From Pseudomonas fulva (GTDB lineage Bacteria > Pseudomonadota > Gammaproteobacteria > Pseudomonadales > Pseudomonadaceae), in NCBI RefSeq assembly GCF_023517795.1, contig NZ_CP082928.1, forward strand, positions 186,001 to 250,000: DNA of 64,000 nt, written 5' to 3'. The translations under genes were made by a program, and so were the position numbers. Within the stretch, counting starts at the first letter, position 1; each line of letters opens with the position of its first letter. Shown here one piece after another: positions 1 through 64,000 of the stretch. Under the pieces are notes generated by a model. It worked only from the letters and a program-made list of their open reading frames with translations. It was not told the DNA's origin and did no database searches.

Positions 1-439
1 CGGCTTCGCGCAGCAGACTCAGGGTATCGGCACGCGCTTCGCGGGTATGCACGATTACCGGCTTGCCGGTGATCTGCGCGGCCTGCAGGTGCAGGCGAAA
101 CGCCTCCTGCTGCAGCTCGGCCGCTTCGGGCTCGTAGTGATAGTCCAGACCGGTCTCGCCGATGGCCACCACACCGGGATGGTCGAGTTCAGCGAGCAGC
201 CAGTCGAGCGCCGGCGCGCTGCCGGGCTCGAGATCCAGCGGGTGGATGCCGACGGAGCAGTCGACATCGGCGTAGCGCCCCGCCAGTTCACGCACGGCAG
301 CGGCATTGTCGGCGCTCACGCCGATGCACAGGAAGTGGCCGACGCCACGGGCACGGGCGGCCGCCAGCGCGTCGTCCAGAGAACCGCCATGGGCGGCCAG
401 GTCGAGACGATCGAGGTGGCAGTGGGAATCGATGAGCAT
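1..439 (-). CDS. TatD family metal-dependent hydrolase (3' end outside window)
   Basis: The reading frame begins at ATG 439 and runs off the left edge, so only about 146 N-terminal residues are present. It opens with the DSHCHLD motif that carries the first metal-binding histidines of the TatD amidohydrolase fold. Further on are GIHPLDLEPG, the GETGLDY block and VIVHTREA, all typical of TatD DNases. The family consists of divalent-metal 3'-5' exonucleases. In pseudomonads a tatD-like gene commonly closes the holB-pilZ end of this operon, which fits its place here. The C-terminal metal ligands cannot be checked. Confidence 0.93.
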   Translation of the reverse strand, partial: MLIDSHCHLDRLDLAAHGGSLDDALAAARARGVGHFLCIGVSADNAAAVRELAGRYADVDCSVGIHPLDLEPGSAPALDWLLAELDHPGVVAIGETGLDYHYEPEAAELQQEAFRLHLQAAQITGKPVIVHTREARADTLSLLREA

Positions 440-524
440 AAATCAGAACCTTGAGCGGCAGGCGGGATGCGCAGGGGGCGCGGCAGGCAAACAGGCCCGC
501 CAGAGCTGCGCGAATGGGCCGCTA

Positions 525-881
525 TTACATCGTATGGGTGGGGCGATCGGACTTGAGGGCGCCGGCCAGGTAGGTCTCGATCTTGTTGCGAGCGGTGTTG
601 TCGCCTTCGTTGAACTGCACGCCTACGCCAGCGGCGCGGTTGCCCTGGGCGCCTTTCGGGGTGATCCACACCACTTTGCCAGCCACCGGGATCTTTTCCG
701 GCTCGTCCATCAGGTTGAGCAGCATGAACACTTCATCACCGAGCTTGTAGCTCTTGTTGGTGGGAATGAACAGGCCGCCATTCTTGATGAAGGGCATGTA
801 GGCGGCATACAGCACGGACTTGTCCTTGATGGTCAGGGACAGGATGCCGTTACGGGGTCCCAGATTAGGTGGCAAGTTCAT
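525..881 (-). CDS. pilZ: PilZ domain protein
   Basis: This 118-residue protein is essentially one PilZ domain: a short N-terminus, a beta-barrel core containing FIPTNKSYKLGDEVFM and GKVVWITPKG, then GVGVQF and a C-terminal helix. It lacks the RxxxR and D/NxSxxG c-di-GMP-binding signature. This matches the founding type IV pilus PilZ protein, which acts in pilus assembly and does not bind c-di-GMP. It lies 34 bp downstream of holB, as pilZ does in Pseudomonas aeruginosa, and is probably cotranscribed. I am sure of the family and fairly sure of orthology. Confidence 0.93.
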   Translation of the reverse strand: MNLPPNLGPRNGILSLTIKDKSVLYAAYMPFIKNGGLFIPTNKSYKLGDEVFMLLNLMDEPEKIPVAGKVVWITPKGAQGNRAAGVGVQFNEGDNTARNKIETYLAGALKSDRPTHTM

Positions 882-915
882 GCGTGATTCCTGAAGTCAT
901 GACGTGAGCCCGATT

Positions 916-3588
<2,673 letters not shown>

Positions 3589-3591
3589 GAA

Positions 3592-4404
3592 TCAGCGGTC
3601 CAGTAGATGACGGGCAAGGGCCTGCAGTTTACGGGTGAGCGGGCCCACCGGCCAGTGACGCGCTTGCAGCTGCCGCACTGGCCACACGCCGTACAGGCTG
3701 TTGCAGAGAAAGACTTCATCGGCGCCCAGCAGTTCGTCCAGTTCGATGTCGCGGACCTGGCAGGCGATGCCCAGCGCCTGTGCCTGTTCGAGCAGCTCGG
3801 CACGCATCACCCCAGCCACCCCGCAACGCTGCAGGTCAGGCGTGACCAGCACGCCGCCCGTGACCAGAAACAGGTTGCTGAACACCCCTTCGATCACCCG
3901 CCCTGACACATCGCGCATCAATCCTTCGGCGTGCCCGGCATCCTGCCACTCGGCGCGTGCCAGTACCTGCTCCAGGCGATTGAGGTGCTTGAGACCGGCA
4001 AGCAGCGGCTGCTCGGCCAGGCGTGTGGTGCAGGGATACAGGCACACGCCCTGCTCGGCGTGCTGCCCGGGATAGGCCGGCATGGCGGCGGACTGCAGGA
4101 CATGCCGCGGCGAACCCGTCGACGGCGCATAGCCGCGCTGGCCATCACCCCGGGTGACGATCAACTTGGCGACGCCCTGCCCCAGCTCGGCACAGAAGGC
4201 CGCCAGCTCGCTGCGCAGCCGATCGGCATCCAGCCTGATATGCAAGCGTTCGCAACCGGCCGTGACCCGCGCCAGATGCCGCTCCAGCAGCACCGGACGG
4301 CCACCGCGCACGGCCATGGTTTCGAACAGGCCGTCACCGTAGGCCAGGCCGCGGTCCACCAGCGGCAGCGACGCCGCTGGCTGACCGTCGACCCAGTGCG
4401 GCAT
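3592..4404 (-). CDS. pabC: Aminodeoxychorismate lyase
   Basis: A 270-residue fold-type IV PLP enzyme that releases 4-aminobenzoate and pyruvate from aminodeoxychorismate in folate synthesis. The N-terminal DRGLAYGDGLFETM block, the LIVTRGDGQRGY segment with the expected lysine region, and the SNLFLVTGGVLVTPDL phosphate-binding loop are visible. Its ATG overlaps the fabF stop in an ATGA arrangement. A branched-chain or D-amino-acid aminotransferase is the main alternative for this fold, but the operon position favours PabC. Confidence 0.94.
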   Translation of the reverse strand: MPHWVDGQPAASLPLVDRGLAYGDGLFETMAVRGGRPVLLERHLARVTAGCERLHIRLDADRLRSELAAFCAELGQGVAKLIVTRGDGQRGYAPSTGSPRHVLQSAAMPAYPGQHAEQGVCLYPCTTRLAEQPLLAGLKHLNRLEQVLARAEWQDAGHAEGLMRDVSGRVIEGVFSNLFLVTGGVLVTPDLQRCGVAGVMRAELLEQAQALGIACQVRDIELDELLGADEVFLCNSLYGVWPVRQLQARHWPVGPLTRKLQALARHLLDR

Positions 4405-5648
4405 CAGTCGGCGTACCGACGGAATACCAGGGAGCCGTTGGTGCCACCGAACCCGAAGGAGTTGGACAGCACCACGTCCATCGGCATCTTGCGCGCTTCA
4501 TGAGGCACGAAGTCCAGGTCGCAGCCTTCGTCCGGCTGGTCCAGGTTGATGGTCGGCGGCGCGATCTGGTCACGCAGCGCCAGCACGCTGAAGATCGCCT
4601 CCACCGCACCGGCGGCGCCCAGCAGGTGGCCGGTCATGGACTTGGTCGAACTGACCGCCAGCTTGTGTGCGTGCTCGCCGAACACGGTCTTGATCGCTGC
4701 CACTTCCGCCTTGTCGCCCGCCGAGGTCGAGGTGCCGTGGGCGTTGATGTACTGCACCGCGGACGGTTCGATACCGGCATCGCGCAGGGCGTTGGCCATG
4801 CAGCGCGCGGCACCGGCGCCATCTTCGGGTGGCGAGGTCATGTGGAAGGCGTCGCCGCTCATACCGAAGCCGATCAGCTCGGCATAAATGGTCGCGCCGC
4901 GGGCCTTGGCATGCTCGAGCTCTTCGAGCACCAGAGCGCCGGCGCCGTCGGAGAGCACGAAGCCGTCACGGTCCTTGTCCCACGGACGGCTTGCCTTGGT
5001 CGGCTCGTCGTTGCGGGTGGACATCGCCCGCGCTGCGCCGAAGCCGCCCAGCCCAAGGCCACAGGCGGCCATTTCGGCGCCACCGGCGATCATCACGTCC
5101 GCCTCGCCATAGGCGATGTTGCGCGCGGCCATGCCGATGCAGTGGGTGCCGGTGGTGCACGCCGTGGAAATGGCGTAGTTGGGGCCCTGCAGACCCAGGT
5201 GGATCGACAGGAAACCGGAAATCATGTTGATGATCGAGCCTGGCACGAAGAACGGCGAAATGCGCCGTGGCCCCTGCTCGTGCAGCGATTTGCAGTTGTT
5301 CTCGATGTTGGTCAGGCCGCCGATGCCGGAGCCCATGGCCACACCGATACGGTCACGGTTGGCGTCCGTGACTTCCAGGCCGGAATCGCGGGCGGCCTGG
5401 AAGCAGGCGGCCAGGCCGTACTGGATGAACAGGTCGAGCTTGCGCGCCTCTTTGGGCGACAGATAGGGCTCGACATCGAAATTCTTCACCGAGCCGCCGA
5501 TGCGGGTCGAAAAAGCGGAAAGATCCATGTGTTCGATCAGGCCGATACCACTGCGGCCGGCCAGAATGCCCTGCCAGCTGCTCGGCACATCGTTACCCAG
5601 CGGCGACAACATGCCCATACCGGTAACCACGACGCGTCTACGCGACAC
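4404..5648 (-). CDS. fabF: 3-oxoacyl-ACP synthase II
   Basis: A 414-residue beta-ketoacyl-ACP synthase that elongates acyl-ACP with malonyl-ACP. The catalytic cysteine sits in [13 protein letters not shown], and the two histidines in [14 protein letters not shown] and [11 protein letters not shown], giving the complete Cys-His-His triad. The C-terminal [14 protein letters not shown] glycine-rich loop is present. Translation starts at GTG 5648, preceded by GAGGAG at good spacing. It lies downstream of acpP across an intergenic terminator, so part of its expression may come from readthrough or a local promoter. Confidence 0.97.
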
Positions 5649-5805
5649 AGCAATCTCCTCTTATCAGGTTTTTCGACGCCGCGATGCACCTGGCAAACCG
5701 TTGCCCAGGCCGTCGATCATCCGGCGATTGGCTCAGGGTAGTCGGTACCCGAGCGGGAAGACGCCCAAGGGCGCTCTTGCAAACTTTTTACAGCGAGCCT
5801 TCAAA

Positions 5806-5841
5806 GAAAAGCCGCACGCCTTTGCAGACGTGCGGCTTTTC
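5806..5841 (-). terminator. Intrinsic terminator after acpP
   Basis: A perfect 13-bp inverted repeat, GAAAAGCCGCACG and its complement, has a 10-nt loop. It ends in a short T tract on the minus strand and lies 23 bp past the acpP stop. It would let acpP mRNA accumulate above fabF, as expected for the very abundant carrier protein. Confidence 0.85.
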
Positions 5842-5864
5842 CGATTCGGGAAGCGACGAACTGC

Positions 5865-6101
5865 TTACTGAGCGTGAGCAGTAACGTAGTCGATGGCTTC
5901 CTGAACAGTGGTGATCTTCTCGGCTTGTTCGTCCGGGATCTCGGTCTCGAATTCTTCCTCGAGAGCCATCACCAGCTCAACGGTGTCAAGCGAGTCGGCA
6001 CCCAGGTCTTCAACGAAGGAAGCGCTGTTGGTTACTTCTTCTTCCTTCACGCCCAGTTGCTCGGCAACGATTTTCTTGACGCGTTCTTCGATGGTGCTCA
6101 C
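5865..6101 (-). CDS. acpP: Acyl carrier protein
   Basis: A 78-residue acidic carrier protein. The phosphopantetheine attachment serine is Ser37 in [18 protein letters not shown]. The N-terminus ([18 protein letters not shown]) and the C-terminal helix match bacterial AcpP. It carries growing acyl chains for FabD, FabG and FabF encoded alongside. It is flanked on both sides by hairpins, giving it its own transcript segment within the operon. Confidence 0.98.
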
Positions 6102-6165
6102 GTGTTATCACTCCTATTGGACAAATCCAGCCAGCTGGTTGTGCCGGCAAGTGTATAGAAAGGGT

Positions 6166-6186
6166 TTTCAGCTTTTCAAGCTGAAA
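6166..6186 (-). terminator. Hairpin between fabG and acpP (possible attenuator)
   Basis: A 9-bp perfect stem (TTTCAGCTT, loop TTC, AAGCTGAAA) can be extended by G-U pairs and is followed on the minus strand by CCCTTTCT. It lies in the 191-bp fabG-acpP gap, which must also hold the acpP promoter. The T tract is short, so partial termination is more likely than complete. Confidence 0.45.
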
Positions 6187-6292
6187 GCCGGTGGCGCCCA
6201 CGGAAATACGCCAACGATTCGATCTGCAAACTGACTGCTTTACCACCAGGTTCGCATCGAATCGTCGACGATCGCCGACGACGCGCCTTTAT

Positions 6293-7036
6293 TCAGCTCA
6301 TGTACATCCCGCCGTTCACAGGGATAGTAGCCCCTGTGACGTAAGCTGCACCATCGGAAGCAAGGAAAGAAACCACGTTGGCGATTTCCTGCGCCTGCCC
6401 CAGACGGCCCAGCGGAATCTGTGTCAGCAGCGCCTCACGTTGCGCTTCGGGCAATTCACGGGTCATGTCGGTATCGATGAAACCCGGTGCCACGGCGTTC
6501 ACCGTGATCGAGCGCGAGCCCACTTCACGGGCCAGCGCCCGGCCAAAACCTTCCAGGCCGGCCTTGGCGGCTGCATAGTTCACCTGCCCGGCGTTGCCCA
6601 TGGCACCCACCACCGAACCGATGTTGATGATACGCCCGAAACGGGCCTTGGTCATGCCGCGCAGCACGGCCTTCGACAGGCGATACAGGCTGTTGAGGTT
6701 GGTATCGATCACGTCGTACCACTCGTCGTCCTTCATGCGCAGCATCAGGTTGTCGCGGGTGATACCGGCGTTGTTGACCAACACCAGCACCTGGCCGAAA
6801 TCCTTCTGGATCTTCTCCAGGGTCGCCGCAACGGATTCGTCGTTGCTGACGTTGAGCATCAGGCCGGTGCCTTCAATGCCGTTTTCCTTGAGGGTCGCGG
6901 CGATGCGCTCGGCACCCGCCTCGGACGTGGCGGTACCGATCACCACGGCGCCCTGGCGGCCCAACTCCAGGGCGATGGCCTGGCCAATACCACGGCTGGC
7001 ACCGGTGACCAGTGCAACCTTACCTTGCAGACTCAT
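6293..7036 (-). CDS. fabG: 3-oxoacyl-ACP reductase
   Basis: A 247-residue short-chain dehydrogenase that reduces 3-ketoacyl-ACP with NADPH. It has the GASRGIG dinucleotide-binding motif, the NNAG block, Ser in NIGSVVG, the YAAAKAG catalytic Tyr/Lys, and PGFIDTDMT. Placement between fabD and acpP identifies it as the housekeeping FabG and not one of the many SDR paralogues. Confidence 0.97.
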   Translation of the reverse strand: MSLQGKVALVTGASRGIGQAIALELGRQGAVVIGTATSEAGAERIAATLKENGIEGTGLMLNVSNDESVAATLEKIQKDFGQVLVLVNNAGITRDNLMLRMKDDEWYDVIDTNLNSLYRLSKAVLRGMTKARFGRIINIGSVVGAMGNAGQVNYAAAKAGLEGFGRALAREVGSRSITVNAVAPGFIDTDMTRELPEAQREALLTQIPLGRLGQAQEIANVVSFLASDGAAYVTGATIPVNGGMYMS

Positions 7037-7051
7037 AGCATTCTCCCTTGT

Positions 7052-8002
7052 TCAGGACTGTACGGCGGCCAGTGCGGCACGCGCAGCGGCAAAGCTTTCG
7101 GGGGTGTCGAGGTTATGGGTGTTGACGCCCTTGACACACCGCTTGTTGAGGCCCGAGAGCACTTTGCCCGGGCCACATTCGACCAGATCGGTAACGCCCT
7201 GCTCGCCGAGGCGAACGATGGACTCGACCCAACGCACCGGGCTGTACAGCTGAGCCAGCAGGTCGCGCTTGAGGGTATCCAGGTCCGCCACCACGGCCGC
7301 GCTGACGTTCTGTACCAGCGGAATCTGCGGCGCCTGCCAGGCGCTGGCGTTGACCGCCTCGGCAAAGCGCTCGGCAGCCGGGCGCATCAGCTCGCAGTGC
7401 GACGGCACACTGACCGGCAGTGGCAGCGCACGCTTGGCGCCACGGGCCTTGCAGGCCTCGACGGCACGAGCGACAGCGGCCGCGGAGCCGGCGATGACCA
7501 CCTGCCCCGGTGCGTTGTAGTTCACCGCGCTGACCACATCGCCCTGGGCCGCTTCGGCGCAGGCTGCCTGCACGTCGGCATCTTCCAGGCCGATGATCGC
7601 CGCCATGCCGCCCTGCCCGGCCGGTACGGCCTGCTGCATCAGCTGGCCACGCAGCTCGACCAGCTTGACCGCTTCGGCAAAGCCGACGGCGCCCGCGGCG
7701 ACCAGCGCGCTGTATTCACCCAGGCTGTGACCGGCGACGAATGCCGGGCGCGCGCCACCTTCGGCCAGCCACAGGCGCCACAGGGCGATGGAGGCGGCGA
7801 GGATCGCGGGCTGGGTCTTGTCGGTCTGGTTGAGCTGCTCTTCCGGGCCCTGCTGGGTCAATGCCCACAGGTCATAACCCAGGGCACTAGAAGCTTCGCC
7901 GAAGGTATCGAGGACCAGCGCGTGCTCGGCGCCGTGTCCGGCCAACATGGTCAGCGCTTGCGAGCCCTGACCGGGAAAGACGAATGCGAGGGATGCAGAC
8001 AT
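7052..8002 (-). CDS. fabD: Malonyl-CoA-ACP transacylase
   Basis: A 316-residue enzyme transferring malonyl groups from CoA to ACP. FVFPGQGSQ opens the protein, the nucleophile serine lies in GHSLGEYSALVAAG, and the active-site histidine in VPSHCELM. The reading frame ends 15 bp before fabG. No unusual features. Confidence 0.97.
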   Translation of the reverse strand: MSASLAFVFPGQGSQALTMLAGHGAEHALVLDTFGEASSALGYDLWALTQQGPEEQLNQTDKTQPAILAASIALWRLWLAEGGARPAFVAGHSLGEYSALVAAGAVGFAEAVKLVELRGQLMQQAVPAGQGGMAAIIGLEDADVQAACAEAAQGDVVSAVNYNAPGQVVIAGSAAAVARAVEACKARGAKRALPLPVSVPSHCELMRPAAERFAEAVNASAWQAPQIPLVQNVSAAVVADLDTLKRDLLAQLYSPVRWVESIVRLGEQGVTDLVECGPGKVLSGLNKRCVKGVNTHNLDTPESFAAARAALAAVQS

Positions 8003-8101
8003 GGAACGGTTCCCTTAGTGATCTTCTCGTCGAAAAATTTACGCCCGCCACTCGCGAGCGCTGGAAAACTGACACCTTGGATGGCTGGCCATCCCGAGCG
8101 G

Positions 8102-9118
8102 TCACATATTACGGATCAAGTGCTCGATTCGACCACCCAGTCGCGCCGGCAAATTCTCCTGCACATCAGTCATCGCCCGGCGAATGGCGCTCTTTATACC
8201 ATCCGGCCCGGCACTGCCGTGGCTCTTCACCACGATGCCCTGCAAGCCGAGAAAACTGGCGCCATTGTGACGCGCCGGCGCCAGTTCGCCCCGCAAACGG
8301 CGCAGCAGCGGCAAAGCCAGAAGGCCGGCGACACGCCCCAACAAAGTGCTGCGAAACAGCGCCTCGAGCCGTGACACGATCATGGTCACCAGCCCTTCAC
8401 TGGACTTGAGCAGGGCATTGCCGACGAAACCGTCGCACACCAGCACATCGGCCTCGCCGCCATACAGGCCATCGCCTTCGACGAAACCGACGTAGTTGAG
8501 GCCGTCGACGCCCTCGAGCAGCGCCGCGGCCTGCTTGACCTGCTGGTTACCCTTGGTCTCTTCGCTGCCCACGTTGAGCAAACCGACACGCGGCGCCTGG
8601 GCACCCTGTACCTCGGCGGCCACCGCGCCCATGATCGCGAACTGGCACAGCTGCTCGGCCGTGCAATCGACGTTGGCGCCCAGGTCCAGCAACAGGCACA
8701 CGCCGTTGCGGCTGGGAATGGCGGCGATCATCGCCGGCCGATCGATACCCGGCAGGGTTTTCAGCACGTGCCGCGACAACGCCATCAGCGCACCGGTATT
8801 ACCCGCACTCACGCAGGCATGGGCCCGCCCGTCGCGCACCGCCTCCAGCGCCACGCGCATCGAGGAATCCGGCTTGCCGCGCAGGGCCTGCCCGGGGCGC
8901 TCGCCCATCTCGATGCTTTGCGCCGCGTGCTCGACGCGCAGGCGTGCGCGATCGACGCCGGGGATACCAGCGAGCAGTTCTTCGATCAGGGGGGCTTGGC
9001 CGACGAGGACCAGGTGCAGCGAGGGGAATTCGGCCAGACAGGCGACGCTGGCTGGAACAATGCAGTGGGGACCGAAGTCCCCACCCATTGCATCAATCGC
9101 GATGATCGGAGCGGACAA
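8102..9118 (-). CDS. plsX: Phosphate acyltransferase PlsX
   Basis: A 338-residue enzyme making acyl-phosphate from acyl-ACP for phosphatidic acid synthesis. It shows [12 protein letters not shown] at the N-terminus, [10 protein letters not shown], and [10 protein letters not shown]. The codon at the expected start is TTG (9118), directly after the rpmF stop; the next in-frame ATG (9085) lies inside the conserved AMGGD motif, so TTG is preferred. A 99-bp gap separates it from fabD. Confidence 0.95.
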
Positions 9119-9121
9119 GAT

Positions 9122-9304
9122 TTACTCGTCAGCGCCCTTGTCGATCACTTTGCGACCACGGTAAACGCCTTCCGGCGATACGTGGTGACGCAGGTGAACT
9201 TCACCGGTGCTCTTCTCAACGGACAGAGCGTTACCCTCGAGCGCGTCATGCGAACGACGCATGTCACGGGCGGAACGGGATTTTTTGTTCTGCTGAACAG
9301 CCAT
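9122..9304 (-). CDS. rpmF: 50S ribosomal protein L32
   Basis: A 60-residue basic protein beginning [20 protein letters not shown], typical of L32 in pseudomonads. It lacks the zinc-binding cysteines found in some L32 variants. It lies between yceD and plsX in the usual order, with 3 bp to the plsX start codon. Confidence 0.98.
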
Positions 9305-9316
9305 ACTAGTTAACTC

Positions 9317-9844
9317 CTAAACGTTTGGGTCACGCTTTAACTGTGCCAATACACTGAACGGGTTGGACCGCGTCACCTCGTCCTCGCTCGGCTCGGGCTC
9401 ATCGAGGCCCGCCGGCTGCTGGCAATCTTTCGGGTCATGCATCGGCACGATGGGCAAGGCGAGCAACAGCTCATCCTCGACCAAGGCCAACAGATCCAGA
9501 GGATCTTCACCCATTTCCAGTACGTCATAGCCTTGCGGCACGGACTGGGTATTCGCGCCTTCCTTCACCACAGCGTAATCACACTCGCTGAGGATCGGTA
9601 AGGTGACCTGATCCAGACACCGCTGGCAAACCATCTTGACTTCGACCTCAAGCTGGCTGTGGATGACCACAGCATGGCGCTCGTCACGCTCGAAGCTGAG
9701 CTTCACGCGAACGTTGCCGCCATTATCGGCGAGAGGGTCGCAGAGCCTCGACAAATCGGCTAACGGCAATTCACCCTGGAGGGTGGCGCCGCGGTCAGCG
9801 AGTTTGCGTGGATCAACGTGAGGTGGAATCGGGCCATTTGACAT
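9317..9844 (-). CDS. yceD: YceD/DUF177 family protein (23S rRNA accumulation protein)
   Basis: A 175-residue member of the DUF177 family with a CQRC motif in the middle (MVCQRCLDQVTLPIL) and an acidic C-terminal half. YceD homologues are linked to rRNA accumulation and are almost always cotranscribed with rpmF, 12 bp downstream here. It is the first gene of the minus-strand operon; the promoter must lie in the 105 bp shared with the divergent maf gene. Confidence 0.93.
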   Translation of the reverse strand: MSNGPIPPHVDPRKLADRGATLQGELPLADLSRLCDPLADNGGNVRVKLSFERDERHAVVIHSQLEVEVKMVCQRCLDQVTLPILSECDYAVVKEGANTQSVPQGYDVLEMGEDPLDLLALVEDELLLALPIVPMHDPKDCQQPAGLDEPEPSEDEVTRSNPFSVLAQLKRDPNV

Positions 9845-9949
9845 AGGCGCCGCATTCTATGGATGCAACCGTGCGCTGTCAAAGGAAATTCCGCCTGTCC
9901 AGCACCTTGGCCGACGACTAGAATCGGCGCTCCGTTCCGCACGAGGTCA

Positions 9950-10534
9950 ATGCCCATGCCGCCCCTGATTCTCGCCTCCAGTTCCCCCTACCGCCGCGAG
10001 CTGCTGAGCCGCCTGCGCCAGCCCTTCGAATGGGCCGCGCCGAGTATCGACGAGTCGCGCCAGGCTGGCGAGCCAGCCGAGGATCTGGTGCGCCGCCTGG
10101 CCCGGGAAAAGGCCGCAGCATTGGCCGAGCGATTCCCCACCCACCTGATCATCGGTTCCGACCAGGTGGCCGTGCTCGACGGCCAGGTGCTCGGCAAGCC
10201 CCACGGCTTCGAACGCGCCCACGCCCAGCTCAGCGCCGCCAGCGGCAAGAGCGTGACCTTCCTGACCGGCCTGGCGCTGCTCGACAGCAGCAGCGGCGCC
10301 TGCCAGGTCGATTGCGTGCCTTATACGGTGCATTTTCGCACCTTGAGCAGCGAACAGATCGCCCGCTACCTGAATGCCGAGGAGCCCTACGACTGCGCCG
10401 GCAGCTTCAAGGCCGAAGGCCTGGGCATCAGCCTGTTTCGCAGTACCGAAGGCAGTGACGTCAACAGCCTGATCGGCCTGCCGCTGATTCGCCTGGTCGA
10501 AATGCTCGACCAGGCCGGCATCGAGATACCCTGA
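9950..10534 (+). CDS. Maf/YceF family nucleotide pyrophosphatase
   Basis: A 194-residue Maf-fold protein with LILASSSPYRRELL at the N-terminus, the acidic IGSDQVAVLDG block and FKAEGLGISLF near the C-terminus. ATG 9950 is chosen because GAGG precedes it; ATG 9956 is an alternative. Family members hydrolyse nucleotides: the YhdE branch acts on dTTP/UTP and the YceF branch on 7-methyl-GTP. The divergent position next to yceD-rpmF is that of yceF in Escherichia coli and favours the 7-methyl-GTP branch. This is inference from context. Confidence 0.93.
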   Translation: MPMPPLILASSSPYRRELLSRLRQPFEWAAPSIDESRQAGEPAEDLVRRLAREKAAALAERFPTHLIIGSDQVAVLDGQVLGKPHGFERAHAQLSAASGKSVTFLTGLALLDSSSGACQVDCVPYTVHFRTLSSEQIARYLNAEEPYDCAGSFKAEGLGISLFRSTEGSDVNSLIGLPLIRLVEMLDQAGIEIP

Positions 10535-10658
10535 AACGCTTTCTTACAACTGCTGAAGATGCCGGACAACGGGGCCTGCCTGATACCGGCATTGAGCCAG
10601 CGCAAGGCTTTCAGGGCTTTGTCAGGGCCGATGCCCCCGATCATCGGCAGATGCATCT

Positions 10659-10695
10659 AAGCTAATGCCGTTAAATTATTGGCTTGGCTTTTTTT
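10659..10695 (+). terminator. Intrinsic terminator downstream of maf
   Basis: The arms AAGCTAA and TTGGCTT (one G-U pair) are followed within three bases by a run of seven T on the plus strand, 125 bp after the maf stop. A second weaker hairpin, CCTCATC with GATGAGG followed by CTTTCTT, lies near 10,766-10,802. The remaining sequence up to 11,040 shows no convincing gene. Confidence 0.6.
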
Positions 10696-11056
10696 AGATC
10701 ATCTAGCTTGCCTCTACCGGATCACCGGACACCCTGCTGACCCCAGACCATTGTCCCGTGACCCGCCTCATCCCAGGCTGGCACGCCCTGATGAGGCTTT
10801 CTTGTATGTCACCCATTCCCCTGCGCATCCCTACCCGCTTCCCGTCTTCCGTGCGGCCGCGGCCTGCCGGAACCTGTGCCCCGCAGACAGCAGCCGGCCT
10901 CTTCGATTGCCCGGTGAGCTGATCGGTATTCGCCGCCGAGTCGAAGCTCGCCGACAAAAACCCACTTCACCAGCCTTCAAGCCCCTGCAGCCAGCACAAG
11001 ACAACCACTGAAAGATCCTCACGACGCCAATTGCATCAGATGAAAAGGAGCCTCAC

Positions 11057-11980
11057 ATGCACATTCGTTCCCTGTTCAGCGCCGGCGTGATCGCCGTCGC
11101 CAGCCTGTTGTCCGCGCCCGCCTGGGCGGCGAGCGAATTCCTGGTCACCACCGACTGGCTGGAGCAGAATCTCGACAACCCCAAGGTGCGCATCATCGAA
11201 GTCAGCGTAGTACCGGGTCTCTATGAGCGCGGTCATATTCCCGGCGCGGTCAACCTGGCCTGGCACAGCGACCTGGTCGACCCGGTCAAGCGCGATATCG
11301 CCAGCCAGCCAGCCCTGCAGGACCTGCTGCGCAAATCCGGCGTGTCGGACGACACCACTACCATCCTCTACGGCGACAACAACAACTGGTTCGCCGCCTG
11401 GGGCGCCTGGGTGTTCGATGTCTACGGTGTGGAGAACGTCAAGCTGCTCGACGGCGGACGGGGCAAGTGGGAAGCGGAGAACCGTGCCCTGAGCAACCGC
11501 GCCAGCAGCCCGGGCAACGGCAACGTCACCCTCAAGGCTGCCAACAAGGAGCTGCGCGCCTTCCTGCCGGACGTGCTCGCCGCTGCCGAGAAACGCAGCG
11601 ATGACCAGTTGGTGGATATCCGTTCCGCCGATGAATACAACGGCAAGGTCTTCGCGCCCCAGGGCGTCCAGGAGCTGGCCGTGCGCGCCGGTCACGTACC
11701 CGGCGCCGTCAACGTTCCATGGGGCCAGGCTGTCGCCGCCGATGGCACCTTCAAGTCTGCCGAGGAGTTGAAGAAGGTCTACGCCGCCGTGGGCATCGAC
11801 GGCAGCAAACCGATCATCACCTACTGCCGGATCGGCGAGCGCTCCAGCCACACCTGGTTCGCCCTGAAGAAGATTCTTGGTTACGAGGTGCGCAATTACG
11901 ACGGCTCCTGGACCGAATACGGCAATGCCGTTGGGGTTCCCGTGGTCAACGTCGCCGGCACAGTCTGGGGTGGCAAGTAA
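11057..11980 (+). CDS. Exported two-domain rhodanese (thiosulfate sulfurtransferase)
   Basis: A 307-residue protein with a signal peptide (cut near AWA-A, residue 24), so it should act in the periplasm. Two rhodanese domains are visible, about residues 28-140 and 170-305. The active loop is in the second, with nucleophile Cys257 in CRIGERSS. The first domain has no cysteine at the matching site, as in classical tandem rhodaneses. AAGGAG precedes the ATG. The next gene encodes a YeeE/YedE carrier, and such carriers take up thiosulfate or sulfur species, so the pair probably serves sulfane sulfur handling. Confidence 0.92.
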   Translation: MHIRSLFSAGVIAVASLLSAPAWAASEFLVTTDWLEQNLDNPKVRIIEVSVVPGLYERGHIPGAVNLAWHSDLVDPVKRDIASQPALQDLLRKSGVSDDTTTILYGDNNNWFAAWGAWVFDVYGVENVKLLDGGRGKWEAENRALSNRASSPGNGNVTLKAANKELRAFLPDVLAAAEKRSDDQLVDIRSADEYNGKVFAPQGVQELAVRAGHVPGAVNVPWGQAVAADGTFKSAEELKKVYAAVGIDGSKPIITYCRIGERSSHTWFALKKILGYEVRNYDGSWTEYGNAVGVPVVNVAGTVWGGK

Positions 11981-12093
11981 CCCACGGGAGACACCCTTTA
12001 ACGGGGCGGACGCGCCAGGCATGGCGCCCGCCCCTTTGTTTATGGGCGCCCTGCTCCGGGAGTTGCCCGACTCGACATTCGCCCCACTCCCTC

Positions 12094-12251
12094 AGAGCCT
12101 GTTCAAAGTCTTGCGAGCTAGAGCAATGCAAGGCCTAGGCGGCCCCACAAAAACAGGCGAGGACGCGGAGTTTACGAGCTGTAAATGAGCAGTCCGAGCC
12201 TGTTTTTAACGCCGCAGTGCCGACGCGCAGCAGACTTTGAACAGGTTCTCA
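12094..12251. repeat. MITE-like palindromic element
   Basis: A 158-bp segment ends in near-perfect terminal inverted repeats of about 19 bp (GAGCCTGTTCAAAGTCT at 12,095-12,111 against AGACTTTGAACAGGTTCTC at 12,232-12,250). It contains no open frame of its own. It also contains a second inverted pair (AAACAGGC and GAGCCTGTTTTT). This architecture is that of a small non-autonomous element. It fills most of the 300-bp gap between the rhodanese and the transporter and supplies false upstream codons to the latter. Confidence 0.75.
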
Positions 12252-12280
12252 GCGGACAACCGTCAATGGAGCAACCTTGC

Positions 12281-13438
12281 ATGCTTACCTTGCGTACCGG
12301 CAGCGCTACCCTGATTCTGGTCGCTCTGGCCGTAGCCGCCTGGTTGCTGGCTACGCCGAGCAACGAAGGGCGCGCCCTGAGCTTTTCCCTGCTGGCGGGC
12401 GGCTTGTTTGGCGTGCTGCTACAGCGTTCGCGCTTCTGTTTCTTCTGCGTCAGCCGTGACTTCATCGAACGCCGGGACCCGCGCGGGCTGCTCGGCATTC
12501 TCGCCGCGCTGGCGGTCGGCACCCTGGGGTATCACGCGGCCTTTGGCGCTTTTCTACCGGATCCGGCCAACGGCCGCCTGCCGCCAGACGCCCATATCGG
12601 CCCACTGAGCTGGGTGCTGGCGCTGGGCGCCAGCCTGTTTGGCCTGGGCATGGCGATTTCCGGCTCGTGCATCAGTGCCCACCTGTATCGCCTGGGCGAA
12701 GGTGCACTGGCCTCGGTACTCGCCCTGTTCGGCGCACTGTTTGGCTTCTTTCTGGGGTTCCTGAGCTGGAACACCCTGTACCTGGCGAGTATCCAGGAGG
12801 CACCGGTGATCTGGCTGCCGGCCAGGCTCGACTATGGCGGCTCGTTGCTGCTGCAATTGGCGCTGCTTGGCGGCCTGGCGCATCTGCTGCTGCGCTACCG
12901 CAAGGGTGAAGAGCCCGGACAACCGGGCAGCAGCCTGCGCCAGTTGTTATTAGGCGCACGCTGGCCGACCTGGATTGGTGGCATCCTGATCGGCACGCTG
13001 GCCCTGGCGGCCTATCTGCGCGTCGGCCCGCTGGGGGTAACCGCCGAGCTCGGCAGCCTGTCGCGCACCGCTGCCAACGGCCTGGGCTGGCTGCCCGAGC
13101 GCCTGGAAGGTCTGGACGGTTTTTCCGGTTGCGCCACCGCGGTTAAGGAGACCCTGCTGTCGAACAACGGCCTGTTCATCATCGGCCTGGTCTTCGCCGC
13201 CTGGGCGTGCGCCCTGCTCGCTGGCGATTGCGCGCCGCGCTGGCCAGGGATACGGGAAGCGCTACGCAACTTCATCGGCGGCATACTGCTCGGCCTAGGC
13301 GGCATGCTCGCCCTGGGCTGCACCGTCGGTACCCTGCTCTCCGGCATCATGGCCGGCGCCGCCTCTGGCTGGCTGTTCGCGGTGTTCTGTTTCATCGGCC
13401 TGATCGCCGGGCTGCGCCTGCGCAGGGTGATTGGCTAG
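12281..13438 (+). CDS. YeeE/YedE family thiosulfate/sulfur-type transporter
   Basis: A hydrophobic 385-residue protein with about ten membrane helices. It has the family's repeated cysteine-glycine motifs: RSRFCFFCVSRDF near residue 50, GSCISAHLYRLGEG, DGFSGCATAVKE and ALGCTVGTLLSG near the C-terminus. ATG 12,281 is chosen because GGAG lies 10 bp upstream; longer frames run into the MITE. TsuA-type YeeE imports thiosulfate through conserved cysteines, and YedE paralogues are linked to selenium. The adjacent rhodanese favours thiosulfate or related sulfur compounds. Confidence 0.87.
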   Translation: MLTLRTGSATLILVALAVAAWLLATPSNEGRALSFSLLAGGLFGVLLQRSRFCFFCVSRDFIERRDPRGLLGILAALAVGTLGYHAAFGAFLPDPANGRLPPDAHIGPLSWVLALGASLFGLGMAISGSCISAHLYRLGEGALASVLALFGALFGFFLGFLSWNTLYLASIQEAPVIWLPARLDYGGSLLLQLALLGGLAHLLLRYRKGEEPGQPGSSLRQLLLGARWPTWIGGILIGTLALAAYLRVGPLGVTAELGSLSRTAANGLGWLPERLEGLDGFSGCATAVKETLLSNNGLFIIGLVFAAWACALLAGDCAPRWPGIREALRNFIGGILLGLGGMLALGCTVGTLLSGIMAGAASGWLFAVFCFIGLIAGLRLRRVIG

Positions 13439-13461
13439 AGACGACTCGTGGAGCATGAACC

Positions 13462-13534
13462 GCAGGGTGGAAAACGCTTTACCCCTCCACCGTTCAATCG
13501 CAACGGTGGACAAAAAGAGCGTTGTCCACCCTAC
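13462..13534. repeat. Long imperfect palindrome (intergenic cruciform repeat)
   Basis: Two arms of about 33 bp (GCAGGGTGGAAAACGC... and its counterpart ending GCGTTGTCCACCCTAC) fold around a 7-nt loop; the inner CCACCGTT/AACGGTGG pair is perfect. This GGGTGGACAACGC type of sequence looks like a dispersed intergenic repeat. It may also act as a bidirectional terminator between the convergent yeeE-like gene and recD. Confidence 0.6.
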
Positions 13535-13563
13535 GGTCTGCAGTTTGAGGTCGAACGCCTATT

Positions 13564-13614
13564 CTGTGGGAGGGCGCCATGCGCCCGATTCGCGGGCATG
13601 GCCCGCTCCCACAG
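13564..13614. repeat. REP-like palindrome
   Basis: CTGTGGGAG at one end and CTCCCACAG at the other bracket GGCGCCATGC and GCATGGCCC arms. This is the usual TGTGGGAGCGGGCCATGCCCGCGA type of Pseudomonas repetitive extragenic palindrome. A partial, unpaired copy lies near 33,659-33,680. Confidence 0.75.
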
Positions 13615-13648
13615 GGCGGGATGAGTCAAGCAAATAGGCAGGTAGCCG

Positions 13649-15682
13649 CTACGGCGCACCGGCAACCAACCGCTCCCACAGCCCGCTGCGCCGTTCCACG
13701 CGGCGCCCGATGGCCGCCTCGAAAATACCAGCGCGGCTTTCGATCAGGCTGAAGCAATCCCGGGCGCGGGTGATGCCGGTGTACACCAGCTCCTTGGTCA
13801 GCACCGGGTTGAGGGTATCCGGCAGCACCAGGGCGCAGTGGGCGAACTCAGAGCCCTGGGATTTGTGCACGGTCATGGCGAACACGGTTTCCACCGCACC
13901 CAGGCGGCTGGGCAGGATCGAGCGCAGCTCGCCCGAGCCATCGTTGCGCGGAAACACCACGCGCAGCGCCGAGCGCAACAGCCCGCCCGCCTCCAGGGCC
14001 GGCTCGGGCAAGCGCAGGGCGATGCCGATATCGCCGTTCATCAGGCCCAGGCCGTAGTCGTTGCGGGTGACCAGCACCGGGCGGCCTTCGTACCAGCCGT
14101 GCTCCTGTTCGATCAGCCCGCGTTGCAGCAGTGCATGGGCGATGCGCCCGTTGAGCGCCTCGACGCCCCAGGGGCCCTTGCGCACCGCACACAACAACTG
14201 GAACTGGTCGAATGCCGCCAGCACCGCGGCTGCCCAGGCATTCCAGCGCTCCTCGCCATCCTGCAAACCCGGCCGCTGCTCACGCAGAACGCCCAGGTAA
14301 TCGGCATAGCCCAGCGGGCGCCCTTGGCCGCCGGGCAAGCCATCGAGCAGCAGGCGTTCGAAGGCACGGTCCTGCTCGCCCGTCAGACGCAACTGATGCA
14401 GGTCCGTCCCGCCGGCGGCCAGCACCTCGCGGGCCTCCAGGGCCGCACCACGATTCACCGCCAGGGCCAGGCGGCCGATGCCGGAGCCCCCGGCGAAGCG
14501 CCGGGAGTGGCGGAGCATGACGATATGCTGCGACAGCGCCTGCTCACCCGGCCGCAGCCCGGCCCCTTCGAGATGCTCGCCGGTCTGCTGCGCCAGCCAG
14601 GCACGGGTGGCCTCGCTGTAGCCGCCGGCTTCGGCATCGCGGCACAGATCACCGAGCACCGCGCCGGCCTCCACCGAGGCCAGCTGATCCTTGTCGCCGA
14701 GCAGGATCAGCCGCGCATGCATCGGCAGCGCGTCGAGCAGGTTGGCCATCATTTCCAGGTCGATCATCGACGCTTCGTCGACCACAAGCACGTCCAGTGG
14801 CAGCGGGTTGGCCGCGTGGTGACGGAAGTGCCGGCTATCCGGCCGGCTGCCCAGCAGGCGGTGCAGCGTGGTGACGGTATTGGGAATCTGCCCGCGCACC
14901 GCCTCGCTGACCGGCAGGGTCGCCACCTGGGCGCCGATGGATTCGGTCAGCCGCGCAGCGGCCTTGCCGGTCGGCGCGGCCAGGCTCAGGCGCAAGGGTG
15001 CACCGCGGTCCAGGGCGGCAGCCTGCAGCAGCGCCAGCAGGCGCACCACGGTGGTGGTCTTGCCGGTGCCGGGGCCGCCGGTGATCAGGGTGAAGCGCCC
15101 CCGCGCCGCCAGGGCGCAGGCCAGCTTCTGCCAGTCGGTGAGGCGCTGACCGCCCAGCTGCAACGGCTCGGGGAACAGTACCGCCAGGCGCTGAGCGAGA
15201 TCGGCCGGTGCATCCGCCGGGGCCTGCAGGCGCTCGCCGATATCCTCGGCAACGCCGCGCTCGTAATCCCAGTAACGGCGCAGGTACAGGCAGCTGCCGC
15301 GCAGCACCAGCGGCGCGACTTCATCCTCGGCATCGTGCAGCAGGGCACTGCTGGCACAGGCCGCCAGCCAGGCGTCGACGCCCAGGCCGGCCAGCACCTC
15401 GGAAGGCAGCAGGCTGACGCCCTCGGCATCCTCGCCCTCCGGCGGCAGCGATAACGCCGAATCCGGATCGGCCAGGGTGGTCTGCAGGTCGAGGCACACA
15501 TGGCCCTGGCCCAGTTGATGGCTGGCCAGCGCCGCCGCCAGCAACAGCAACGGCGACGCCTGGGGGTCCAGCTCGGCGAAGAAATGCGCCAGGGTACGGT
15601 CCAGCTCGCGCAGCCAGCCCCGCTCGCTCCAGGCGGCGAGCAGTTCGAACAGCGCGTCGCGGTTTTCCAGCATCGGCGTCAT
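13649..15682 (-). CDS. recD: Exodeoxyribonuclease V alpha subunit
   Basis: A 677-residue SF1B helicase, the 5'-3' motor of RecBCD. The N-terminal domain (about 1-170) is followed by the Walker A motif TGGPGTGKTTT near residue 205, VVDEASMIDLEMM (motif II), LLGDKDQLASVEAG, and the late motif VHKSQGSEF with YTGITRA. The start overlaps the recB stop as ATGA, implying translational coupling. Gene order recC-recB-recD without an interposed ptr is the Pseudomonas form. The 210 bp after the stop hold only palindromic repeats. Confidence 0.96.
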   Translation of the reverse strand: MTPMLENRDALFELLAAWSERGWLRELDRTLAHFFAELDPQASPLLLLAAALASHQLGQGHVCLDLQTTLADPDSALSLPPEGEDAEGVSLLPSEVLAGLGVDAWLAACASSALLHDAEDEVAPLVLRGSCLYLRRYWDYERGVAEDIGERLQAPADAPADLAQRLAVLFPEPLQLGGQRLTDWQKLACALAARGRFTLITGGPGTGKTTTVVRLLALLQAAALDRGAPLRLSLAAPTGKAAARLTESIGAQVATLPVSEAVRGQIPNTVTTLHRLLGSRPDSRHFRHHAANPLPLDVLVVDEASMIDLEMMANLLDALPMHARLILLGDKDQLASVEAGAVLGDLCRDAEAGGYSEATRAWLAQQTGEHLEGAGLRPGEQALSQHIVMLRHSRRFAGGSGIGRLALAVNRGAALEAREVLAAGGTDLHQLRLTGEQDRAFERLLLDGLPGGQGRPLGYADYLGVLREQRPGLQDGEERWNAWAAAVLAAFDQFQLLCAVRKGPWGVEALNGRIAHALLQRGLIEQEHGWYEGRPVLVTRNDYGLGLMNGDIGIALRLPEPALEAGGLLRSALRVVFPRNDGSGELRSILPSRLGAVETVFAMTVHKSQGSEFAHCALVLPDTLNPVLTKELVYTGITRARDCFSLIESRAGIFEAAIGRRVERRSGLWERLVAGAP

Positions 15683-18600
15683 GCCGGCTCCTCCACCGGC
15701 TCGCCGAGAAACAGCGCATCCAGCCTTTCGATCAACGCCCGCTGCGGGCGCGCCAGGTATTGGCCCGCGCCCGGCGCCCGCAGGAACAGGTACAGCGCGC
15801 CGCCCATATGGATGTCGTAGTCGTAATCGGTCAGGCGTAGCCGCAGGTGGCGATGCAGGGCCAGCACGTAGAGCACGTACTGCAGGTCATAGCGATGGCT
15901 GGCCACGGCGGCGCTCATGGCCTCGGGGGTATAGGCCTGTTCGTCGGCGCCCAGCCAGTTGGACTTGTAGTCGACCACGTAGTAACGCCCCTCATGCTCG
16001 AACACCAGGTCGATAAAGCCCTTGAACATGCCGTTGAGGGTATCGGGGCTCAATACCGGGCGCGCCACGCCAGGCATCTCGAAATGCCGCACCAGGGCAT
16101 CCAGGCGCAGCACGTCGACCCGCCGCGCCTCGAACCAGAACTCCAGCTCTGCCTGGTATTCGTGCAGTTGCGCCAGGCTTACCGCATTTCCGCTGCCGAG
16201 CGCCATAGGCTGCACCAGCAGGCCCTGCAGCCACAGCCACAGGGGCTCGATCCAGGTTTGCAGGCCGCGCCGCTGGCAACGTCGCGCCAGGTGCTCACGC
16301 AGCACCTCAGGCGCTGCCGCCATGGCCGCGAAGCCTTCGGCGGCGGCGATTTCCAGCAGGCCATGGAGAAAGGTGCCGGGGTTCGGCCCACGGGGAAAGC
16401 GGTGCAGGCCCTGGGCCGAAAGCGGAATCTGCTCCAGCGCCAGGGCCGGATTCTCATCGTCGCTGGCGATCTGCACGGCCGAGCTGTCCGGCGAGACGTC
16501 GTCGTGGCGATCCACTGAACTGGCCTCGCCCTCCTCCATGCGCAAGGCGCTGTAGGAGGCGATCCACCAGTGTTCGGCGGCGCGGCGCGACGGCGTACGC
16601 CACTGCGGCTCGAAGACGTCGGCATCCTGGGCACGGTACGTCTGGTCACTGGCTTCGGGGGCCGGCAATGCCACGCAGCGCGGTGGATCGGCCAGCGGGC
16701 TCAGCCAATCGATCAGTTGCACACTCTGAGCCAGGGGCTGACCCGCGCCGAGCAGGTAACCCAGGGCGCTCTGGTGCAGGCGCGAGGTCTTGGCGGTGCC
16801 GATCTTCAGGTCCGCCACCCCCAACCAGCAGGCGTGCCGCGCCCGGGTCAGCGCCACGTAGAGCAGGCGCAGGTCTTCACCCAGGCGCTCGCGCTCGGCC
16901 TGTTCCAGGCTCTCTTCATCAGGCTTGAGCAGCAAGCGGCGGCGCTCGCCGTCGTGCACCTGCACCGGTTTCTTGTCGTCCAGCGGGCGGAAGGAACAGA
17001 TAAAGGGCAGGAACACCAGCGGGTATTCCAGGCCCTTGGATTTGTGGATGGTCACCACGCGCACCAGGGCATCGTCGCTTTCCAGGCGCAGCACCTGCTC
17101 CTCGGCCGCCTGGCCGCGCCCGGCCAGCGATTCGCCCAGATGGCGGATCAACGCCAGCTCGCCGTCCAGCTCGGCGGCGGCCAGCTGCAGCAACTCGGCC
17201 AGGTGCAGCAGGTTGGTCAACACCCGTTCGCCGTCAGGGCGGCTCATCAGCCGTTGCGGCAGGCCGAAATCCTGCAACAACTGGCGCAGCATCGGCAGTA
17301 CGCCCTGGCGTTGCCAGCGCTGGCGGTAACCCCGAAACTGCATGACCCGCGCCTCCCAGAAGCGCTCGTCGAGGTTCAACTGCTCCAGCTCGCTGAGGCT
17401 CAGGCCCAGGGTCGCACTGGCCAGCGCCGCGCGCAGCGGGCGGTCCTGATCGGGCTCGGCGCAGGCGCGCAGCCACAGCAACAGGTCATGGGCTTCCACG
17501 GTGGCGTACACCGAATCCTTGTCGGATAGGTACACGCTGCGCACGCCGCGGGCTGCCAACTCGCCACGAATCGCCTGGGCTTCCTTGAAATCACGCACCA
17601 ACACGGCGATATCGCTGGGTCGCAGGGCGGTCAGCGTATCGCCCTGGAGAAAGCCGGCGCGCTGCTGTTGGCCAAGCACCAGCAGGCGGACGATCTCGCT
17701 TGCCGCGCTGGCGGCCAGGGCGTCCAGATAGCGGCCCTTGGCGATGGCTTCGTCGCTGGGCAGGTGCCAGAGGTTGAGGGCTGGCTGGGCATGCCCCTCG
17801 ACGGTCCAGACTTCCTTGCGGCCCTGGGCGCCGACCGGAATGAACGGCAGGTCATCGCGCAGCAGAAAGGCGCCCTGCCCGTCTTCACGGGATTCGGCCA
17901 GCCCGAACAAGCCGTTGACCGCCGCCACCATGGGCTCGCTGGAGCGGAAGTTGGTGTCCAGGTTGTAATGCCGCCCGGCGGTGGCGCGGCGGGCGCGCAG
18001 GTAGGTGTGGATGTCGGCACCACGGAACGAATAGATGGCCTGCTTGGGGTCGCCGATCATAAACAGGCCGCAGTCGTCGCGATTGGCCTCGACCTGATAC
18101 AGCGTGTCGAAGATGCGGTACTGCAGCGGATCGGTGTCCTGGAATTCGTCGATCAGCGCCACCGGGAACTGCTGGCGAATCACCTCGGCCAGGCGCGGGC
18201 CGCTGTCGCCCTGCAGCGCGTCGTCCAGGCGGGTGAGCATGTCGTCGAAGCCCATCTCGGCGCGCTGGCGTTTCTCGCGGTCGAAGCGCTGGCGGATCCA
18301 GGCGGCGGCGTGGCGCAGCGCGGCATCGTTCGGTGCAGGCAAGGCGTCGAGTTCGGCCTTGAGCGTGGCCATGGCGTCCAAGGCCGGATGCGCGGGCGGC
18401 GCGCCGACCTTCCAGGCTTCGGCCAGGCCCTCCGGGGTCAGGCGGCTAAAACCGGTGCCGATATCCAGCACCTCGTCATCGCCATGGGCCCAGGTACGCA
18501 GCTTGTCGAGCCAGGGTTTGTAGTAGCGTGCCTGCAGCTTGCGGGCATCGACCTGCTTGTCGGCCGCGGCCTGATCGAGCAGGCCCTGCAGGGCATCCGC

Positions 18601-19314
18601 CCAAGCGCCCCAGGGCTGCTTCAGAGCGAGCAGCGCGCGCTGGCGGTCCTGCAAGGTGGCGTCCAGCAGATCGCCCAGCGCCAGCGCAACACCGACATCG
18701 TGCTCGCCGAGCAGCGGGCGGATGCGCTGGCCGAGCACGTCCGGCTCGCCCCAGTTCTCCGCCACCCAGTCGAGGGCCAGGCCCTGCAGCGGATAGCAAT
18801 GCTGACGCCAATAGTCGCGCACCACTTCGGCGAGCAGTTCACTGTGGTCGGTTTCCAGGGTCTGGCTGAACAGGCTGCCGCTGTCGAAGGCGTGCTCGCG
18901 CAGCATGCGCTGGCACCAGCCGTGGATGGTCGACACCGCTGCCTCGTCCATCCACTGCGCGGCCAGCTCCAGGCGCCGGGCGCACTCGGGCCATTCGGCC
19001 GAAGCGAAGTCGGCCTTGAGGGTCGCCAGCAAGGCGTCGCCTCCGGCATCGCCGCGAAATACCGTGGCCGCCTCCACCAGGCGCGCGCGAATGCGGTCAC
19101 GCAGTTCGCGGGTGGCGGCGTCGGTAAAGGTCACCACGAGAATCTGCGGTGGCAGCAGCGGCTCGCGAAAGGCCGCCTCGCCGCCATGACGCAGGATCAG
19201 GCGCAGGTACAGCGCCGAGATGGTGTAGGTCTTGCCGGTGCCGGCGCTGGCCTCGATCAGGCGGCTGCCGTGCAGGGGAAAGCTGAGCGCCAAGGGGCGT
19301 ACTGGCTGACTCAT
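15679..19314 (-). CDS. recB: Exodeoxyribonuclease V beta subunit
   Basis: A 1,211-residue helicase-nuclease; the start is ATG 19,314, overlapping recC by 4 bp. EASAGTGKTYT (Walker A) lies near residue 22, VALIDEFQDTDPLQYRIF is motif II, and VVTIHKSKGLEYPLVFLPF with LYVALTRARHACW are the late helicase motifs. The C-terminal nuclease domain keeps GFIDLVFEHEGRYYVVDYKSNW, the metal-binding Asp/Lys set. It supplies the 3'-5' motor, the single nuclease and RecA loading. Confidence 0.97.
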   Translation of the reverse strand: MSQPVRPLALSFPLHGSRLIEASAGTGKTYTISALYLRLILRHGGEAAFREPLLPPQILVVTFTDAATRELRDRIRARLVEAATVFRGDAGGDALLATLKADFASAEWPECARRLELAAQWMDEAAVSTIHGWCQRMLREHAFDSGSLFSQTLETDHSELLAEVVRDYWRQHCYPLQGLALDWVAENWGEPDVLGQRIRPLLGEHDVGVALALGDLLDATLQDRQRALLALKQPWGAWADALQGLLDQAAADKQVDARKLQARYYKPWLDKLRTWAHGDDEVLDIGTGFSRLTPEGLAEAWKVGAPPAHPALDAMATLKAELDALPAPNDAALRHAAAWIRQRFDREKRQRAEMGFDDMLTRLDDALQGDSGPRLAEVIRQQFPVALIDEFQDTDPLQYRIFDTLYQVEANRDDCGLFMIGDPKQAIYSFRGADIHTYLRARRATAGRHYNLDTNFRSSEPMVAAVNGLFGLAESREDGQGAFLLRDDLPFIPVGAQGRKEVWTVEGHAQPALNLWHLPSDEAIAKGRYLDALAASAASEIVRLLVLGQQQRAGFLQGDTLTALRPSDIAVLVRDFKEAQAIRGELAARGVRSVYLSDKDSVYATVEAHDLLLWLRACAEPDQDRPLRAALASATLGLSLSELEQLNLDERFWEARVMQFRGYRQRWQRQGVLPMLRQLLQDFGLPQRLMSRPDGERVLTNLLHLAELLQLAAAELDGELALIRHLGESLAGRGQAAEEQVLRLESDDALVRVVTIHKSKGLEYPLVFLPFICSFRPLDDKKPVQVHDGERRRLLLKPDEESLEQAERERLGEDLRLLYVALTRARHACWLGVADLKIGTAKTSRLHQSALGYLLGAGQPLAQSVQLIDWLSPLADPPRCVALPAPEASDQTYRAQDADVFEPQWRTPSRRAAEHWWIASYSALRMEEGEASSVDRHDDVSPDSSAVQIASDDENPALALEQIPLSAQGLHRFPRGPNPGTFLHGLLEIAAAEGFAAMAAAPEVLREHLARRCQRRGLQTWIEPLWLWLQGLLVQPMALGSGNAVSLAQLHEYQAELEFWFEARRVDVLRLDALVRHFEMPGVARPVLSPDTLNGMFKGFIDLVFEHEGRYYVVDYKSNWLGADEQAYTPEAMSAAVASHRYDLQYVLYVLALHRHLRLRLTDYDYDIHMGGALYLFLRAPGAGQYLARPQRALIERLDALFLGEPVEEPA

Positions 19315-22300
19315 GGCTGATCGTCCTGAAGTTCGCTGATCGCCGCCTCGAACAGCGACTGGTAAAGCGCGGCGCCCCACTGGGCGAACCGGCCATCGCC
19401 CAGCAAGGCGTCGAAGTCCGGGTACTGGCGGGCCAGGCTGGCGCTCTGCTGCACTTCGCCGGTGGTGCTGTGGCCATCGCCTTCGTAGACCTTGCGGGCA
19501 GCCTCCGCGGCCTTGTCTTCATCCCCGCTCTTGTCGAGCTGGGCGAACCAGGCTGCGACCGTTCCGATCGCCACCGGCAGCGGTACCTGCATGCCAACGG
19601 CGTAGGCATCGAGCCACTGGCGCAGCAGCTGTTCAGCCTCGGCCTGGGTCAACGGCGCGAAGGCCAGGCGCACGTCCTCGGCGACCAGCAGCGTGGTCAG
19701 CGGATGGCCGCAGGCGGCGGCCGCCACATGGCTGACCCAGGGCCTGAGCAGACGGTGCCACTTGTAGGAGCGGTCCTTGCGCTTCAGCCCGCCGGGCTGC
19801 AGCTCCAGGCGTGCCAGAGCGTCGCCGTTCGCGTGCAGATCGCCGAGCCAGTCCTCCAGTGCCAGGCCAGCGTGGGCGAAGCTCAGGCGCACCGGCGACG
19901 GCAACCGCTCGGGCCAGCGCGCCAGCAGCGCGGCGTACCCCTGCAGCTGCGCCGGCAAGGGTTCGAGCAACTGGGCGCCCAGGCGCTTACCGAACCCGGC
20001 CACCGGCAACCGACCACTTCGCTGGATGCGCCGCGCGGCCCGCTGCAGTGCCGCGTCGACGCCTTGGTCTTCCTGCAGCGCCAGGGCGGCGGCCTGCAGC
20101 AGCGCCTGCTGGATCTGGTGGCGCTGCAAGCCATCCAGGGCGAACGGCTCGGCATCCAGCTCGGCCTGCTCGGCTTCGTCCAGGTGCACCTTGAGACGCC
20201 CGGTGAAGAACTGCTTGACCGGGTCGCGCAGGAAACGCTGCAGGGTTTCCAGGCTCAGCGCGTCGTCCGCCACATAGGCGCCCAGCGGCTGCTCGCTGGC
20301 CGGCGCCAGCGGCGCCCGGTGGGAGGCGGCCCATTCGTGCACGTAGCTGAACAGCGGCCCATCTGCGCAGAAGTAGCGGCGGCTGAAGGGCTGCAGCGGG
20401 TGCTCGGTGGTCAGGGCGTGGAGCAGATCGCCGCCATCGGCCAGGCGCCAGGCGCTGGCCAGGTGATCGCGCAACTGGCCGACCAGCACCGACGGCGGGC
20501 GCTCGGTGTTGTCACGAATGCTGCGCCCTACCCAGCTGATGGTCAGGCGCTCGCGCACCGCCAGCAGCGCTTCGAGCAGCAGGTAACGGTCGTCCTCGCG
20601 ACGCGAGCGGTCGCCGGGGCGGTAGTCGCCGCCCATCAGGTCGAAGTCCAGCGGCGCCTGGCTGCGCGGGTAATCACCATCGTTCATGCCCAGCAGGCAC
20701 AGGTGCCGGAACGGAATGGCGCGCATCGGCATCAGCGTGCAGACGTTCACCGCACCGGCCAGGAAGCGCTGGCTGAGGCCGCCCTGGTCCAGCCCGCCCA
20801 GCCAGGCCTCGCGCACCACGGCCAGCGGCAGGGCTTCCTCCAGGCTGGCCGCTTCGCACAGCTCCAGCCAACCCTCCAGGGCATCCTGGGCCTGGTTGCG
20901 CAGCACCTCGTCGCGCTCGTCCTGGGGCAGGAAGAAGGCCTCCAGCAGCGCCCGCAGGCGCTCGCCCCAGGCCACCGGCAGCAGGGTTTCGGCGAGGCGC
21001 TGGCCGTGCAGCTCCAGCGCATCGAGCAGCCGGGTCAGCGGGCCGATCAGCGCGGCATCCAGACCGCCGATCTCGTCGAAGGGCTCGATGCCCGCCCGCG
21101 CCCCGGCCCCGCCCACGGCGTAGCCGAGCAGCATGCGGCGCAGGCCGAAGCGCCAGCTGTTCTGCTCCAGGCCGGCGCCCAGGCCGAGGCCTTCGCGCTG
21201 CTCGGCATCCAGGCCCCAGCGCACGCCGGCGCCTTCCAGCCAGCGGCGCAGCAGCGGCAGTTGCTCGTCGGCGATGGCGAAGCGCGCCCGCACTGCCGCC
21301 ACGTCGAGCAGGTCGAGGATCTCGCTGACGCTGAAGCGGCTGTCGGGCAGGCGCAGCAGGTGTTCCAGGGCGATCACCAGGGGCTCCTTGCCGCGCAGGC
21401 CCTGGTCGGCCAGGGTGAAGGGAATGAAGCGCGGATCGTCGCCCGCGAACTGGCCGAACACCGCGCGGATATGCGCGGCGTAGGTGTTGACGTCCGGCAC
21501 CATGACGATGATGTCCCGCGGGCGCAGGGTCGGGTCTGCGCTGAACGCCGCCAGGAGCTGATCGTGCAGCACCTCGACCTCGCGTTGGGCGCTGTGGGCG
21601 ACATGAAAGCGCAGCGAATGGTCCCTGGCCGGGTCGACTGCCGGCCAGTGGGTGCGGCTCTCCTCGACCGGGCGCAGGTCGAGGATGTCGTTGTGCAGCT
21701 GGCCGAGCAGTGTGTCTTCGCTCATCGCGCTGAACAGGTCGATGCGCTCGAACTGTTCGCGGTAGCGCCGCGGCTCGTCGTACTGGTCGAGCAGGTTGAT
21801 GTAGTCGCGGCCCTGCTTGCCCCAGGAGGCCAGCAGCGGCTGGCCATGCTGGTGCAGCGTATCGACGTCGAACAGGCCAAGCTGGCCGACCGGCCCCGCC
21901 TGGCCGCCGGCCTTGCGCTTCTGGCGGCGGTACTCGTGGCGCAGCAGGTCCTTGTCCTCGACGATATCGCCCCAGTGGTGCTGGGACGGGTTGTGCACGT
22001 AGAGCATCACCTGGCTGAAGCGCGCCATGGCCGCCAGCGCCTCGAGCATCTGCGCCGGCAACGAGGAAATACCGAATACCGTGACCCGCCGTGGCAGGCC
22101 GCGGGGCGGCGCATCCAGCTCGGCCAGCTTGGCGACGAAGCGCGGGTGCACCCCGGCGCGGCTCTGGGACAGATGCTCCTCACCGACATCGGCCAACAGC
22201 GTGCGCCATAGCAGCGGCTGCCACAGCGCGCTTTCATCGAGGGGCTTCACGCCGCCACGGGCGTTGCGCAATTGATCGTGCCCCTGGGCCCAGTCCGCCA

Positions 22301-22763
22301 GCCAGTCGGCGCGGTACACCTGGTACTGGTCGAACAGGTCGGCCAGGCGCTCGGCCAGCTGGTGGCGCTTGCGCAGGTCGGCGTCATCCGCCAGAAAGCG
22401 CCGCAGCGGCGCGAAGCAGGGCTCGTCGAGCAGGCCCGGCAGCATGCGCATCAGCCGCCAGGTCAGCGGCGCCTTGTCCAGCGGCGACTGCTGGGGAATC
22501 GCCTCGCTGCCCAGCACCGTACGGTAGGCCTGCCAGAGAAAGCGCGCCGGCAGGCTGACGTCGGTGGCCGCGGCGATGCCGCAGCCGTCCTGCTCGGCCA
22601 GCGCCAGCTTCAGCCACTGGGCGATGCCGTTGCTCTGCACCAGCAGCACTTCGTTCTCCAGCGGGCGCAGCGGGTACCGACGCATCCACTCCACCGCCAG
22701 GGCGCGCAGCTCCTCGAGGCGGTTGCCATGGATAACGATCAGACCGGGGTTAAGCGCCGACAT
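19311..22763 (-). CDS. recC: Exodeoxyribonuclease V gamma subunit
   Basis: A 1,150-residue catalytically inactive helicase-fold subunit that recognises Chi and splits the duplex. It begins GLIVIHGNRLEELRALAVEWM, with QSNGIAQWLKL, DIIVMVPDVNTYAAHIRAVFG and the PMRAIPFRHLCLLGMNDGDYPR block typical of RecC. First gene of recC-recB-recD; its promoter should lie in the 113 bp between 22,764 and 22,876. Confidence 0.96.
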   Translation of the reverse strand: MSALNPGLIVIHGNRLEELRALAVEWMRRYPLRPLENEVLLVQSNGIAQWLKLALAEQDGCGIAAATDVSLPARFLWQAYRTVLGSEAIPQQSPLDKAPLTWRLMRMLPGLLDEPCFAPLRRFLADDADLRKRHQLAERLADLFDQYQVYRADWLADWAQGHDQLRNARGGVKPLDESALWQPLLWRTLLADVGEEHLSQSRAGVHPRFVAKLAELDAPPRGLPRRVTVFGISSLPAQMLEALAAMARFSQVMLYVHNPSQHHWGDIVEDKDLLRHEYRRQKRKAGGQAGPVGQLGLFDVDTLHQHGQPLLASWGKQGRDYINLLDQYDEPRRYREQFERIDLFSAMSEDTLLGQLHNDILDLRPVEESRTHWPAVDPARDHSLRFHVAHSAQREVEVLHDQLLAAFSADPTLRPRDIIVMVPDVNTYAAHIRAVFGQFAGDDPRFIPFTLADQGLRGKEPLVIALEHLLRLPDSRFSVSEILDLLDVAAVRARFAIADEQLPLLRRWLEGAGVRWGLDAEQREGLGLGAGLEQNSWRFGLRRMLLGYAVGGAGARAGIEPFDEIGGLDAALIGPLTRLLDALELHGQRLAETLLPVAWGERLRALLEAFFLPQDERDEVLRNQAQDALEGWLELCEAASLEEALPLAVVREAWLGGLDQGGLSQRFLAGAVNVCTLMPMRAIPFRHLCLLGMNDGDYPRSQAPLDFDLMGGDYRPGDRSRREDDRYLLLEALLAVRERLTISWVGRSIRDNTERPPSVLVGQLRDHLASAWRLADGGDLLHALTTEHPLQPFSRRYFCADGPLFSYVHEWAASHRAPLAPASEQPLGAYVADDALSLETLQRFLRDPVKQFFTGRLKVHLDEAEQAELDAEPFALDGLQRHQIQQALLQAAALALQEDQGVDAALQRAARRIQRSGRLPVAGFGKRLGAQLLEPLPAQLQGYAALLARWPERLPSPVRLSFAHAGLALEDWLGDLHANGDALARLELQPGGLKRKDRSYKWHRLLRPWVSHVAAAACGHPLTTLLVAEDVRLAFAPLTQAEAEQLLRQWLDAYAVGMQVPLPVAIGTVAAWFAQLDKSGDEDKAAEAARKVYEGDGHSTTGEVQQSASLARQYPDFDALLGDGRFAQWGAALYQSLFEAAISELQDDQP

Positions 22764-22876
22764 GCAGGGTTCCTGGGTGCAGAATCACACCGCGAATGAT
22801 GACAGAGCATGGCGACGAGGTGTGATGCCGCGGTGGATTTTAGCGCCCAGGACGTTTTGATACGGGCACCCTGCCC

Positions 22877-23653
22877 TCAGCCCACATCCTTGCGCGTAGT
22901 GCGCTCGTTGCTGATCCGCGCGCGGCGGAAATTCCAGCCCAGGAACAGGCGCGAGGCCAGGTTGTCGCGGCTGTGGGGTTCGCCGTAGTGCAGCAGCACG
23001 GTGGAGCGCAGCGCCTTGGGGTCGCAGGGCTCGTTGGCGTGCAGCGAGCGATAGCCCCAGAAGAAGTAGGCATTGCCGGGCACGATCTTGATGGTAACGG
23101 GGTTCAGCCAGCCGCGCTTGACCGCGAAGGTGATCAGCTTCTGGGTCAGGGTGTTCTGCATCAGCGCCTTTTCCAGAATGTTGACATACAGGTTGGAGCG
23201 GATGGCGCGCAGGTTCGGAAAGAAGATGAAGTCGCCGCAGTAGCGGCCCTCGGTGGGCGTGACCAGTGGAATCAGGGCCGTCAGCGCTGCGGCGTCATAG
23301 TGGAAGTAGTAGGACTCGCGCTTGCCCGTGAGCCCCTGCAAACAGCGCAACGCGGGAAAGATGTCGGGCGAGCGCGGTGGCTGGCCAATGCCGCCCTGGT
23401 ACAGCTGCCGGAACAGGTCCTTGACCTGGGGCGAGACGCTCATCTGCTCGAAGATGCTGCCCTTCACGGCAGCCTGGCCCTGCAGGGCGAAGTATTCGTG
23501 CTCATGGCGCTCCACCTCGTGGTTCACATGGGCACGGGCGGCCTGGAGCTGCTCGTCGGTGAGAAACCCTTCGATAACGGCATACCCCTGCTGCTCCATC
23601 TCCTGGAGCAGGCGGGGCACCACCTGCGGGTCGGCTTTGGCGAAGTCGGGCAT
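22877..23653 (-). CDS. Phytanoyl-CoA dioxygenase (PhyH)-like 2-oxoglutarate oxygenase
   Basis: A 258-residue protein with an N-terminal helical segment (YAVIEGFLTDEQLQAARAHV) typical of PhyH proteins. The jelly-roll metal site is intact: His118-x-Asp120 in FHYDAAA, distal His205 in SLHANEP and an arginine, Arg216, for 2-oxoglutarate. The substrate is unknown. No neighbouring gene suggests a pathway; it stands alone between recC and ankB. Confidence 0.75.
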   Translation of the reverse strand: MPDFAKADPQVVPRLLQEMEQQGYAVIEGFLTDEQLQAARAHVNHEVERHEHEYFALQGQAAVKGSIFEQMSVSPQVKDLFRQLYQGGIGQPPRSPDIFPALRCLQGLTGKRESYYFHYDAAALTALIPLVTPTEGRYCGDFIFFPNLRAIRSNLYVNILEKALMQNTLTQKLITFAVKRGWLNPVTIKIVPGNAYFFWGYRSLHANEPCDPKALRSTVLLHYGEPHSRDNLASRLFLGWNFRRARISNERTTRKDVG

Positions 23654-23836
23654 CGGTGCGGCGTCCTTAGCTGATGGCGGCAGTCAGGCTAATGGCAACT
23701 CGGCGCGAGGCGCTTGTTGAGTCACCTGCAGTTGATACAGGTTCTCACTTTGTAGCCGTTTGAATGCTGCTCACCCGCTTTGGCGCGCGCTTTCTGACGA
23801 ATGGGTACTGGCCAGAAGATGGCCAGGGCGCTTCGC

Positions 23837-24394
23837 TCAGGGCTGTCTGGCCGACCAGCGCGTGCGTATTTCGCCGCTATCCAGGCCCTGTACCGAATTG
23901 CCGAAAGCGTCCCTGGCGTTCAGGTCGGCGCCCTTCTTCGCCAGGTCATCGAGCATGTCCTTGCGCTGGAACAGTGCCGCGTACATGGCCGCCGTCTGGC
24001 CGCTGTCGTTGCGCTGGTCCGGGCTGCAGTCGGCCTCGAGCAGGCGTTTGGCGATGCGTACCTCGCCCTTGAAGATCGCCCCCATCAGCGCGGTGTTGCC
24101 ACGCCGATCCTGGGCACAGGCGTCCGCCCCTGCGCCCAGCAGGCGCTCCACCGCCTGGCGATGGCCGTGATAGGCCGCCAGGATCAGTGCGGTGTAGCCC
24201 TTCTCGTCGGCGCTATCGAGGTTGTAACCGGCAGCGATGAACTCATCGAGCATCGCCACGTTGCCCTCGCGGGCGGCCTGGAAGTAGTAGTCGCGCAATT
24301 GCGCCTGGACGCGCTCGGCATCCGCCGCTGGCGTGGCGGCCAGCAATGGGGCTGCAACGCTCAGCGCCAGGGCGAAACAGAGGGGTCGCAACAT
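23837..24394 (-). CDS. ankB: Ankyrin-repeat protein of the katB-ankB pair
   Basis: A 185-residue protein with a cleavable or anchoring N-terminal helix (about residues 1-20) and four to five ankyrin repeats, e.g. GNVAMLDEFIAAGYNLDSADEKGYTALILAAYHG and RRGNTALMGAIFKG. ATG 24,394 is chosen for the GGGAGGAC sequence upstream. In P. aeruginosa, AnkB lies downstream of katB and is needed for full KatB activity. The same order and an 89-bp gap here support the same role. Confidence 0.92.
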   Translation of the reverse strand: MLRPLCFALALSVAAPLLAATPAADAERVQAQLRDYYFQAAREGNVAMLDEFIAAGYNLDSADEKGYTALILAAYHGHRQAVERLLGAGADACAQDRRGNTALMGAIFKGEVRIAKRLLEADCSPDQRNDSGQTAAMYAALFQRKDMLDDLAKKGADLNARDAFGNSVQGLDSGEIRTRWSARQP

Positions 24395-24483
24395 GATGTC
24401 CTCCCGTACGGCCTGGGGCCGCTTCCGGTTCGCAAGTCGCGACGCACGGCCCGGGACGGGGCCGCGCGTCACGCCCTGAGGGC

Positions 24484-26022
24484 TCAGTCCTGCAGCTTGG
24501 CAGCCAGCGCCTTGACCCGCGCCAGGTCGCCACCGGCCACCTCTGTCAGGCCTTCGCCATACTGCGCATCGGCCTTGTAGAAGAACGACAGCATGATGTG
24601 CTTGCTCTCGTCTTCGGCCTCGGCCAGGGCGCCGCCCAGGCTGGCGATCAGGTCGCCCTGCATCTTCTTGTCGTAGGAGCGGTACAGCTCGCCGGCCTGC
24701 TTGAAGTTCTGCTCACGCTGGATCTTCTTCTGCTCGGTGCTGCCGCTCAGTGGCAGGTTGCTGTAGCGCGCATGCTCGCTGGCCGGCCGCGGATTGATGC
24801 GGCTGGGCTCGTAGTTCACCTCGGTGGTGGTGTGGCCGATGTTCGCCGCGCCATCCTGGTTGCCGTTGTTGACCGGCACCTTGGCCTGGTTGATCGGCAG
24901 GAAGGCGTGGTTGGCGCCCAGGCGATACATCTGCGTATCGGCATAGGAGAACAGCCGGCCCTGCAGCAGGCGATCCTCGGAAGGCTCGATGCCCGGCACC
25001 AGGTTGGACGGCGCCATGGCCACCTGCTCGGTTTCCTGGAACACGTTGTCCGGGTTCCTGTTGAGGACCATCTGGCCGATTTTCCGGTAGGGCACGTCCG
25101 GCCAGATCTTGGTGGCGTCCAGCGGATCGAAGTCGTACTTGGCCAGGTCAGCCGGTTCGAGCATCTGGATGTACAGGTCCCACTTGGGGTAGTCGCCGGC
25201 GTTGATCGTGGTGATCAGGTCGCGGCTCATGTGGTTGAAGTCCTTGCCCTGGATCTGCTCGGTCTGCTTGGGGTCGTTGTTCTTGATGCCTTGCAGGCTG
25301 CGCCACTGGAACTTGACGTAGCGGTATTCGTTCTTGGCGTTGACCAGCTTGTAGGCGTGCACGCTGTTGCCGTTCATCTGCCGGTAGTTGGCCGGCGTGC
25401 CCTCGTTGGAATACAGCAGGGTCAGGGTGCGGGTGGCTTCCGGTACGTGGCTGAAGAAATCGAACTGGGTGCGGTTGCTGCCGTAGTTGGTATTCGGGTC
25501 GGGCTTGAAGGCGTGCACCATGTCCGGGAACTTGATGGCGTCACGGATGAAGAAGGTCGGGAAGTTGTTGCCGACCAGGTCCCAGTTGCCTTCGCTGGTG
25601 TAGAACTTGGTGGCGAAGCCGCGCGGGTCCCGCAGGGTTTCCGGCGAATGGTTGCCATGCACCACGCTGGAGAAGCGCACGAACACCGGGGTGGTGGTGC
25701 CCTTGCTGAACACCTTGGCGCGGGTCAGGTCGGAGATGTCCGCCGTGGCGGTGAACTCGCCATGGGCACCGGTGCCGCGGGCATGCACCACGCGCTCGGG
25801 AATGCGCTCGCGGTCGAAACGCTGCAGTTTCTGGATCAGTTGCACGTCCTGCAGCAGGGTCGGGCCCGTGCTGCCGGCGGTCTGCGAATTCTGGTTATCG
25901 CCTACCGGTGCGCCGTTGTCGCGGGTCAACGGCGCCGCCTGGGCCGACAGACTGAACAGCGAAGCGGACAAGGCCGCAGTCATCAAACCAAGGGCGGGCG
26001 CCCATGCGGTCGTGGGTTTCAT
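24484..26022 (-). CDS. katB: Exported monofunctional heme catalase
   Basis: A 512-residue clade-type catalase with a signal peptide (cut around SAQAA, residue 30), so it should be periplasmic. Catalytic His80 lies in ERVVHARGTGAHGEF, Asn153 in VGNNFPTFFIRD, and the proximal heme tyrosine in RLFSYADTQMYRLG. It disproportionates hydrogen peroxide. GGATT precedes the ATG. The following ankB gene and the export signal identify the KatB type and separate it from cytosolic KatA. Confidence 0.95.
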   Translation of the reverse strand: MKPTTAWAPALGLMTAALSASLFSLSAQAAPLTRDNGAPVGDNQNSQTAGSTGPTLLQDVQLIQKLQRFDRERIPERVVHARGTGAHGEFTATADISDLTRAKVFSKGTTTPVFVRFSSVVHGNHSPETLRDPRGFATKFYTSEGNWDLVGNNFPTFFIRDAIKFPDMVHAFKPDPNTNYGSNRTQFDFFSHVPEATRTLTLLYSNEGTPANYRQMNGNSVHAYKLVNAKNEYRYVKFQWRSLQGIKNNDPKQTEQIQGKDFNHMSRDLITTINAGDYPKWDLYIQMLEPADLAKYDFDPLDATKIWPDVPYRKIGQMVLNRNPDNVFQETEQVAMAPSNLVPGIEPSEDRLLQGRLFSYADTQMYRLGANHAFLPINQAKVPVNNGNQDGAANIGHTTTEVNYEPSRINPRPASEHARYSNLPLSGSTEQKKIQREQNFKQAGELYRSYDKKMQGDLIASLGGALAEAEDESKHIMLSFFYKADAQYGEGLTEVAGGDLARVKALAAKLQD

Positions 26023-26124
26023 CGGTGAATCCTCGTCGTTTTTATGAGTACTCGCGCGTCATGCGCTCGTACCAAACTACGAGAGGCCCGCCGCTTCGCT
26101 AAATTGGAAAAAGGCAGTGCCTTG

Positions 26125-26160
26125 ATAGGCAATGCTTATTACCCGATAGAGCCAGGTCGT
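26125..26160 (-). promoter_or_regulatory. Possible OxyR operator upstream of katB
   Basis: ATAG at 26,125 and 26,146 with TTAT and TCGT in the partner positions give ATAG-N7-TTAT-N6-ATAG-N7-TCGT. This is close to the OxyR consensus ATAG-N7-CTAT-N7-ATAG-N7-CTAT but one base short. It lies about 105-140 bp before the katB start. katB is OxyR-controlled in P. aeruginosa. Confidence 0.35.
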
Positions 26161-26284
26161 GGTAAGCGAAGCGGCGCGTCACCCCACGTATCGGTGTCGA
26201 CCGCGGCGCAGAGGATGCGACCTTGCCGCCAGCGGCGGCAGAGGTTACTGCGCGGATAGCGGCTAACCCGCTATCCGCCACGCA

Positions 26285-28207
26285 TCACACCCGGAAGTGG
26301 CTGACCATGGTCTGCAGCTGATTGCCCAGGCGCGCCAGCTCGACGCTCGAGGCGGCGGTTTCTTCGCTGGCCTCGGCGGTCTGCTCGGAGATATCGCGCA
26401 CGTTAACCACGCTGCGGCTGATCTCCTCGGCCACCGCGCCCTGCTGCTCGGCAGCGGCGGCGATCTGCTGGTTCATCGCCTGGATATTGGAGACCCGGCT
26501 GGTGATCGCGCCCAGCGCCTCACCGGCGCGGCGGGTCAGCGCCACGCTGCTGTCGGTCAGTTCGCGGCTGCCCTGCATGATCACCGCCACCTGCTGGGTG
26601 CCGCGCTGCAGACCGGCGATCAGGCCTTCGATCTCCTCGGTGGACTTCTGCGTGCGCTGGGCCAGGCCCCGCACCTCGTCCGCCACCACGGCGAAACCGC
26701 GCCCGGCCTCCCCGGCCCGCGCCGCCTCGATGGCCGCGTTGAGGGCCAGCAGATTGGTCTGCTCCGCCACCGTCTTGATCACATCCATCACCCCGCCGAT
26801 CTTGTCGCTTTCGCTCTGCAGCTCGCCCATGGCCTCGCTGGAGCGGCTCACCTCGGCTGCCAGACGCTCGATCTGGGCCACCGTCTCGGCGACCACGCGA
26901 TCGCCCTGGCTGGCCTCGCGATCGGCATCCACGGCGGCCTGGGAGGCCTCGGCGGCACTGCGCGCGACCTCCTGCACGGTGGCGGACATTTCCTGCATGG
27001 CGGTGGCCACCTGATCGGTTTCCACCTTCTGGCTGTTCACCCCGGCACTGGTCTGTTCGGTCACCGCAGACAGCTGCTCGGCCGCGCTGGCGATCTGGGT
27101 AACGCCATCGCGAATGCCGCCGATCAACTCGCGCAAGGTGCTGCCCATACGCTGAATGCCCTGTTGCAGCACGCCCAGTTCGTCGCGACGGCTGACCTGC
27201 AGGGTCTGGCTGAGGTCGCCGCCGGCGATGCGTTCGACGGCCTCGAGGGTTTCCTGCAGCGGCCGGGTGATCTGCCGGGTGATCAGCCAGGCCGAGAGAA
27301 TGCCCACCAGCAGTGCCAGCAGGGTGGCGACGATCATCATCTGGTTGGCCCAGGTGGTGTCGCGATCACGCAGGGTGGCCTGCATGGCCAGCAGCGCATC
27401 GCTGCCCCTGACGATCTCCTGCACCTGCTCGGTCATGGCATCGCGCAGCTGCAGACGCTCGGCGGTTGCCGTGCGGTAGGCATCCAGCAGGCTGCGATAG
27501 GCGGTGACCGTGGATTGCAGTTGCTGGATCTGCTCACGGTACTCGCCGACAAACACGCTGGTCAGGCCCCCGATGCCCTGATCGACACGTTCGATCTGCT
27601 GATTCAGCGCCAGCTCGGTGCGCTCGTTGACATCCGCGGTGTAACCGAGCACGCGGTAGCGCAGGGTCTGCACGTCATCCTTGGTACGGGCGATGGCCTG
27701 GTAACGGGCGAAGCCCGCCTCGTCACCGGCCGCATTGCGTGCCACCTCATCCCTGACGCGGTCGATCAACTCGCCCGCGCGATCCGCCATGTCGACCATT
27801 TCGGCACGGGTGTTGTTGACGATGGCATAGGTGGCGTTGGTCTTGTCGTAGGCCTTCTGGTACTGCTCGATCAACTCGATCTGCTGCTTGATCAGCCGTA
27901 CGTTCTCGGGGTTCTGGAAGTGCGGCAGCATTTCCTGCTGCCGTTGGGAGAGCGCACGGATCTCCTGCTGTACCTTGTCGGCTTCCGCTGCCCCACCATT
28001 GGAGAGCAGGTACTGCAGGCGCGCCACGCGCAGATCGGTGAGGGTATGGGTGAGTTCGTTGACGTCGGTCATGCGCTCGCTGCGCTGCACCACGCTGCCC
28101 AGGCTGCTCCAGCCGACCAGGGCCAGGGCCATGGTCAGAAGCAACACCAGGCCGAAGCCCAGGGCCAGTTTGAGGGTGACGCTGATATTGCCAAACCATG
28201 TATTCAT
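26285..28207 (-). CDS. Methyl-accepting chemotaxis protein, helical-bundle sensor type
   Basis: A 640-residue transducer. Transmembrane helices lie at about 12-33 and 291-310. The roughly 255-residue periplasmic part is almost entirely alpha-helical, as in HBM (helical bimodular) sensors such as the tricarboxylic-acid receptor McpS. A HAMP domain follows (about 311-365), then the signalling domain with the hairpin tip [19 protein letters not shown] near 485-505. The start is ATG 28,207 after TTGGAG; a longer frame has no ribosome site. The ligand cannot be read from sequence. Confidence 0.9.
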
Positions 28208-28512
28208 GGGTCGCTCCAACTACTCGAATGGATGATCAAGGAAGTGTCCGATGGCCCGACTGCTCGCGGTGCGCAGGATCGCTCGGCCAGCCTGTCGCCG
28301 CATGGGTGCCAGCACCGCACGCGTCAACAGGATCACTAGATGGCACATTGATATCACATTGACGCAGGCTGCGTGCCTTGGTTCAAACAATTTGCGGCGC
28401 CCCACGTCTAGGACGGGCCTGGCGCCCCTGTTGGGAGGGGACGTGATCGAGGTCGACCCAATCGCCGGCCCGGCGGTCTGAAGCGATAGAGGCCGGTTTT
28501 CGGAGTGAAAAA

Positions 28513-29205
28513 ATGACCGCGTTCGATTGGCAGCGCATGCTGCTGGGTGATGTGCCTTTGCTGTTTCTGGGCGAAGTGGCGCTGCGCGCGCTGTTCGCTT
28601 TCGTGGTGGTGTTCGTGTTCCTCAAGGTCAGCGGCCGGCGTGGTATTCGCCAGTTGTCGCTGTTCGAGCTGGTGGTGATTCTCACCCTCGGCTCGGCCGC
28701 CGGCGACGTGTCGTTCTACGACGACGTGCCCCTGCTACCGGTGGCCATGGTGTTCGTCACCCTGCTGGTGCTGTACCGCGCCACGGTGACGATGATGCGC
28801 CGCAGCGAGCGCGTCTCCGACTGGATGGAGGGCAAGCCGGTAACCATCATCAAGGACGGCCTCTACGAGCTGAACAGCCTGGACCACCTGAACATCTCCT
28901 CCGACGAATTCTTCATGGAGCTGCGCCAGCAGGGTGTCGAGCACCTCGGCCAGGTGCGCCTGGGCATTCTGGAAACCGATGGTGACATGAGCCTGTACTT
29001 CTACCCCGCCGAAGCCGTGAAACCCGGCCTCTCGGTGCTGCCCGGCGAGCACCGCAGCGAGTACCAGCAGGTGCCTCAGGCCGGCACCTATGCCTGCGTG
29101 CGCTGCGGCCACACGCAATCGATGACCAGCGGGCAGGAAGCCAGCTGCCCGCGCTGCACGCAACGCACCTGGTCGCCGGCGCTGAGCCACGAGCGGCTGC
29201 GCTGA
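28513..29205 (+). CDS. DUF421 (YetF/YcaP-like) membrane protein with C-terminal zinc ribbon
   Basis: A 230-residue protein with three N-terminal membrane helices (about 18-37, 46-64, 70-88) and the family motif SGRRGIRQLSLFELVVILTLGS. The cytoplasmic DUF421 domain follows (GKPVTIIKDGLYELNSLDHLNISSDE), as in YetF and YcaP. The last 40 residues add CVRCGH...CPRC, a two-knuckle zinc ribbon that I do not regard as a standard part of the family. Function unknown. It is transcribed alone. Confidence 0.85.
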   Translation: MTAFDWQRMLLGDVPLLFLGEVALRALFAFVVVFVFLKVSGRRGIRQLSLFELVVILTLGSAAGDVSFYDDVPLLPVAMVFVTLLVLYRATVTMMRRSERVSDWMEGKPVTIIKDGLYELNSLDHLNISSDEFFMELRQQGVEHLGQVRLGILETDGDMSLYFYPAEAVKPGLSVLPGEHRSEYQQVPQAGTYACVRCGHTQSMTSGQEASCPRCTQRTWSPALSHERLR

Positions 29206-29312
29206 CGACGCGGCAGCCCGGCCGAAAAAATCACCTGAACGGATCGCCGCCGCAGTGCCTCTACCGTGCTATCGCGCCGGCATCAGGCGCCTCAAGCAGA
29301 AAGGCCCGCACC

Positions 29313-29408
29313 ATGACCTCATTTCTGATCGGCTCGGCAGTGGTATTGCTGGTACTGTTCGTGATCGGCCTGTACTCCGGCGTCACCCTGCTCCACGAAC
29401 TCGAATGA
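29313..29408 (+). CDS. Possible 31-residue single-helix membrane protein
   Basis: ATG 29,313 opens a frame of 31 codons encoding a hydrophobic helix (SFLIGSAVVLLVLFVIGLYS) and a short polar tail ending HELE. Codon use fits the genome. AAAGG lies 11 bp upstream. Small single-pass proteins of this kind occur as accessory subunits, but there is no partner nearby. No family is recognised. The prediction rests on composition alone. Confidence 0.4.
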   Translation: MTSFLIGSAVVLLVLFVIGLYSGVTLLHELE

Positions 29409-29447
29409 CGCGCTGCCTGCCAAGGCCTCGTGCCGCGGCCACTGCGC

Positions 29448-30386
29448 CTACCGGAGCCGCTCTTGCCCAGGCGCTGCGGCACCCCGCTTCACCGCCCCGG
29501 GTGACACCCCCAGCGCGCGCTTGAAGGCGCGGCTGAAGGCCGCCAGCGAGCCATAACCGAGCGCCTCGGCCACCCGCTCGACCGCCACCTGCTCATCAGC
29601 CAGGCGCTGCAGTGCCAGGCGCATTCGCAAATCGGTCAGGTAGCGTAACGGGGCCACACCCAGCCCGCGCACAAAGCGCTGCGCGAACACCGAGCGCGAT
29701 TGCCCGGCCTCGCTAGCCAGCGTTGCCACGGTCCACGGTCGCTCCGGGTGCCGGTGCATCGCCAGCAGCGCCCTGCTCAAGCGCGGGTCGTGCAAGGCGC
29801 CGATGTAACCGCCCGCCTCGGCACCGAGGCCGGTCACCCAACCGCGCACGATCAACGCCGCCACCACTTCGGCCAGCCGCGCCAGGATGCCGCCATGGCC
29901 GGCCAGCAGCAGCAGGGACTCGCGCTCCATCGCCTCGAGCAGTGGGCGAATCTCCGGGGCGCTGTCCTGCAGGGTCTCGACGCGCATTACCTCAGGCATG
30001 GCCACCACCAGCGGCTGCATGCCGCCCAGCTCCAGCTGCATGCAGCAACTGAAGAGCAGCGTCGCCTGTGGGTCGCACGGCTGATCCTCGGCCGCCAGAC
30101 ACGGGTCGAATGCCTGGATGGCGCCGCTGCCAACCTGCGGCCCGGCCAGCAGCGCGTGCCGGCCACCGCGGGGCAGCAGCACCGCATCACCACTTTGCAG
30201 GCAATGCATGTCGCCACCCGGGCTGCGCAGCCAGACTGGCCCACGCGCCACGAAATGAAACTGCCCGCGCCCCGGTTGGTTGCTGAAGCCGAGGCCGCCT
30301 GCGGGCGGCAGCGACAGACGGCGGAACTGCACACCACACAGGCGCATGCCGCCCAGCAGCTCGCTGATCAGGTCACTCGCGCTCAT
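29448..30386 (-). CDS. AraC family transcriptional regulator
   Basis: A 312-residue regulator. The N-terminal part (about 1-190) is a cupin-like sensor of the AraC_binding_2/cupin_6 type (FHFVARGPVWLRSPGGD, GDAVLLPRGGRHALLAG). The C-terminal double helix-turn-helix spans about 205-300 (WTVATLASEAGQSRSVFAQRF; VAEALGYGSLAAFSRAFKR). Divergent from an exported alpha/beta hydrolase gene across 113 bp, so it probably controls that gene and itself. Confidence 0.92.
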   Translation of the reverse strand: MSASDLISELLGGMRLCGVQFRRLSLPPAGGLGFSNQPGRGQFHFVARGPVWLRSPGGDMHCLQSGDAVLLPRGGRHALLAGPQVGSGAIQAFDPCLAAEDQPCDPQATLLFSCCMQLELGGMQPLVVAMPEVMRVETLQDSAPEIRPLLEAMERESLLLLAGHGGILARLAEVVAALIVRGWVTGLGAEAGGYIGALHDPRLSRALLAMHRHPERPWTVATLASEAGQSRSVFAQRFVRGLGVAPLRYLTDLRMRLALQRLADEQVAVERVAEALGYGSLAAFSRAFKRALGVSPGAVKRGAAAPGQERLR

Positions 30387-30406
30387 GGTGGCTCCCTGGA
30401 TAATCA

Positions 30407-30450
30407 GGACGATCGATCAACAATCAAGAATGAAATATCATGGATCGTCC
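30407..30450. promoter_or_regulatory. Inverted repeat in the AraC/hydrolase divergent promoter
   Basis: GGACGATC (30,407-30,414) and GATCGTCC (30,443-30,450) form a perfect 8-bp inverted pair, 28 bp apart, in the AT-rich space between the two divergent starts. A regulator site is plausible; binding by the adjacent AraC protein is inference. Confidence 0.4.
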
Positions 30451-30499
30451 CAGATCAGCGCCCTAGACTCAACGCCATTCGTTCAGCCCAGGAGCGCCC

Positions 30500-31411
30500 A
30501 TGCATCCATCACACCTTTCCAGAGCCGTGCGCGGTCTCTGCCTCGCATTGTTGCTTGCAGCGCTTTCCAGTGCCGCTTTCGCCACCGGGAAACACTACCG
30601 CGTCACCACGCCCGATGGCCTGCACCTGGCCGTTCAGGAAACCGGCAACCCCGCGGGCCAACCCATAGTGTTCATCCATGGCCTGCTGGGCAGCCGCCTG
30701 AACTGGCAACGGCAAATCGACAGCCCACAGCTGCAGGACTACCGGCTGATCACCTACGACCTGCGTGGCCATGGGCTCTCCGACAAACCGGCAGACAGCA
30801 GCGCCTACAGCGATGGCCGCCGCTACGCCGATGATCTGGCCGCGGTGCTCGCCGCAACGGGGGCCAATCAGCCGGTGCTGGTGGGCTGGTCCCTGGGCGG
30901 GCTGGTGATGTCCGATTACCTGGCCGCGTATGGTGATGGCGCGATCCGCGGCGCGGTCTACGTCAATGCCGTCATCGAACTGAGCGAAGCGCTGATCACC
31001 CCGCAGCCCGAGGTATACGCCGGCCTGGCCTCGAGCGACCTGAAAAGCCATCTCGACGCCCTGCGCGCCTTTGTACGCCTGTGCTTCCACACCCAGCCAG
31101 ACGCCGCCAGCATGGAGGTGCTGATGGCCAATGCGGCGATGGCCTCCTGGCCGATGACCCGCGCCATTCCAGGCATGAGCAGCGCCGCTGCCGAGGGGCT
31201 GCCCAAGGCGCAGGTTCCGTTGCTGCTGCTCTATGGCGCCCGGGACCAGCTCGTGCAGGTGCAGCCGAGCATCGCCCGCGCCCAGACGCTCAACCCGCGA
31301 GCGCAGTCGAAACGTTATGAGCAGTCGGGGCACGCGCCCTTTCTCGAAGAGGCCGAGCGCTTCAACCGGGACCTGGCGAACTTCGTGAAGGCTGCCGCAG
31401 CCGGCCGATAG
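30500..31411 (+). CDS. Exported alpha/beta hydrolase
   Basis: A 303-residue hydrolase with a signal peptide (about residues 1-29). VFIHGLLGSRLNW supplies the oxyanion loop, GWSLGG the nucleophile serine, GARDQLVQV the acid, and SGHAPFLEEAERF the histidine, so the triad is complete. The sequence resembles haloperoxidase/esterase-type members; the substrate is unknown. Divergent from an AraC regulator and followed by a strong hairpin terminator. Confidence 0.85.
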   Translation: MHPSHLSRAVRGLCLALLLAALSSAAFATGKHYRVTTPDGLHLAVQETGNPAGQPIVFIHGLLGSRLNWQRQIDSPQLQDYRLITYDLRGHGLSDKPADSSAYSDGRRYADDLAAVLAATGANQPVLVGWSLGGLVMSDYLAAYGDGAIRGAVYVNAVIELSEALITPQPEVYAGLASSDLKSHLDALRAFVRLCFHTQPDAASMEVLMANAAMASWPMTRAIPGMSSAAAEGLPKAQVPLLLLYGARDQLVQVQPSIARAQTLNPRAQSKRYEQSGHAPFLEEAERFNRDLANFVKAAAAGR

Positions 31412-31418
31412 ACGTGAA

Positions 31419-31446
31419 AAAGCCCGGCCATCCCTGGTCGGGCTTT
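31419..31446. terminator. Bidirectional intrinsic terminator
   Basis: A 12-bp stem (AAAGCCCGGCCA with TGGTCGGGCTTT, one mismatch pair) and a TCCC loop lie between the convergent hydrolase and lipoprotein genes. A-rich and T-rich flanks suit termination from both sides. Confidence 0.8.
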
Positions 31447-31483
31447 CACACCGGGCTCGGGACGCGGGCCGGCGGCCCGGAGC

Positions 31484-31816
31484 TTACTGGGCGAACGGCG
31501 CGGGCACGCCGCTGCCGGAGCCCTTGCGCTGGCAATAGGCGGTAGGCTGCATCAGACCGAAGCTGGCGACGGTGAAGGCGCCGCCGCTGGCGCCACTGGC
31601 CACCGTGCAGTTGTAGTCGCCGGAGCCGGTGCGCGCCACGTAGTAGGTCTGCATGGAGTCGCTGCGTACGTTGCCGACGCTGCTCACCACCTCGCCGAGA
31701 TTGGTCTCGGCGAGCGTCTTGAGCTTGTCTTCGGAGGGTTTGATGTTACTGCAACCAGCGAGGGCGACGGACAGGGCGCCGAGCAGCGCGAAGGTGACCG
31801 GAGAACGCAGTTTCAT
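31484..31816 (-). CDS. Small lipoprotein of unknown function
   Basis: A 110-residue protein whose first 21 residues form a lipoprotein signal ending in the lipobox LAGC. The mature part is short, with two further cysteines (YNCTVAS and TAYCQRK) that could form a disulfide. ATG 31,816 is preferred over upstream starts because the signal peptide begins there. No family is recognised. It is monocistronic between a terminator and the APC permease. Confidence 0.75.
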   Translation of the reverse strand: MKLRSPVTFALLGALSVALAGCSNIKPSEDKLKTLAETNLGEVVSSVGNVRSDSMQTYYVARTGSGDYNCTVASGASGGAFTVASFGLMQPTAYCQRKGSGSGVPAPFAQ

Positions 31817-32026
31817 GGTGTGCTTCCTTGGGATTGTAGTGGTGCTCCACAACCAACGGTTGCCTCGCCGCAATGGCGCAAGGGCTTGAAAACGTTGGGG
31901 ATACCACCAGACCTTAACCCTGCCTCGAGGCCCGGTCATTAGCACAGGCGTGCTAATGGCACTATGAGACCGGGCGCCACCCTTGGCTGCACTTCGCACC
32001 ACTCAAGCCACCGCAGGCTACCCCGC

Positions 32027-33370
32027 TCAGCTGTCCACCACCTTGTAGTCCTCGGCCTTGAGCGGCTGCACGCCGCCGGCCCGGGTGATGCCGTACAGCA
32101 CTACGCCGGCCAGCAACAGCGCGCCCGCACGCAGCCAGGTTTGCACATCCTGCTGGGTCATCAGCAGCAGGCACGAGGCCACGCCCAGCACCGGCACCCA
32201 GGTCGGCACGCGGAAGTGCTCCTGCGCCACCTTGTCACGGCGCAACACCAGCACCGCCAGGTTGGTGCTGATGAACACGAACAGCAACAGCAGCACCACG
32301 GTCTGCGCCAGAGTCGCCAGGGAGCCGGTCAGCGTCAGCACGATGGCCACCAGGGTGGTCGCCGCGATGGCTGCCGCCGGGGTGCGCCGCTGTGCCAGCA
32401 CGCCGCCCAGCACGCTCGGCAGCAGCCGTTGGTGGGCCATGCCATAGGCCAGGCGGCTGGCCATGATCATGGTCAGCAAGGCACCGTTGGCCACGGCGAT
32501 CAACGCAATGAAGGCGAACAGCTGCGGCGGGATACCCAGGCCCGACGCCTTCACCACCTCCAGCAGCGGCGCCGTGGAGTTGGCCAGCTGTTCGACGGGC
32601 ATCACCACCGCCGCACCGATGGATACCGCCATGTAGATGGCGCCGGCGATGATCAGCGCAGCGAACAGCGCCCGGGGGTAGGTCTTGCGTACGTCACGAA
32701 TCTCTTCGGCGAGGTTGGCCGAGGTCTCGAAACCGACGAATGAATAGAACGCCAGCAGCGCCGCTCCCAGCACCGCAAAGGCCGGGTTGACCCCGGACTT
32801 GAATTCCACCACCCGGCTGAAGTCCCCTTCACCGCCGCGCAAGAACCACGCCGCGGCGACTATCACCAGCAGCAGCCCGGACAGCTCGATGGTGGTCATC
32901 ACCAGGTTGGCCGACAGCGACTCCTTGATGCCCCGCGCATTGAGCAGGCCGATCACCACCAGGAAAATCAGCGCCGCCACATGGGCGGGAATATCGATGA
33001 AGGCCGCCAGGTAATCCCCGGCGAACGCCAGGGACAGCCCCGCCGCGCTGGTCACCGCTGCCGCCAGCATGCAGAAGCCCACCAGAAAGGACACCAGTGG
33101 CGACTTGTAGGCCCTCGCCGCGAATACCGCCGACGCACCGGCATGGGGGTACTTGGTGACCAGCTCGGCATAGGAGCCCGCGGTGAGCAAGGCAAAACCC
33201 AGGGCCACCAGCAAGGCGACCCAGACCGCACCGCCCACCTCGCCGGCAATCACCCCGGCCAGGGCATACACCCCGGCGCCGAGCACGTCCCCGAGGATGA
33301 ACAAGGTCAGCATCGAGCCGGTGATGGCGCGTTTCAGGGGTGGGCTTGGCGGGGTATTGGCGGTGGGCAT
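32027..33370 (-). CDS. APC superfamily amino-acid permease
   Basis: A 447-residue carrier with about twelve membrane helices. Helix 1 carries the LGAGVYALAGVIAGEVGG motif (the GAGI-type substrate loop) and the central FYSFVGFETSANLAEE segment is typical of APC/YfnA-like transporters. It probably imports amino acids; specificity cannot be read. It has no regulatory partner in the window. The 440 bp upstream hold a partial REP copy and a perfect hairpin but no gene. Confidence 0.88.
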   Translation of the reverse strand: MPTANTPPSPPLKRAITGSMLTLFILGDVLGAGVYALAGVIAGEVGGAVWVALLVALGFALLTAGSYAELVTKYPHAGASAVFAARAYKSPLVSFLVGFCMLAAAVTSAAGLSLAFAGDYLAAFIDIPAHVAALIFLVVIGLLNARGIKESLSANLVMTTIELSGLLLVIVAAAWFLRGGEGDFSRVVEFKSGVNPAFAVLGAALLAFYSFVGFETSANLAEEIRDVRKTYPRALFAALIIAGAIYMAVSIGAAVVMPVEQLANSTAPLLEVVKASGLGIPPQLFAFIALIAVANGALLTMIMASRLAYGMAHQRLLPSVLGGVLAQRRTPAAAIAATTLVAIVLTLTGSLATLAQTVVLLLLFVFISTNLAVLVLRRDKVAQEHFRVPTWVPVLGVASCLLLMTQQDVQTWLRAGALLLAGVVLYGITRAGGVQPLKAEDYKVVDS

Positions 33371-33742
33371 CGTTCACGTCCTGTTGGTAGTGCGCAGGGG
33401 CGGCGACAGCCGCCTGCAGACCGGTCAAGGCTGACCGTTACATTTTGAAAGATGCCGCCCACCGGCAAAGATTCAACAAGCCAGCCAGCCGGTATGCCGG
33501 GGCCAGGACCTGATTGGAGCGCAAAGGACGAGTCGAGCGGTTTTGCCGGCAAGCCCTACGGCTGGCGGGAGCGTAGGCGTTGCCGGGTGACTGCACCCGC
33601 CCACCCCGATCGTTGCAACGGAATAGACGGCGCCAGGAAAGACCACCACCGACCTGCTTCTGTGGGAGCGCGCCATGGGCGGAAAATCAGGGGCGAGGCC
33701 CTTTCTCGGATGGGTGGTCCTTCGACTGGGTCGGGCCAGGTA

Positions 33743-33777
33743 GGTGAAACCCCATGGAGATTTCGCCGGGTTTCACC
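33743..33777. repeat. Perfect hairpin repeat
   Basis: GGTGAAACCC and GGGTTTCACC form a 10-bp stem with a 15-nt loop, 34 bp past the stop of the next minus-strand gene. No T tract follows, so it looks more like a dispersed palindrome than an intrinsic terminator. Confidence 0.5.
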
Positions 33778-33810
33778 GGAGGCTAGCGCCTGCAGATCGA
33801 CAACCGACGC

Positions 33811-34053
33811 TTAGCGCTCATTCGTTCTGGCGGTGCCGTTTTCACGCTCGTCCAGGGAATCCTGATCCGAACCCGGGTTGCCCGCCGGCGGGTTCCACTC
33901 CACCCGGTTCTTCTTCGCCTCGGCTTCGTTGCTGCCCTGCTTGGGTTCCGACTTGGCCTTTTCCAGCCCCGAGCCGTGCCCTGCGCCGGTATCCACTCCC
34001 TTGTCGCTGGAGGACTCGAAGGCGGATTCTGATTGGTTATGTTCGACTGCCAT
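33811..34053 (-). CDS. Small hydrophilic, probably disordered protein
   Basis: An 80-residue protein made almost only of polar and charged residues (SESAFESSSDKGVDTG, KKNRVEWNPP, GSDQDSLDERENG), without hydrophobic core or cysteines. ATG 34,053 follows GGGAGTG. It resembles stress-related low-complexity proteins of pseudomonads in composition only. No function is assigned. Confidence 0.6.
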   Translation of the reverse strand: MAVEHNQSESAFESSSDKGVDTGAGHGSGLEKAKSEPKQGSNEAEAKKNRVEWNPPAGNPGSDQDSLDERENGTARTNER

Positions 34054-34240
34054 GACAACACTCCCGTAACGACGCAGGACATCTGCGCATACCGTTCTGA
34101 AAGGCCGCCCGGGCCCGGAGTGCAATGCTTTCGACAGGCGGCAGCGCCAGCGAACAGCGAGACGGACGGCGCGTTGCGTGGCTGAAGCAATTGCCAGGGC
34201 CGCCGATAACCTGCCAGTCCCTATTCAAATGGCTGTTCTC

Positions 34241-36382
34241 ATGTTCAATCGGCTCTCCATCCAGTTCAAGCTGACCGCCCTCGCCGGCCTCTGCCTGTTC
34301 CTGGTCGTATCCCTGCTGGTACTCGTTTCCCAGTTCTATGCGGCGCGCAGCAGCGATGTCGTCAAAGGCACCAGTTTCCAAATGCTCGGCGATTCCGCGC
34401 AACTGCGGCTGCAGGCCATCGGCGAGGCACAGGCGCAAAGCATGCGCAGCGAGTTCCTCGAGGTTTACCTGTACGGCATCGGCCTCGCCAAACAGGTCGA
34501 GCTGCTACGTAAACAACACGCCAAGGGTGTGCTCAGCGCCGCGGCGCTGCGTAGCGACCTGACCGCCGTGCTGGCCGATGCGCTGAAAGCGCGCCCCGAA
34601 TCCCTGGGTATCTACATCGCCTTCGAGCCCAACGGCCTGGATGGCCAGGATGCAGCCTTCATCGACGACGAAGCCGCCAGCAGCAACGAGATAGGCCGCT
34701 TCGCGCTCTACTGGGCGCAGAGCACACCCGGCGCGTTCGAAGCCGAGGTGATGACCGAACAGGAGTTGGCCGACACCACCCCCGGCCCCAGCGGTGCAGC
34801 CTACAACGCGTGGTACAGCTGCCCGCTCAGGACCGCCACGGCGTGCCTGCTCGACCCTTACGTCGACCAGGTGAATGACCAGCCCGTGCTGATGACCAGC
34901 GTGGCCCTGCCCCTGCAGGACGGCGGCAAGGTGATCGGCGTGATCGGTATCGACATCAGCCTGGCCGCGCTGCAAGCGTTGGCCGAATCCGCGAACCGCA
35001 GCCTGTATGACGGCCAGGGCGACATCAGTATCATCAGCCCCGCCGGGCTGCTGGCGGCGTACACCCGGGACGCGACCCAGCTCGGCAAGCCTCTGGACAA
35101 CGCCGCCCAGGCCCAGGCCAGCGCACTGCGACAGGCGCTGCAGGCCGGCCAGCCTTCGGTGGTCTCGAGTGAGCAGTCCCTGGGCGTCATGCAGCCCGTG
35201 CAGCCGATTCCCGGCGCCAAGACCTGGGGCGTTCTGATCCAGGCGCCGAAACCGGTGGTGCTCACCCGCGCCCTGGCCCTCGCCGACACCCTCGAGGCGC
35301 AGCGTACCCGCGACAGCGTGATCTCCTGGCTGGTGGGCATCGGCGCCATCGTGCTGGGCCTGGTGCTCATGAACATCATGGCGCGCCGCGTCACCCGCCC
35401 GATCCTGTCGGTCGCCGATAGGCTCGACGATATCGCCAGCGGCGAAGGTGACCTGACCCGCCGTCTCCAGTACCCACGGCAGGACGAACTCGGTCGCCTG
35501 GCCGATGGCTTCAATCATTTCCTCGACAAGCTGCAGCCGATCGTGGCCAAGGTGAAGGACTCGGTGCAGTCCGCCCGCCAGACCGCCGACCAGTCGGCCG
35601 GCATCGCCACCCGTACCAGCCAGGGCATGCAAGCGCAGCTCAGCGAAGTCGAGCAGGTGGCAACCGCCTCCAATGAAATGAGCGCGACTGCCCAGGCCGT
35701 GGCGCAGAACGCATCCGAGGCCGCCGCCGCGGCACGCAGCGCCGATGAAGCGACCCGCGAAGGCCTCCAGGTGGTCGACCAGACCACCCAGCGTATCGAG
35801 CGGCTGGCCCATGACCTCGGCACCGCCATGCGCGACGTCGAAGGCCTGGCGGCCAGCAGCGAGCAGATCGGCTCGGTGCTCGAAGCCATTCGCAGCATCG
35901 CCGAGCAAACCAACCTCCTTGCCCTCAACGCTGCCATCGAAGCCGCACGTGCCGGTGAAGCCGGCCGTGGCTTCGCGGTCGTCGCCGATGAGGTCAGAAG
36001 CCTCGCCACCCGCACCCAGGTCTCGATCGAGGAGATCCGCCAGGTCATCGAACGCCTGCAGCAAGGCACCCGCGACGTGGTGGAATCCATGCACGACGGC
36101 CACCTCCAGGCGCAGGACAACGTCAGCCACGTCGCCCTCGCCGTCAGCGCCCTCAAGCGTATCGGCGATGCGGTCTCGGTGATCACCAGCATGAACCTGC
36201 AAATCGCCAGCGCCGCCGAAGAGCAAAGCGCCGTCGCCGAGGAGATCAACCGCAACGTGTCGGGCATTCGCGACGTCACCGAATCGCTGGCCGAACAGGC
36301 GGACGAGTCCGCCCAGGTCAGCCGCTCGCTGAATGCCCTGGCCAACCACCAGCAGGGGTTGATGGACCAGTTCAAGGTCTAG
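34241..36382 (+). CDS. Methyl-accepting chemotaxis protein with dCache sensor
   Basis: A 713-residue transducer. Transmembrane helices are at about 12-33 and 360-381. The large periplasmic part ends in [23 protein letters not shown], the membrane-distal PAS-like repeat of dCache_1 domains. HAMP follows (about 382-435), then the signalling domain with [19 protein letters not shown] near 556. The start at ATG 34,241 gives [10 protein letters not shown] directly before helix 1. dCache receptors often bind amino acids or amines; the ligand is not determinable. Confidence 0.9.
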
Positions 36383-36562
36383 GGTCGTAGCGAAAAGGCA
36401 GCCGGATAGCATCGTCGCAACAAGCCGTGGTGGTTTGTTGCGAGGCTGCTGCAGACCGGACGTAAGAACGGCGCCGGAGCGTGCAACATATCCTGCCCTG
36501 CTTCGGCGACCAACACGGCCCCTATCGAAACCGCAGGAACCGGGCCGTTGACCGCCCCGCCA

Positions 36563-36910
36563 TCAGCCTCCACCCAAGACGATTGAATACCCCATGCGGC
36601 CTATAAGGAATACCAACAGGATCAGGAAGAAGACGCGAATGAACCCACTGCAATAACGAAGTGCCAGGAACACACCTGTAAGCGCCCCTGCGATATTACA
36701 TAAACCCACCACGCCGCCGATCAGCCACAACACGTTGCCCGAGGGTATGAAAAAGAACAGCGCAGCGCTAAAGGTTCCCAGGTTCACCAGCTTGGCGCAG
36801 GCCGATGCGTTGAGAAAATCGAAACCGAAGTATCTGACGAACACGAACAGCAGAAGACTTCCGCTGCCAGGCCCGAATAGGCCATCGTAAAACCCCAGCA
36901 ATGTGCCAAA
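36563..36910 (-). pseudogene. TSUP (TauE/SafE) transporter, C-terminal half only
   Basis: About 115 residues match the second half of a TSUP carrier, starting at FGTLLGFYDGLFGPGSGS, the hallmark that opens the C-terminal repeat of YfcA-like proteins of about 250 residues. Everything before it is missing; upstream codons belong to the antisense of the LysR remnant. There is no plausible start. The gene was cut by the same event that removed the 5' end of the neighbouring LysR gene. Confidence 0.8.
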
Positions 36911-37661
36911 ACAGGAGTTGGGCGTTGACCTGTTCATACGCAAAGGCCGTGGGCTCATCATCAGCCCATCAGGGGAGTTATTTCTCGGTTATGTGAACAG
37001 GATTCTAGCTGTTTGTCAGGAGGCGCAAAGAGCGCTCGACCCCGAAGCGCCTCCAGCAGGCGTGCTGAAAATAAGTGCCATCGAATCGGCGGCGACGGGC
37101 CGTCTACCGGCCCTGCTGTCCCGCTACCACGCACATTACCCAAAGGTGCACATGCAATTCGGCACCGATACATGGTCAAACCTGGTTACGGACGTCGTCG
37201 ACCACAAGCTGGACGGTGCCATAATTGCTGTAAACAGCAATCACCCTGATATCGGCAAACAGGAAATATATAAAGAACCCCTGGTATTGATCGCCTCAAT
37301 GTCGCTGGGCGAAATTACCTCGCCACAGGATCTCAACAACCTCAATATCTTCATGTGGCCTGAGGGCTGCCCTTATCGCCAGGCACTCGAGAATTGGTTG
37401 AAGGCTGCCAAGGTATCGACACCCATCACAAGCATAGCGAGTTATGGCACCATTCTTGGGTGCGTGAGTGCCGGCGCGGGGGTTTCCTTAGTCCCGACAG
37501 GGGTGTTCGAGCAATACCAGAAAATTGGCAATATAAAAGGCTATACCTTCGAATCCCTTGCGCCGATACAGAACTACTTCGTCTGGAACAAGAATGTTGG
37601 CTTCCATCGCGCCAGAGATGCATTCGCAGAACTGATGTCAGACACGTTCAGAACAATCTAG
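36903..37661 (+). pseudogene. LysR family regulator lacking its DNA-binding helix-turn-helix
   Basis: The frame begins inside the conserved LysR segment ELGVDLFIRKGRGLIISPSGELFL, which normally follows the helix-turn-helix, then continues through an apparently intact substrate-binding domain to residue 252. About 40 N-terminal residues that contact DNA are absent, so it cannot act as a normal regulator. It is AT-richer than its neighbours. See the adjoining TSUP fragment for the matching break. Confidence 0.8.
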
Positions 37662-37749
37662 CGAACCAGGCTCTGCACCGACAAACGCCCTATCCTGCAG
37701 CCCCGTCACGAGGTAGGTCGAACGGCTTCGCGCCTATCGAGTGAGACGC

Positions 37750-38208
37750 CTAACGCTTTTCAGGCGGCGGCTGCTTATGCGGCGCATTCCCCGCCTCGGG
37801 AACCGCACAGCTCTGCCCTTTACAGCGGGCGGCACCATCAGGGTGAGGCAGCCATGCCAGGTGCGGGCGCCAGCGGCAGAAAAGCCGGTAGGCGACGTTC
37901 AGCACCGGCCTGGCCCAGCGCCATGACAGGGGCGCAGCCCAGAAGCCGAGACCAGCGGCGCGCCAGCTCCACAGGGTTGCATCCAGGCCGGTGACCCAGG
38001 TCCCGTCGGCAAACCTGGCGTGCAGCAATGACTCCATCTGCGCAAAGGTGAGGGCCATGGATTCGGGCTCGAAACCTTCTTCGCGGATATCCACGAAACG
38101 CAGGCGCTCGGGGGCCGCACGCCCGCGCAGGGTGTTTATCTCCCGGGCGCAGAGTGGGCACTCGCCATCAAAGTAGAGGGTCAGCGGCCACGTTGGCTTT
38201 CTGTCCAT
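37750..38208 (-). CDS. DCC (DUF393) family thiol-disulfide oxidoreductase-like protein
   Basis: A 152-residue protein with the N-terminal DGECPLCAREINTL motif that names the DCC family, within a thioredoxin-like fold, followed by ADGTWVTGLDA and a tryptophan-rich hydrophobic part. Function in bacteria is largely unknown. It lies 114 bp downstream of the last gene of the glycosyltransferase operon, in the same direction; whether it belongs to that operon is uncertain. Confidence 0.85.
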   Translation of the reverse strand: MDRKPTWPLTLYFDGECPLCAREINTLRGRAAPERLRFVDIREEGFEPESMALTFAQMESLLHARFADGTWVTGLDATLWSWRAAGLGFWAAPLSWRWARPVLNVAYRLFCRWRPHLAWLPHPDGAARCKGQSCAVPEAGNAPHKQPPPEKR

Positions 38209-38322
38209 TAACGATCAGCCCTGTCACGATTTTCCATACCATATGCTCAGGATCCCAAGCCGACAATCATCACCTCGGATAGATGCAGATCTTGCCTCCG
38301 AGACGGTCGGCCCCTCCCCCAA

Positions 38323-39120
38323 TCAACCGCTATTGCCGGCAATGGTCAGGTAATCCGTATAGAGCTGCGGCGCGCCTGAAAAAGATGCCAGCTCGCGCCA
38401 CTCTTCGTTCATGCGCTCCGCGTCCTGGTGCTCGCGTACGAACTGGAGTGCCCGCTCGGTAGAGACATCGAGTTCCGGGTGGAAGGCATTGAGGGATTCC
38501 AGGCTTTCGATTTCCAGCATGACCACGTATTGATCGATGCGGCTGCCCCCCTGGCATTTCAGCATATGGAATTTCCAGCCCGGATAGTCGGCGATTCGGT
38601 CGATGTTGCCGGCGATGAACTGTTCGAAGGTCGCCGGGGATACGCCGGGGCGCAGCGCCAGGTTATGAATGCCGATGACCCTAGCAACGGGTTTCTGCCC
38701 GGCCAGCGTCTGGTAGTTGGGCCCCTCCGGCAGCGTGCTGCGGGTATTCTCGGCGACCTGCGCGTAGTGCGAAAAGATGGTGGGCCGCTCGGAGAAGGTC
38801 GCGAAGGTCTTCCATTGCGCGATCAGCTCCAGGGCCTGGGGGCGCTGCTGCCAGAAGGCCTGGGCCAGCGCGGTGTGATCGCCGTTGGCGTCGATATAGC
38901 GGGCGTAGTCTTCGGCGCTGGGTGCTTCATGCAGCATCAGGTATTGATGCTGCCGCTCACCGCGCAAGCCTTTGAGCAGCGTCCATTGCCAGCCGGGGTA
39001 AGCCGGAATCTGGATGCCGCGTTCACGGGCGAAGGCTTCGAAATGCGCGGCGGTGACGCCTTTCTTCAGATTGAGGCCGATGTAGTGCAGGCTGAATACA
39101 GGCCCGGATACGTTGTTCAT
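38323..39120 (-). CDS. Internally duplicated protein of unknown function, paralogue of the 40,469 gene
   Basis: A 265-residue protein with two similar halves. Each half has a GV-x-x-x-x-FE-x-F start, a YPGW block (YPGWQWTLLKGLRGE; YPGWKFHMLKCQGG), a QY-x-x-ML-E strand and an ending like FSERP or FSGAPQLYTDY. This pattern suggests two ferredoxin-like dimeric alpha/beta-barrel domains, but that is a guess from secondary-structure rhythm. It is clearly homologous to the product of 40,469-41,275, with shared RVIGIHNLALR. A substrate-binding or cofactor-free catalytic role is possible. Confidence 0.7.
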   Translation of the reverse strand: MNNVSGPVFSLHYIGLNLKKGVTAAHFEAFARERGIQIPAYPGWQWTLLKGLRGERQHQYLMLHEAPSAEDYARYIDANGDHTALAQAFWQQRPQALELIAQWKTFATFSERPTIFSHYAQVAENTRSTLPEGPNYQTLAGQKPVARVIGIHNLALRPGVSPATFEQFIAGNIDRIADYPGWKFHMLKCQGGSRIDQYVVMLEIESLESLNAFHPELDVSTERALQFVREHQDAERMNEEWRELASFSGAPQLYTDYLTIAGNSG

Positions 39121-39204
39121 GGGGACTCCCTGGTAGTTAGCGACAGGACACGATGAAAGGCCCTCGGCCTCGCGGGCAGCAATGCGCGGCGTAAGGAACA
39201 GCGA

Positions 39205-40374
39205 TCAGCCGGCACCGTGACGGGCAATGCGTCGGGCACTGGCACAAATCAGCAACATGATCACGATCCCCGCGGCGAAGGCCGCGGTCAGGCTCCAGTG
39301 CCGGGCCACCACGCCAATCAATGCCGGGCCGCTCAGCAGGCCCGTGTAGCCGATCAAGGTGACCGCAGACAGGGCGAAGCTCGACGCAACCCCGGGCTGG
39401 TTGCCAGCGGCGGTGAACAGGATGGGCACGATATTGGACAGGCCGATGCCGGTAAGCACGAAGCCCGCCAGCGCAACGCCTGGCAGATCGACGGCCACGA
39501 CCAGCAGCAGCCCCAGCGAGGCGCAGGCGCCGCCCAGCATCAGCATGCGCTGGCGACCATGGGCGTTGACCAGACGGTCGCCATACAACCGGCACACGGC
39601 GACGGCGATCGCATACAGCGTAAAACCGACCCCGGCATGGCTCTTGTCCAACCCGCGCTCGGTGTGCAGGAACACCGCCGACCAATCCAGCATGGCCCCC
39701 TCGATCATGAACACGAAGAAGCACAGCACGGCGATAAACAGAACCCCGGGATGGGACAGCGCCTGCAAGGTGCCGCCGGACTCGCCGCTGTCCCTCACCC
39801 GCCTGGCCAGCAGGTGGCCGCGGGCAGCCAGGGTGAACAGCGCGATCAGCACCACGATCAGGCCGATGGCCTGCAGCGGCGTCAGCCCGGCCCACAACAG
39901 CAGGGTGACCCCGCCGGCACCGGCCACGCTGCCGATGCTGTAGAACCCATGGAAGCCGGACATTCTGGCCTGCCCGCTTTCACGCTCGACGATGACCGCC
40001 TGGGCATTCATCGACACATCCAGCAGGCCATTGGCCGCGCCGAACACCAGTAACACGGCCGCCATTTCCCAAACGGAGCTGGCAAGCATCATCAAGGGCA
40101 GCACCACACAGAAGATCGCCGCGCAGCTCAGGATCAGCGTCTTGCAACCGAACCTGGCGATCGCACGACCTGCCAGCGGCATCACCAGCATGGCGCCCGC
40201 GGCGATACAGAACAGCAACAGGCCCAACGTGCCTTCATCGATGGCCAGGTGGGTTTTGACGAAAGGAATCAGCGGCGCCCAGGACGCCATGCCAAGCCCG
40301 GCGACAAAGAAGATATGGCGGGTGGCACGCTGCTGGAGGCGATTGGTGGCGACACTCGGGCAGGCTGCATTCAT
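39205..40374 (-). CDS. MFS transporter (YbjJ-like)
   Basis: A 389-residue carrier with about twelve membrane helices; ATG 40,374 (MNAACPS) is preferred over a GTG 39 bp upstream. AGLGMASWAPLIPFVK opens helix 1, and GFHGFYSIGSVAGAGG resembles the YbjJ/fucose-permease-like branch. It sits between the two paralogous duplicated proteins, so it probably moves a substrate or product of that pathway. Direction of transport is unknown. Confidence 0.85.
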   Translation of the reverse strand: MNAACPSVATNRLQQRATRHIFFVAGLGMASWAPLIPFVKTHLAIDEGTLGLLLFCIAAGAMLVMPLAGRAIARFGCKTLILSCAAIFCVVLPLMMLASSVWEMAAVLLVFGAANGLLDVSMNAQAVIVERESGQARMSGFHGFYSIGSVAGAGGVTLLLWAGLTPLQAIGLIVVLIALFTLAARGHLLARRVRDSGESGGTLQALSHPGVLFIAVLCFFVFMIEGAMLDWSAVFLHTERGLDKSHAGVGFTLYAIAVAVCRLYGDRLVNAHGRQRMLMLGGACASLGLLLVVAVDLPGVALAGFVLTGIGLSNIVPILFTAAGNQPGVASSFALSAVTLIGYTGLLSGPALIGVVARHWSLTAAFAAGIVIMLLICASARRIARHGAG

Positions 40375-40468
40375 GGCACGAGACTCTAGGTTCTTGTAGG
40401 CGGCGCTGGCCACGCTTGCACTGCAGCGCGGCCCACCGCGGTTTGCCAGGGCAAGGAAACGCCTGCGC

Positions 40469-41275
40469 TCAGCTCAGGCTCTGCGCCACCGACAAGTAAT
40501 CGGTATAGATCTGCGGCGAGCCGGAGAACGACGCGAGCCGCTTCCACTCTTCGTACATCTGCTTGGTGTCGCGATGCGCCTGGGCAAACAGAGCCGCCTG
40601 GTCGGTGGCGATATCCGGCTCCGGGTAGAACACGTCGAGCGCCTGCAGGCTGGCTATCTCCATCATCACCACGTACTGATCCAGCCGGTTGCCCCGCTCG
40701 CCCTTGAGCAAATGGAATTTCCAGTCGGGATAGTCTTCGATACGGTGATGGTTCTCGGCGATAAAGGTCTCGAAGCTGTGCGCCTCGACGTCTTCGCGCA
40801 GCGCCAGGTTGTGAATCCCGATGACCCGCGCTACCGGCTCCTGGCCGGCGCGCGCCTGGTAACGCGGGCCGCGGGGCACGTCGCTCCTGGTGTTCTCGGC
40901 CAGCAATCGGTAATCGGTGTAGAGGGTCGGCCGTTCACTGAAGGTGGCGTAGCGCTTCCACTGGCCGAGAATATCCAGGGCCTCCGGGCGCTCGTGCCAG
41001 AACTGGCGAGCCAGCGGGGTCTTGTTGCCCTCGGCGGTCAGGTACAGGTCGCGCTGCGCGGCGCTCTGTATTTCGAAAAGCATCAGGTACTGCCCGGCCC
41101 GCTCGCCGCGCAGGCCGCGCAATAGGGTCCAGCTCCAGCCGGGATAACAGGGAATGTGCACGCCCTTTTCCTGCACGAAGCGTTCGAATTGTTCGGGCGT
41201 TACCCCGGCCTCGGTATCGATGGCGATGTAGTAGAAGCTGAACACCGGCGCGGCTGAAGCGTCTGGCTGTGTCAT
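40469..41275 (-). CDS. Internally duplicated protein of unknown function, paralogue of the 38,323 gene
   Basis: A 268-residue protein. ATG 41,275 is chosen because GGAGG lies upstream; the next start would overlap the radical SAM gene. The two halves share YPGWSWTLLRGLRGE / YPDWKFHLLKGERG, QYLMLFE / QYVVMMEI and RYATFSERPTLYTDY / RLASFSGSPQIYTDY. The same layout in the 38,323 gene indicates that the internal duplication preceded the gene duplication. It lies 13 bp after the radical SAM gene, suggesting a joint task. Confidence 0.7.
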   Translation of the reverse strand: MTQPDASAAPVFSFYYIAIDTEAGVTPEQFERFVQEKGVHIPCYPGWSWTLLRGLRGERAGQYLMLFEIQSAAQRDLYLTAEGNKTPLARQFWHERPEALDILGQWKRYATFSERPTLYTDYRLLAENTRSDVPRGPRYQARAGQEPVARVIGIHNLALREDVEAHSFETFIAENHHRIEDYPDWKFHLLKGERGNRLDQYVVMMEIASLQALDVFYPEPDIATDQAALFAQAHRDTKQMYEEWKRLASFSGSPQIYTDYLSVAQSLS

Positions 41276-41288
41276 TGGCTGGCCCTCC

Positions 41289-42728
41289 TCAGGCATGGGG
41301 CTCGACGAACTGGGTATTGATGATGGCCTCGACCAGGGTCACGCCGTTGGGCGTCAGGCTGACCACGTCGCCCTGCACGGTGACCAGGGCCTTTTCCACC
41401 AGCGTATCCAGGGTGCGGCTGATGATCGGGTTGTCGTAAAGACTTCTGCCTTCGAAACGTTGCCTGAACACCTGGTCGTCTACGGGCACGAGCGTGGAAA
41501 GCGCCATCTTGAAGGCATTGACTTCACGCTGCAGGGGCGACACGCCGCGGCTCCCTTCGATGGGCAGGCGGTCTTGGTCGAGCGCTTCCTTGTACGCCTT
41601 GTAGCCGGTGATGTTGATCGCCTCGGCGCGGGTGCACTTCGAGCTGCCGCCAAGGCCGATCGCCACCTCCGGGTACTGGGTCGGCAGGTCGGTAATGATC
41701 CCCTTCCACTTCTCCGCCTGCAGGTGGTTCTGGTGGAAGTACATGGTCGGGTGTTCGCGATAGCCCGAGGTGAGGTAGCGCTCGACCAGCTCGCGCATCT
41801 GGTACTGCTTGCCCAGGCCGGGAAAGGTCATGCTGTCGGTGCCGATCAGGCCCTTGCGTTGCCAGTGGCTTTGCCGCTCGCCGGAAACCCCGGTGCGGGT
41901 TTTCATGAACTCTTCCATGTGCAGCTTGGTGATGACCACATGGGAAAGTTCGAGTTCGAGGACCTTCTCCAGGTCGTACTTAACATCGTCCACGCCCTGC
42001 CCCAGCATGCCGTAGATGAGGTCGACACTGACCCACTCCAGGCCGATCTCCCGGGCATGCAGGATGGTCTGCACGCACTCTTCGGCCGAATGCATGCGCC
42101 CGCAGGCGGAGATGATGCGGTCGTCGAAGGACTGCGCGCCAAAGCTGATCTTGGTGAAGCCGAGCTCCTTCAACAGCAGCAGGTAGTCGCGCGTCAGGGT
42201 GCCCGGCTCGCCTTCGAAGCGCATGGTGGCGGCCGAGAAGTTGAAATGGCTCAGGTAGAAATCCATCAGGCGGCGCAGCTCGGGCTCGGGCAGCAGCGAC
42301 GGCGTTCCGCCGAAGATATTGAATTCGCCCACCTCGGCGTTGGCCAGGCTGGGGACCTTCTGCAGCCACATCCTGGCTTCCTTGATGTTGTAGTCCACCA
42401 GGTCGACGAACACCTGTTGCGACGACGCCGCCTTGGGATTGAGGATGACCGTGGGGTACTGGCAGAAGTGGCAGCGGTAGCGACAGGTGGGGATGTAGGC
42501 CCACAGGTGAATCTGCCGGGCCTGGCCGATTTCACGGTCCATGTCCGCGAAGAAGCCCTCCAGCGGATAGTCGGCGATATCGCCAGGAAACACGTGGCAG
42601 CCGAAGGGATCGTTGAATACGTAGTCCAGCATGGCGCTGTTCTGCGGGCGGGAGAGAAACTCGTGGACCCGGGGCAGCGGATAGTTGGGGTCGATATCGT
42701 TCAGTGAGTTCAGCGCTTCGAGGTTCAT
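41289..42728 (-). CDS. HemN-like (coproporphyrinogen oxidase family) radical SAM protein
   Basis: A 479-residue enzyme; its ATG overlaps the glycosyltransferase stop as ATGA. The [4Fe-4S] motif is CRYRCHFCQYP (CxxxCxxC). FNIFGGTPSLLPEPEL is the HemN-type GGGTP strand variant, TKISFGAQSF and DLIYGMLGQ follow, and the C-terminal AIGLGGSSKCTRAEAINITGY matches the HemN C-terminal domain. Genuine HemN makes protoporphyrinogen, but HemN-like proteins also methylate or alkylate natural products. The neighbours include no heme genes, so a specialised reaction is more likely. Confidence 0.85.
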   Translation of the reverse strand: MNLEALNSLNDIDPNYPLPRVHEFLSRPQNSAMLDYVFNDPFGCHVFPGDIADYPLEGFFADMDREIGQARQIHLWAYIPTCRYRCHFCQYPTVILNPKAASSQQVFVDLVDYNIKEARMWLQKVPSLANAEVGEFNIFGGTPSLLPEPELRRLMDFYLSHFNFSAATMRFEGEPGTLTRDYLLLLKELGFTKISFGAQSFDDRIISACGRMHSAEECVQTILHAREIGLEWVSVDLIYGMLGQGVDDVKYDLEKVLELELSHVVITKLHMEEFMKTRTGVSGERQSHWQRKGLIGTDSMTFPGLGKQYQMRELVERYLTSGYREHPTMYFHQNHLQAEKWKGIITDLPTQYPEVAIGLGGSSKCTRAEAINITGYKAYKEALDQDRLPIEGSRGVSPLQREVNAFKMALSTLVPVDDQVFRQRFEGRSLYDNPIISRTLDTLVEKALVTVQGDVVSLTPNGVTLVEAIINTQFVEPHA

Positions 42729-45382
42729 CAGAACACCCCGCCGTTGGCAAAGTAGTTGTGGGCTTCGCCGGACTCGCGGTCCTCGCAGAAGTAGTAGACG
42801 AAGCGATGGAAATCCTCGGGCCTCACGGCCGCGAAACACTCGGGCAAGGCCGGTGGGTAGCCGATGTCCTCGCCTACCGCACGGCGCAACGCGCTGAACA
42901 GCTCTTCGCGAAACTCGAAATACAGGCGATAGGCCGGCGTCTTGTAGGCATGGATGGGCTTGAAATCGATGACCCGTGATTCGTATTTGATTTCGTGGAT
43001 GCGCTGGTAAAGACGGTCAGCCAGCGGCCCGCCGAAGAACTCACGTACGGCGCTGTTTTCCAGCAGGATATGGGGGTTGAGCAAGGCCGGCAGCACGATG
43101 TTCTTGGGCACGTAATCCTTGATCGAGTATTCCCAGGCCTGCCGCGACTGCTCGGTGCTGGTGTCGGCCAGGGTGGGCAGCTGCCGCTCCACGTCCGGGC
43201 GCACGTCCTTCATGATGATGATGCCATCCTGGCCATAGGCCTTGCCGGTTATGACTTCCTCCAGAATGGTGTCGACGCGGCGGCTGTTGATTTCGATGCG
43301 CGACTCATGGGCGTAGACGGGTTTGCCACCCCAGGCGATGACCCGGATGCCGAAGTCCCAGTCATCGGAGAGGTGCTCCACGAAACGGCCGTTCTGCAGC
43401 TGGTAGAAGATCTCGATGCCGCCTACCTTGTCGTAGAGCGCGCGCTCGACGGCAAAGCCCTTGCCGTCGGGAAAGCCACCGAAAAGCGAGAACGACATCG
43501 CGCGGCAACGCAGCGTCTTGTCGATTTCGGCGTACAGGTTCGGCCGGGTACTAAAGGCGGCCTGGTTGTAGTAGTAGTTACAGGTGCCGAGGTCGGCGTT
43601 TTCATCGACCATCTTTCTGATCAGCGCGTGCAGCCACAATGGGTCCACCGTGCAGTCGGCATCGGCGGACGCGATGTAGTGCCTGCTGCTGGTGCCCAGA
43701 CGCAGGTCACGCTGCTTCGAGCGCACGCTGGCATAGTCCATGCCGCGTTTGCGCGCCGATGAAACGCCCTGCACGCGCTCCTCGATGACGTGAATATCCA
43801 GGGCCGGATTGCGCGCCCTGAAGGCATTGATTTTCTCTACCGAGTCATCGCTGGAGTTGTTGTCGACGATGATCAGCTCGTAACTGTCATGAGTGATCAG
43901 GCCGTCCCGCGTCTGCTGCTGGAACAGCGACTCCAGCACGCTGTCGATGCGGTCACGCTCGTTATAAACCGGCAGCACGACCGATACAAAAATGGTGTCA
44001 CGCATAGTTCCTCCAGGTTCATTCAAATCGAGCATGCCGGCAACGTTGTTGGCGAGCACGCGCTGGCCAATAGCGAAGTTTCTGCGCGCCATGTCCTGCA
44101 TCAGTAACTTGTCGTTCAGCAGGCGATAAATGTCATCGACGAACTGTTCATCCGGTAGTCCATCATTGGTTTGCGAAATATTCATGATCGGCGCTTCGAA
44201 TCCGTGCCGGCCATACACTTCCTGGTAATACTCATAGCGGGTGGTGATGTAGCAACGCTGGTTGCTGATGGACTCGCCTATGGGGTTGCCGTAACTGTCA
44301 TAGCCCCAGGACGTCAGGAAGGAAACCAGATCGCAGGAACCATAAAGATCCTCGATGGTGATCGCGTTCTGCTTCGACGGCATGCAAGCGTGGGATAACG
44401 AGCCGATGAACTTCACGAACGGCTCGATGTTCAGTTCCCTGACCTGTTCATTCAACGCGGCAAAGTACGCCGGATGCTCCTGGGGGTCGCCGGCGACCAC
44501 CAGATACACCTTGCGTCCGCTGCCGCGCTGGGCGAACAGCTGGTTCAGCCGGTAGACCAACCAGATGTCGCGATCCTGGCGTTTTTGCGGAATGATGCGC
44601 GTGGTGCGGGCGATCAGCACGTCGCTATCGCGGATATCCAGGCCTTCCCTGATGTTGCGGTACGTGTCTTGTCGGTCAAAGTCGTAGGTGTTCTTGCGCA
44701 CCTCGACCTGCACCTGATGATCGCACCATTGCTCGAGCTGGTTCTTCAGGTGGTTATTGAGGGTCACGTAGCGGATATGGGGCGAGCGCACCGGCTTGAC
44801 GGCATGGGGGTAAGGCTCGGGGCCGTACTTCATGATGGCCTTTTCGCTGTTCCACATCAGGTCGTGATCACGCCAGATCACGAAACTCCCCAGGCCATGT
44901 TCCCTGCCATAGGTGGCGATGGCCTGGTACAGCGCCCGGGTGTAGATGATGTTTTCCGGCAGCGTGCCGTTCTCGACGATCACATAGCGGATGGCGAGAG
45001 ATTCCCACAACGCGATGATTCGCTGGGCCAAAGCCTGTGATGCTTCATCCACCGCCGCGAGAAGTTGCTCTTCCTGCTCAGCCGAAACAGAAACTCGTTG
45101 TCCGATCAGCACGTCATGCAAGTGCGTGATGAAAGGCACCGTGTAATGGGGAACGGCCTCGATGCCCTCGACACGAACAAGGGTGAACACACCCTGGTAG
45201 ATATCGTTCTCTTCTTCGTATGGCTTGTTGAAGTTGCCTTTATCGACCTTTATGTCGTAACCCACATCCAGATAACAAGCGATGTCATTACGTCGGAGTC
45301 GCTTGGCCACTTTCAGGGCCTCGACGGTAATACCCGATACCGCGACGGCATCGAATGATATGAAAATAGCCCCCGGTTGCAT
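42728..45382 (-). CDS. Two-domain glycosyltransferase (GT4-like plus GT2)
   Basis: An 884-residue fusion. Residues about 1-450 resemble a GT-B enzyme (ISFDAVAVSGITVEALKVAKRL; ARTTRIIPQKRQDRDI; SWGYDSYGNPIGESI with the expected donor-site acid). From Met460 a complete GT-A family 2 domain begins (VSVVLPVYNERDRID; IIVDNNSSDDS; ASADADCTVDP as DxD-like; DDWDFGIRVIAWGG). An internal GGAGGAACT-ATG precedes Met460. First gene of the operon with the radical SAM enzyme. Acceptor and sugar are unknown. Confidence 0.85.
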   Translation of the reverse strand: MQPGAIFISFDAVAVSGITVEALKVAKRLRRNDIACYLDVGYDIKVDKGNFNKPYEEENDIYQGVFTLVRVEGIEAVPHYTVPFITHLHDVLIGQRVSVSAEQEEQLLAAVDEASQALAQRIIALWESLAIRYVIVENGTLPENIIYTRALYQAIATYGREHGLGSFVIWRDHDLMWNSEKAIMKYGPEPYPHAVKPVRSPHIRYVTLNNHLKNQLEQWCDHQVQVEVRKNTYDFDRQDTYRNIREGLDIRDSDVLIARTTRIIPQKRQDRDIWLVYRLNQLFAQRGSGRKVYLVVAGDPQEHPAYFAALNEQVRELNIEPFVKFIGSLSHACMPSKQNAITIEDLYGSCDLVSFLTSWGYDSYGNPIGESISNQRCYITTRYEYYQEVYGRHGFEAPIMNISQTNDGLPDEQFVDDIYRLLNDKLLMQDMARRNFAIGQRVLANNVAGMLDLNEPGGTMRDTIFVSVVLPVYNERDRIDSVLESLFQQQTRDGLITHDSYELIIVDNNSSDDSVEKINAFRARNPALDIHVIEERVQGVSSARKRGMDYASVRSKQRDLRLGTSSRHYIASADADCTVDPLWLHALIRKMVDENADLGTCNYYYNQAAFSTRPNLYAEIDKTLRCRAMSFSLFGGFPDGKGFAVERALYDKVGGIEIFYQLQNGRFVEHLSDDWDFGIRVIAWGGKPVYAHESRIEINSRRVDTILEEVITGKAYGQDGIIIMKDVRPDVERQLPTLADTSTEQSRQAWEYSIKDYVPKNIVLPALLNPHILLENSAVREFFGGPLADRLYQRIHEIKYESRVIDFKPIHAYKTPAYRLYFEFREELFSALRRAVGEDIGYPPALPECFAAVRPEDFHRFVYYFCEDRESGEAHNYFANGGVF

Positions 45383-45561
45383 TGTTCTACTCCTTCAGTC
45401 TTTCAGGGTTTTATTTATCACCACGAACTAAAGAACCAAATTCAGAGAACAGTTACCCACCGAATGCATCGTCGGAAATAACGAAGGTGTTGAACAACTT
45501 ATGGCAAGTGTTCTGCGAGGCACTAATAAGTGCGGTTCATCGGGAGACGATAGGGAGCATT

Positions 45562-45589
45562 GCCTCCGGCTCTACCAACCGCCGGAGGC
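45562..45589 (-). terminator. Hairpin between the trehalose operon and the glycosyltransferase operon
   Basis: GCCTCCGGC and GCCGGAGGC form a perfect 9-bp stem with a 10-nt loop, 28 bp after the EIIB-like stop. No T tract follows on the minus strand, so it may be a weak terminator or an mRNA 3' stabiliser. The remaining bases to 45,383 must hold the promoter of the glycosyltransferase gene. Confidence 0.5.
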
Positions 45590-45617
45590 ATGACTCAGTC
45601 GATCGGCACGCCGCGCT

Positions 45618-45926
45618 TCAGCCGGTTTCAGCCAACGGCACTTCCACCGGCGTCAGCACATGCACCACGCCCTTGCCCAGCACCATTACCGCGGGCATGC
45701 CAGGCGCCTCCAGGGCCGGCTGGTCGAGCTGAGCAGCATCGCGCAGTTGCACGCGGATGCGGGTAATCGCGACGCGCTCTTGCGAGGTCAGGTTTTTTCC
45801 GCCGCCCAGGGCTTCGACGACGTTGGCCGGCAGCAGTGTTTCGGTCGCCGTGGTCACCTTGGGCTCGTCCGGCACCAGATCCGGCGTCAGGGCCTTCCAG
45901 AAGGCACTTTGCAATTTATTGAACAT
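45618..45926 (-). CDS. EIIB-like PTS domain protein without the active-site cysteine
   Basis: A 102-residue protein. Residues about 30-95 match a glucose/GlcNAc-family EIIB domain: VVEALGGGKNL, then RVAITRIRVQLRD where functional domains have C-I/V-T-R-L-R. The phosphorylated cysteine is replaced by Ala53. MVLGKGVVHVL matches the end of the domain. It starts 2 bp after the EI fusion stop, so it is translationally linked. It cannot relay phosphate in the usual way; a regulatory or structural role in the trehalose PTS is possible. Confidence 0.8.
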   Translation of the reverse strand: MFNKLQSAFWKALTPDLVPDEPKVTTATETLLPANVVEALGGGKNLTSQERVAITRIRVQLRDAAQLDQPALEAPGMPAVMVLGKGVVHVLTPVEVPLAETG

Positions 45927-45928
45927 GC

Positions 45929-48472
<2,544 letters not shown>

Positions 48473-48572
48473 GGCTTCACCTGCGGTTTTGTTCTTGGAA
48501 TGCATGGCGTAACTGGGTTGTTCGGGGTCGAGCGCCGCGCGGCGACTCGGGCATGCGCGGCACCGCCCTCGA

Positions 48573-50228
48573 TCAGCTGTCTGCAAGGTGCAAAACGAAG
48601 GACTCATAAGGCCTGAGATACAGCTGACGCCCCCGTGGTTCGCAGTCCGGGTAATTGCTGATCACCACCCGCTGACGACTGGCGGTATCGATCACCCGCT
48701 CAGGCAGCTCGACTTCGCACGAGGTGCCATAGAAGTTGTTCACCACCAACAGCCGTTCATGGGCGCTTTCACTTTCGCGCAGATAGATCCACACCTGCTC
48801 ATGCTCCGGCAGCAGCTGGCGATAGACGCCCTGCTGGATCAGCGGCTCCTGACGGCGCAAGCCGACCAGCTGGCGGTAGTAGTGCAGCACCGACGTGGGA
48901 TCGTCGAACTGGTTGGCGACGTTTATCTGCTTGGCATTGCCAGGCACGCCGATCCAGGGTTCGGCGCTGCTGAACCCGGCGTTCGCCTCGCTATTCCACT
49001 GCATCGGCGTGCGCCCGTTGTCGCGAGACTTCTGCATGATGGTGGCCATGATCGATGCAGGGCTTTCGCCAGCGTTGCGTTTGAGGCGGTAGATATTCAG
49101 GCTCTCGACATCACGGTACTGCTCGATGCTGTCGAAGCCCGGGTTGGTCATGCCCAGCTCCTCGCCCTGATAGATGAAGGGCGTGCCCTGCAGGAAATGC
49201 AGCGCAGTGGCGAGCATCTTGGCGGAAACCACGCGGTATTCGCCGTCATCGCCGAAACGCGACACCACCCGCGGCTGGTCATGGTTACACCAGAACAAGG
49301 CGTTCCAGCCGCCGCCGGCTTGCATGCCGGTTTGCCAGTCGGAGAGGATGCGCTTGAGCGCCAGGAAGTCGAAATCGGCCTGCACCCACTTCTGCTGGTT
49401 GGGGTAGTCCACCTTCAGGTGGTGGAAATTGAAGGTCATCGACAACTCTTTCGAGTCCGGGCGCGAATAGCGGATGCAGTGTTCGAGCGAGGTGGACGAC
49501 ATCTCGCCGACGTTGATCAGCTCATGGCCTTCGAACACCTCGCGGTGCATTTCCTGCAGGTACTCGTGCACGTTCGGGCCGTCGGTATAGAAGCGCCGCC
49601 CGTCGCTGGCGTCCTCGGGAAAATCGGCCGGCTTGGAGATCAGGTTGATCACGTCCAGGCGGAAGCCGCCCACGCCCTTGTCGCGCCAGAAGCGCATCAT
49701 CTTGAAGACTTCCTGGCGCACCTTGGGGTTGTCCCAGTTGAGGTCGGCCTGGGTGTGGTCGAACAGGTGCAGGTAGTACTGCCCGGTCTGCGCCTCGTAT
49801 TCCCAGGCCGAGCCGCCGAACTTCGACTCCCAGTTGTTCGGCTGGTCGCGCCAGATGTAGAAGTCGCGGTACGGGCTGTCGAGGCTGCTGCGCGCCTGCT
49901 GAAACCACACGTGCTCGATGGAGGTGTGGTTGACCACGATATCGAGCATCAACTTGATGCCGCGCTTGCCGGCTTCGGCGATCAGCAGCTCGCAGTCGGC
50001 CATGGTGCCGTAGCTGGGGTCGATGGCGTAGTAGTCGCTGATGTCGTAACCGTTGTCCCGTTGTGGCGAGCGCAGGAACGGCGTGAGCCACAGGTAGTCG
50101 ACACCCAGCCATTGCAGGTAATCGAGCTTGGCCACCACACCGAGCAGGTCGCCGGTGGGGTTGCCGGCTTGGCTGTAAAAGCTCTTCGGGTAGATCTGGT
50201 AAATCACCGAATGCTGCCAGTCTTGCAT
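48573..50228 (-). CDS. treC: Trehalose-6-phosphate hydrolase
   Basis: A 551-residue family GH13 enzyme that splits trehalose 6-phosphate into glucose and glucose 6-phosphate. The catalytic nucleophile lies in GGFRLDVINLI, the acid/base in NVGEMSST, and the third acid in WCNHDQPR; DIVVNHTS is the first conserved region. It starts MQDWQHSVIYQIYPKSF as TreC proteins do. It lies 71 bp after treP, which makes its phosphorylated substrate. Oligo-1,6-glucosidase is the alternative, unlikely in this operon. Confidence 0.94.
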   Translation of the reverse strand: MQDWQHSVIYQIYPKSFYSQAGNPTGDLLGVVAKLDYLQWLGVDYLWLTPFLRSPQRDNGYDISDYYAIDPSYGTMADCELLIAEAGKRGIKLMLDIVVNHTSIEHVWFQQARSSLDSPYRDFYIWRDQPNNWESKFGGSAWEYEAQTGQYYLHLFDHTQADLNWDNPKVRQEVFKMMRFWRDKGVGGFRLDVINLISKPADFPEDASDGRRFYTDGPNVHEYLQEMHREVFEGHELINVGEMSSTSLEHCIRYSRPDSKELSMTFNFHHLKVDYPNQQKWVQADFDFLALKRILSDWQTGMQAGGGWNALFWCNHDQPRVVSRFGDDGEYRVVSAKMLATALHFLQGTPFIYQGEELGMTNPGFDSIEQYRDVESLNIYRLKRNAGESPASIMATIMQKSRDNGRTPMQWNSEANAGFSSAEPWIGVPGNAKQINVANQFDDPTSVLHYYRQLVGLRRQEPLIQQGVYRQLLPEHEQVWIYLRESESAHERLLVVNNFYGTSCEVELPERVIDTASRQRVVISNYPDCEPRGRQLYLRPYESFVLHLADS

Positions 50229-50299
50229 GGCGCTATTCCTTCATCTGTTTTAGAACAACGAGCGGCACGCCATGGCGCTGCCGCTCGCCAAGCGGTGGC

Positions 50300-51742
50300 T
50301 CAAGCGACCCGGTAGCCGGGGCGGACGATCTTCACGCTGAGGGCGCAGGTGAGCAGGAACGGCACCGCGATGGCGATGACCATGCCCACGATGAACACCG
50401 GGATGTACTGCGGCATGATGGAAATGAACCCGGGCAGGCCGCCGACGCCGATGGCCGATGACTGCACCTTGTTCAGCGAAAGGAAGATGCAGCCCATGGC
50501 CGAGCCCACCAGGGCGGCGTAGAACGGGTACTTGTAGCGCAGGTTGATGCCGAACATCGCCGGCTCGGTAATGCCGAAGTACGCGGAAATCGCCGAGGTG
50601 GAGGCCATGCTCTTGTCCCGCACGTTGCGGGTCATGTAGAACACCCCGAGCGCGGCGCTGCCCTGGGCCAGGTTGGACATCACGATCATCGGCCAGATGA
50701 AGGTGCCACCCTGGGTGGAGATCAATTGCAGGTCCACGCCCAGGAACATGTGGTGCATGCCGGTGATCACCAGCGGCGCGAACAGCATGCCGAAGATCGC
50801 CCCGCCGATCAGCGGCGCGAAATCGAACAGCATCACCACGCCCTCGGTGATGAGGATGCCCAGGTGGCGGGTTACCGGGCCGATCAGCGCCAGCGCCAAT
50901 ACGCCGGTGATGACGATGGTGGTGATCGGCACCACCAGCAGCTGGATGGCATTGGGCACCCGGGCACGCAGCCATTTTTCGATCACGCTCATCACATAGG
51001 CGGCCAGCAGGATCGGCAGGATCTGCCCCTGGTAGCCGACCTTCTCGATCTTGAACCAGCCGAAGATATCGAAGTACGGCATGCCCTGATCGCCCAGGCC
51101 GGCGACCACCTTGCCGTAGTTCCAGGCATTGAGCAGGTCCGGGTGAACCAGCATCAGGCCCAGCACGATGCCGAGGATTTCACTGCCGCCGAAGCGCTTC
51201 GCCGCCGACCAGCCGACCAGCGCCGGCAGGAACACGAACGAGGTGTTGGCCATCAGGTTGATCAGGCTCCACACGCCATCCAGCGACGGGTAGGCCTCCA
51301 GCAGGGTGACCCCTTCGATGAACATGCCCTTGGCGCCGATCAGGTTGTTCACGCCCATCAGCAAGCCGGCAATGATCAGCGCCGGCAGGATGGGCATGAA
51401 CACGTCGGAGAGGATGCGCACCAGGCGCTGCATGCCGTTGATCTTGGCAGCGCTCTGCTGCTTGAGATCGGCGATGGTCATGGCCGCCAGGCCGGTCTGC
51501 TCGCGCAGCGCGGCATAGACCTTCTCCACATCACCGGGCCCGATCACCACCTGGTACAGGCCGCCGGTGAAGAACGAGCCCTTGACCAGATCGATCTGGT
51601 TCAAGGTCCCCACGTCGACCTTCTTGGGGTCTTTAAGGGACAGGCGCAGGCGCGTCACGCAATGGGCGGCCTGCTCGACATTATCGACGCCGCCGAGGCT
51701 CTGCAGCACGTCGCGGGCAATGGCTGAATAATCGTGACTCAT
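50300..51742 (-). CDS. treP: Trehalose-specific PTS transporter EIIBC
   Basis: A 480-residue membrane permease. The N-terminal EIIB domain (about 1-85) has phospho-Cys28 in AAHCVTRLRLSLKD. The EIIC domain follows with about ten helices and contains PILPALIIAGLLMG and ITGMHHMFLGVDLQLI. It imports trehalose as trehalose 6-phosphate. There is no EIIA, which is supplied by the fusion protein two genes downstream. It is the first gene of the operon; ATG 51,742 follows GGAT, and two TreR-type palindromes lie upstream. Confidence 0.94.
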   Translation of the reverse strand: MSHDYSAIARDVLQSLGGVDNVEQAAHCVTRLRLSLKDPKKVDVGTLNQIDLVKGSFFTGGLYQVVIGPGDVEKVYAALREQTGLAAMTIADLKQQSAAKINGMQRLVRILSDVFMPILPALIIAGLLMGVNNLIGAKGMFIEGVTLLEAYPSLDGVWSLINLMANTSFVFLPALVGWSAAKRFGGSEILGIVLGLMLVHPDLLNAWNYGKVVAGLGDQGMPYFDIFGWFKIEKVGYQGQILPILLAAYVMSVIEKWLRARVPNAIQLLVVPITTIVITGVLALALIGPVTRHLGILITEGVVMLFDFAPLIGGAIFGMLFAPLVITGMHHMFLGVDLQLISTQGGTFIWPMIVMSNLAQGSAALGVFYMTRNVRDKSMASTSAISAYFGITEPAMFGINLRYKYPFYAALVGSAMGCIFLSLNKVQSSAIGVGGLPGFISIMPQYIPVFIVGMVIAIAVPFLLTCALSVKIVRPGYRVA

Positions 51743-51808
51743 GCGCTTGTTATCCTTCGAGGATTTTGTTTTTGGAGAGCGGCATAGGTAGCAACCTGAC
51801 AAGACCAT

Positions 51809-51824
51809 ACTCGTACATACGAGT
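51809..51824. promoter_or_regulatory. Putative TreR operator 1
   Basis: ACTCGTACATACGAGT is a near-perfect 16-bp palindrome located 67 bp before treP in the divergent treP-treR space. The half-site ACTCGTA recurs in the second copy 26 bp away. GntR-type TreR regulators bind such palindromes. Confidence 0.75.
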
Positions 51825-51834
51825 TAGATCAACA

Positions 51835-51850
51835 ACTCGTATAGACCAGT
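51835..51850. promoter_or_regulatory. Putative TreR operator 2
   Basis: ACTCGTATAGACCAGT is an imperfect palindrome sharing the ACTCGTA half-site with operator 1. The centre-to-centre distance of 26 bp is about two and a half helical turns. Confidence 0.7.
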
Positions 51851-51981
51851 TTAGCCATATTTGCCAAGATGCCAGTTCCCGGAGCAGCGCCGACCACGGC
51901 CCCGCTCCCTCAACCGTAGACAAAGCGCCACGCGCTCCCTAAGGTTTCTCGCTTGACTACGACCCGGCACCGAGCCTGCAC

Positions 51982-52686
51982 ATGAGCAAATACAGCCAGA
52001 TCTACAGCGATCTGCTTGCCAGCATCACCAGCGAACGCCTTGAGCGCGGCGCCCGCCTGCCCTCGGAAACCGAGCTGATGGAGCACTACCAGACCAGCCG
52101 CGGCACCGTGCGCAAGGCCATCGAGCAATTGCAGGAACGCGGCTTCGCGCAGAAGATCCACGGCAAGGGCACCTTCGTGCTGTCACGCGCGCCCATCGAA
52201 TTCCAGCTCGGCGGCATCGTCAGCTTTCAGGAGACCTACCCCCGGCTGGGCGGCAACGTGCGCACCGAGGTGGTCGAACTCAGCCAGCTACCGCTGGAAG
52301 GCAGCCTCTGCGAGCACATCCAGGCCGAACAAGGCACCCTGATCACCCGCATCAAACGGGTCAGGCGTATCGATGGCCGGCGGGTGATCCTGGATATCAA
52401 CCACTTCGTCGCCGACCTGATTCCCGGCCTGGATCGCAGCATCGCCGAGCATTCGATTTACCAATACATCGAAAAGACCCTGCAGCTGCAGATCAGCTAT
52501 TCGCAACGAACCATCGAAGCCGTGCCCCGCGGCGCGGACGACCTCAAGCATCTCGACCTGGACGACCAGAGCCACGTGATCGTCGTCAGCAACCAGACCT
52601 TTCTGCAGGATGGCCGACAGTTCGAGTACACCCAGTCCCGGCATACGCTCGATAAGTTTTACTTTTCGGATGTGGCGCGGAGGTAG
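51982..52686 (+). CDS. treR: GntR family trehalose operon repressor
   Basis: A 234-residue regulator of the HutC/TreR type. The winged helix spans about 1-70 (RLPSETELMEHYQTSRGTVRKAIEQL; KIHGKGTFVL). The UTRA effector domain follows (about 90-230; IQAEQGTLITRIKRVRRIDG, SYSQRTIEAV), which senses a sugar phosphate. Divergent from treP with palindromes between. Presumably represses treP-treC and is released by trehalose 6-phosphate. Confidence 0.93.
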   Translation: MSKYSQIYSDLLASITSERLERGARLPSETELMEHYQTSRGTVRKAIEQLQERGFAQKIHGKGTFVLSRAPIEFQLGGIVSFQETYPRLGGNVRTEVVELSQLPLEGSLCEHIQAEQGTLITRIKRVRRIDGRRVILDINHFVADLIPGLDRSIAEHSIYQYIEKTLQLQISYSQRTIEAVPRGADDLKHLDLDDQSHVIVVSNQTFLQDGRQFEYTQSRHTLDKFYFSDVARR

Positions 52687-52786
52687 GGTGCTTAGTGGCC
52701 TGCCATGACTTACGCCAATTTGGCGAAGACAATCACCACATAGGTGTCCGGATTCGCCAGCGATGGTGGTATTAAGGTCAGCAAGG

Positions 52787-53047
52787 CTATTTCTTGAAGG
52801 CCCAACTCCAAGCACGAGAGCACAGGCAAAAAATTACGTAGCCGAACAGAAGCATTGCGGTGCCCAGAAACATCATCACTGCGAGCGCCTGCATATCTTT
52901 CGAAAACTGAGCTGCCGGAATGTAACAATCCGCACCAAAGCCGCGGCAGCCCAAGCTGATGGCGCGCAGCCCGAATGTAAAATACAGGCCAACCGCTGCA
53001 GCTAAAACGACGAAGAAACCGCTGATCACGATTAGTGCTCGATTCAC
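52787..53047 (-). CDS. Small membrane protein of unknown function
   Basis: About 86 residues with two hydrophobic helices (ALIVISGFFVVLAAAVGLYFTF and ALAVMMFLGTAMLLFGYVIF). They are separated by a loop with two cysteines, LGCRGFGADCYIP, which may form an extracytoplasmic disulfide. GTG 53,047 is chosen because AAGGA lies upstream; ATG 53,068 is an alternative. It ends next to treR and lies 64 bp from the left insertion sequence. No family is recognised. Confidence 0.5.
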   Translation of the reverse strand: MNRALIVISGFFVVLAAAVGLYFTFGLRAISLGCRGFGADCYIPAAQFSKDMQALAVMMFLGTAMLLFGYVIFCLCSRAWSWAFKK

Positions 53048-53110
53048 GTCCAGCTTCCTTGTAAGCATTCCAAAGCAATCGAATGCCACACGTAATGGCT
53101 AACGACCTGC

Positions 53111-54021
53111 CTAGGTTTTGTACGAAAAGTAGGTGTGGGTAGAATTTCCGCCATGATTGGCTGGAGGCCCGCATGGCAAAGCGTTACGAACTCTCCGACG
53201 CATCGTGGGAATTGATCAAGTATCTGGTTTCTCCAGAGCAGAAAATGGGTCGCCCACGGAGTGATGATCGCCTGGTACTCCATGCAATCCTGTGGATCCT
53301 CTGCTCGGGCGCTGCCTGGCGTGATCTGCCGAAACGCTTTGGGCCTTAGTAAACGGTGTATCAGCGTTTTCGTGGCTGGCGCGACGACGGTACGTTCGAC
53401 CGGATACTGGAGCACTTGCATATCCGATTAAACCGGGAGGGACTGATGATCTGGACACCTGGATGATCGATTCCGCTGCGGTACGCGCAACCCGAGCCTC
53501 TTCAGGCGCCGGAAAAAGAGGCCTGAAGAACCGCTAGACCATGCTCTGGGACGTAGTCGAGGCGGCGTTCCTACCAAGATTCACATGATCTGTGACGCCA
53601 ATGGCGTTCCATTAGGCTTCATTCTTTCGCCAGGGCAAGCCAGCGATATCGCCTATGCCCAGCCGTTGCTGGATCAGGTGCGAACTCCCGGTAAGCCGGG
53701 GCGTCCACGTAAACACAGTCACTGGTTACTGGCTGACAAAGCCTGTGACGCGCAACACCTGCGCCATTACTGCGACCGTTACCGAATATAGCCGGTGATC
53801 CCGCTGAGTGCGATGCCACGCAAGCCTCGGCCTGGCTTGCCCCGACTCTTTGATCGTCCAAAGTATCGGCAACGTACCATCATTGAGCGGATGTTTGGCT
53901 GGCTGAAATAGAACCGCAGAGTAGGCACTCGCTACGACAAGCTGGCGAGAAGCTATTCAGCCATGGTCACGCTGGCCTGCAGCCTGCGTTGCATCCGGCA
54001 ATACTTTTCGTACAAACCTAG
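53111..54021 (+). mobile_element. IS5 family (IS427-like) insertion sequence, left copy
   Basis: About 911 bp with matching ends: CTAGGTTTTGTACGAAAAGTA on the left and its complement on the right, with one base missing in a T run. CTAG at both borders fits the target preference of this group. The transposase inside is inactive. Confidence 0.8.
53173..54018 (+). pseudogene. IS5 family transposase, interrupted
   Basis: Begins MAKRYELSDASWELIKYL and reads into GAAWRDLPKRFGP, then stops at TAG 53,347 where the right copy encodes GPWSTVYQRF. Later segments DANGVPLGFILSPGQASD, LLADKACD, LRHYCDRYRI (then TAG) and RPKYRQRTIIERMFGWLK (then TAG) are in a second frame, normally reached by frameshifting. 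At least three stop codons make it non-functional. Confidence 0.85.
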
Positions 54022-54127
54022 GCTGCTGCCCGGTATGCGGCTCTGTTGTTCACTAGGTTGATAGAACGTTTGAAGAGGGATAGGCCGGGTAAATGAGGCC
54101 GCGGAGCGCAACCTATATGGCCCCATG

Positions 54128-54724
54128 TTAATGAAAAAGCATGAACCCGCCGAATAGCACTAGGGCTATTCCTGACCCCTTGTTTATTATTGCTCTGGAA
54201 ACTTCGTTCTTATACATCACGGCAGAAAACAATGTGTAAGCAACCAGGGTGGAAGAAGTAAAAAAAGCAAAAGTGAAAGTCATCGTTACTAGCTGCGGCG
54301 CTATCGCGTAGTCTTTCGAAAGGAACTGGGGGAAAAAAGAAGCTATGAAAATGAAGATTTTTGGATTGCTTATGGATATTAGTGCTGCCTCGATTAAACA
54401 TGTCATATAGCTTTTTCTTACCTTGCCATTCTCAATGGCTTGAAAATCGCTAGAAAGCAATATCTTCATTCCGATGTATATTAAATATAGAGCCCCGAGC
54501 GTTTTGATGATAAATATAGCTTTGTCGTTGTTAAGTATAACTAGCCCTGACGATGCCATTGCGCAAATAATAAATATCGATAATGTGTTTCCTAGTATAG
54601 AAGCTGTTGAAAGTTTGAAGCCATTGTTTCCAGATAGCCTCATTGCATGAATAACACTTGGGCCAGGGGAAGCGGCAGAGATAAAGGCGGAGAGGCAAAA
54701 TATGAGCCAGGAGTCAAACGGCAT
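54128..54724 (-). CDS. LysE/RhtB family amino-acid exporter
   Basis: A 198-residue membrane protein with about six helices. SAASPGPSVIHAMRLSGNNG matches the LysE N-terminal signature, and LGALYLIYIGMKIL and SISNPKIFIFIASFFPQF are also typical. ATG 54,724 is chosen because CAGGA lies at good spacing. The family exports amino acids such as lysine, homoserine or threonine. It is the last gene of the island; its likely role is export of the pathway's product or of a modified amino acid. Confidence 0.88.
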   Translation of the reverse strand: MPFDSWLIFCLSAFISAASPGPSVIHAMRLSGNNGFKLSTASILGNTLSIFIICAMASSGLVILNNDKAIFIIKTLGALYLIYIGMKILLSSDFQAIENGKVRKSYMTCLIEAALISISNPKIFIFIASFFPQFLSKDYAIAPQLVTMTFTFAFFTSSTLVAYTLFSAVMYKNEVSRAIINKGSGIALVLFGGFMLFH

Positions 54725-54749
54725 AGCTAATTCCTGATTTTGATACATG

Positions 54750-54769
54750 GGAGCCGGACGCCCGGCTCC
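54750..54769. terminator. GC-rich hairpin between carbamoyltransferase and exporter genes
   Basis: GGAGCCGG and CCGGCTCC form a perfect 8-bp stem. The T-rich tract (GATTTTTATT) lies on the plus-strand side, opposite to the direction of the genes. So either it dampens antisense transcription or it attenuates LysE expression. Confidence 0.45.
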
Positions 54770-54795
54770 AGATTTTTATTCTACAGCGCCGCTTC

Positions 54796-56460
54796 TTATG
54801 TTCGCTTGATCTCTTTTTTTGAATTTGCTTTATTGTAAATCAAATAATCGCCAATAAATATGGCATCAAGCCCGCTCTCATATAGGCATTCAATGCAGTC
54901 AGCAGGGGAGCTAACGATTGGCTTTCCTTTCGTGTTTAACGAGGTGTTCAATACCATAGGGATTCCGGATAGCTTATGGTACTCACTTATCAGGTCGTAA
55001 TATTTTTTATTGTCTTCGCGGGAAACAGTCTGAACTCGCGCAGTGCCATCGACGTGGCTAATAGCGGCAACCAAATCTCTATATTTTTCACGAACCTTCA
55101 TAGTGATTAGCATAAATGGCGAAGGAGCGGGCACATGGAACCAATCTGCTGCATGCTCAGATAAGACAGATGGAGCCAATGGTCTCCAGCTTTCTCTTTG
55201 CTTAACGATATTAACTCGATCTCGTACAGCTGCCGACGTCGGAGCCGCAAGTATTGACCTATTGCCAAGGGCACGAGGGCCAAACTCCATTTTACCTTGG
55301 CACCAACCAATCACCATTCCAGAGTTTATTAATTTCGCGGCGTCCTGGTGAGGGTTTTCTACTATTTCAAATGGGATCTTTTCGGAGGTGAGATAGCTTT
55401 CGATCTCATTAGATGAGAAGTGCGGCCCTAAATATACCTGTTCTTTGACTACTGGTCGCGTCTCTTGATCACCTACGTGCAATAGCATAGCGGCACCGAT
55501 AGCTGCTCCAGCATCATTGGCGGCTGGTTGAATATAAATATTCTCAACGAAGTCAAGCTCGGCGATAAGTCCGTTAGCGTTGCAGTTAAGTGCCACACCA
55601 CCAGCTAAACAAAAGTTGTGATTACCAGTTTTTTTGTAAAGGTCTTCTGCAAGGAATACGAAAGCTTTTTCTATTGCTTTCTGCACTGCATATGCGAGAT
55701 CTTTAGACTTGTCCGAAAACGCTTTTTTGTCGGCAATATTTTTTAGCTCACGCATTGCCTCTCTATCTATGAAGTAACTGTCGCCAGCAAACCTGAGAAC
55801 ACTGTCGATGATTGATACTCGCCCGGATCCGTACGAGGCAAGGCCCATCGTTTTGCCTTCCTGACCTATGTACGAGTACAGTCCACATAGGCTAGTGATG
55901 TATGTGTATAAGTGACCCAGTGAGTCTTTGATAGGGTAGCTTTTTAATTTCTCAATTGATATCCCATTACCATGGTACAACGAGGTTGCCTCATCTTCGC
56001 CACGACCATCTGCTATCAATATATTTGAGCGATCAAATCCGCTTGAGAAAAATGTACCCGCAGCATGGCACAGATGGTGGCGGACACTAATAAAATTTCC
56101 AAGTCCACTTTCCCGCATGCTTTGTATAGCATGCCTATAGGTTGAAAGGTTTCGCGTGATCTGTGTCATTTGCCCTAGAGCATGCGTATCGTCGTGATTA
56201 ACTGTGTTCTGCTCAAATGGCCTGTTGTTTGCGATGAATGACGAGTAGTCAAACGTAACGCCAATATTTTTTACGTTTTCTAATTTTAACCCAGCTTCTT
56301 TTAGGCAGAAATCAATTGCTTCGTGTGGAAAGTTCGTTGAGTGGCGGATGCCATCGAACCGCTCTTGTTCGACCGCGGCAACTAAAACTCCATCGTATAG
56401 AATGGCAGCAGATGTATCATGAAGAAGGTTTACACCCAGGTAAGCATTTTTAATGGTCAT
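54796..56460 (-). CDS. O-carbamoyltransferase (NodU/CmcH/TobZ family)
   Basis: A 554-residue enzyme. The Kae1-like N-terminal domain opens with YLGVNLLHDTSAAIL, carries the metal histidines in HHLCHAA (128-134) and DGRGED (151-156), and continues with GLASYGSG and LAGGVALNCNANG. The C-terminal domain has EFGPRALGNRSILA and RESWRPLAPSV. Members make carbamoyl-AMP from carbamoyl phosphate and ATP and transfer it to a hydroxyl, as in tobramycin, cephamycin and Nod factor synthesis. Two upstream oxygenases could supply the hydroxyl. A terminator separates it from them, so it may have its own promoter. Confidence 0.92.
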   Translation of the reverse strand: MTIKNAYLGVNLLHDTSAAILYDGVLVAAVEQERFDGIRHSTNFPHEAIDFCLKEAGLKLENVKNIGVTFDYSSFIANNRPFEQNTVNHDDTHALGQMTQITRNLSTYRHAIQSMRESGLGNFISVRHHLCHAAGTFFSSGFDRSNILIADGRGEDEATSLYHGNGISIEKLKSYPIKDSLGHLYTYITSLCGLYSYIGQEGKTMGLASYGSGRVSIIDSVLRFAGDSYFIDREAMRELKNIADKKAFSDKSKDLAYAVQKAIEKAFVFLAEDLYKKTGNHNFCLAGGVALNCNANGLIAELDFVENIYIQPAANDAGAAIGAAMLLHVGDQETRPVVKEQVYLGPHFSSNEIESYLTSEKIPFEIVENPHQDAAKLINSGMVIGWCQGKMEFGPRALGNRSILAAPTSAAVRDRVNIVKQRESWRPLAPSVLSEHAADWFHVPAPSPFMLITMKVREKYRDLVAAISHVDGTARVQTVSREDNKKYYDLISEYHKLSGIPMVLNTSLNTKGKPIVSSPADCIECLYESGLDAIFIGDYLIYNKANSKKEIKRT

Positions 56461-56683
56461 TATATCGTCCTTGAGTTTTGATGTTATGGTTTGGCGAAGT
56501 AGATAGTTAGGGCCGGCACTGAGATGTACTTGATGATTTTTGATAAGAGGAAGTTGCTTTGGTTAGATTCAATCCCCAATGAATAACGCGGGCTTGGAGG
56601 TCTACTGGAATCAGGGCTATGACGAAGCTAGAGCATTCAAAAGGACTGCTATATAGCGAGCTTAACTTTTCGGATATCTAAAA

Positions 56684-56717
56684 GAAATTGCACCTGCTCA
56701 ATTCAGGTGCATTTCCT
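56684..56717 (-). terminator. Intrinsic terminator after the VioC/AsnO-like gene
   Basis: GCACCTG (56,690-56,696) and CAGGTGC (56,704-56,710) form a perfect stem extended by AAATT/ATTT pairs. CTTTT follows on the minus strand, just past the stop at 56,719. The 220 bp beyond it, up to 56,461, should hold the carbamoyltransferase promoter. Confidence 0.8.
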
Positions 56718-56718
56718 C

Positions 56719-57660
56719 CTAGAAGGAATGGTCACCAATGGCTCCTACAGCACGCCAAACACTAACCATGTCTTTTTCATCTGCAAGATCACAATGCCGT
56801 GACCCGTATACTCGTTTTAGCCAACGCCGTCCTTCAACAGCGCCACGGCCATGTATGCATCGATAGTTATTGAATACGAGAAGATCTCCTGGCTCCAAGA
56901 CGATGTCTATTGCAACTGCTTCAGCAGCCTCTATCCATGCGGCGACTGCCGTTTCTGCCTCATGATTTTCCGCAATAGTATAGATTGCACAACGAGACTC
57001 TTCGTACCCATCTATCTGCTTCAAGAATGGAGATGGTGGTGTATAAAGTGTATATCCATTCAAAGCAAATGAATCATCATGTTTATAAGTAAACAACGGT
57101 CGGCGCAGAATGCTGATAATTTCACTTGGCAGAAATTTATTTACCTCGTCGACTACCGCCACACGAGTAGCTGCTCCAGCGTCGTTATTAAGCGCAATAA
57201 GTGCTGCCGCCTCTGGTCGCGCTTGCCGAGGAAGAAAAGGGCTTTCTACATGTAGATTGAATTTGACCCTACCTGCGTTAGACAAGGTCTTTTCCCAACC
57301 TGCGATAGGGTGAACGTCTTGTAGAATTGCACCTTCCTTTTCCTCCGGATAGCCGAAGTGCCGAAGACCAATCGCATGAGTGATTCCTACTAGAACCGCA
57401 TCAGTCAGTTCAGCGCTACCGACCTCCCATTCGTCGGCCAAGAGGTTAATTGGCAGATTCTTTAAAACTGCGAAAGGGCGGCGCGACTCAAAAATACGCT
57501 TATACAATAAATCTACTGGGACGCCGGAACGCAGAACAATCTCTGCATAACGTTTGTCACTTCTGTCAAAACCGGTTTTCAGTGCAGATGAAAGCTGTGC
57601 CCTCAGTTCGTCACGAACAGTATCGCTAATTGTGGAGATTACAACGTCAGTGGTTTTCAT
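56719..57660 (-). CDS. Clavaminate synthase-like (VioC/AsnO-type) Fe(II)/2-oxoglutarate oxygenase
   Basis: A 313-residue oxygenase. The metal site is His137-x-Glu139 in FNLHVESPFLP and His270 in NNYRCIHGRGAV, with Arg283 for 2-oxoglutarate. HxE instead of HxD, the SPFLPRQARPEAAALIALNND stretch and the length fit the AsnO/VioC group, which hydroxylates the beta carbon of amino acids. EPGDLLVFNNYRCIHGRG is the family's C-terminal block. It starts 16 bp after azlD. Its substrate may be a free amino acid or a residue of the GGTV peptide. Confidence 0.85.
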   Translation of the reverse strand: MKTTDVVISTISDTVRDELRAQLSSALKTGFDRSDKRYAEIVLRSGVPVDLLYKRIFESRRPFAVLKNLPINLLADEWEVGSAELTDAVLVGITHAIGLRHFGYPEEKEGAILQDVHPIAGWEKTLSNAGRVKFNLHVESPFLPRQARPEAAALIALNNDAGAATRVAVVDEVNKFLPSEIISILRRPLFTYKHDDSFALNGYTLYTPPSPFLKQIDGYEESRCAIYTIAENHEAETAVAAWIEAAEAVAIDIVLEPGDLLVFNNYRCIHGRGAVEGRRWLKRVYGSRHCDLADEKDMVSVWRAVGAIGDHSF

Positions 57661-57676
57661 GTCAGTCCCTTAACAG

Positions 57677-57985
57677 TCAAAAAGTCACGATTGCTGCATA
57701 TACTAGTGTTGAGCCACAGGCAGTGAGCATCAACCCGGTGCGTGTAAATAAGGTGGCAAAGGCAGCGACCAAGATGCTAGCTATTGCCGCCGTCGCCATA
57801 ATATTTACTTCGACCCATATCAAATATACAGAAAAGTTTATGAAGACGGCCATCGGAAGCGCCTGTTCAGTGATCTTTCTTCCTGATGGTGATAATTTTA
57901 GATTAATAAACGCCGGTGCTACTCGAACCAGCAGGCTCGTTATGATAAGCGCAATAACTACTAAAGCATGATCATTAAGGTTCAT
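57677..57985 (-). CDS. azlD: AzlD-like branched-chain amino-acid export subunit
   Basis: A 102-residue membrane protein with about three to four helices, beginning MNLNDHALVVIALIITSLLVRVAP, typical of AzlD. It overlaps azlC by 11 bp. AzlD pairs with AzlC to export valine, leucine, isoleucine and analogues. Its presence within a modification operon points to a small amino-acid-like product. Confidence 0.88.
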   Translation of the reverse strand: MNLNDHALVVIALIITSLLVRVAPAFINLKLSPSGRKITEQALPMAVFINFSVYLIWVEVNIMATAAIASILVAAFATLFTRTGLMLTACGSTLVYAAIVTF

Positions 57986-58691
57986 ACGTTAACCTGCTAA
58001 GTCTCCAAGTACTGAACGCAATACTTGGTAGCCAGAACCAAGATTTACCTAATAGTGCAATAAAAGCTAGGGCTGCCGCGATACAAAGTGCTATCTCAAT
58101 GAGGCGGCGTTCCCAGGGAGCAGATATACGGGGTACGCGACTTTTTAGCTGCTCGAACGAAAGCACTAAGAGAACTATGCTTGCCGGAAAGCCCAGGTTC
58201 ATCTCAGGGCTGAACCAGCTTGCGGGGATTAGCGCAGCAAACAATGCTCCTGCGAAGGTAGACGATACCCACGCGAGATAGATTGTTAGTCGCGTGCTGA
58301 AAACTGCAGCTAATTGATCCCTCTCCTGTTCAAGTGCGTAGGCTTCGTCACCAACTAAATGTGCCATGAATGCCCGGGGTACAGGACGTGTTGGAAGGCG
58401 AGCCAACGTTGTGATAACTATTGGTATATATCGGCAGTTAATAGATATCGCAACGATGAGCATCGTGAGAAACCCTATTCCTTGCTCGGCAAGGGGCAGC
58501 AAGGCGAACTGCCCGCTGCCTGAGTAGCCCATAGCACTGAGCAACAAGACTTCGAATGGAGTCCAGTTGGATTGGGAGGCCAGAACCCCGAACAGCATGC
58601 CTGTGGGAGCGACAGCTAAGGCGGTTGGCAGGGCTCTACGAAATGCCATCCAGGCATATAGGACTGGTGACGATTGGACTTGGACGGTCAT
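57975..58691 (-). CDS. azlC: AzlC-like branched-chain amino-acid exporter
   Basis: A 238-residue membrane protein. AVAPTGMLFGVLAS, SAMGYSGSGQFALLPL (AzlC signature AxxxAGxxQF), SINCRYIPIVITT and HLVGDEAYAL are characteristic. The start overlaps the stop of the upstream oxygenase as ATGA. With AzlD it forms the export permease. Overlaps on both sides show that it belongs to the biosynthetic transcript. Confidence 0.9.
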   Translation of the reverse strand: MTVQVQSSPVLYAWMAFRRALPTALAVAPTGMLFGVLASQSNWTPFEVLLLSAMGYSGSGQFALLPLAEQGIGFLTMLIVAISINCRYIPIVITTLARLPTRPVPRAFMAHLVGDEAYALEQERDQLAAVFSTRLTIYLAWVSSTFAGALFAALIPASWFSPEMNLGFPASIVLLVLSFEQLKSRVPRISAPWERRLIEIALCIAAALAFIALLGKSWFWLPSIAFSTWRLSRLTYEP

Positions 58692-59434
58692 GGCGTTTTC
58701 AGTAATGAGCTTGTTGCTAAGGCAAGGCGTTCGTGAGTTGGCCCATAGGATCGTTTATGCCATGGACTGATTTCGATCACCCAAATATCTCTGTAGCCAT
58801 CGGAGCCTTCGGCGGGTGTGATATTTGAGGCATAGTGAATGTAGCGTTCATCATCAATTAGCACAGCCTGATTTTCTTCAAGCAAAGCGCGATGAACAAT
58901 TTCATTGGATGCAGGATCAATAATTTGTGTTTCTCCCCCCTCAACGTTATGGCGCTTTGCTACAACGATAACGCTGAATTGGTGACCATCACGATGCGGC
59001 CCTTCGGGAACCGTCACCCCATTAAACTCGGAGTTCACAATGACCCTGATCTGGTTCACGTTGACGTGGTAACTTTCTGAAAAATCAACAGGCAAGCTAT
59101 CGAGAACAGCAGTTACCAGGGGAGTGGGGTCGCACTCTAGCTGTTCTCTGTGGCGTAAGACACCTCCTGCTTCAGCAAGACGGATGAATTCAGCGGATTG
59201 GATATATTTCCGTTTCGGAAGTAATGCGTAAATCCACTGGCCTTCCTCCCAGTAGGTGAAGTATTGATTCAAGCGGATGTTTCGTAGTCTCTTCAAGCTA
59301 TGTCCATCGCGTGGCATAGAGTTGAAAGATTCAATTACTTTTTCAGACATCTCTGGTGTGTTAATGATGTCGTAACCAAATTTCGAAAATTGGCTGTTGT
59401 TAGCAATAGCTTTGGCTTCAGATGCGATTCCCAT
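58688..59434 (-). CDS. 2OG-Fe dioxygenase family protein (PF10014, isoleucine-dioxygenase-like)
   Basis: A 248-residue oxygenase. EGPHRDGHQFSVIVV contains His147-x-Asp149, the distal His200 lies in DERYIHYASNITP, and Arg215 follows in GYRDIWVIEI, giving a complete site. VEGGETQIID between them is a hallmark of PF10014, whose studied members (IDO, BsmA) hydroxylate free isoleucine, leucine or methionine. Here it lies 13 bp after the radical SAM gene and overlaps azlC. It may act on valine or threonine, free or in the peptide. Confidence 0.87.
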   Translation of the reverse strand: MGIASEAKAIANNSQFSKFGYDIINTPEMSEKVIESFNSMPRDGHSLKRLRNIRLNQYFTYWEEGQWIYALLPKRKYIQSAEFIRLAEAGGVLRHREQLECDPTPLVTAVLDSLPVDFSESYHVNVNQIRVIVNSEFNGVTVPEGPHRDGHQFSVIVVAKRHNVEGGETQIIDPASNEIVHRALLEENQAVLIDDERYIHYASNITPAEGSDGYRDIWVIEISPWHKRSYGPTHERLALATSSLLKTP

Positions 59435-59447
59435 GATTTATCTCATT

Positions 59448-60932
59448 TTATGCAGGTTGGAGATCGAAAGTAGCTATTTCAAAAGGCTGAAGAGCATCAA
59501 TGTGTTTTCGCGTAATACCGCGATAGAAATCACAAGCTGCTGGTTCTACTACGTCAATGGCCGCGTACTTCTTCTCTAAAGGGCCTAGGCAAAGACCAGC
59601 GCAGAAACCTTCGATCTCGCAGCCCCTGCAAAAATCAGGGTTCTCATGCCGTAACTGTGCATGCTCGATATAGGCCGGAGCATCCAAAAGCTCGGGGCCT
59701 AACTCAATTGAACCTAATAGTGTAGATCCGGCTTTGCAGGCGAACACGGATCCATTCGGTTCAATACTAAATTGTGCACCCTTTGCTGAGCAGTTCTTAA
59801 AGCCCCGCTCGGCCACAGCATCATGTCCCAAGAGTACTTGAAATATCTGGTGCCAATAACCTGTTAAGACCACGCCCCTTTGACGACCATATTCAACAAC
59901 TTTCCAAAGGCGATCTACGATATTCTCTGCCCCGAACGTGCTATAGAAGGTCGGATCAAAATCTACAACAACGCCAATCTCCCAGGCCCCCACATCGACC
60001 GCTAGATCGACGATAGACTCGTTAAAGTCATCCCAAGTTGCCGATGTCAGTGCAGCGTTGATCGCGATGCGGTTGCCTTTAGCTTGTAGTTGCCGCAGGC
60101 CTTGCATCACAACTGGTGTGCTGTCGTCACCATTTTTTAATGGTCTGCTTGGGCTAGTGGGTGAGTCGAAACTTACGCATACTGCTACCTGATGGCGGGC
60201 GAATTTTTCCGCCACTTCTTCAGTTATAAGCGATCCATTGGTAACAGTGGAGTACGAAATATGCATGCCATCTTTGGAGCCATCCCCAAAGCGATCCAAC
60301 ACCGCATCAATTGCCTTCCAGTTTAATAACGGCTCACCACCAAAGAATTGAACCATTACTCTATACATGCCACCCGCTCGGGACGCAGCTAGCGCCTTTT
60401 CTACATAATACACGGCATCTTGAGGTTTCATATGCCGATTTTTTTTGTCAAATTGATGCTCGAACCTTTCCTTGGAGGCATACATCGAGTTGTTGATGTC
60501 TACTTTGATCTCGTCCTGAGCAACAACTCGAATCAGCTCTACTTTTGCTACCTCTTCTTCAACAGACATCTCCTTGCCTTGAATACCCTCAAAACAATAG
60601 GTGCATCCAAAGTTACAAGCATTCGCGAGAATCAGCTGGATAATATTAACTTTTTTCTCGACTGGCCTACTTTCAGACAGGTTCTGTTCTTCTTCATGGA
60701 TTAAGAAGCCGCGAGCGGCTAGCTGCTGGATTAGCTCGGCCTCCCTTGTGGGGGCTTCTAGTTCAATCCATGAGCTAGGGATCATACGTCCATTCTTGAA
60801 GCTCTCTAAGACGTCGACTGCTGCTTTATCAAGCATGCATAGCCCGCCTCTCTGCCGATGGTAGACTGACGTACGGTCGTCCATTCGTCTAAGAACTACA
60901 TCTCTGGAAAGGGTATATTTATTTTTTTCCAT
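59448..60932 (-). CDS. Radical SAM/SPASM peptide-modifying enzyme
   Basis: A 494-residue maturase. Residues 1-85 resemble a PqqD-like RiPP recognition element (CMLDKAAVDVLESFKNG, LIQQLAARGFLI). The radical SAM motif is Cys106/110/113 in ANACNFGCTYCFEG, followed by QFFGGEPLLNW. The SPASM domain has Cys381, Gly394-x4-Cys399, Cys435, Cys438, Cys444, Cys448 and Cys467, enough for two auxiliary clusters. Such enzymes install cross-links, ethers or D-residues in precursor peptides. The short GGTV peptide gene 67 bp upstream is the obvious substrate. Confidence 0.93.
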   Translation of the reverse strand: MEKNKYTLSRDVVLRRMDDRTSVYHRQRGGLCMLDKAAVDVLESFKNGRMIPSSWIELEAPTREAELIQQLAARGFLIHEEEQNLSESRPVEKKVNIIQLILANACNFGCTYCFEGIQGKEMSVEEEVAKVELIRVVAQDEIKVDINNSMYASKERFEHQFDKKNRHMKPQDAVYYVEKALAASRAGGMYRVMVQFFGGEPLLNWKAIDAVLDRFGDGSKDGMHISYSTVTNGSLITEEVAEKFARHQVAVCVSFDSPTSPSRPLKNGDDSTPVVMQGLRQLQAKGNRIAINAALTSATWDDFNESIVDLAVDVGAWEIGVVVDFDPTFYSTFGAENIVDRLWKVVEYGRQRGVVLTGYWHQIFQVLLGHDAVAERGFKNCSAKGAQFSIEPNGSVFACKAGSTLLGSIELGPELLDAPAYIEHAQLRHENPDFCRGCEIEGFCAGLCLGPLEKKYAAIDVVEPAACDFYRGITRKHIDALQPFEIATFDLQPA

Positions 60933-60968
60933 CAGTCAGGCCCTGATTTATTCCTTTAAATTTGGAGA

Positions 60969-60993
60969 GCACGTCGCGCTGGGCGCGACGTGC
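60969..60993 (-). terminator. Strong hairpin between precursor and radical SAM genes (likely attenuator)
   Basis: GCACGTCGCGC and GCGCGACGTGC form a perfect 11-bp stem with a 3-nt loop, 7 bp past the precursor stop. The following minus-strand bases TCTCCAAATTT are only weakly T-rich. Such stems usually let the precursor mRNA outnumber the enzyme mRNA. Confidence 0.75.
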
Positions 60994-60999
60994 AAAGCC

Positions 61000-61182
61000 T
61001 TACTTGCTCAAGCAGTCTTTGAGGCGGCTGCGTTGGCTGGTGGAGAGCGTACCGCCAACGGTGCCACCGACAGTACCGCCGACGGTACCACCAACAGTAC
61101 CGCCAACGGTGCCACCGACAGTACCGCCAACGGTGCCACCGACAGTGCCGCCAATAGTGGAAATGCTAATAGAGTTTTTCAT
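61000..61182 (-). CDS. GGTV-repeat precursor peptide (RiPP-like)
   Basis: A 60-residue peptide. Residues 1-10 (MKNSISISTI) precede eight GGTV units and one GGTL (11-46); the 14-residue tail ends DCLSK. The repeat holds only Gly, Thr and Val/Leu: no aromatic residue for a cyclophane and no Cys for a thioether, so Thr or Val must be the modified sites. AGAGG lies 7-8 bp before the ATG. The DNA repeat changes only synonymously between most units, showing selection on the peptide. It lies directly upstream of the SPASM gene. Cleavage sites and final product are unknown. Confidence 0.85.
   Translation of the reverse strand: MKNSISISTIGGTVGGTVGGTVGGTVGGTVGGTVGGTVGGTVGGTLSTSQRSRLKDCLSK
61045..61152 (-). 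repeat. Nine 12-bp tandem units with 24-bp higher-order period
   Basis: On the coding strand, odd units read GGCGGYACTGTY and even units GGTGGYACCGTY, apart from the final GGCGGTACGCTC. The alternation of synonymous codons shows that the array grew by 24-bp pairs. It lies wholly within the precursor gene. Confidence 0.9.
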
Positions 61183-61903
61183 GGTAATTCCTCTTTACGC
61201 TGATTATGGGCCGAACTTGACCCGTTGAATGCACTCTCGATATCGATCATGCAAACTCTGGTCACGAAGTTGGTAGCCAATCGAACGCAGCGGGATAGAG
61301 GCGTTCGCACATGTTCGAGGAGTGATCGAACATTTTCCTTGTGCGCTACTTTGAGTAGCTAACATTGTGAGTCAGCAATACTCAGGTCGTGAAAATCCTT
61401 TAAGCACTAAGCTCTAGATGAAAATACGCTGATTGAGAAAGTCACCGCTGGAAAGTGATGGGCAGCAGGAGACCTCAAACGGATATTCGAAAATGTCTTT
61501 TCGGATTTCTTGAGGGGGAGATGAGATAGGGGGAAGTCGAACTAGATGTTGCGCAATATAAATTTTGATATGACATCAGGCTTCGTCCTTTGAATTTCTA
61601 CATCCTGTGTCGATCATAAAACGCATTTTTTATTGATGTCAATCAAAAATGGGCTCATTTTTTCATGAACATCAATCTAGGTGTTTTATTTTTTTATCAT
61701 TTTAAAACAGTTGCTTACATGTGATCGCCCTGTTGTGGTGCGAATATTTTGCTCTGTTATGGTGCAATAGTCGCAAAGAAATTCGAGACGAAACATGGTC
61801 GACTTTAGGCATTGCCCTGACGAACGTAGCTTCTCGCTGGAACGTAGCTGAGCGATCTTCAACATATGGGAGCTGGCAGGAAATGGTCGGCATATCTGAT
61901 TCT
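61183..61903. other. Long non-coding leader region of the island
   Basis: About 720 bp between the precursor start and the right IS contain no convincing gene and are AT-rich. They must include the operon promoter. Visible are a direct repeat of TGTTRTGGTGCRA (about 61,731 and 61,755, 24 bp apart) and two copies of GAACGTAGCT near 61,822-61,852. Either may be a regulator site. A weak CATAAT lies at 61,203-61,208 on the minus strand but is too close to the start. Confidence 0.4.
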
Positions 61904-62566
61904 CTAGGTTTTGTACGAAAAGTATTGCCGCATGCAATGCAGGCTGCAGGCCAGCGTGACCATGGCTGAAAAGCTTCTCGCCAGCTTGTCGTAGCGAGTG
62001 CCTATTCTGCGGTTCTCTGTCAACCAGCCAAACATCCGCTCAATGATGTTGCGCTGCCGATACTTTGGACGATCAAAGAGTCGGGGCAAGCCAGGCCGAC
62101 GCTTGCGTGGCATGGAACGCAGCGGGATCACCGGCTGTATTCGGTAACGGTCGCAGTAATGGCGCAGGTGTGCCGCCTCAACTACATCCCAGAGCATGGT
62201 CTAGCGGTTCTTCAAGCCCCCTTTTTTCCGGCACCTGAAGAGGCTCGGGTTGCGCGTACCGTAGTGGAATCGATCATCCAGGTGGCCAGATCGATCAGTC
62301 CCTCCCGGTTTAATCGGATGTGCAAGCGCTCCAGTATCCGGTCGAACGTACCGTCGTCACGCCAGTCACGAAAACGCTGATACACCGTTGACCAAGGCCC
62401 AAAGCGTTCCGGCAGATCACGCCAGGCAACGCCCGAGCAGAGGATCCAAAGGATTGCGTGGAGTACTAGGCAATCATCACTGCGTGGGCGACCATTTCTG
62501 TTCTGGAGAAACCAGATCCTAGATCAAGTTCCACGATGCGTCGGAGAGTTCGTAACGCTTTACCAT
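61904..62566 (-). pseudogene. IS5 family transposase, deleted and interrupted
   Basis: ATG 62,566 reads MVKRYELSDASWNLI and stops immediately at TAG. Later pieces include the GPWSTVYQRF segment missing from the left copy, then MLWDVVEAAHLRHYCDRYRIQPVIPL and RQRNIIERMFGWLTENRR to the end. The catalytic middle with the DANGVPL and LLADK blocks is absent, so the copy cannot transpose itself. Confidence 0.85.
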
Positions 62567-62627
62567 GCGGGCCTCCAGCCAATCATGGCGAAAATTTTAC
62601 CCGCACCTACTTTTCGTAAAAACCTAG
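61904..62627 (-). mobile_element. IS5 family (IS427-like) insertion sequence, right copy with internal deletion
   Basis: About 724 bp with the same ends as the left copy (GTTTTGTACGAAAAGTA...; CTTTTCGTAAAAAC) and CTAG at both borders, in inverted orientation. About 187 bp present in the left copy between the end of the first frame and LRHYCDRYR are missing. Confidence 0.8.
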
Positions 62628-62986
62628 GGTGGAAAGCCAGCAAAAACCTCCCTAAGCACGAGCCTTATAGGCTCTAAAGTGTCATGTGGAGTCCGCCTAA
62701 CCATGCTCCCTCGAACCGTGCCAAGCGAATGGCGCACCGCTTCCATCCCATCGGTTCAAAGGCCAGAGAGATGTTGACTTCTACTTTTCTTGGATGTTGA
62801 ATCCGCCCCTTATTTCCACCCCCTCTCTCAAGTGGTGAACGAAGTGCCCTGCTCCAGCCAACAAGCCTGATACCGACGACGGTCCATCGTGCCTGATGGC
62901 TGCCTGCGCACCTGCGTGGCCGCTTCCCACATTTTGCCCGCCTGAACCCTTGTCGTCGGTTTTCCCAATTGCAATGGAGAAAACCC
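62628..62986. other. Intergenic region without recognised gene
   Basis: The 359 bp between the right IS and the RNA ligase gene return to GC-rich composition. A short palindrome, AGCCTTATAGGCT, lies near 62,660. Overlapping open frames here are unsupported by start sites or composition. The ligase promoter is expected in this stretch. Confidence 0.5.
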
Positions 62987-63847
62987 ATGAACATGGATTT
63001 CCGCGCCTATGCGCAAAACCTCGAGCTACACAAATACCCACGCACGCCCCACCTGGAGAGCTCTCGCCTGCAGCCGGGCGATACCGATAGCGATCAAGTC
63101 TGTTATGCCTCGCTGAGCGGGCAATGGCTGGTCGTCGAGGAAAAACTGGACGGCGCCAATGCCGGCATCAGTTTCTCCGCGGCCGGTGAATTGCTGCTGC
63201 AATCGCGTGGCCACTACCTGACCGGTGGCGGTCGGGAGCGCCAGTTCAACCTCTTCAAGCAGTGGGCCGTGGCCCACGAAGACTGGTTGATGAGCCGCCT
63301 TGAAGACCGCTACGTGCTGTTCGGCGAGTGGATGCACAAGAAGCATTCGGTGTTCTACGACCGCCTGCCGCACTTCTTCTGCGAGTTCGACATCTGGGAC
63401 CGGGCCCATGGCCTGTTCCTGTCGACCACCGCCCGGCGCCAGCTGCTGCGCGACGGCCCGGTGCTGTCGGTGCCGGTGCTTCATGAAGGGCTGGCACCAG
63501 CGCGGCTCAAGGATCTGCTTGAGCTGCTCGGCGACTCGCTGGCCAAGTCGCCGGCATGGCGCAGCGCCTTCGAAGCCACGGTGCAGCGCGAAGGCCTGGA
63601 CCTGGAACGGGCCTGGCGGCAGTGCGACAAGTCGACGGTGATGGAAGGCCTGTACCTGAAGCTCGAAGACGAGAAACAAATCAACGGACGCCTCAAGTGG
63701 GTTCGCCAGGACTTCGTCCAGGCGATCCTCGAAGCGGACCAGCATCATGCGAACCAGCCATTCATTCCCAATCTGCTGGCCGACGGGGTAGATCTCTATG
63801 CCCCTCGCCTGTCGATGGACTGGGATGGCCAGCGATCTGGTTATTGA
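62987..63847 (+). CDS. RNA ligase family protein (Rnl2/DRB0094-like nucleotidyltransferase)
   Basis: A 286-residue protein with a covalent nucleotidyltransferase core: motif I EEKLDGAN (nucleophile Lys53), motif III YVLFGEWMHKKHSV, motif IV EGLYLKLEDE and motif V GRLKWVRQDF. Its size fits a minimal RNA ligase without large extra domains. ATG 62,987 follows GGAGA; an earlier ATG has no site. The next gene starts 14 bp downstream and may encode the end-healing partner, as in RNA-repair operons. Confidence 0.87.
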   Translation: MNMDFRAYAQNLELHKYPRTPHLESSRLQPGDTDSDQVCYASLSGQWLVVEEKLDGANAGISFSAAGELLLQSRGHYLTGGGRERQFNLFKQWAVAHEDWLMSRLEDRYVLFGEWMHKKHSVFYDRLPHFFCEFDIWDRAHGLFLSTTARRQLLRDGPVLSVPVLHEGLAPARLKDLLELLGDSLAKSPAWRSAFEATVQREGLDLERAWRQCDKSTVMEGLYLKLEDEKQINGRLKWVRQDFVQAILEADQHHANQPFIPNLLADGVDLYAPRLSMDWDGQRSGY

Positions 63848-63861
63848 AGGAGAACAACAAA

Positions 63862-64000
63862 ATGGACATTCGACAACTGCAAAGCCTGGTTCCAGAACCG
63901 GGCCAGCGCTTCGACGCGAAGGCATGCCTGGAGGCGATTCCGGCCCTGCAACGTTTGGCCAGCACGCCCCAGGATCCGCACTACCACGCCGAGGGCGACG
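63862..64000 (+). CDS. Start of a gene paired with the RNA ligase (possible HD-type end-healing enzyme)
   Basis: Only 46 codons lie in the window, beginning MDIRQLQSLVPEPGQRF after AAGGAG. The last visible residues, DPHYHAEGD, resemble the opening of HD-domain phosphohydrolases found beside or fused to kinases in bacterial RNA-repair pairs. That reading is tentative because metal-binding residues and any P-loop lie beyond the edge. Confidence 0.55.
   Translation, partial: MDIRQLQSLVPEPGQRFDAKACLEAIPALQRLASTPQDPHYHAEGD

What the first reader, a model, noticed from the sequence alone, without database searches (positions are those of the whole stretch)
54128..61182. Candidate new RiPP-like pathway: GGTV-repeat peptide, SPASM enzyme, two oxygenases, carbamoyltransferase and amino-acid exporters
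Seen: a 60-residue peptide of eight GGTV and one GGTL units, followed in one direction by a SPASM enzyme with an RRE-like N-terminus, a PF10014 oxygenase, AzlC, AzlD, a VioC/AsnO-like oxygenase, an O-carbamoyltransferase and LysE. Most of these genes overlap or nearly touch. Known: each family modifies or exports amino acids or peptides. Inferred: Thr or Val in the repeat is changed by radical chemistry and hydroxylation, one hydroxyl is carbamoylated, and the product is cut to amino-acid or dipeptide size. I do not recall this combination being described.
Basis: partly seen in the sequence, partly recalled or inferred. Interest (0 to 1): 0.95.

Follow-up and report, generated by a model that had tools for sequence, protein, structure and literature searches.

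The report
Repeat peptide for cyclopropane amino acids
A gene island in a Pseudomonas bacterium carries a close relative of a pathway published in 2022 that is predicted to turn the valines of a small repeating peptide into cyclopropane amino acids, plus extra genes that would likely oxidise, cap and export the product, a combination we did not find described.

Summary
A 60-residue peptide of eight GGTV and one GGTL units precedes a SPASM radical SAM enzyme and six further genes on one strand, in a low-GC island between two IS remnants. The repeat is under strong selection: in 19 peptides, 1179 of 1188 differences between inner units are at third codon positions.

The first five genes are tvgABCDE, the poly-cyclopropylglycine (TVG) pathway published in 2022 (PMC9062424), where TvgB joins the two methyl groups of repeat Val residues. 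All 19 close relatives returned by a genome scan have the repeat peptide and the PF10014 oxygenase; 16 have AzlC.

What we did not find described is the extension: a VioC/AsnO-type oxygenase, a NodU/TobZ-type carbamoyltransferase and LysE. The oxygenase link is solid: it recurs at tvg loci in two other genera and diverges in step with TvgB (r 0.95, 11 pairs). The carbamoyltransferase and LysE link rests on two near-identical islands and lies beyond a terminator-like hairpin.

Best reading: the peptide is likely a scaffold for cyclopropylglycine, which would be released, beta-hydroxylated (cleonine type), carbamoylated and exported as an amino-acid antimetabolite. No chemistry was tested.

The parts
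61000..61182 (-). tvgA-type precursor peptide, 60 aa: short N-terminus, 8 GGTV + 1 GGTL, conserved tail LxxxL[ST]K
   Evidence: same peptide with three synonymous changes only in L010
60933..60999 (-). hairpin between tvgA and tvgB, possibly setting peptide:enzyme ratio
   Evidence: -28.2 kcal/mol, 0 of 200 shuffles as good, z -4.66; role inferred
59448..60932 (-). tvgB: SPASM radical SAM enzyme, predicted cyclopropylglycine synthase
   Evidence: 70% identical to the L017 (Halomonas anticariensis) gene; best structure match 8vpo TigE; Cys motifs invariant in 34 rows
58688..59434 (-). tvgC: PF10014 Fe/2-oxoglutarate oxygenase
   Evidence: Pfam E 4.7e-31; H147, D149, H200, R215 invariant in 19 rows (window and L010-L027; L028 left out because its hit is split)
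57975..58691 (-). tvgD: AzlC-type amino-acid exporter subunit
   Evidence: Pfam E 4.6e-27
57677..57985 (-). tvgE: AzlD-like small subunit
   Evidence: position and 33-52% identity to the syntenic AzlD-like genes outside L010; only the L022 copy, of five tested, passes the Pfam cut-off
56719..57660 (-). VioC/AsnO-type Fe/2-oxoglutarate oxygenase, predicted free amino-acid beta-hydroxylase
   Evidence: Pfam TauD; NCBIfam GntD/VioC below cut-off; model pLDDT 88, top matches AsnO, KDO1, NapI, VioC; H137, H270, R283 invariant and E139 in at least 90% of 24 rows
56689..56711 (-). terminator-like hairpin just after the VioC-like gene
   Evidence: (-19.1 kcal/mol for 56670-56720, z -4.29)
54796..56460 (-). 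NodU/TobZ-type O-carbamoyltransferase
   Evidence: Pfam E 2.9e-67 and 3.2e-47; TobZ best solved relative by sequence
54128..54748 (-). LysE/RhtB-type amino-acid exporter
   Evidence: Pfam E 1.4e-19; weakly constrained between window and L010, dN/dS 0.84
53110..54020 (+). broken transposase copy, left edge of the island
   Evidence: two parts 92% and 93% identical to the right copy, opposite orientation; only short open frames; edges approximate
61905..62640 (-). broken transposase copy, right edge of the island
   Evidence: edges approximate

Best explanation
The island is a TVG-type cassette (tvgABCDE) extended by a VioC/AsnO-type oxygenase, a NodU/TobZ-type carbamoyltransferase and a LysE-type exporter, in which the GGTV peptide likely serves as a throw-away scaffold whose valines are predicted to become cyclopropylglycine and would then be released, hydroxylated, O-carbamoylated and exported as a modified amino acid. 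Shown here: gene content, orthology to the published cassette, selection on the repeat, intact metal-binding motifs, coupling of the VioC-like gene to tvgB. Shown elsewhere for the Halomonas enzyme: Val to cyclopropylglycine at up to three sites of a four-repeat peptide (PMC9062424). Inferred: (1) TvgB here makes up to eight cyclopropylglycines per peptide; (2) host peptidases free the amino acid, since no peptidase is among the island's genes; (3) TvgC and the VioC-like enzyme act on the free amino acid, at C4 and at C3 (beta) respectively, the beta product being cleonine-like; (4) the carbamoyltransferase caps a hydroxyl, which would mask a reactive cyclopropanol; (5) AzlCD and LysE export it as a branched-chain amino-acid antimetabolite.
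For: Core identity: 70% (SPASM), 58% (TvgC), 49% and 40% (AzlC, AzlD) to L017, the record of the strain used in the TVG work. Repeat peptide at 19 of 19 close loci and PF10014 at 19 of 19. Cyclopropyl-synthase fold neighbour: 8vpo is TigE (that TigE acts on an Ile-containing motif is recalled). An actinobacterial relative, L029 (52% identity), has Ile in place of Val (GGTI/AGTI), so the variable branched residue is the likely target. VioC-like gene: at the tvg locus in L010, L024 and L025, with no match at E 1e-5 elsewhere in the other 16 close tvg genomes; 7 of 34 homologues share the exact longest-contig length with one of 64 TvgB homologues compared, chance mean 0.12; identity matrices correlate at 0.949 over 11 pairs, 0 of 5000 permutations. 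Free-amino-acid chemistry: PF10014 members hydroxylate free Leu, Ile and Thr (PMC3684760 passages), the top folds for the VioC-like model are Asn, Lys and Arg oxygenases, PolO, a NodU homologue, carbamoylates a free hydroxy amino acid (PMC4029187 passages), and both exporters are amino-acid families. L024 adds a threonine dehydratase and an AMP-binding protein by Pfam; L025 has a frame like the former and a long NRPS-like frame, read by eye; this fits an amino-acid product. dN/dS of 0 to 0.28 for seven of eight genes between window and L010, from few differences.
Against: No chemistry tested. The carbamoyltransferase and LysE were seen with tvg only in the window and L010 (98% and about 96% identical), i.e. 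one acquisition, behind a 258-base gap with a terminator-like hairpin. Related carbamoyltransferases (36-42% identity) are common in the genus: 45 of 296 other genomes. LysE looks weakly constrained (dN/dS 0.84). Seven of the 11 pairs in the co-divergence test rest on equal contig lengths, not on seen synteny, and two of the other four (window, L010) are near-copies. The TVG authors expect TvgC to oxidise the peptide and TvgD/E to hydrolyse and export it (PMC9062424, section 9). The VioC-like enzyme has only about 20% identity to solved relatives, one of which (NapI) is a desaturase, so C3 hydroxylation is a family guess.
Confidence: 0.6

Rival explanations
1. Peptide-level tailoring: both oxygenases and the carbamoyltransferase act on the cyclopropylglycine-bearing peptide, and short peptides (such as TVGG-sized units) are cut out and exported.
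For: The TVG authors expect this order. TvgB acts on peptides with several repeats. The peptide has a conserved tail LxxxL[ST][KR] in 19 of 19, as if a recognition element persists.
Against: AzlC, LysE, PF10014 and VioC/AsnO relatives are free amino-acid proteins; no peptidase among the island's genes.
Confidence: 0.25
2. The carbamoyltransferase and LysE form a separate passenger unit carried in the same IS-bounded island; the pathway proper ends with the VioC-like oxygenase.
For: 258-base gap with a terminator-like hairpin, a promoter-like hit just before the carbamoyltransferase (the scan as a whole finds fewer promoter-like sites than shuffles, 8 against a mean of 12.2); only two near-identical islands have them.
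Against: Same strand, same IS-bounded segment in both isolates; carbamoyltransferase dN/dS 0.12; its nearest relatives in 296 other genomes of the genus are at 36-42% (45 genomes), so it is not a copy of a common genus gene; hydroxylation with carbamoylation of an amino acid is a known pairing.
Confidence: 0.3
3. The GGTV frame is a low-complexity accident or a glycine-zipper membrane peptide, not a precursor.
For: Weak glycine-zipper matches, all below cut-off; one of four weak database matches is called SlyB; DNA has a 24-base period.
Against: 19 of 19 syntenic copies, inner-unit changes almost only at third codon positions, and a published substrate of TvgB with the same repeat.
Confidence: 0.02

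Closest known systems
TVG pathway, tvgABCDE of Halomonas (Litchfieldella) anticariensis, Kostenko et al. 2022, PMC9062424
   Same: Repeat TVGG precursor, SPASM enzyme 70% identical, PF10014 oxygenase, AzlC and AzlD-like membrane proteins, same order
   Different: The window adds a VioC-like oxygenase, a carbamoyltransferase and LysE, sits between IS remnants, and shows no AraC-type regulator in the frames of 52000-64000, whereas 10 of 19 loci have a gene of that cluster nearby (two of them checked by Pfam)
Massilia sp. Root335 (L024) and Pseudoduganella namucuonensis (L025) tvg loci
   Same: tvgABC followed by an orthologous VioC-like oxygenase (52-55%)
   Different: A threonine dehydratase and an AMP-binding gene (L024, Pfam) or a similar frame and a long NRPS-like frame (L025, read by eye) instead of AzlCD, carbamoyltransferase and LysE
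Rhizorhapis suberifaciens tvg locus (L020)
   Same: tvgABC followed by a second Fe/2-oxoglutarate oxygenase
   Different: That oxygenase is of the WelO5 family by Pfam and keeps a His-x-Asp pair (LHND), so it looks like a hydroxylase rather than a halogenase (motif rule recalled)
TigE (PDB 8vpo) and relatives
   Same: Closest solved structure to the SPASM enzyme (E 1.1e-34)
   Different: Only about 31% identity; different, Ile-containing motif (recalled)
Hil operon of Pantoea and Pseudomonas (PMC3684760)
   Same: Two oxygenases in tandem, one PF10014, with exporters in some, acting on a branched-chain amino acid
   Different: Starts from free Ile; no peptide or radical SAM gene in the operon as described there
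Polyoxin carbamoylpolyoxamic acid branch (PolO, PMC4029187)
   Same: NodU-type carbamoyltransferase on a free hydroxy amino acid
   Different: Different substrate, no peptide scaffold

Membership tests
TVG (poly-cyclopropylglycine) pathway | precursor with repeated TVGG motif beside the radical SAM gene | tested here: met
TVG (poly-cyclopropylglycine) pathway | tvgB orthologue | tested here: met
   70% identity over residues 1-494 to L017
TVG (poly-cyclopropylglycine) pathway | tvgC oxygenase and tvgD/E membrane proteins in the same order | tested here: met
   the AzlD call rests on synteny
TVG (poly-cyclopropylglycine) pathway | cyclopropylglycine formed from repeat Val | not testable with these tools
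   shown for the Halomonas enzyme only (PMC9062424)
Clavaminate synthase-like amino-acid oxygenases (VioC, AsnO) | His-x-Glu...His iron site and family fold | tested here: met
   H137-x-E139, H270, R283; top folds AsnO, KDO1, NapI, VioC
Clavaminate synthase-like amino-acid oxygenases (VioC, AsnO) | C3 hydroxylation of a free amino acid | not testable with these tools
   no assay
NodU/TobZ carbamoyltransferases | Carbam_trans_N and Carbam_trans_C domains | tested here: met
   HHLxHAA shared with TobZ
NodU/TobZ carbamoyltransferases | carbamoyl transfer to a hydroxyl | not testable with these tools
   no assay
Sactipeptide/ranthipeptide (thioether) systems | conserved Cys in the core of the precursor | tested here: not met
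   no Cys in the repeats; among the 19 tails a Cys only in L010 (as in the window) and L025; the thioether maturase models listed match far below cut-off
RiPP recognition element (RRE) in the SPASM N-terminus | PqqD-like peptide-binding domain | tested here: inconclusive
   residues 1-80 modelled at block means of 78-94 pLDDT and the N-terminus aligned to that of TigE; not compared on its own

The most novel reading that the evidence does not exclude
A ribosome-made repeat peptide works as a printing template for a rare free amino acid: each GGTV unit yields a cyclopropylglycine that interchangeable second oxygenases turn into cyclopropanol amino acids (a ribosomal route to cleonine), here capped with a carbamate as a protected, secreted branched-chain amino-acid poison carried on a mobile island.
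Probability: 0.2. Interest if true: 0.8.

Novelty: new variant of a known kind. Interest (0 to 1): 0.55.

Why it matters
The TVG authors left the final product of the pathway open (PMC9062424, section 9). The variants seen here (AzlCD only; VioC-like oxygenase plus carbamoyltransferase and LysE; VioC-like oxygenase plus threonine dehydratase and AMP-binding or NRPS-like gene; WelO5-family oxygenase) point to one answer that can be tested: the repeat peptide is a way to make several copies of a cyclopropane amino acid per translation event, with tailoring modules swapped afterwards. If true it would be a peptide-scaffold route to cleonine-type amino acids and a source of new oxygenases and carbamoyltransferases for small strained amino acids.

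Tried and rejected
Ideas rejected: a wholly new pathway (core published); tandem-repeat artefact; thioether or other Cys chemistry; Thr as the radical target (published data point to Val only); halogenation in L020 (His-x-Asp kept); phage or plasmid spread (59 pattern matches in viral contigs but none a relative; 29 plasmid records matched, all under 60% identity). No clean empty site was found in the 38 genomes searched with each flank: strong matches to the left and right flank fall in different genomes, apart from the window genome itself and the near-relative G001, where they lie on separate contigs. The precursor search found only four weak matches, as expected if such tiny frames are rarely called. 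The genome scan is incomplete: Paraburkholderia megapolitana has an 82% identical TvgB but no locus came back from it. Papers: ten searches, many of whose listed papers are unrelated. Seen in part: PMC9062424 (abstract, sections 4, 7, 9, passages), and passages only of PMC11002830, PMC3684760, PMC13194151, PMC8532670, PMC4029187 and PMC10885120. A 2024 paper on radical SAM cyclopropyl synthases is recalled but did not come up; the figures and supplement of PMC9062424 were not seen, so the extended gene set could already be shown there. No cleonine biosynthesis paper was noticed in the listing (15 of 20 shown).
Full report
What is there. The peptide gene has a good start region and codes for eight GGTV and one GGTL unit. 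The island has about 42-50% GC against about 60-63% around it. It is bounded by two broken transposase copies in opposite orientation, 92-93% identical in their matching parts; four other places in the genome match both parts of the element. A second isolate, Pseudomonas sp. URMO17WK12:I2 (L010), carries the same island at about 96.5% DNA identity, also with the IS copy at its edges.

Is it more than chance. The genome scan with a TvgB alignment (two exact peptide patterns, so a lower bound) returned 43 loci: 19 close ones (L010-L028, 61-98% identity), two more distant ones (L029 at 52%, L030 at 35%), one fragment (L050) and 21 distant actinobacterial ones (30-34%). All 19 close loci have a GGTV-repeat peptide directly upstream, with 4 to 12 units, and all end in LxxxL[ST][KR] (L026 has one further residue). 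In 19 peptides (window plus L011-L028) 150 of 173 units are exactly GGTV; among inner units, 1179 of 1188 base differences are at third codon positions, whereas of the single changes possible in a GGTV unit one third are silent. The peptide sequence is therefore selected, while its length drifts.

What it is. The core is the TVG pathway. Kostenko et al. (PMC9062424; abstract, sections 4, 7 and 9 and passages read) named tvgABCDE in Halomonas anticariensis and showed that TvgB joins the two gamma carbons of Val in the TVGG repeats to give cyclopropylglycine. L017 is the record of that strain (FP35 = DSM 16096); window genes are 70, 58, 49 and 40% identical to its tvgB, C, D and E. The predicted structure of the window enzyme is closest to TigE, 8vpo (mean pLDDT 77). 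All 19 loci have TvgC, 16 have AzlC and 15 AzlD (L012 ends before it; L020, L024 and L025 lack both; the L028 tvgB and tvgC hits are split between frames). A gene of one protein cluster lies close to tvg in 10 loci; the two members given to Pfam are AraC-type regulators. No such gene was seen among the frames of window 52000-64000.

The extension. The VioC/AsnO-type oxygenase belongs to a small family: 34 homologues at E 0.001 in a search of 5.8 billion proteins. It lies at the tvg locus in L010, Massilia (L024) and Pseudoduganella (L025). The other 16 close tvg genomes have no match at E 1e-5, nor has L030; L029's genome has one weak match, E 3.8e-9. In 392 genomes drawn from the Massilia family only the Massilia one matched at E 1e-20. 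Seven homologues share their exact longest-contig length with one of 64 TvgB homologues, and over 11 pairs the identity matrices of the two proteins correlate at 0.949, 0 of 5000 permutations. The model (pLDDT 88) matches AsnO, KDO1, NapI and VioC best, enzymes that act on free amino acids, and the iron site and 2-oxoglutarate Arg are kept. The carbamoyltransferase has both NodU-type domains and TobZ as best solved relative by sequence. Apart from the window genome and G001, 45 of 298 genomes of the genus have a relative at E 1e-60, all at 36-42% identity; of 19 tvg genomes seven match at E 1e-30, but only L010's with a close copy (98%), the others at 37-41%. It and LysE follow a 258-base gap with a terminator-like hairpin.

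How it likely works. TvgB makes cyclopropylglycine at the repeats (shown for the Halomonas enzyme, inferred here). No peptidase is among the island's genes, the exporters belong to amino-acid families, PF10014 members hydroxylate free Leu, Ile and Thr at C4 (PMC3684760 passages), VioC, AsnO and KDO1 hydroxylate C3 of free amino acids (names), and PolO, a NodU homologue, carbamoylates a free hydroxy amino acid (PMC4029187 passages). C3 hydroxylation would give a cleonine-type cyclopropanol (exact structure recalled; cleonine is called a methylcyclopropanol-containing residue of valgamicin C in PMC13194151 passages). A carbamate could mask that group. By analogy with the IDO and Hil operons, which make isoleucine-derived compounds (the Bacillus one a conditional antibiotic, its action presumably reversed by common amino acids), the product may be a branched-chain antimetabolite. 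The threonine dehydratase next to tvg in L024 (a similar frame in L025) fits that idea but is not proof.

Results against this reading. The TVG authors expect peptide-level oxidation and processing. The carbamoyltransferase and LysE link is one acquisition; LysE shows little constraint between the two islands (dN/dS 0.84 on 19 differences). The C3 and C4 assignments are family guesses, and one of the close folds, NapI, is a desaturase.

Verdict. Observation confirmed; interpretation partly supported; a new variant of a known pathway, with a solidly linked extra oxygenase and a plausible but thinly supported carbamoylation and export module.

Noticed in passing
L029, about 8,300-8,500 and 8,519-11,455: Actinocrinis relative with an Ile version of the repeat (GGTI/AGTI, eight units) before two SPASM genes: a natural Val-to-Ile swap at the reacting residue.
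   Followed up: partly
L030, about 8,290-11,392: Anaerocolumna relative with a short peptide holding GGTIGSV twice and two SPASM genes.
   Followed up: partly
L020:8941-9891: Second oxygenase of the WelO5 family (Pfam) in the Rhizorhapis tvg locus, with His-x-Asp kept.
   Followed up: partly
L031-L049, L051, L052: 21 actinobacterial loci with a SPASM enzyme 30-34% identical; the ones read have a different conserved small peptide (MAEVKK...SPDKGNAPTI) upstream, and 18 of 21 show two or more carbamoyltransferase places nearby; L034 also has a PhyH oxygenase and an MFS transporter (the output was cut).
   Followed up: partly
L024:13282-16404 and L025:13333-20983: Threonine dehydratase and AMP-binding protein beside tvg in L024 (Pfam), a similar frame and a long NRPS-like frame in L025 (by eye): possibly self-protection and use of the amino acid in a peptide.
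   Followed up: no
L050:10073-10510: Pseudomonas sp. LD120 has only a 145-aa SPASM remnant, between genes related to those around the tvg locus in L016 and L027: probably a decayed locus.
   Followed up: no
P0118 (protein): A 405-aa protein whose first part is TvgB-like and whose end is PF10014: probably a deletion that joined neighbouring tvgB and tvgC, or an assembly error.
   Followed up: no
window 60933-60999: Strong hairpin between peptide and enzyme genes (-28.2 kcal/mol, z -4.66).
   Followed up: no
window 62969-63847 (+): Open frame with a KLDGANAG stretch like a nucleotidyltransferase or ligase active site (recalled), just outside the island.
   Followed up: no
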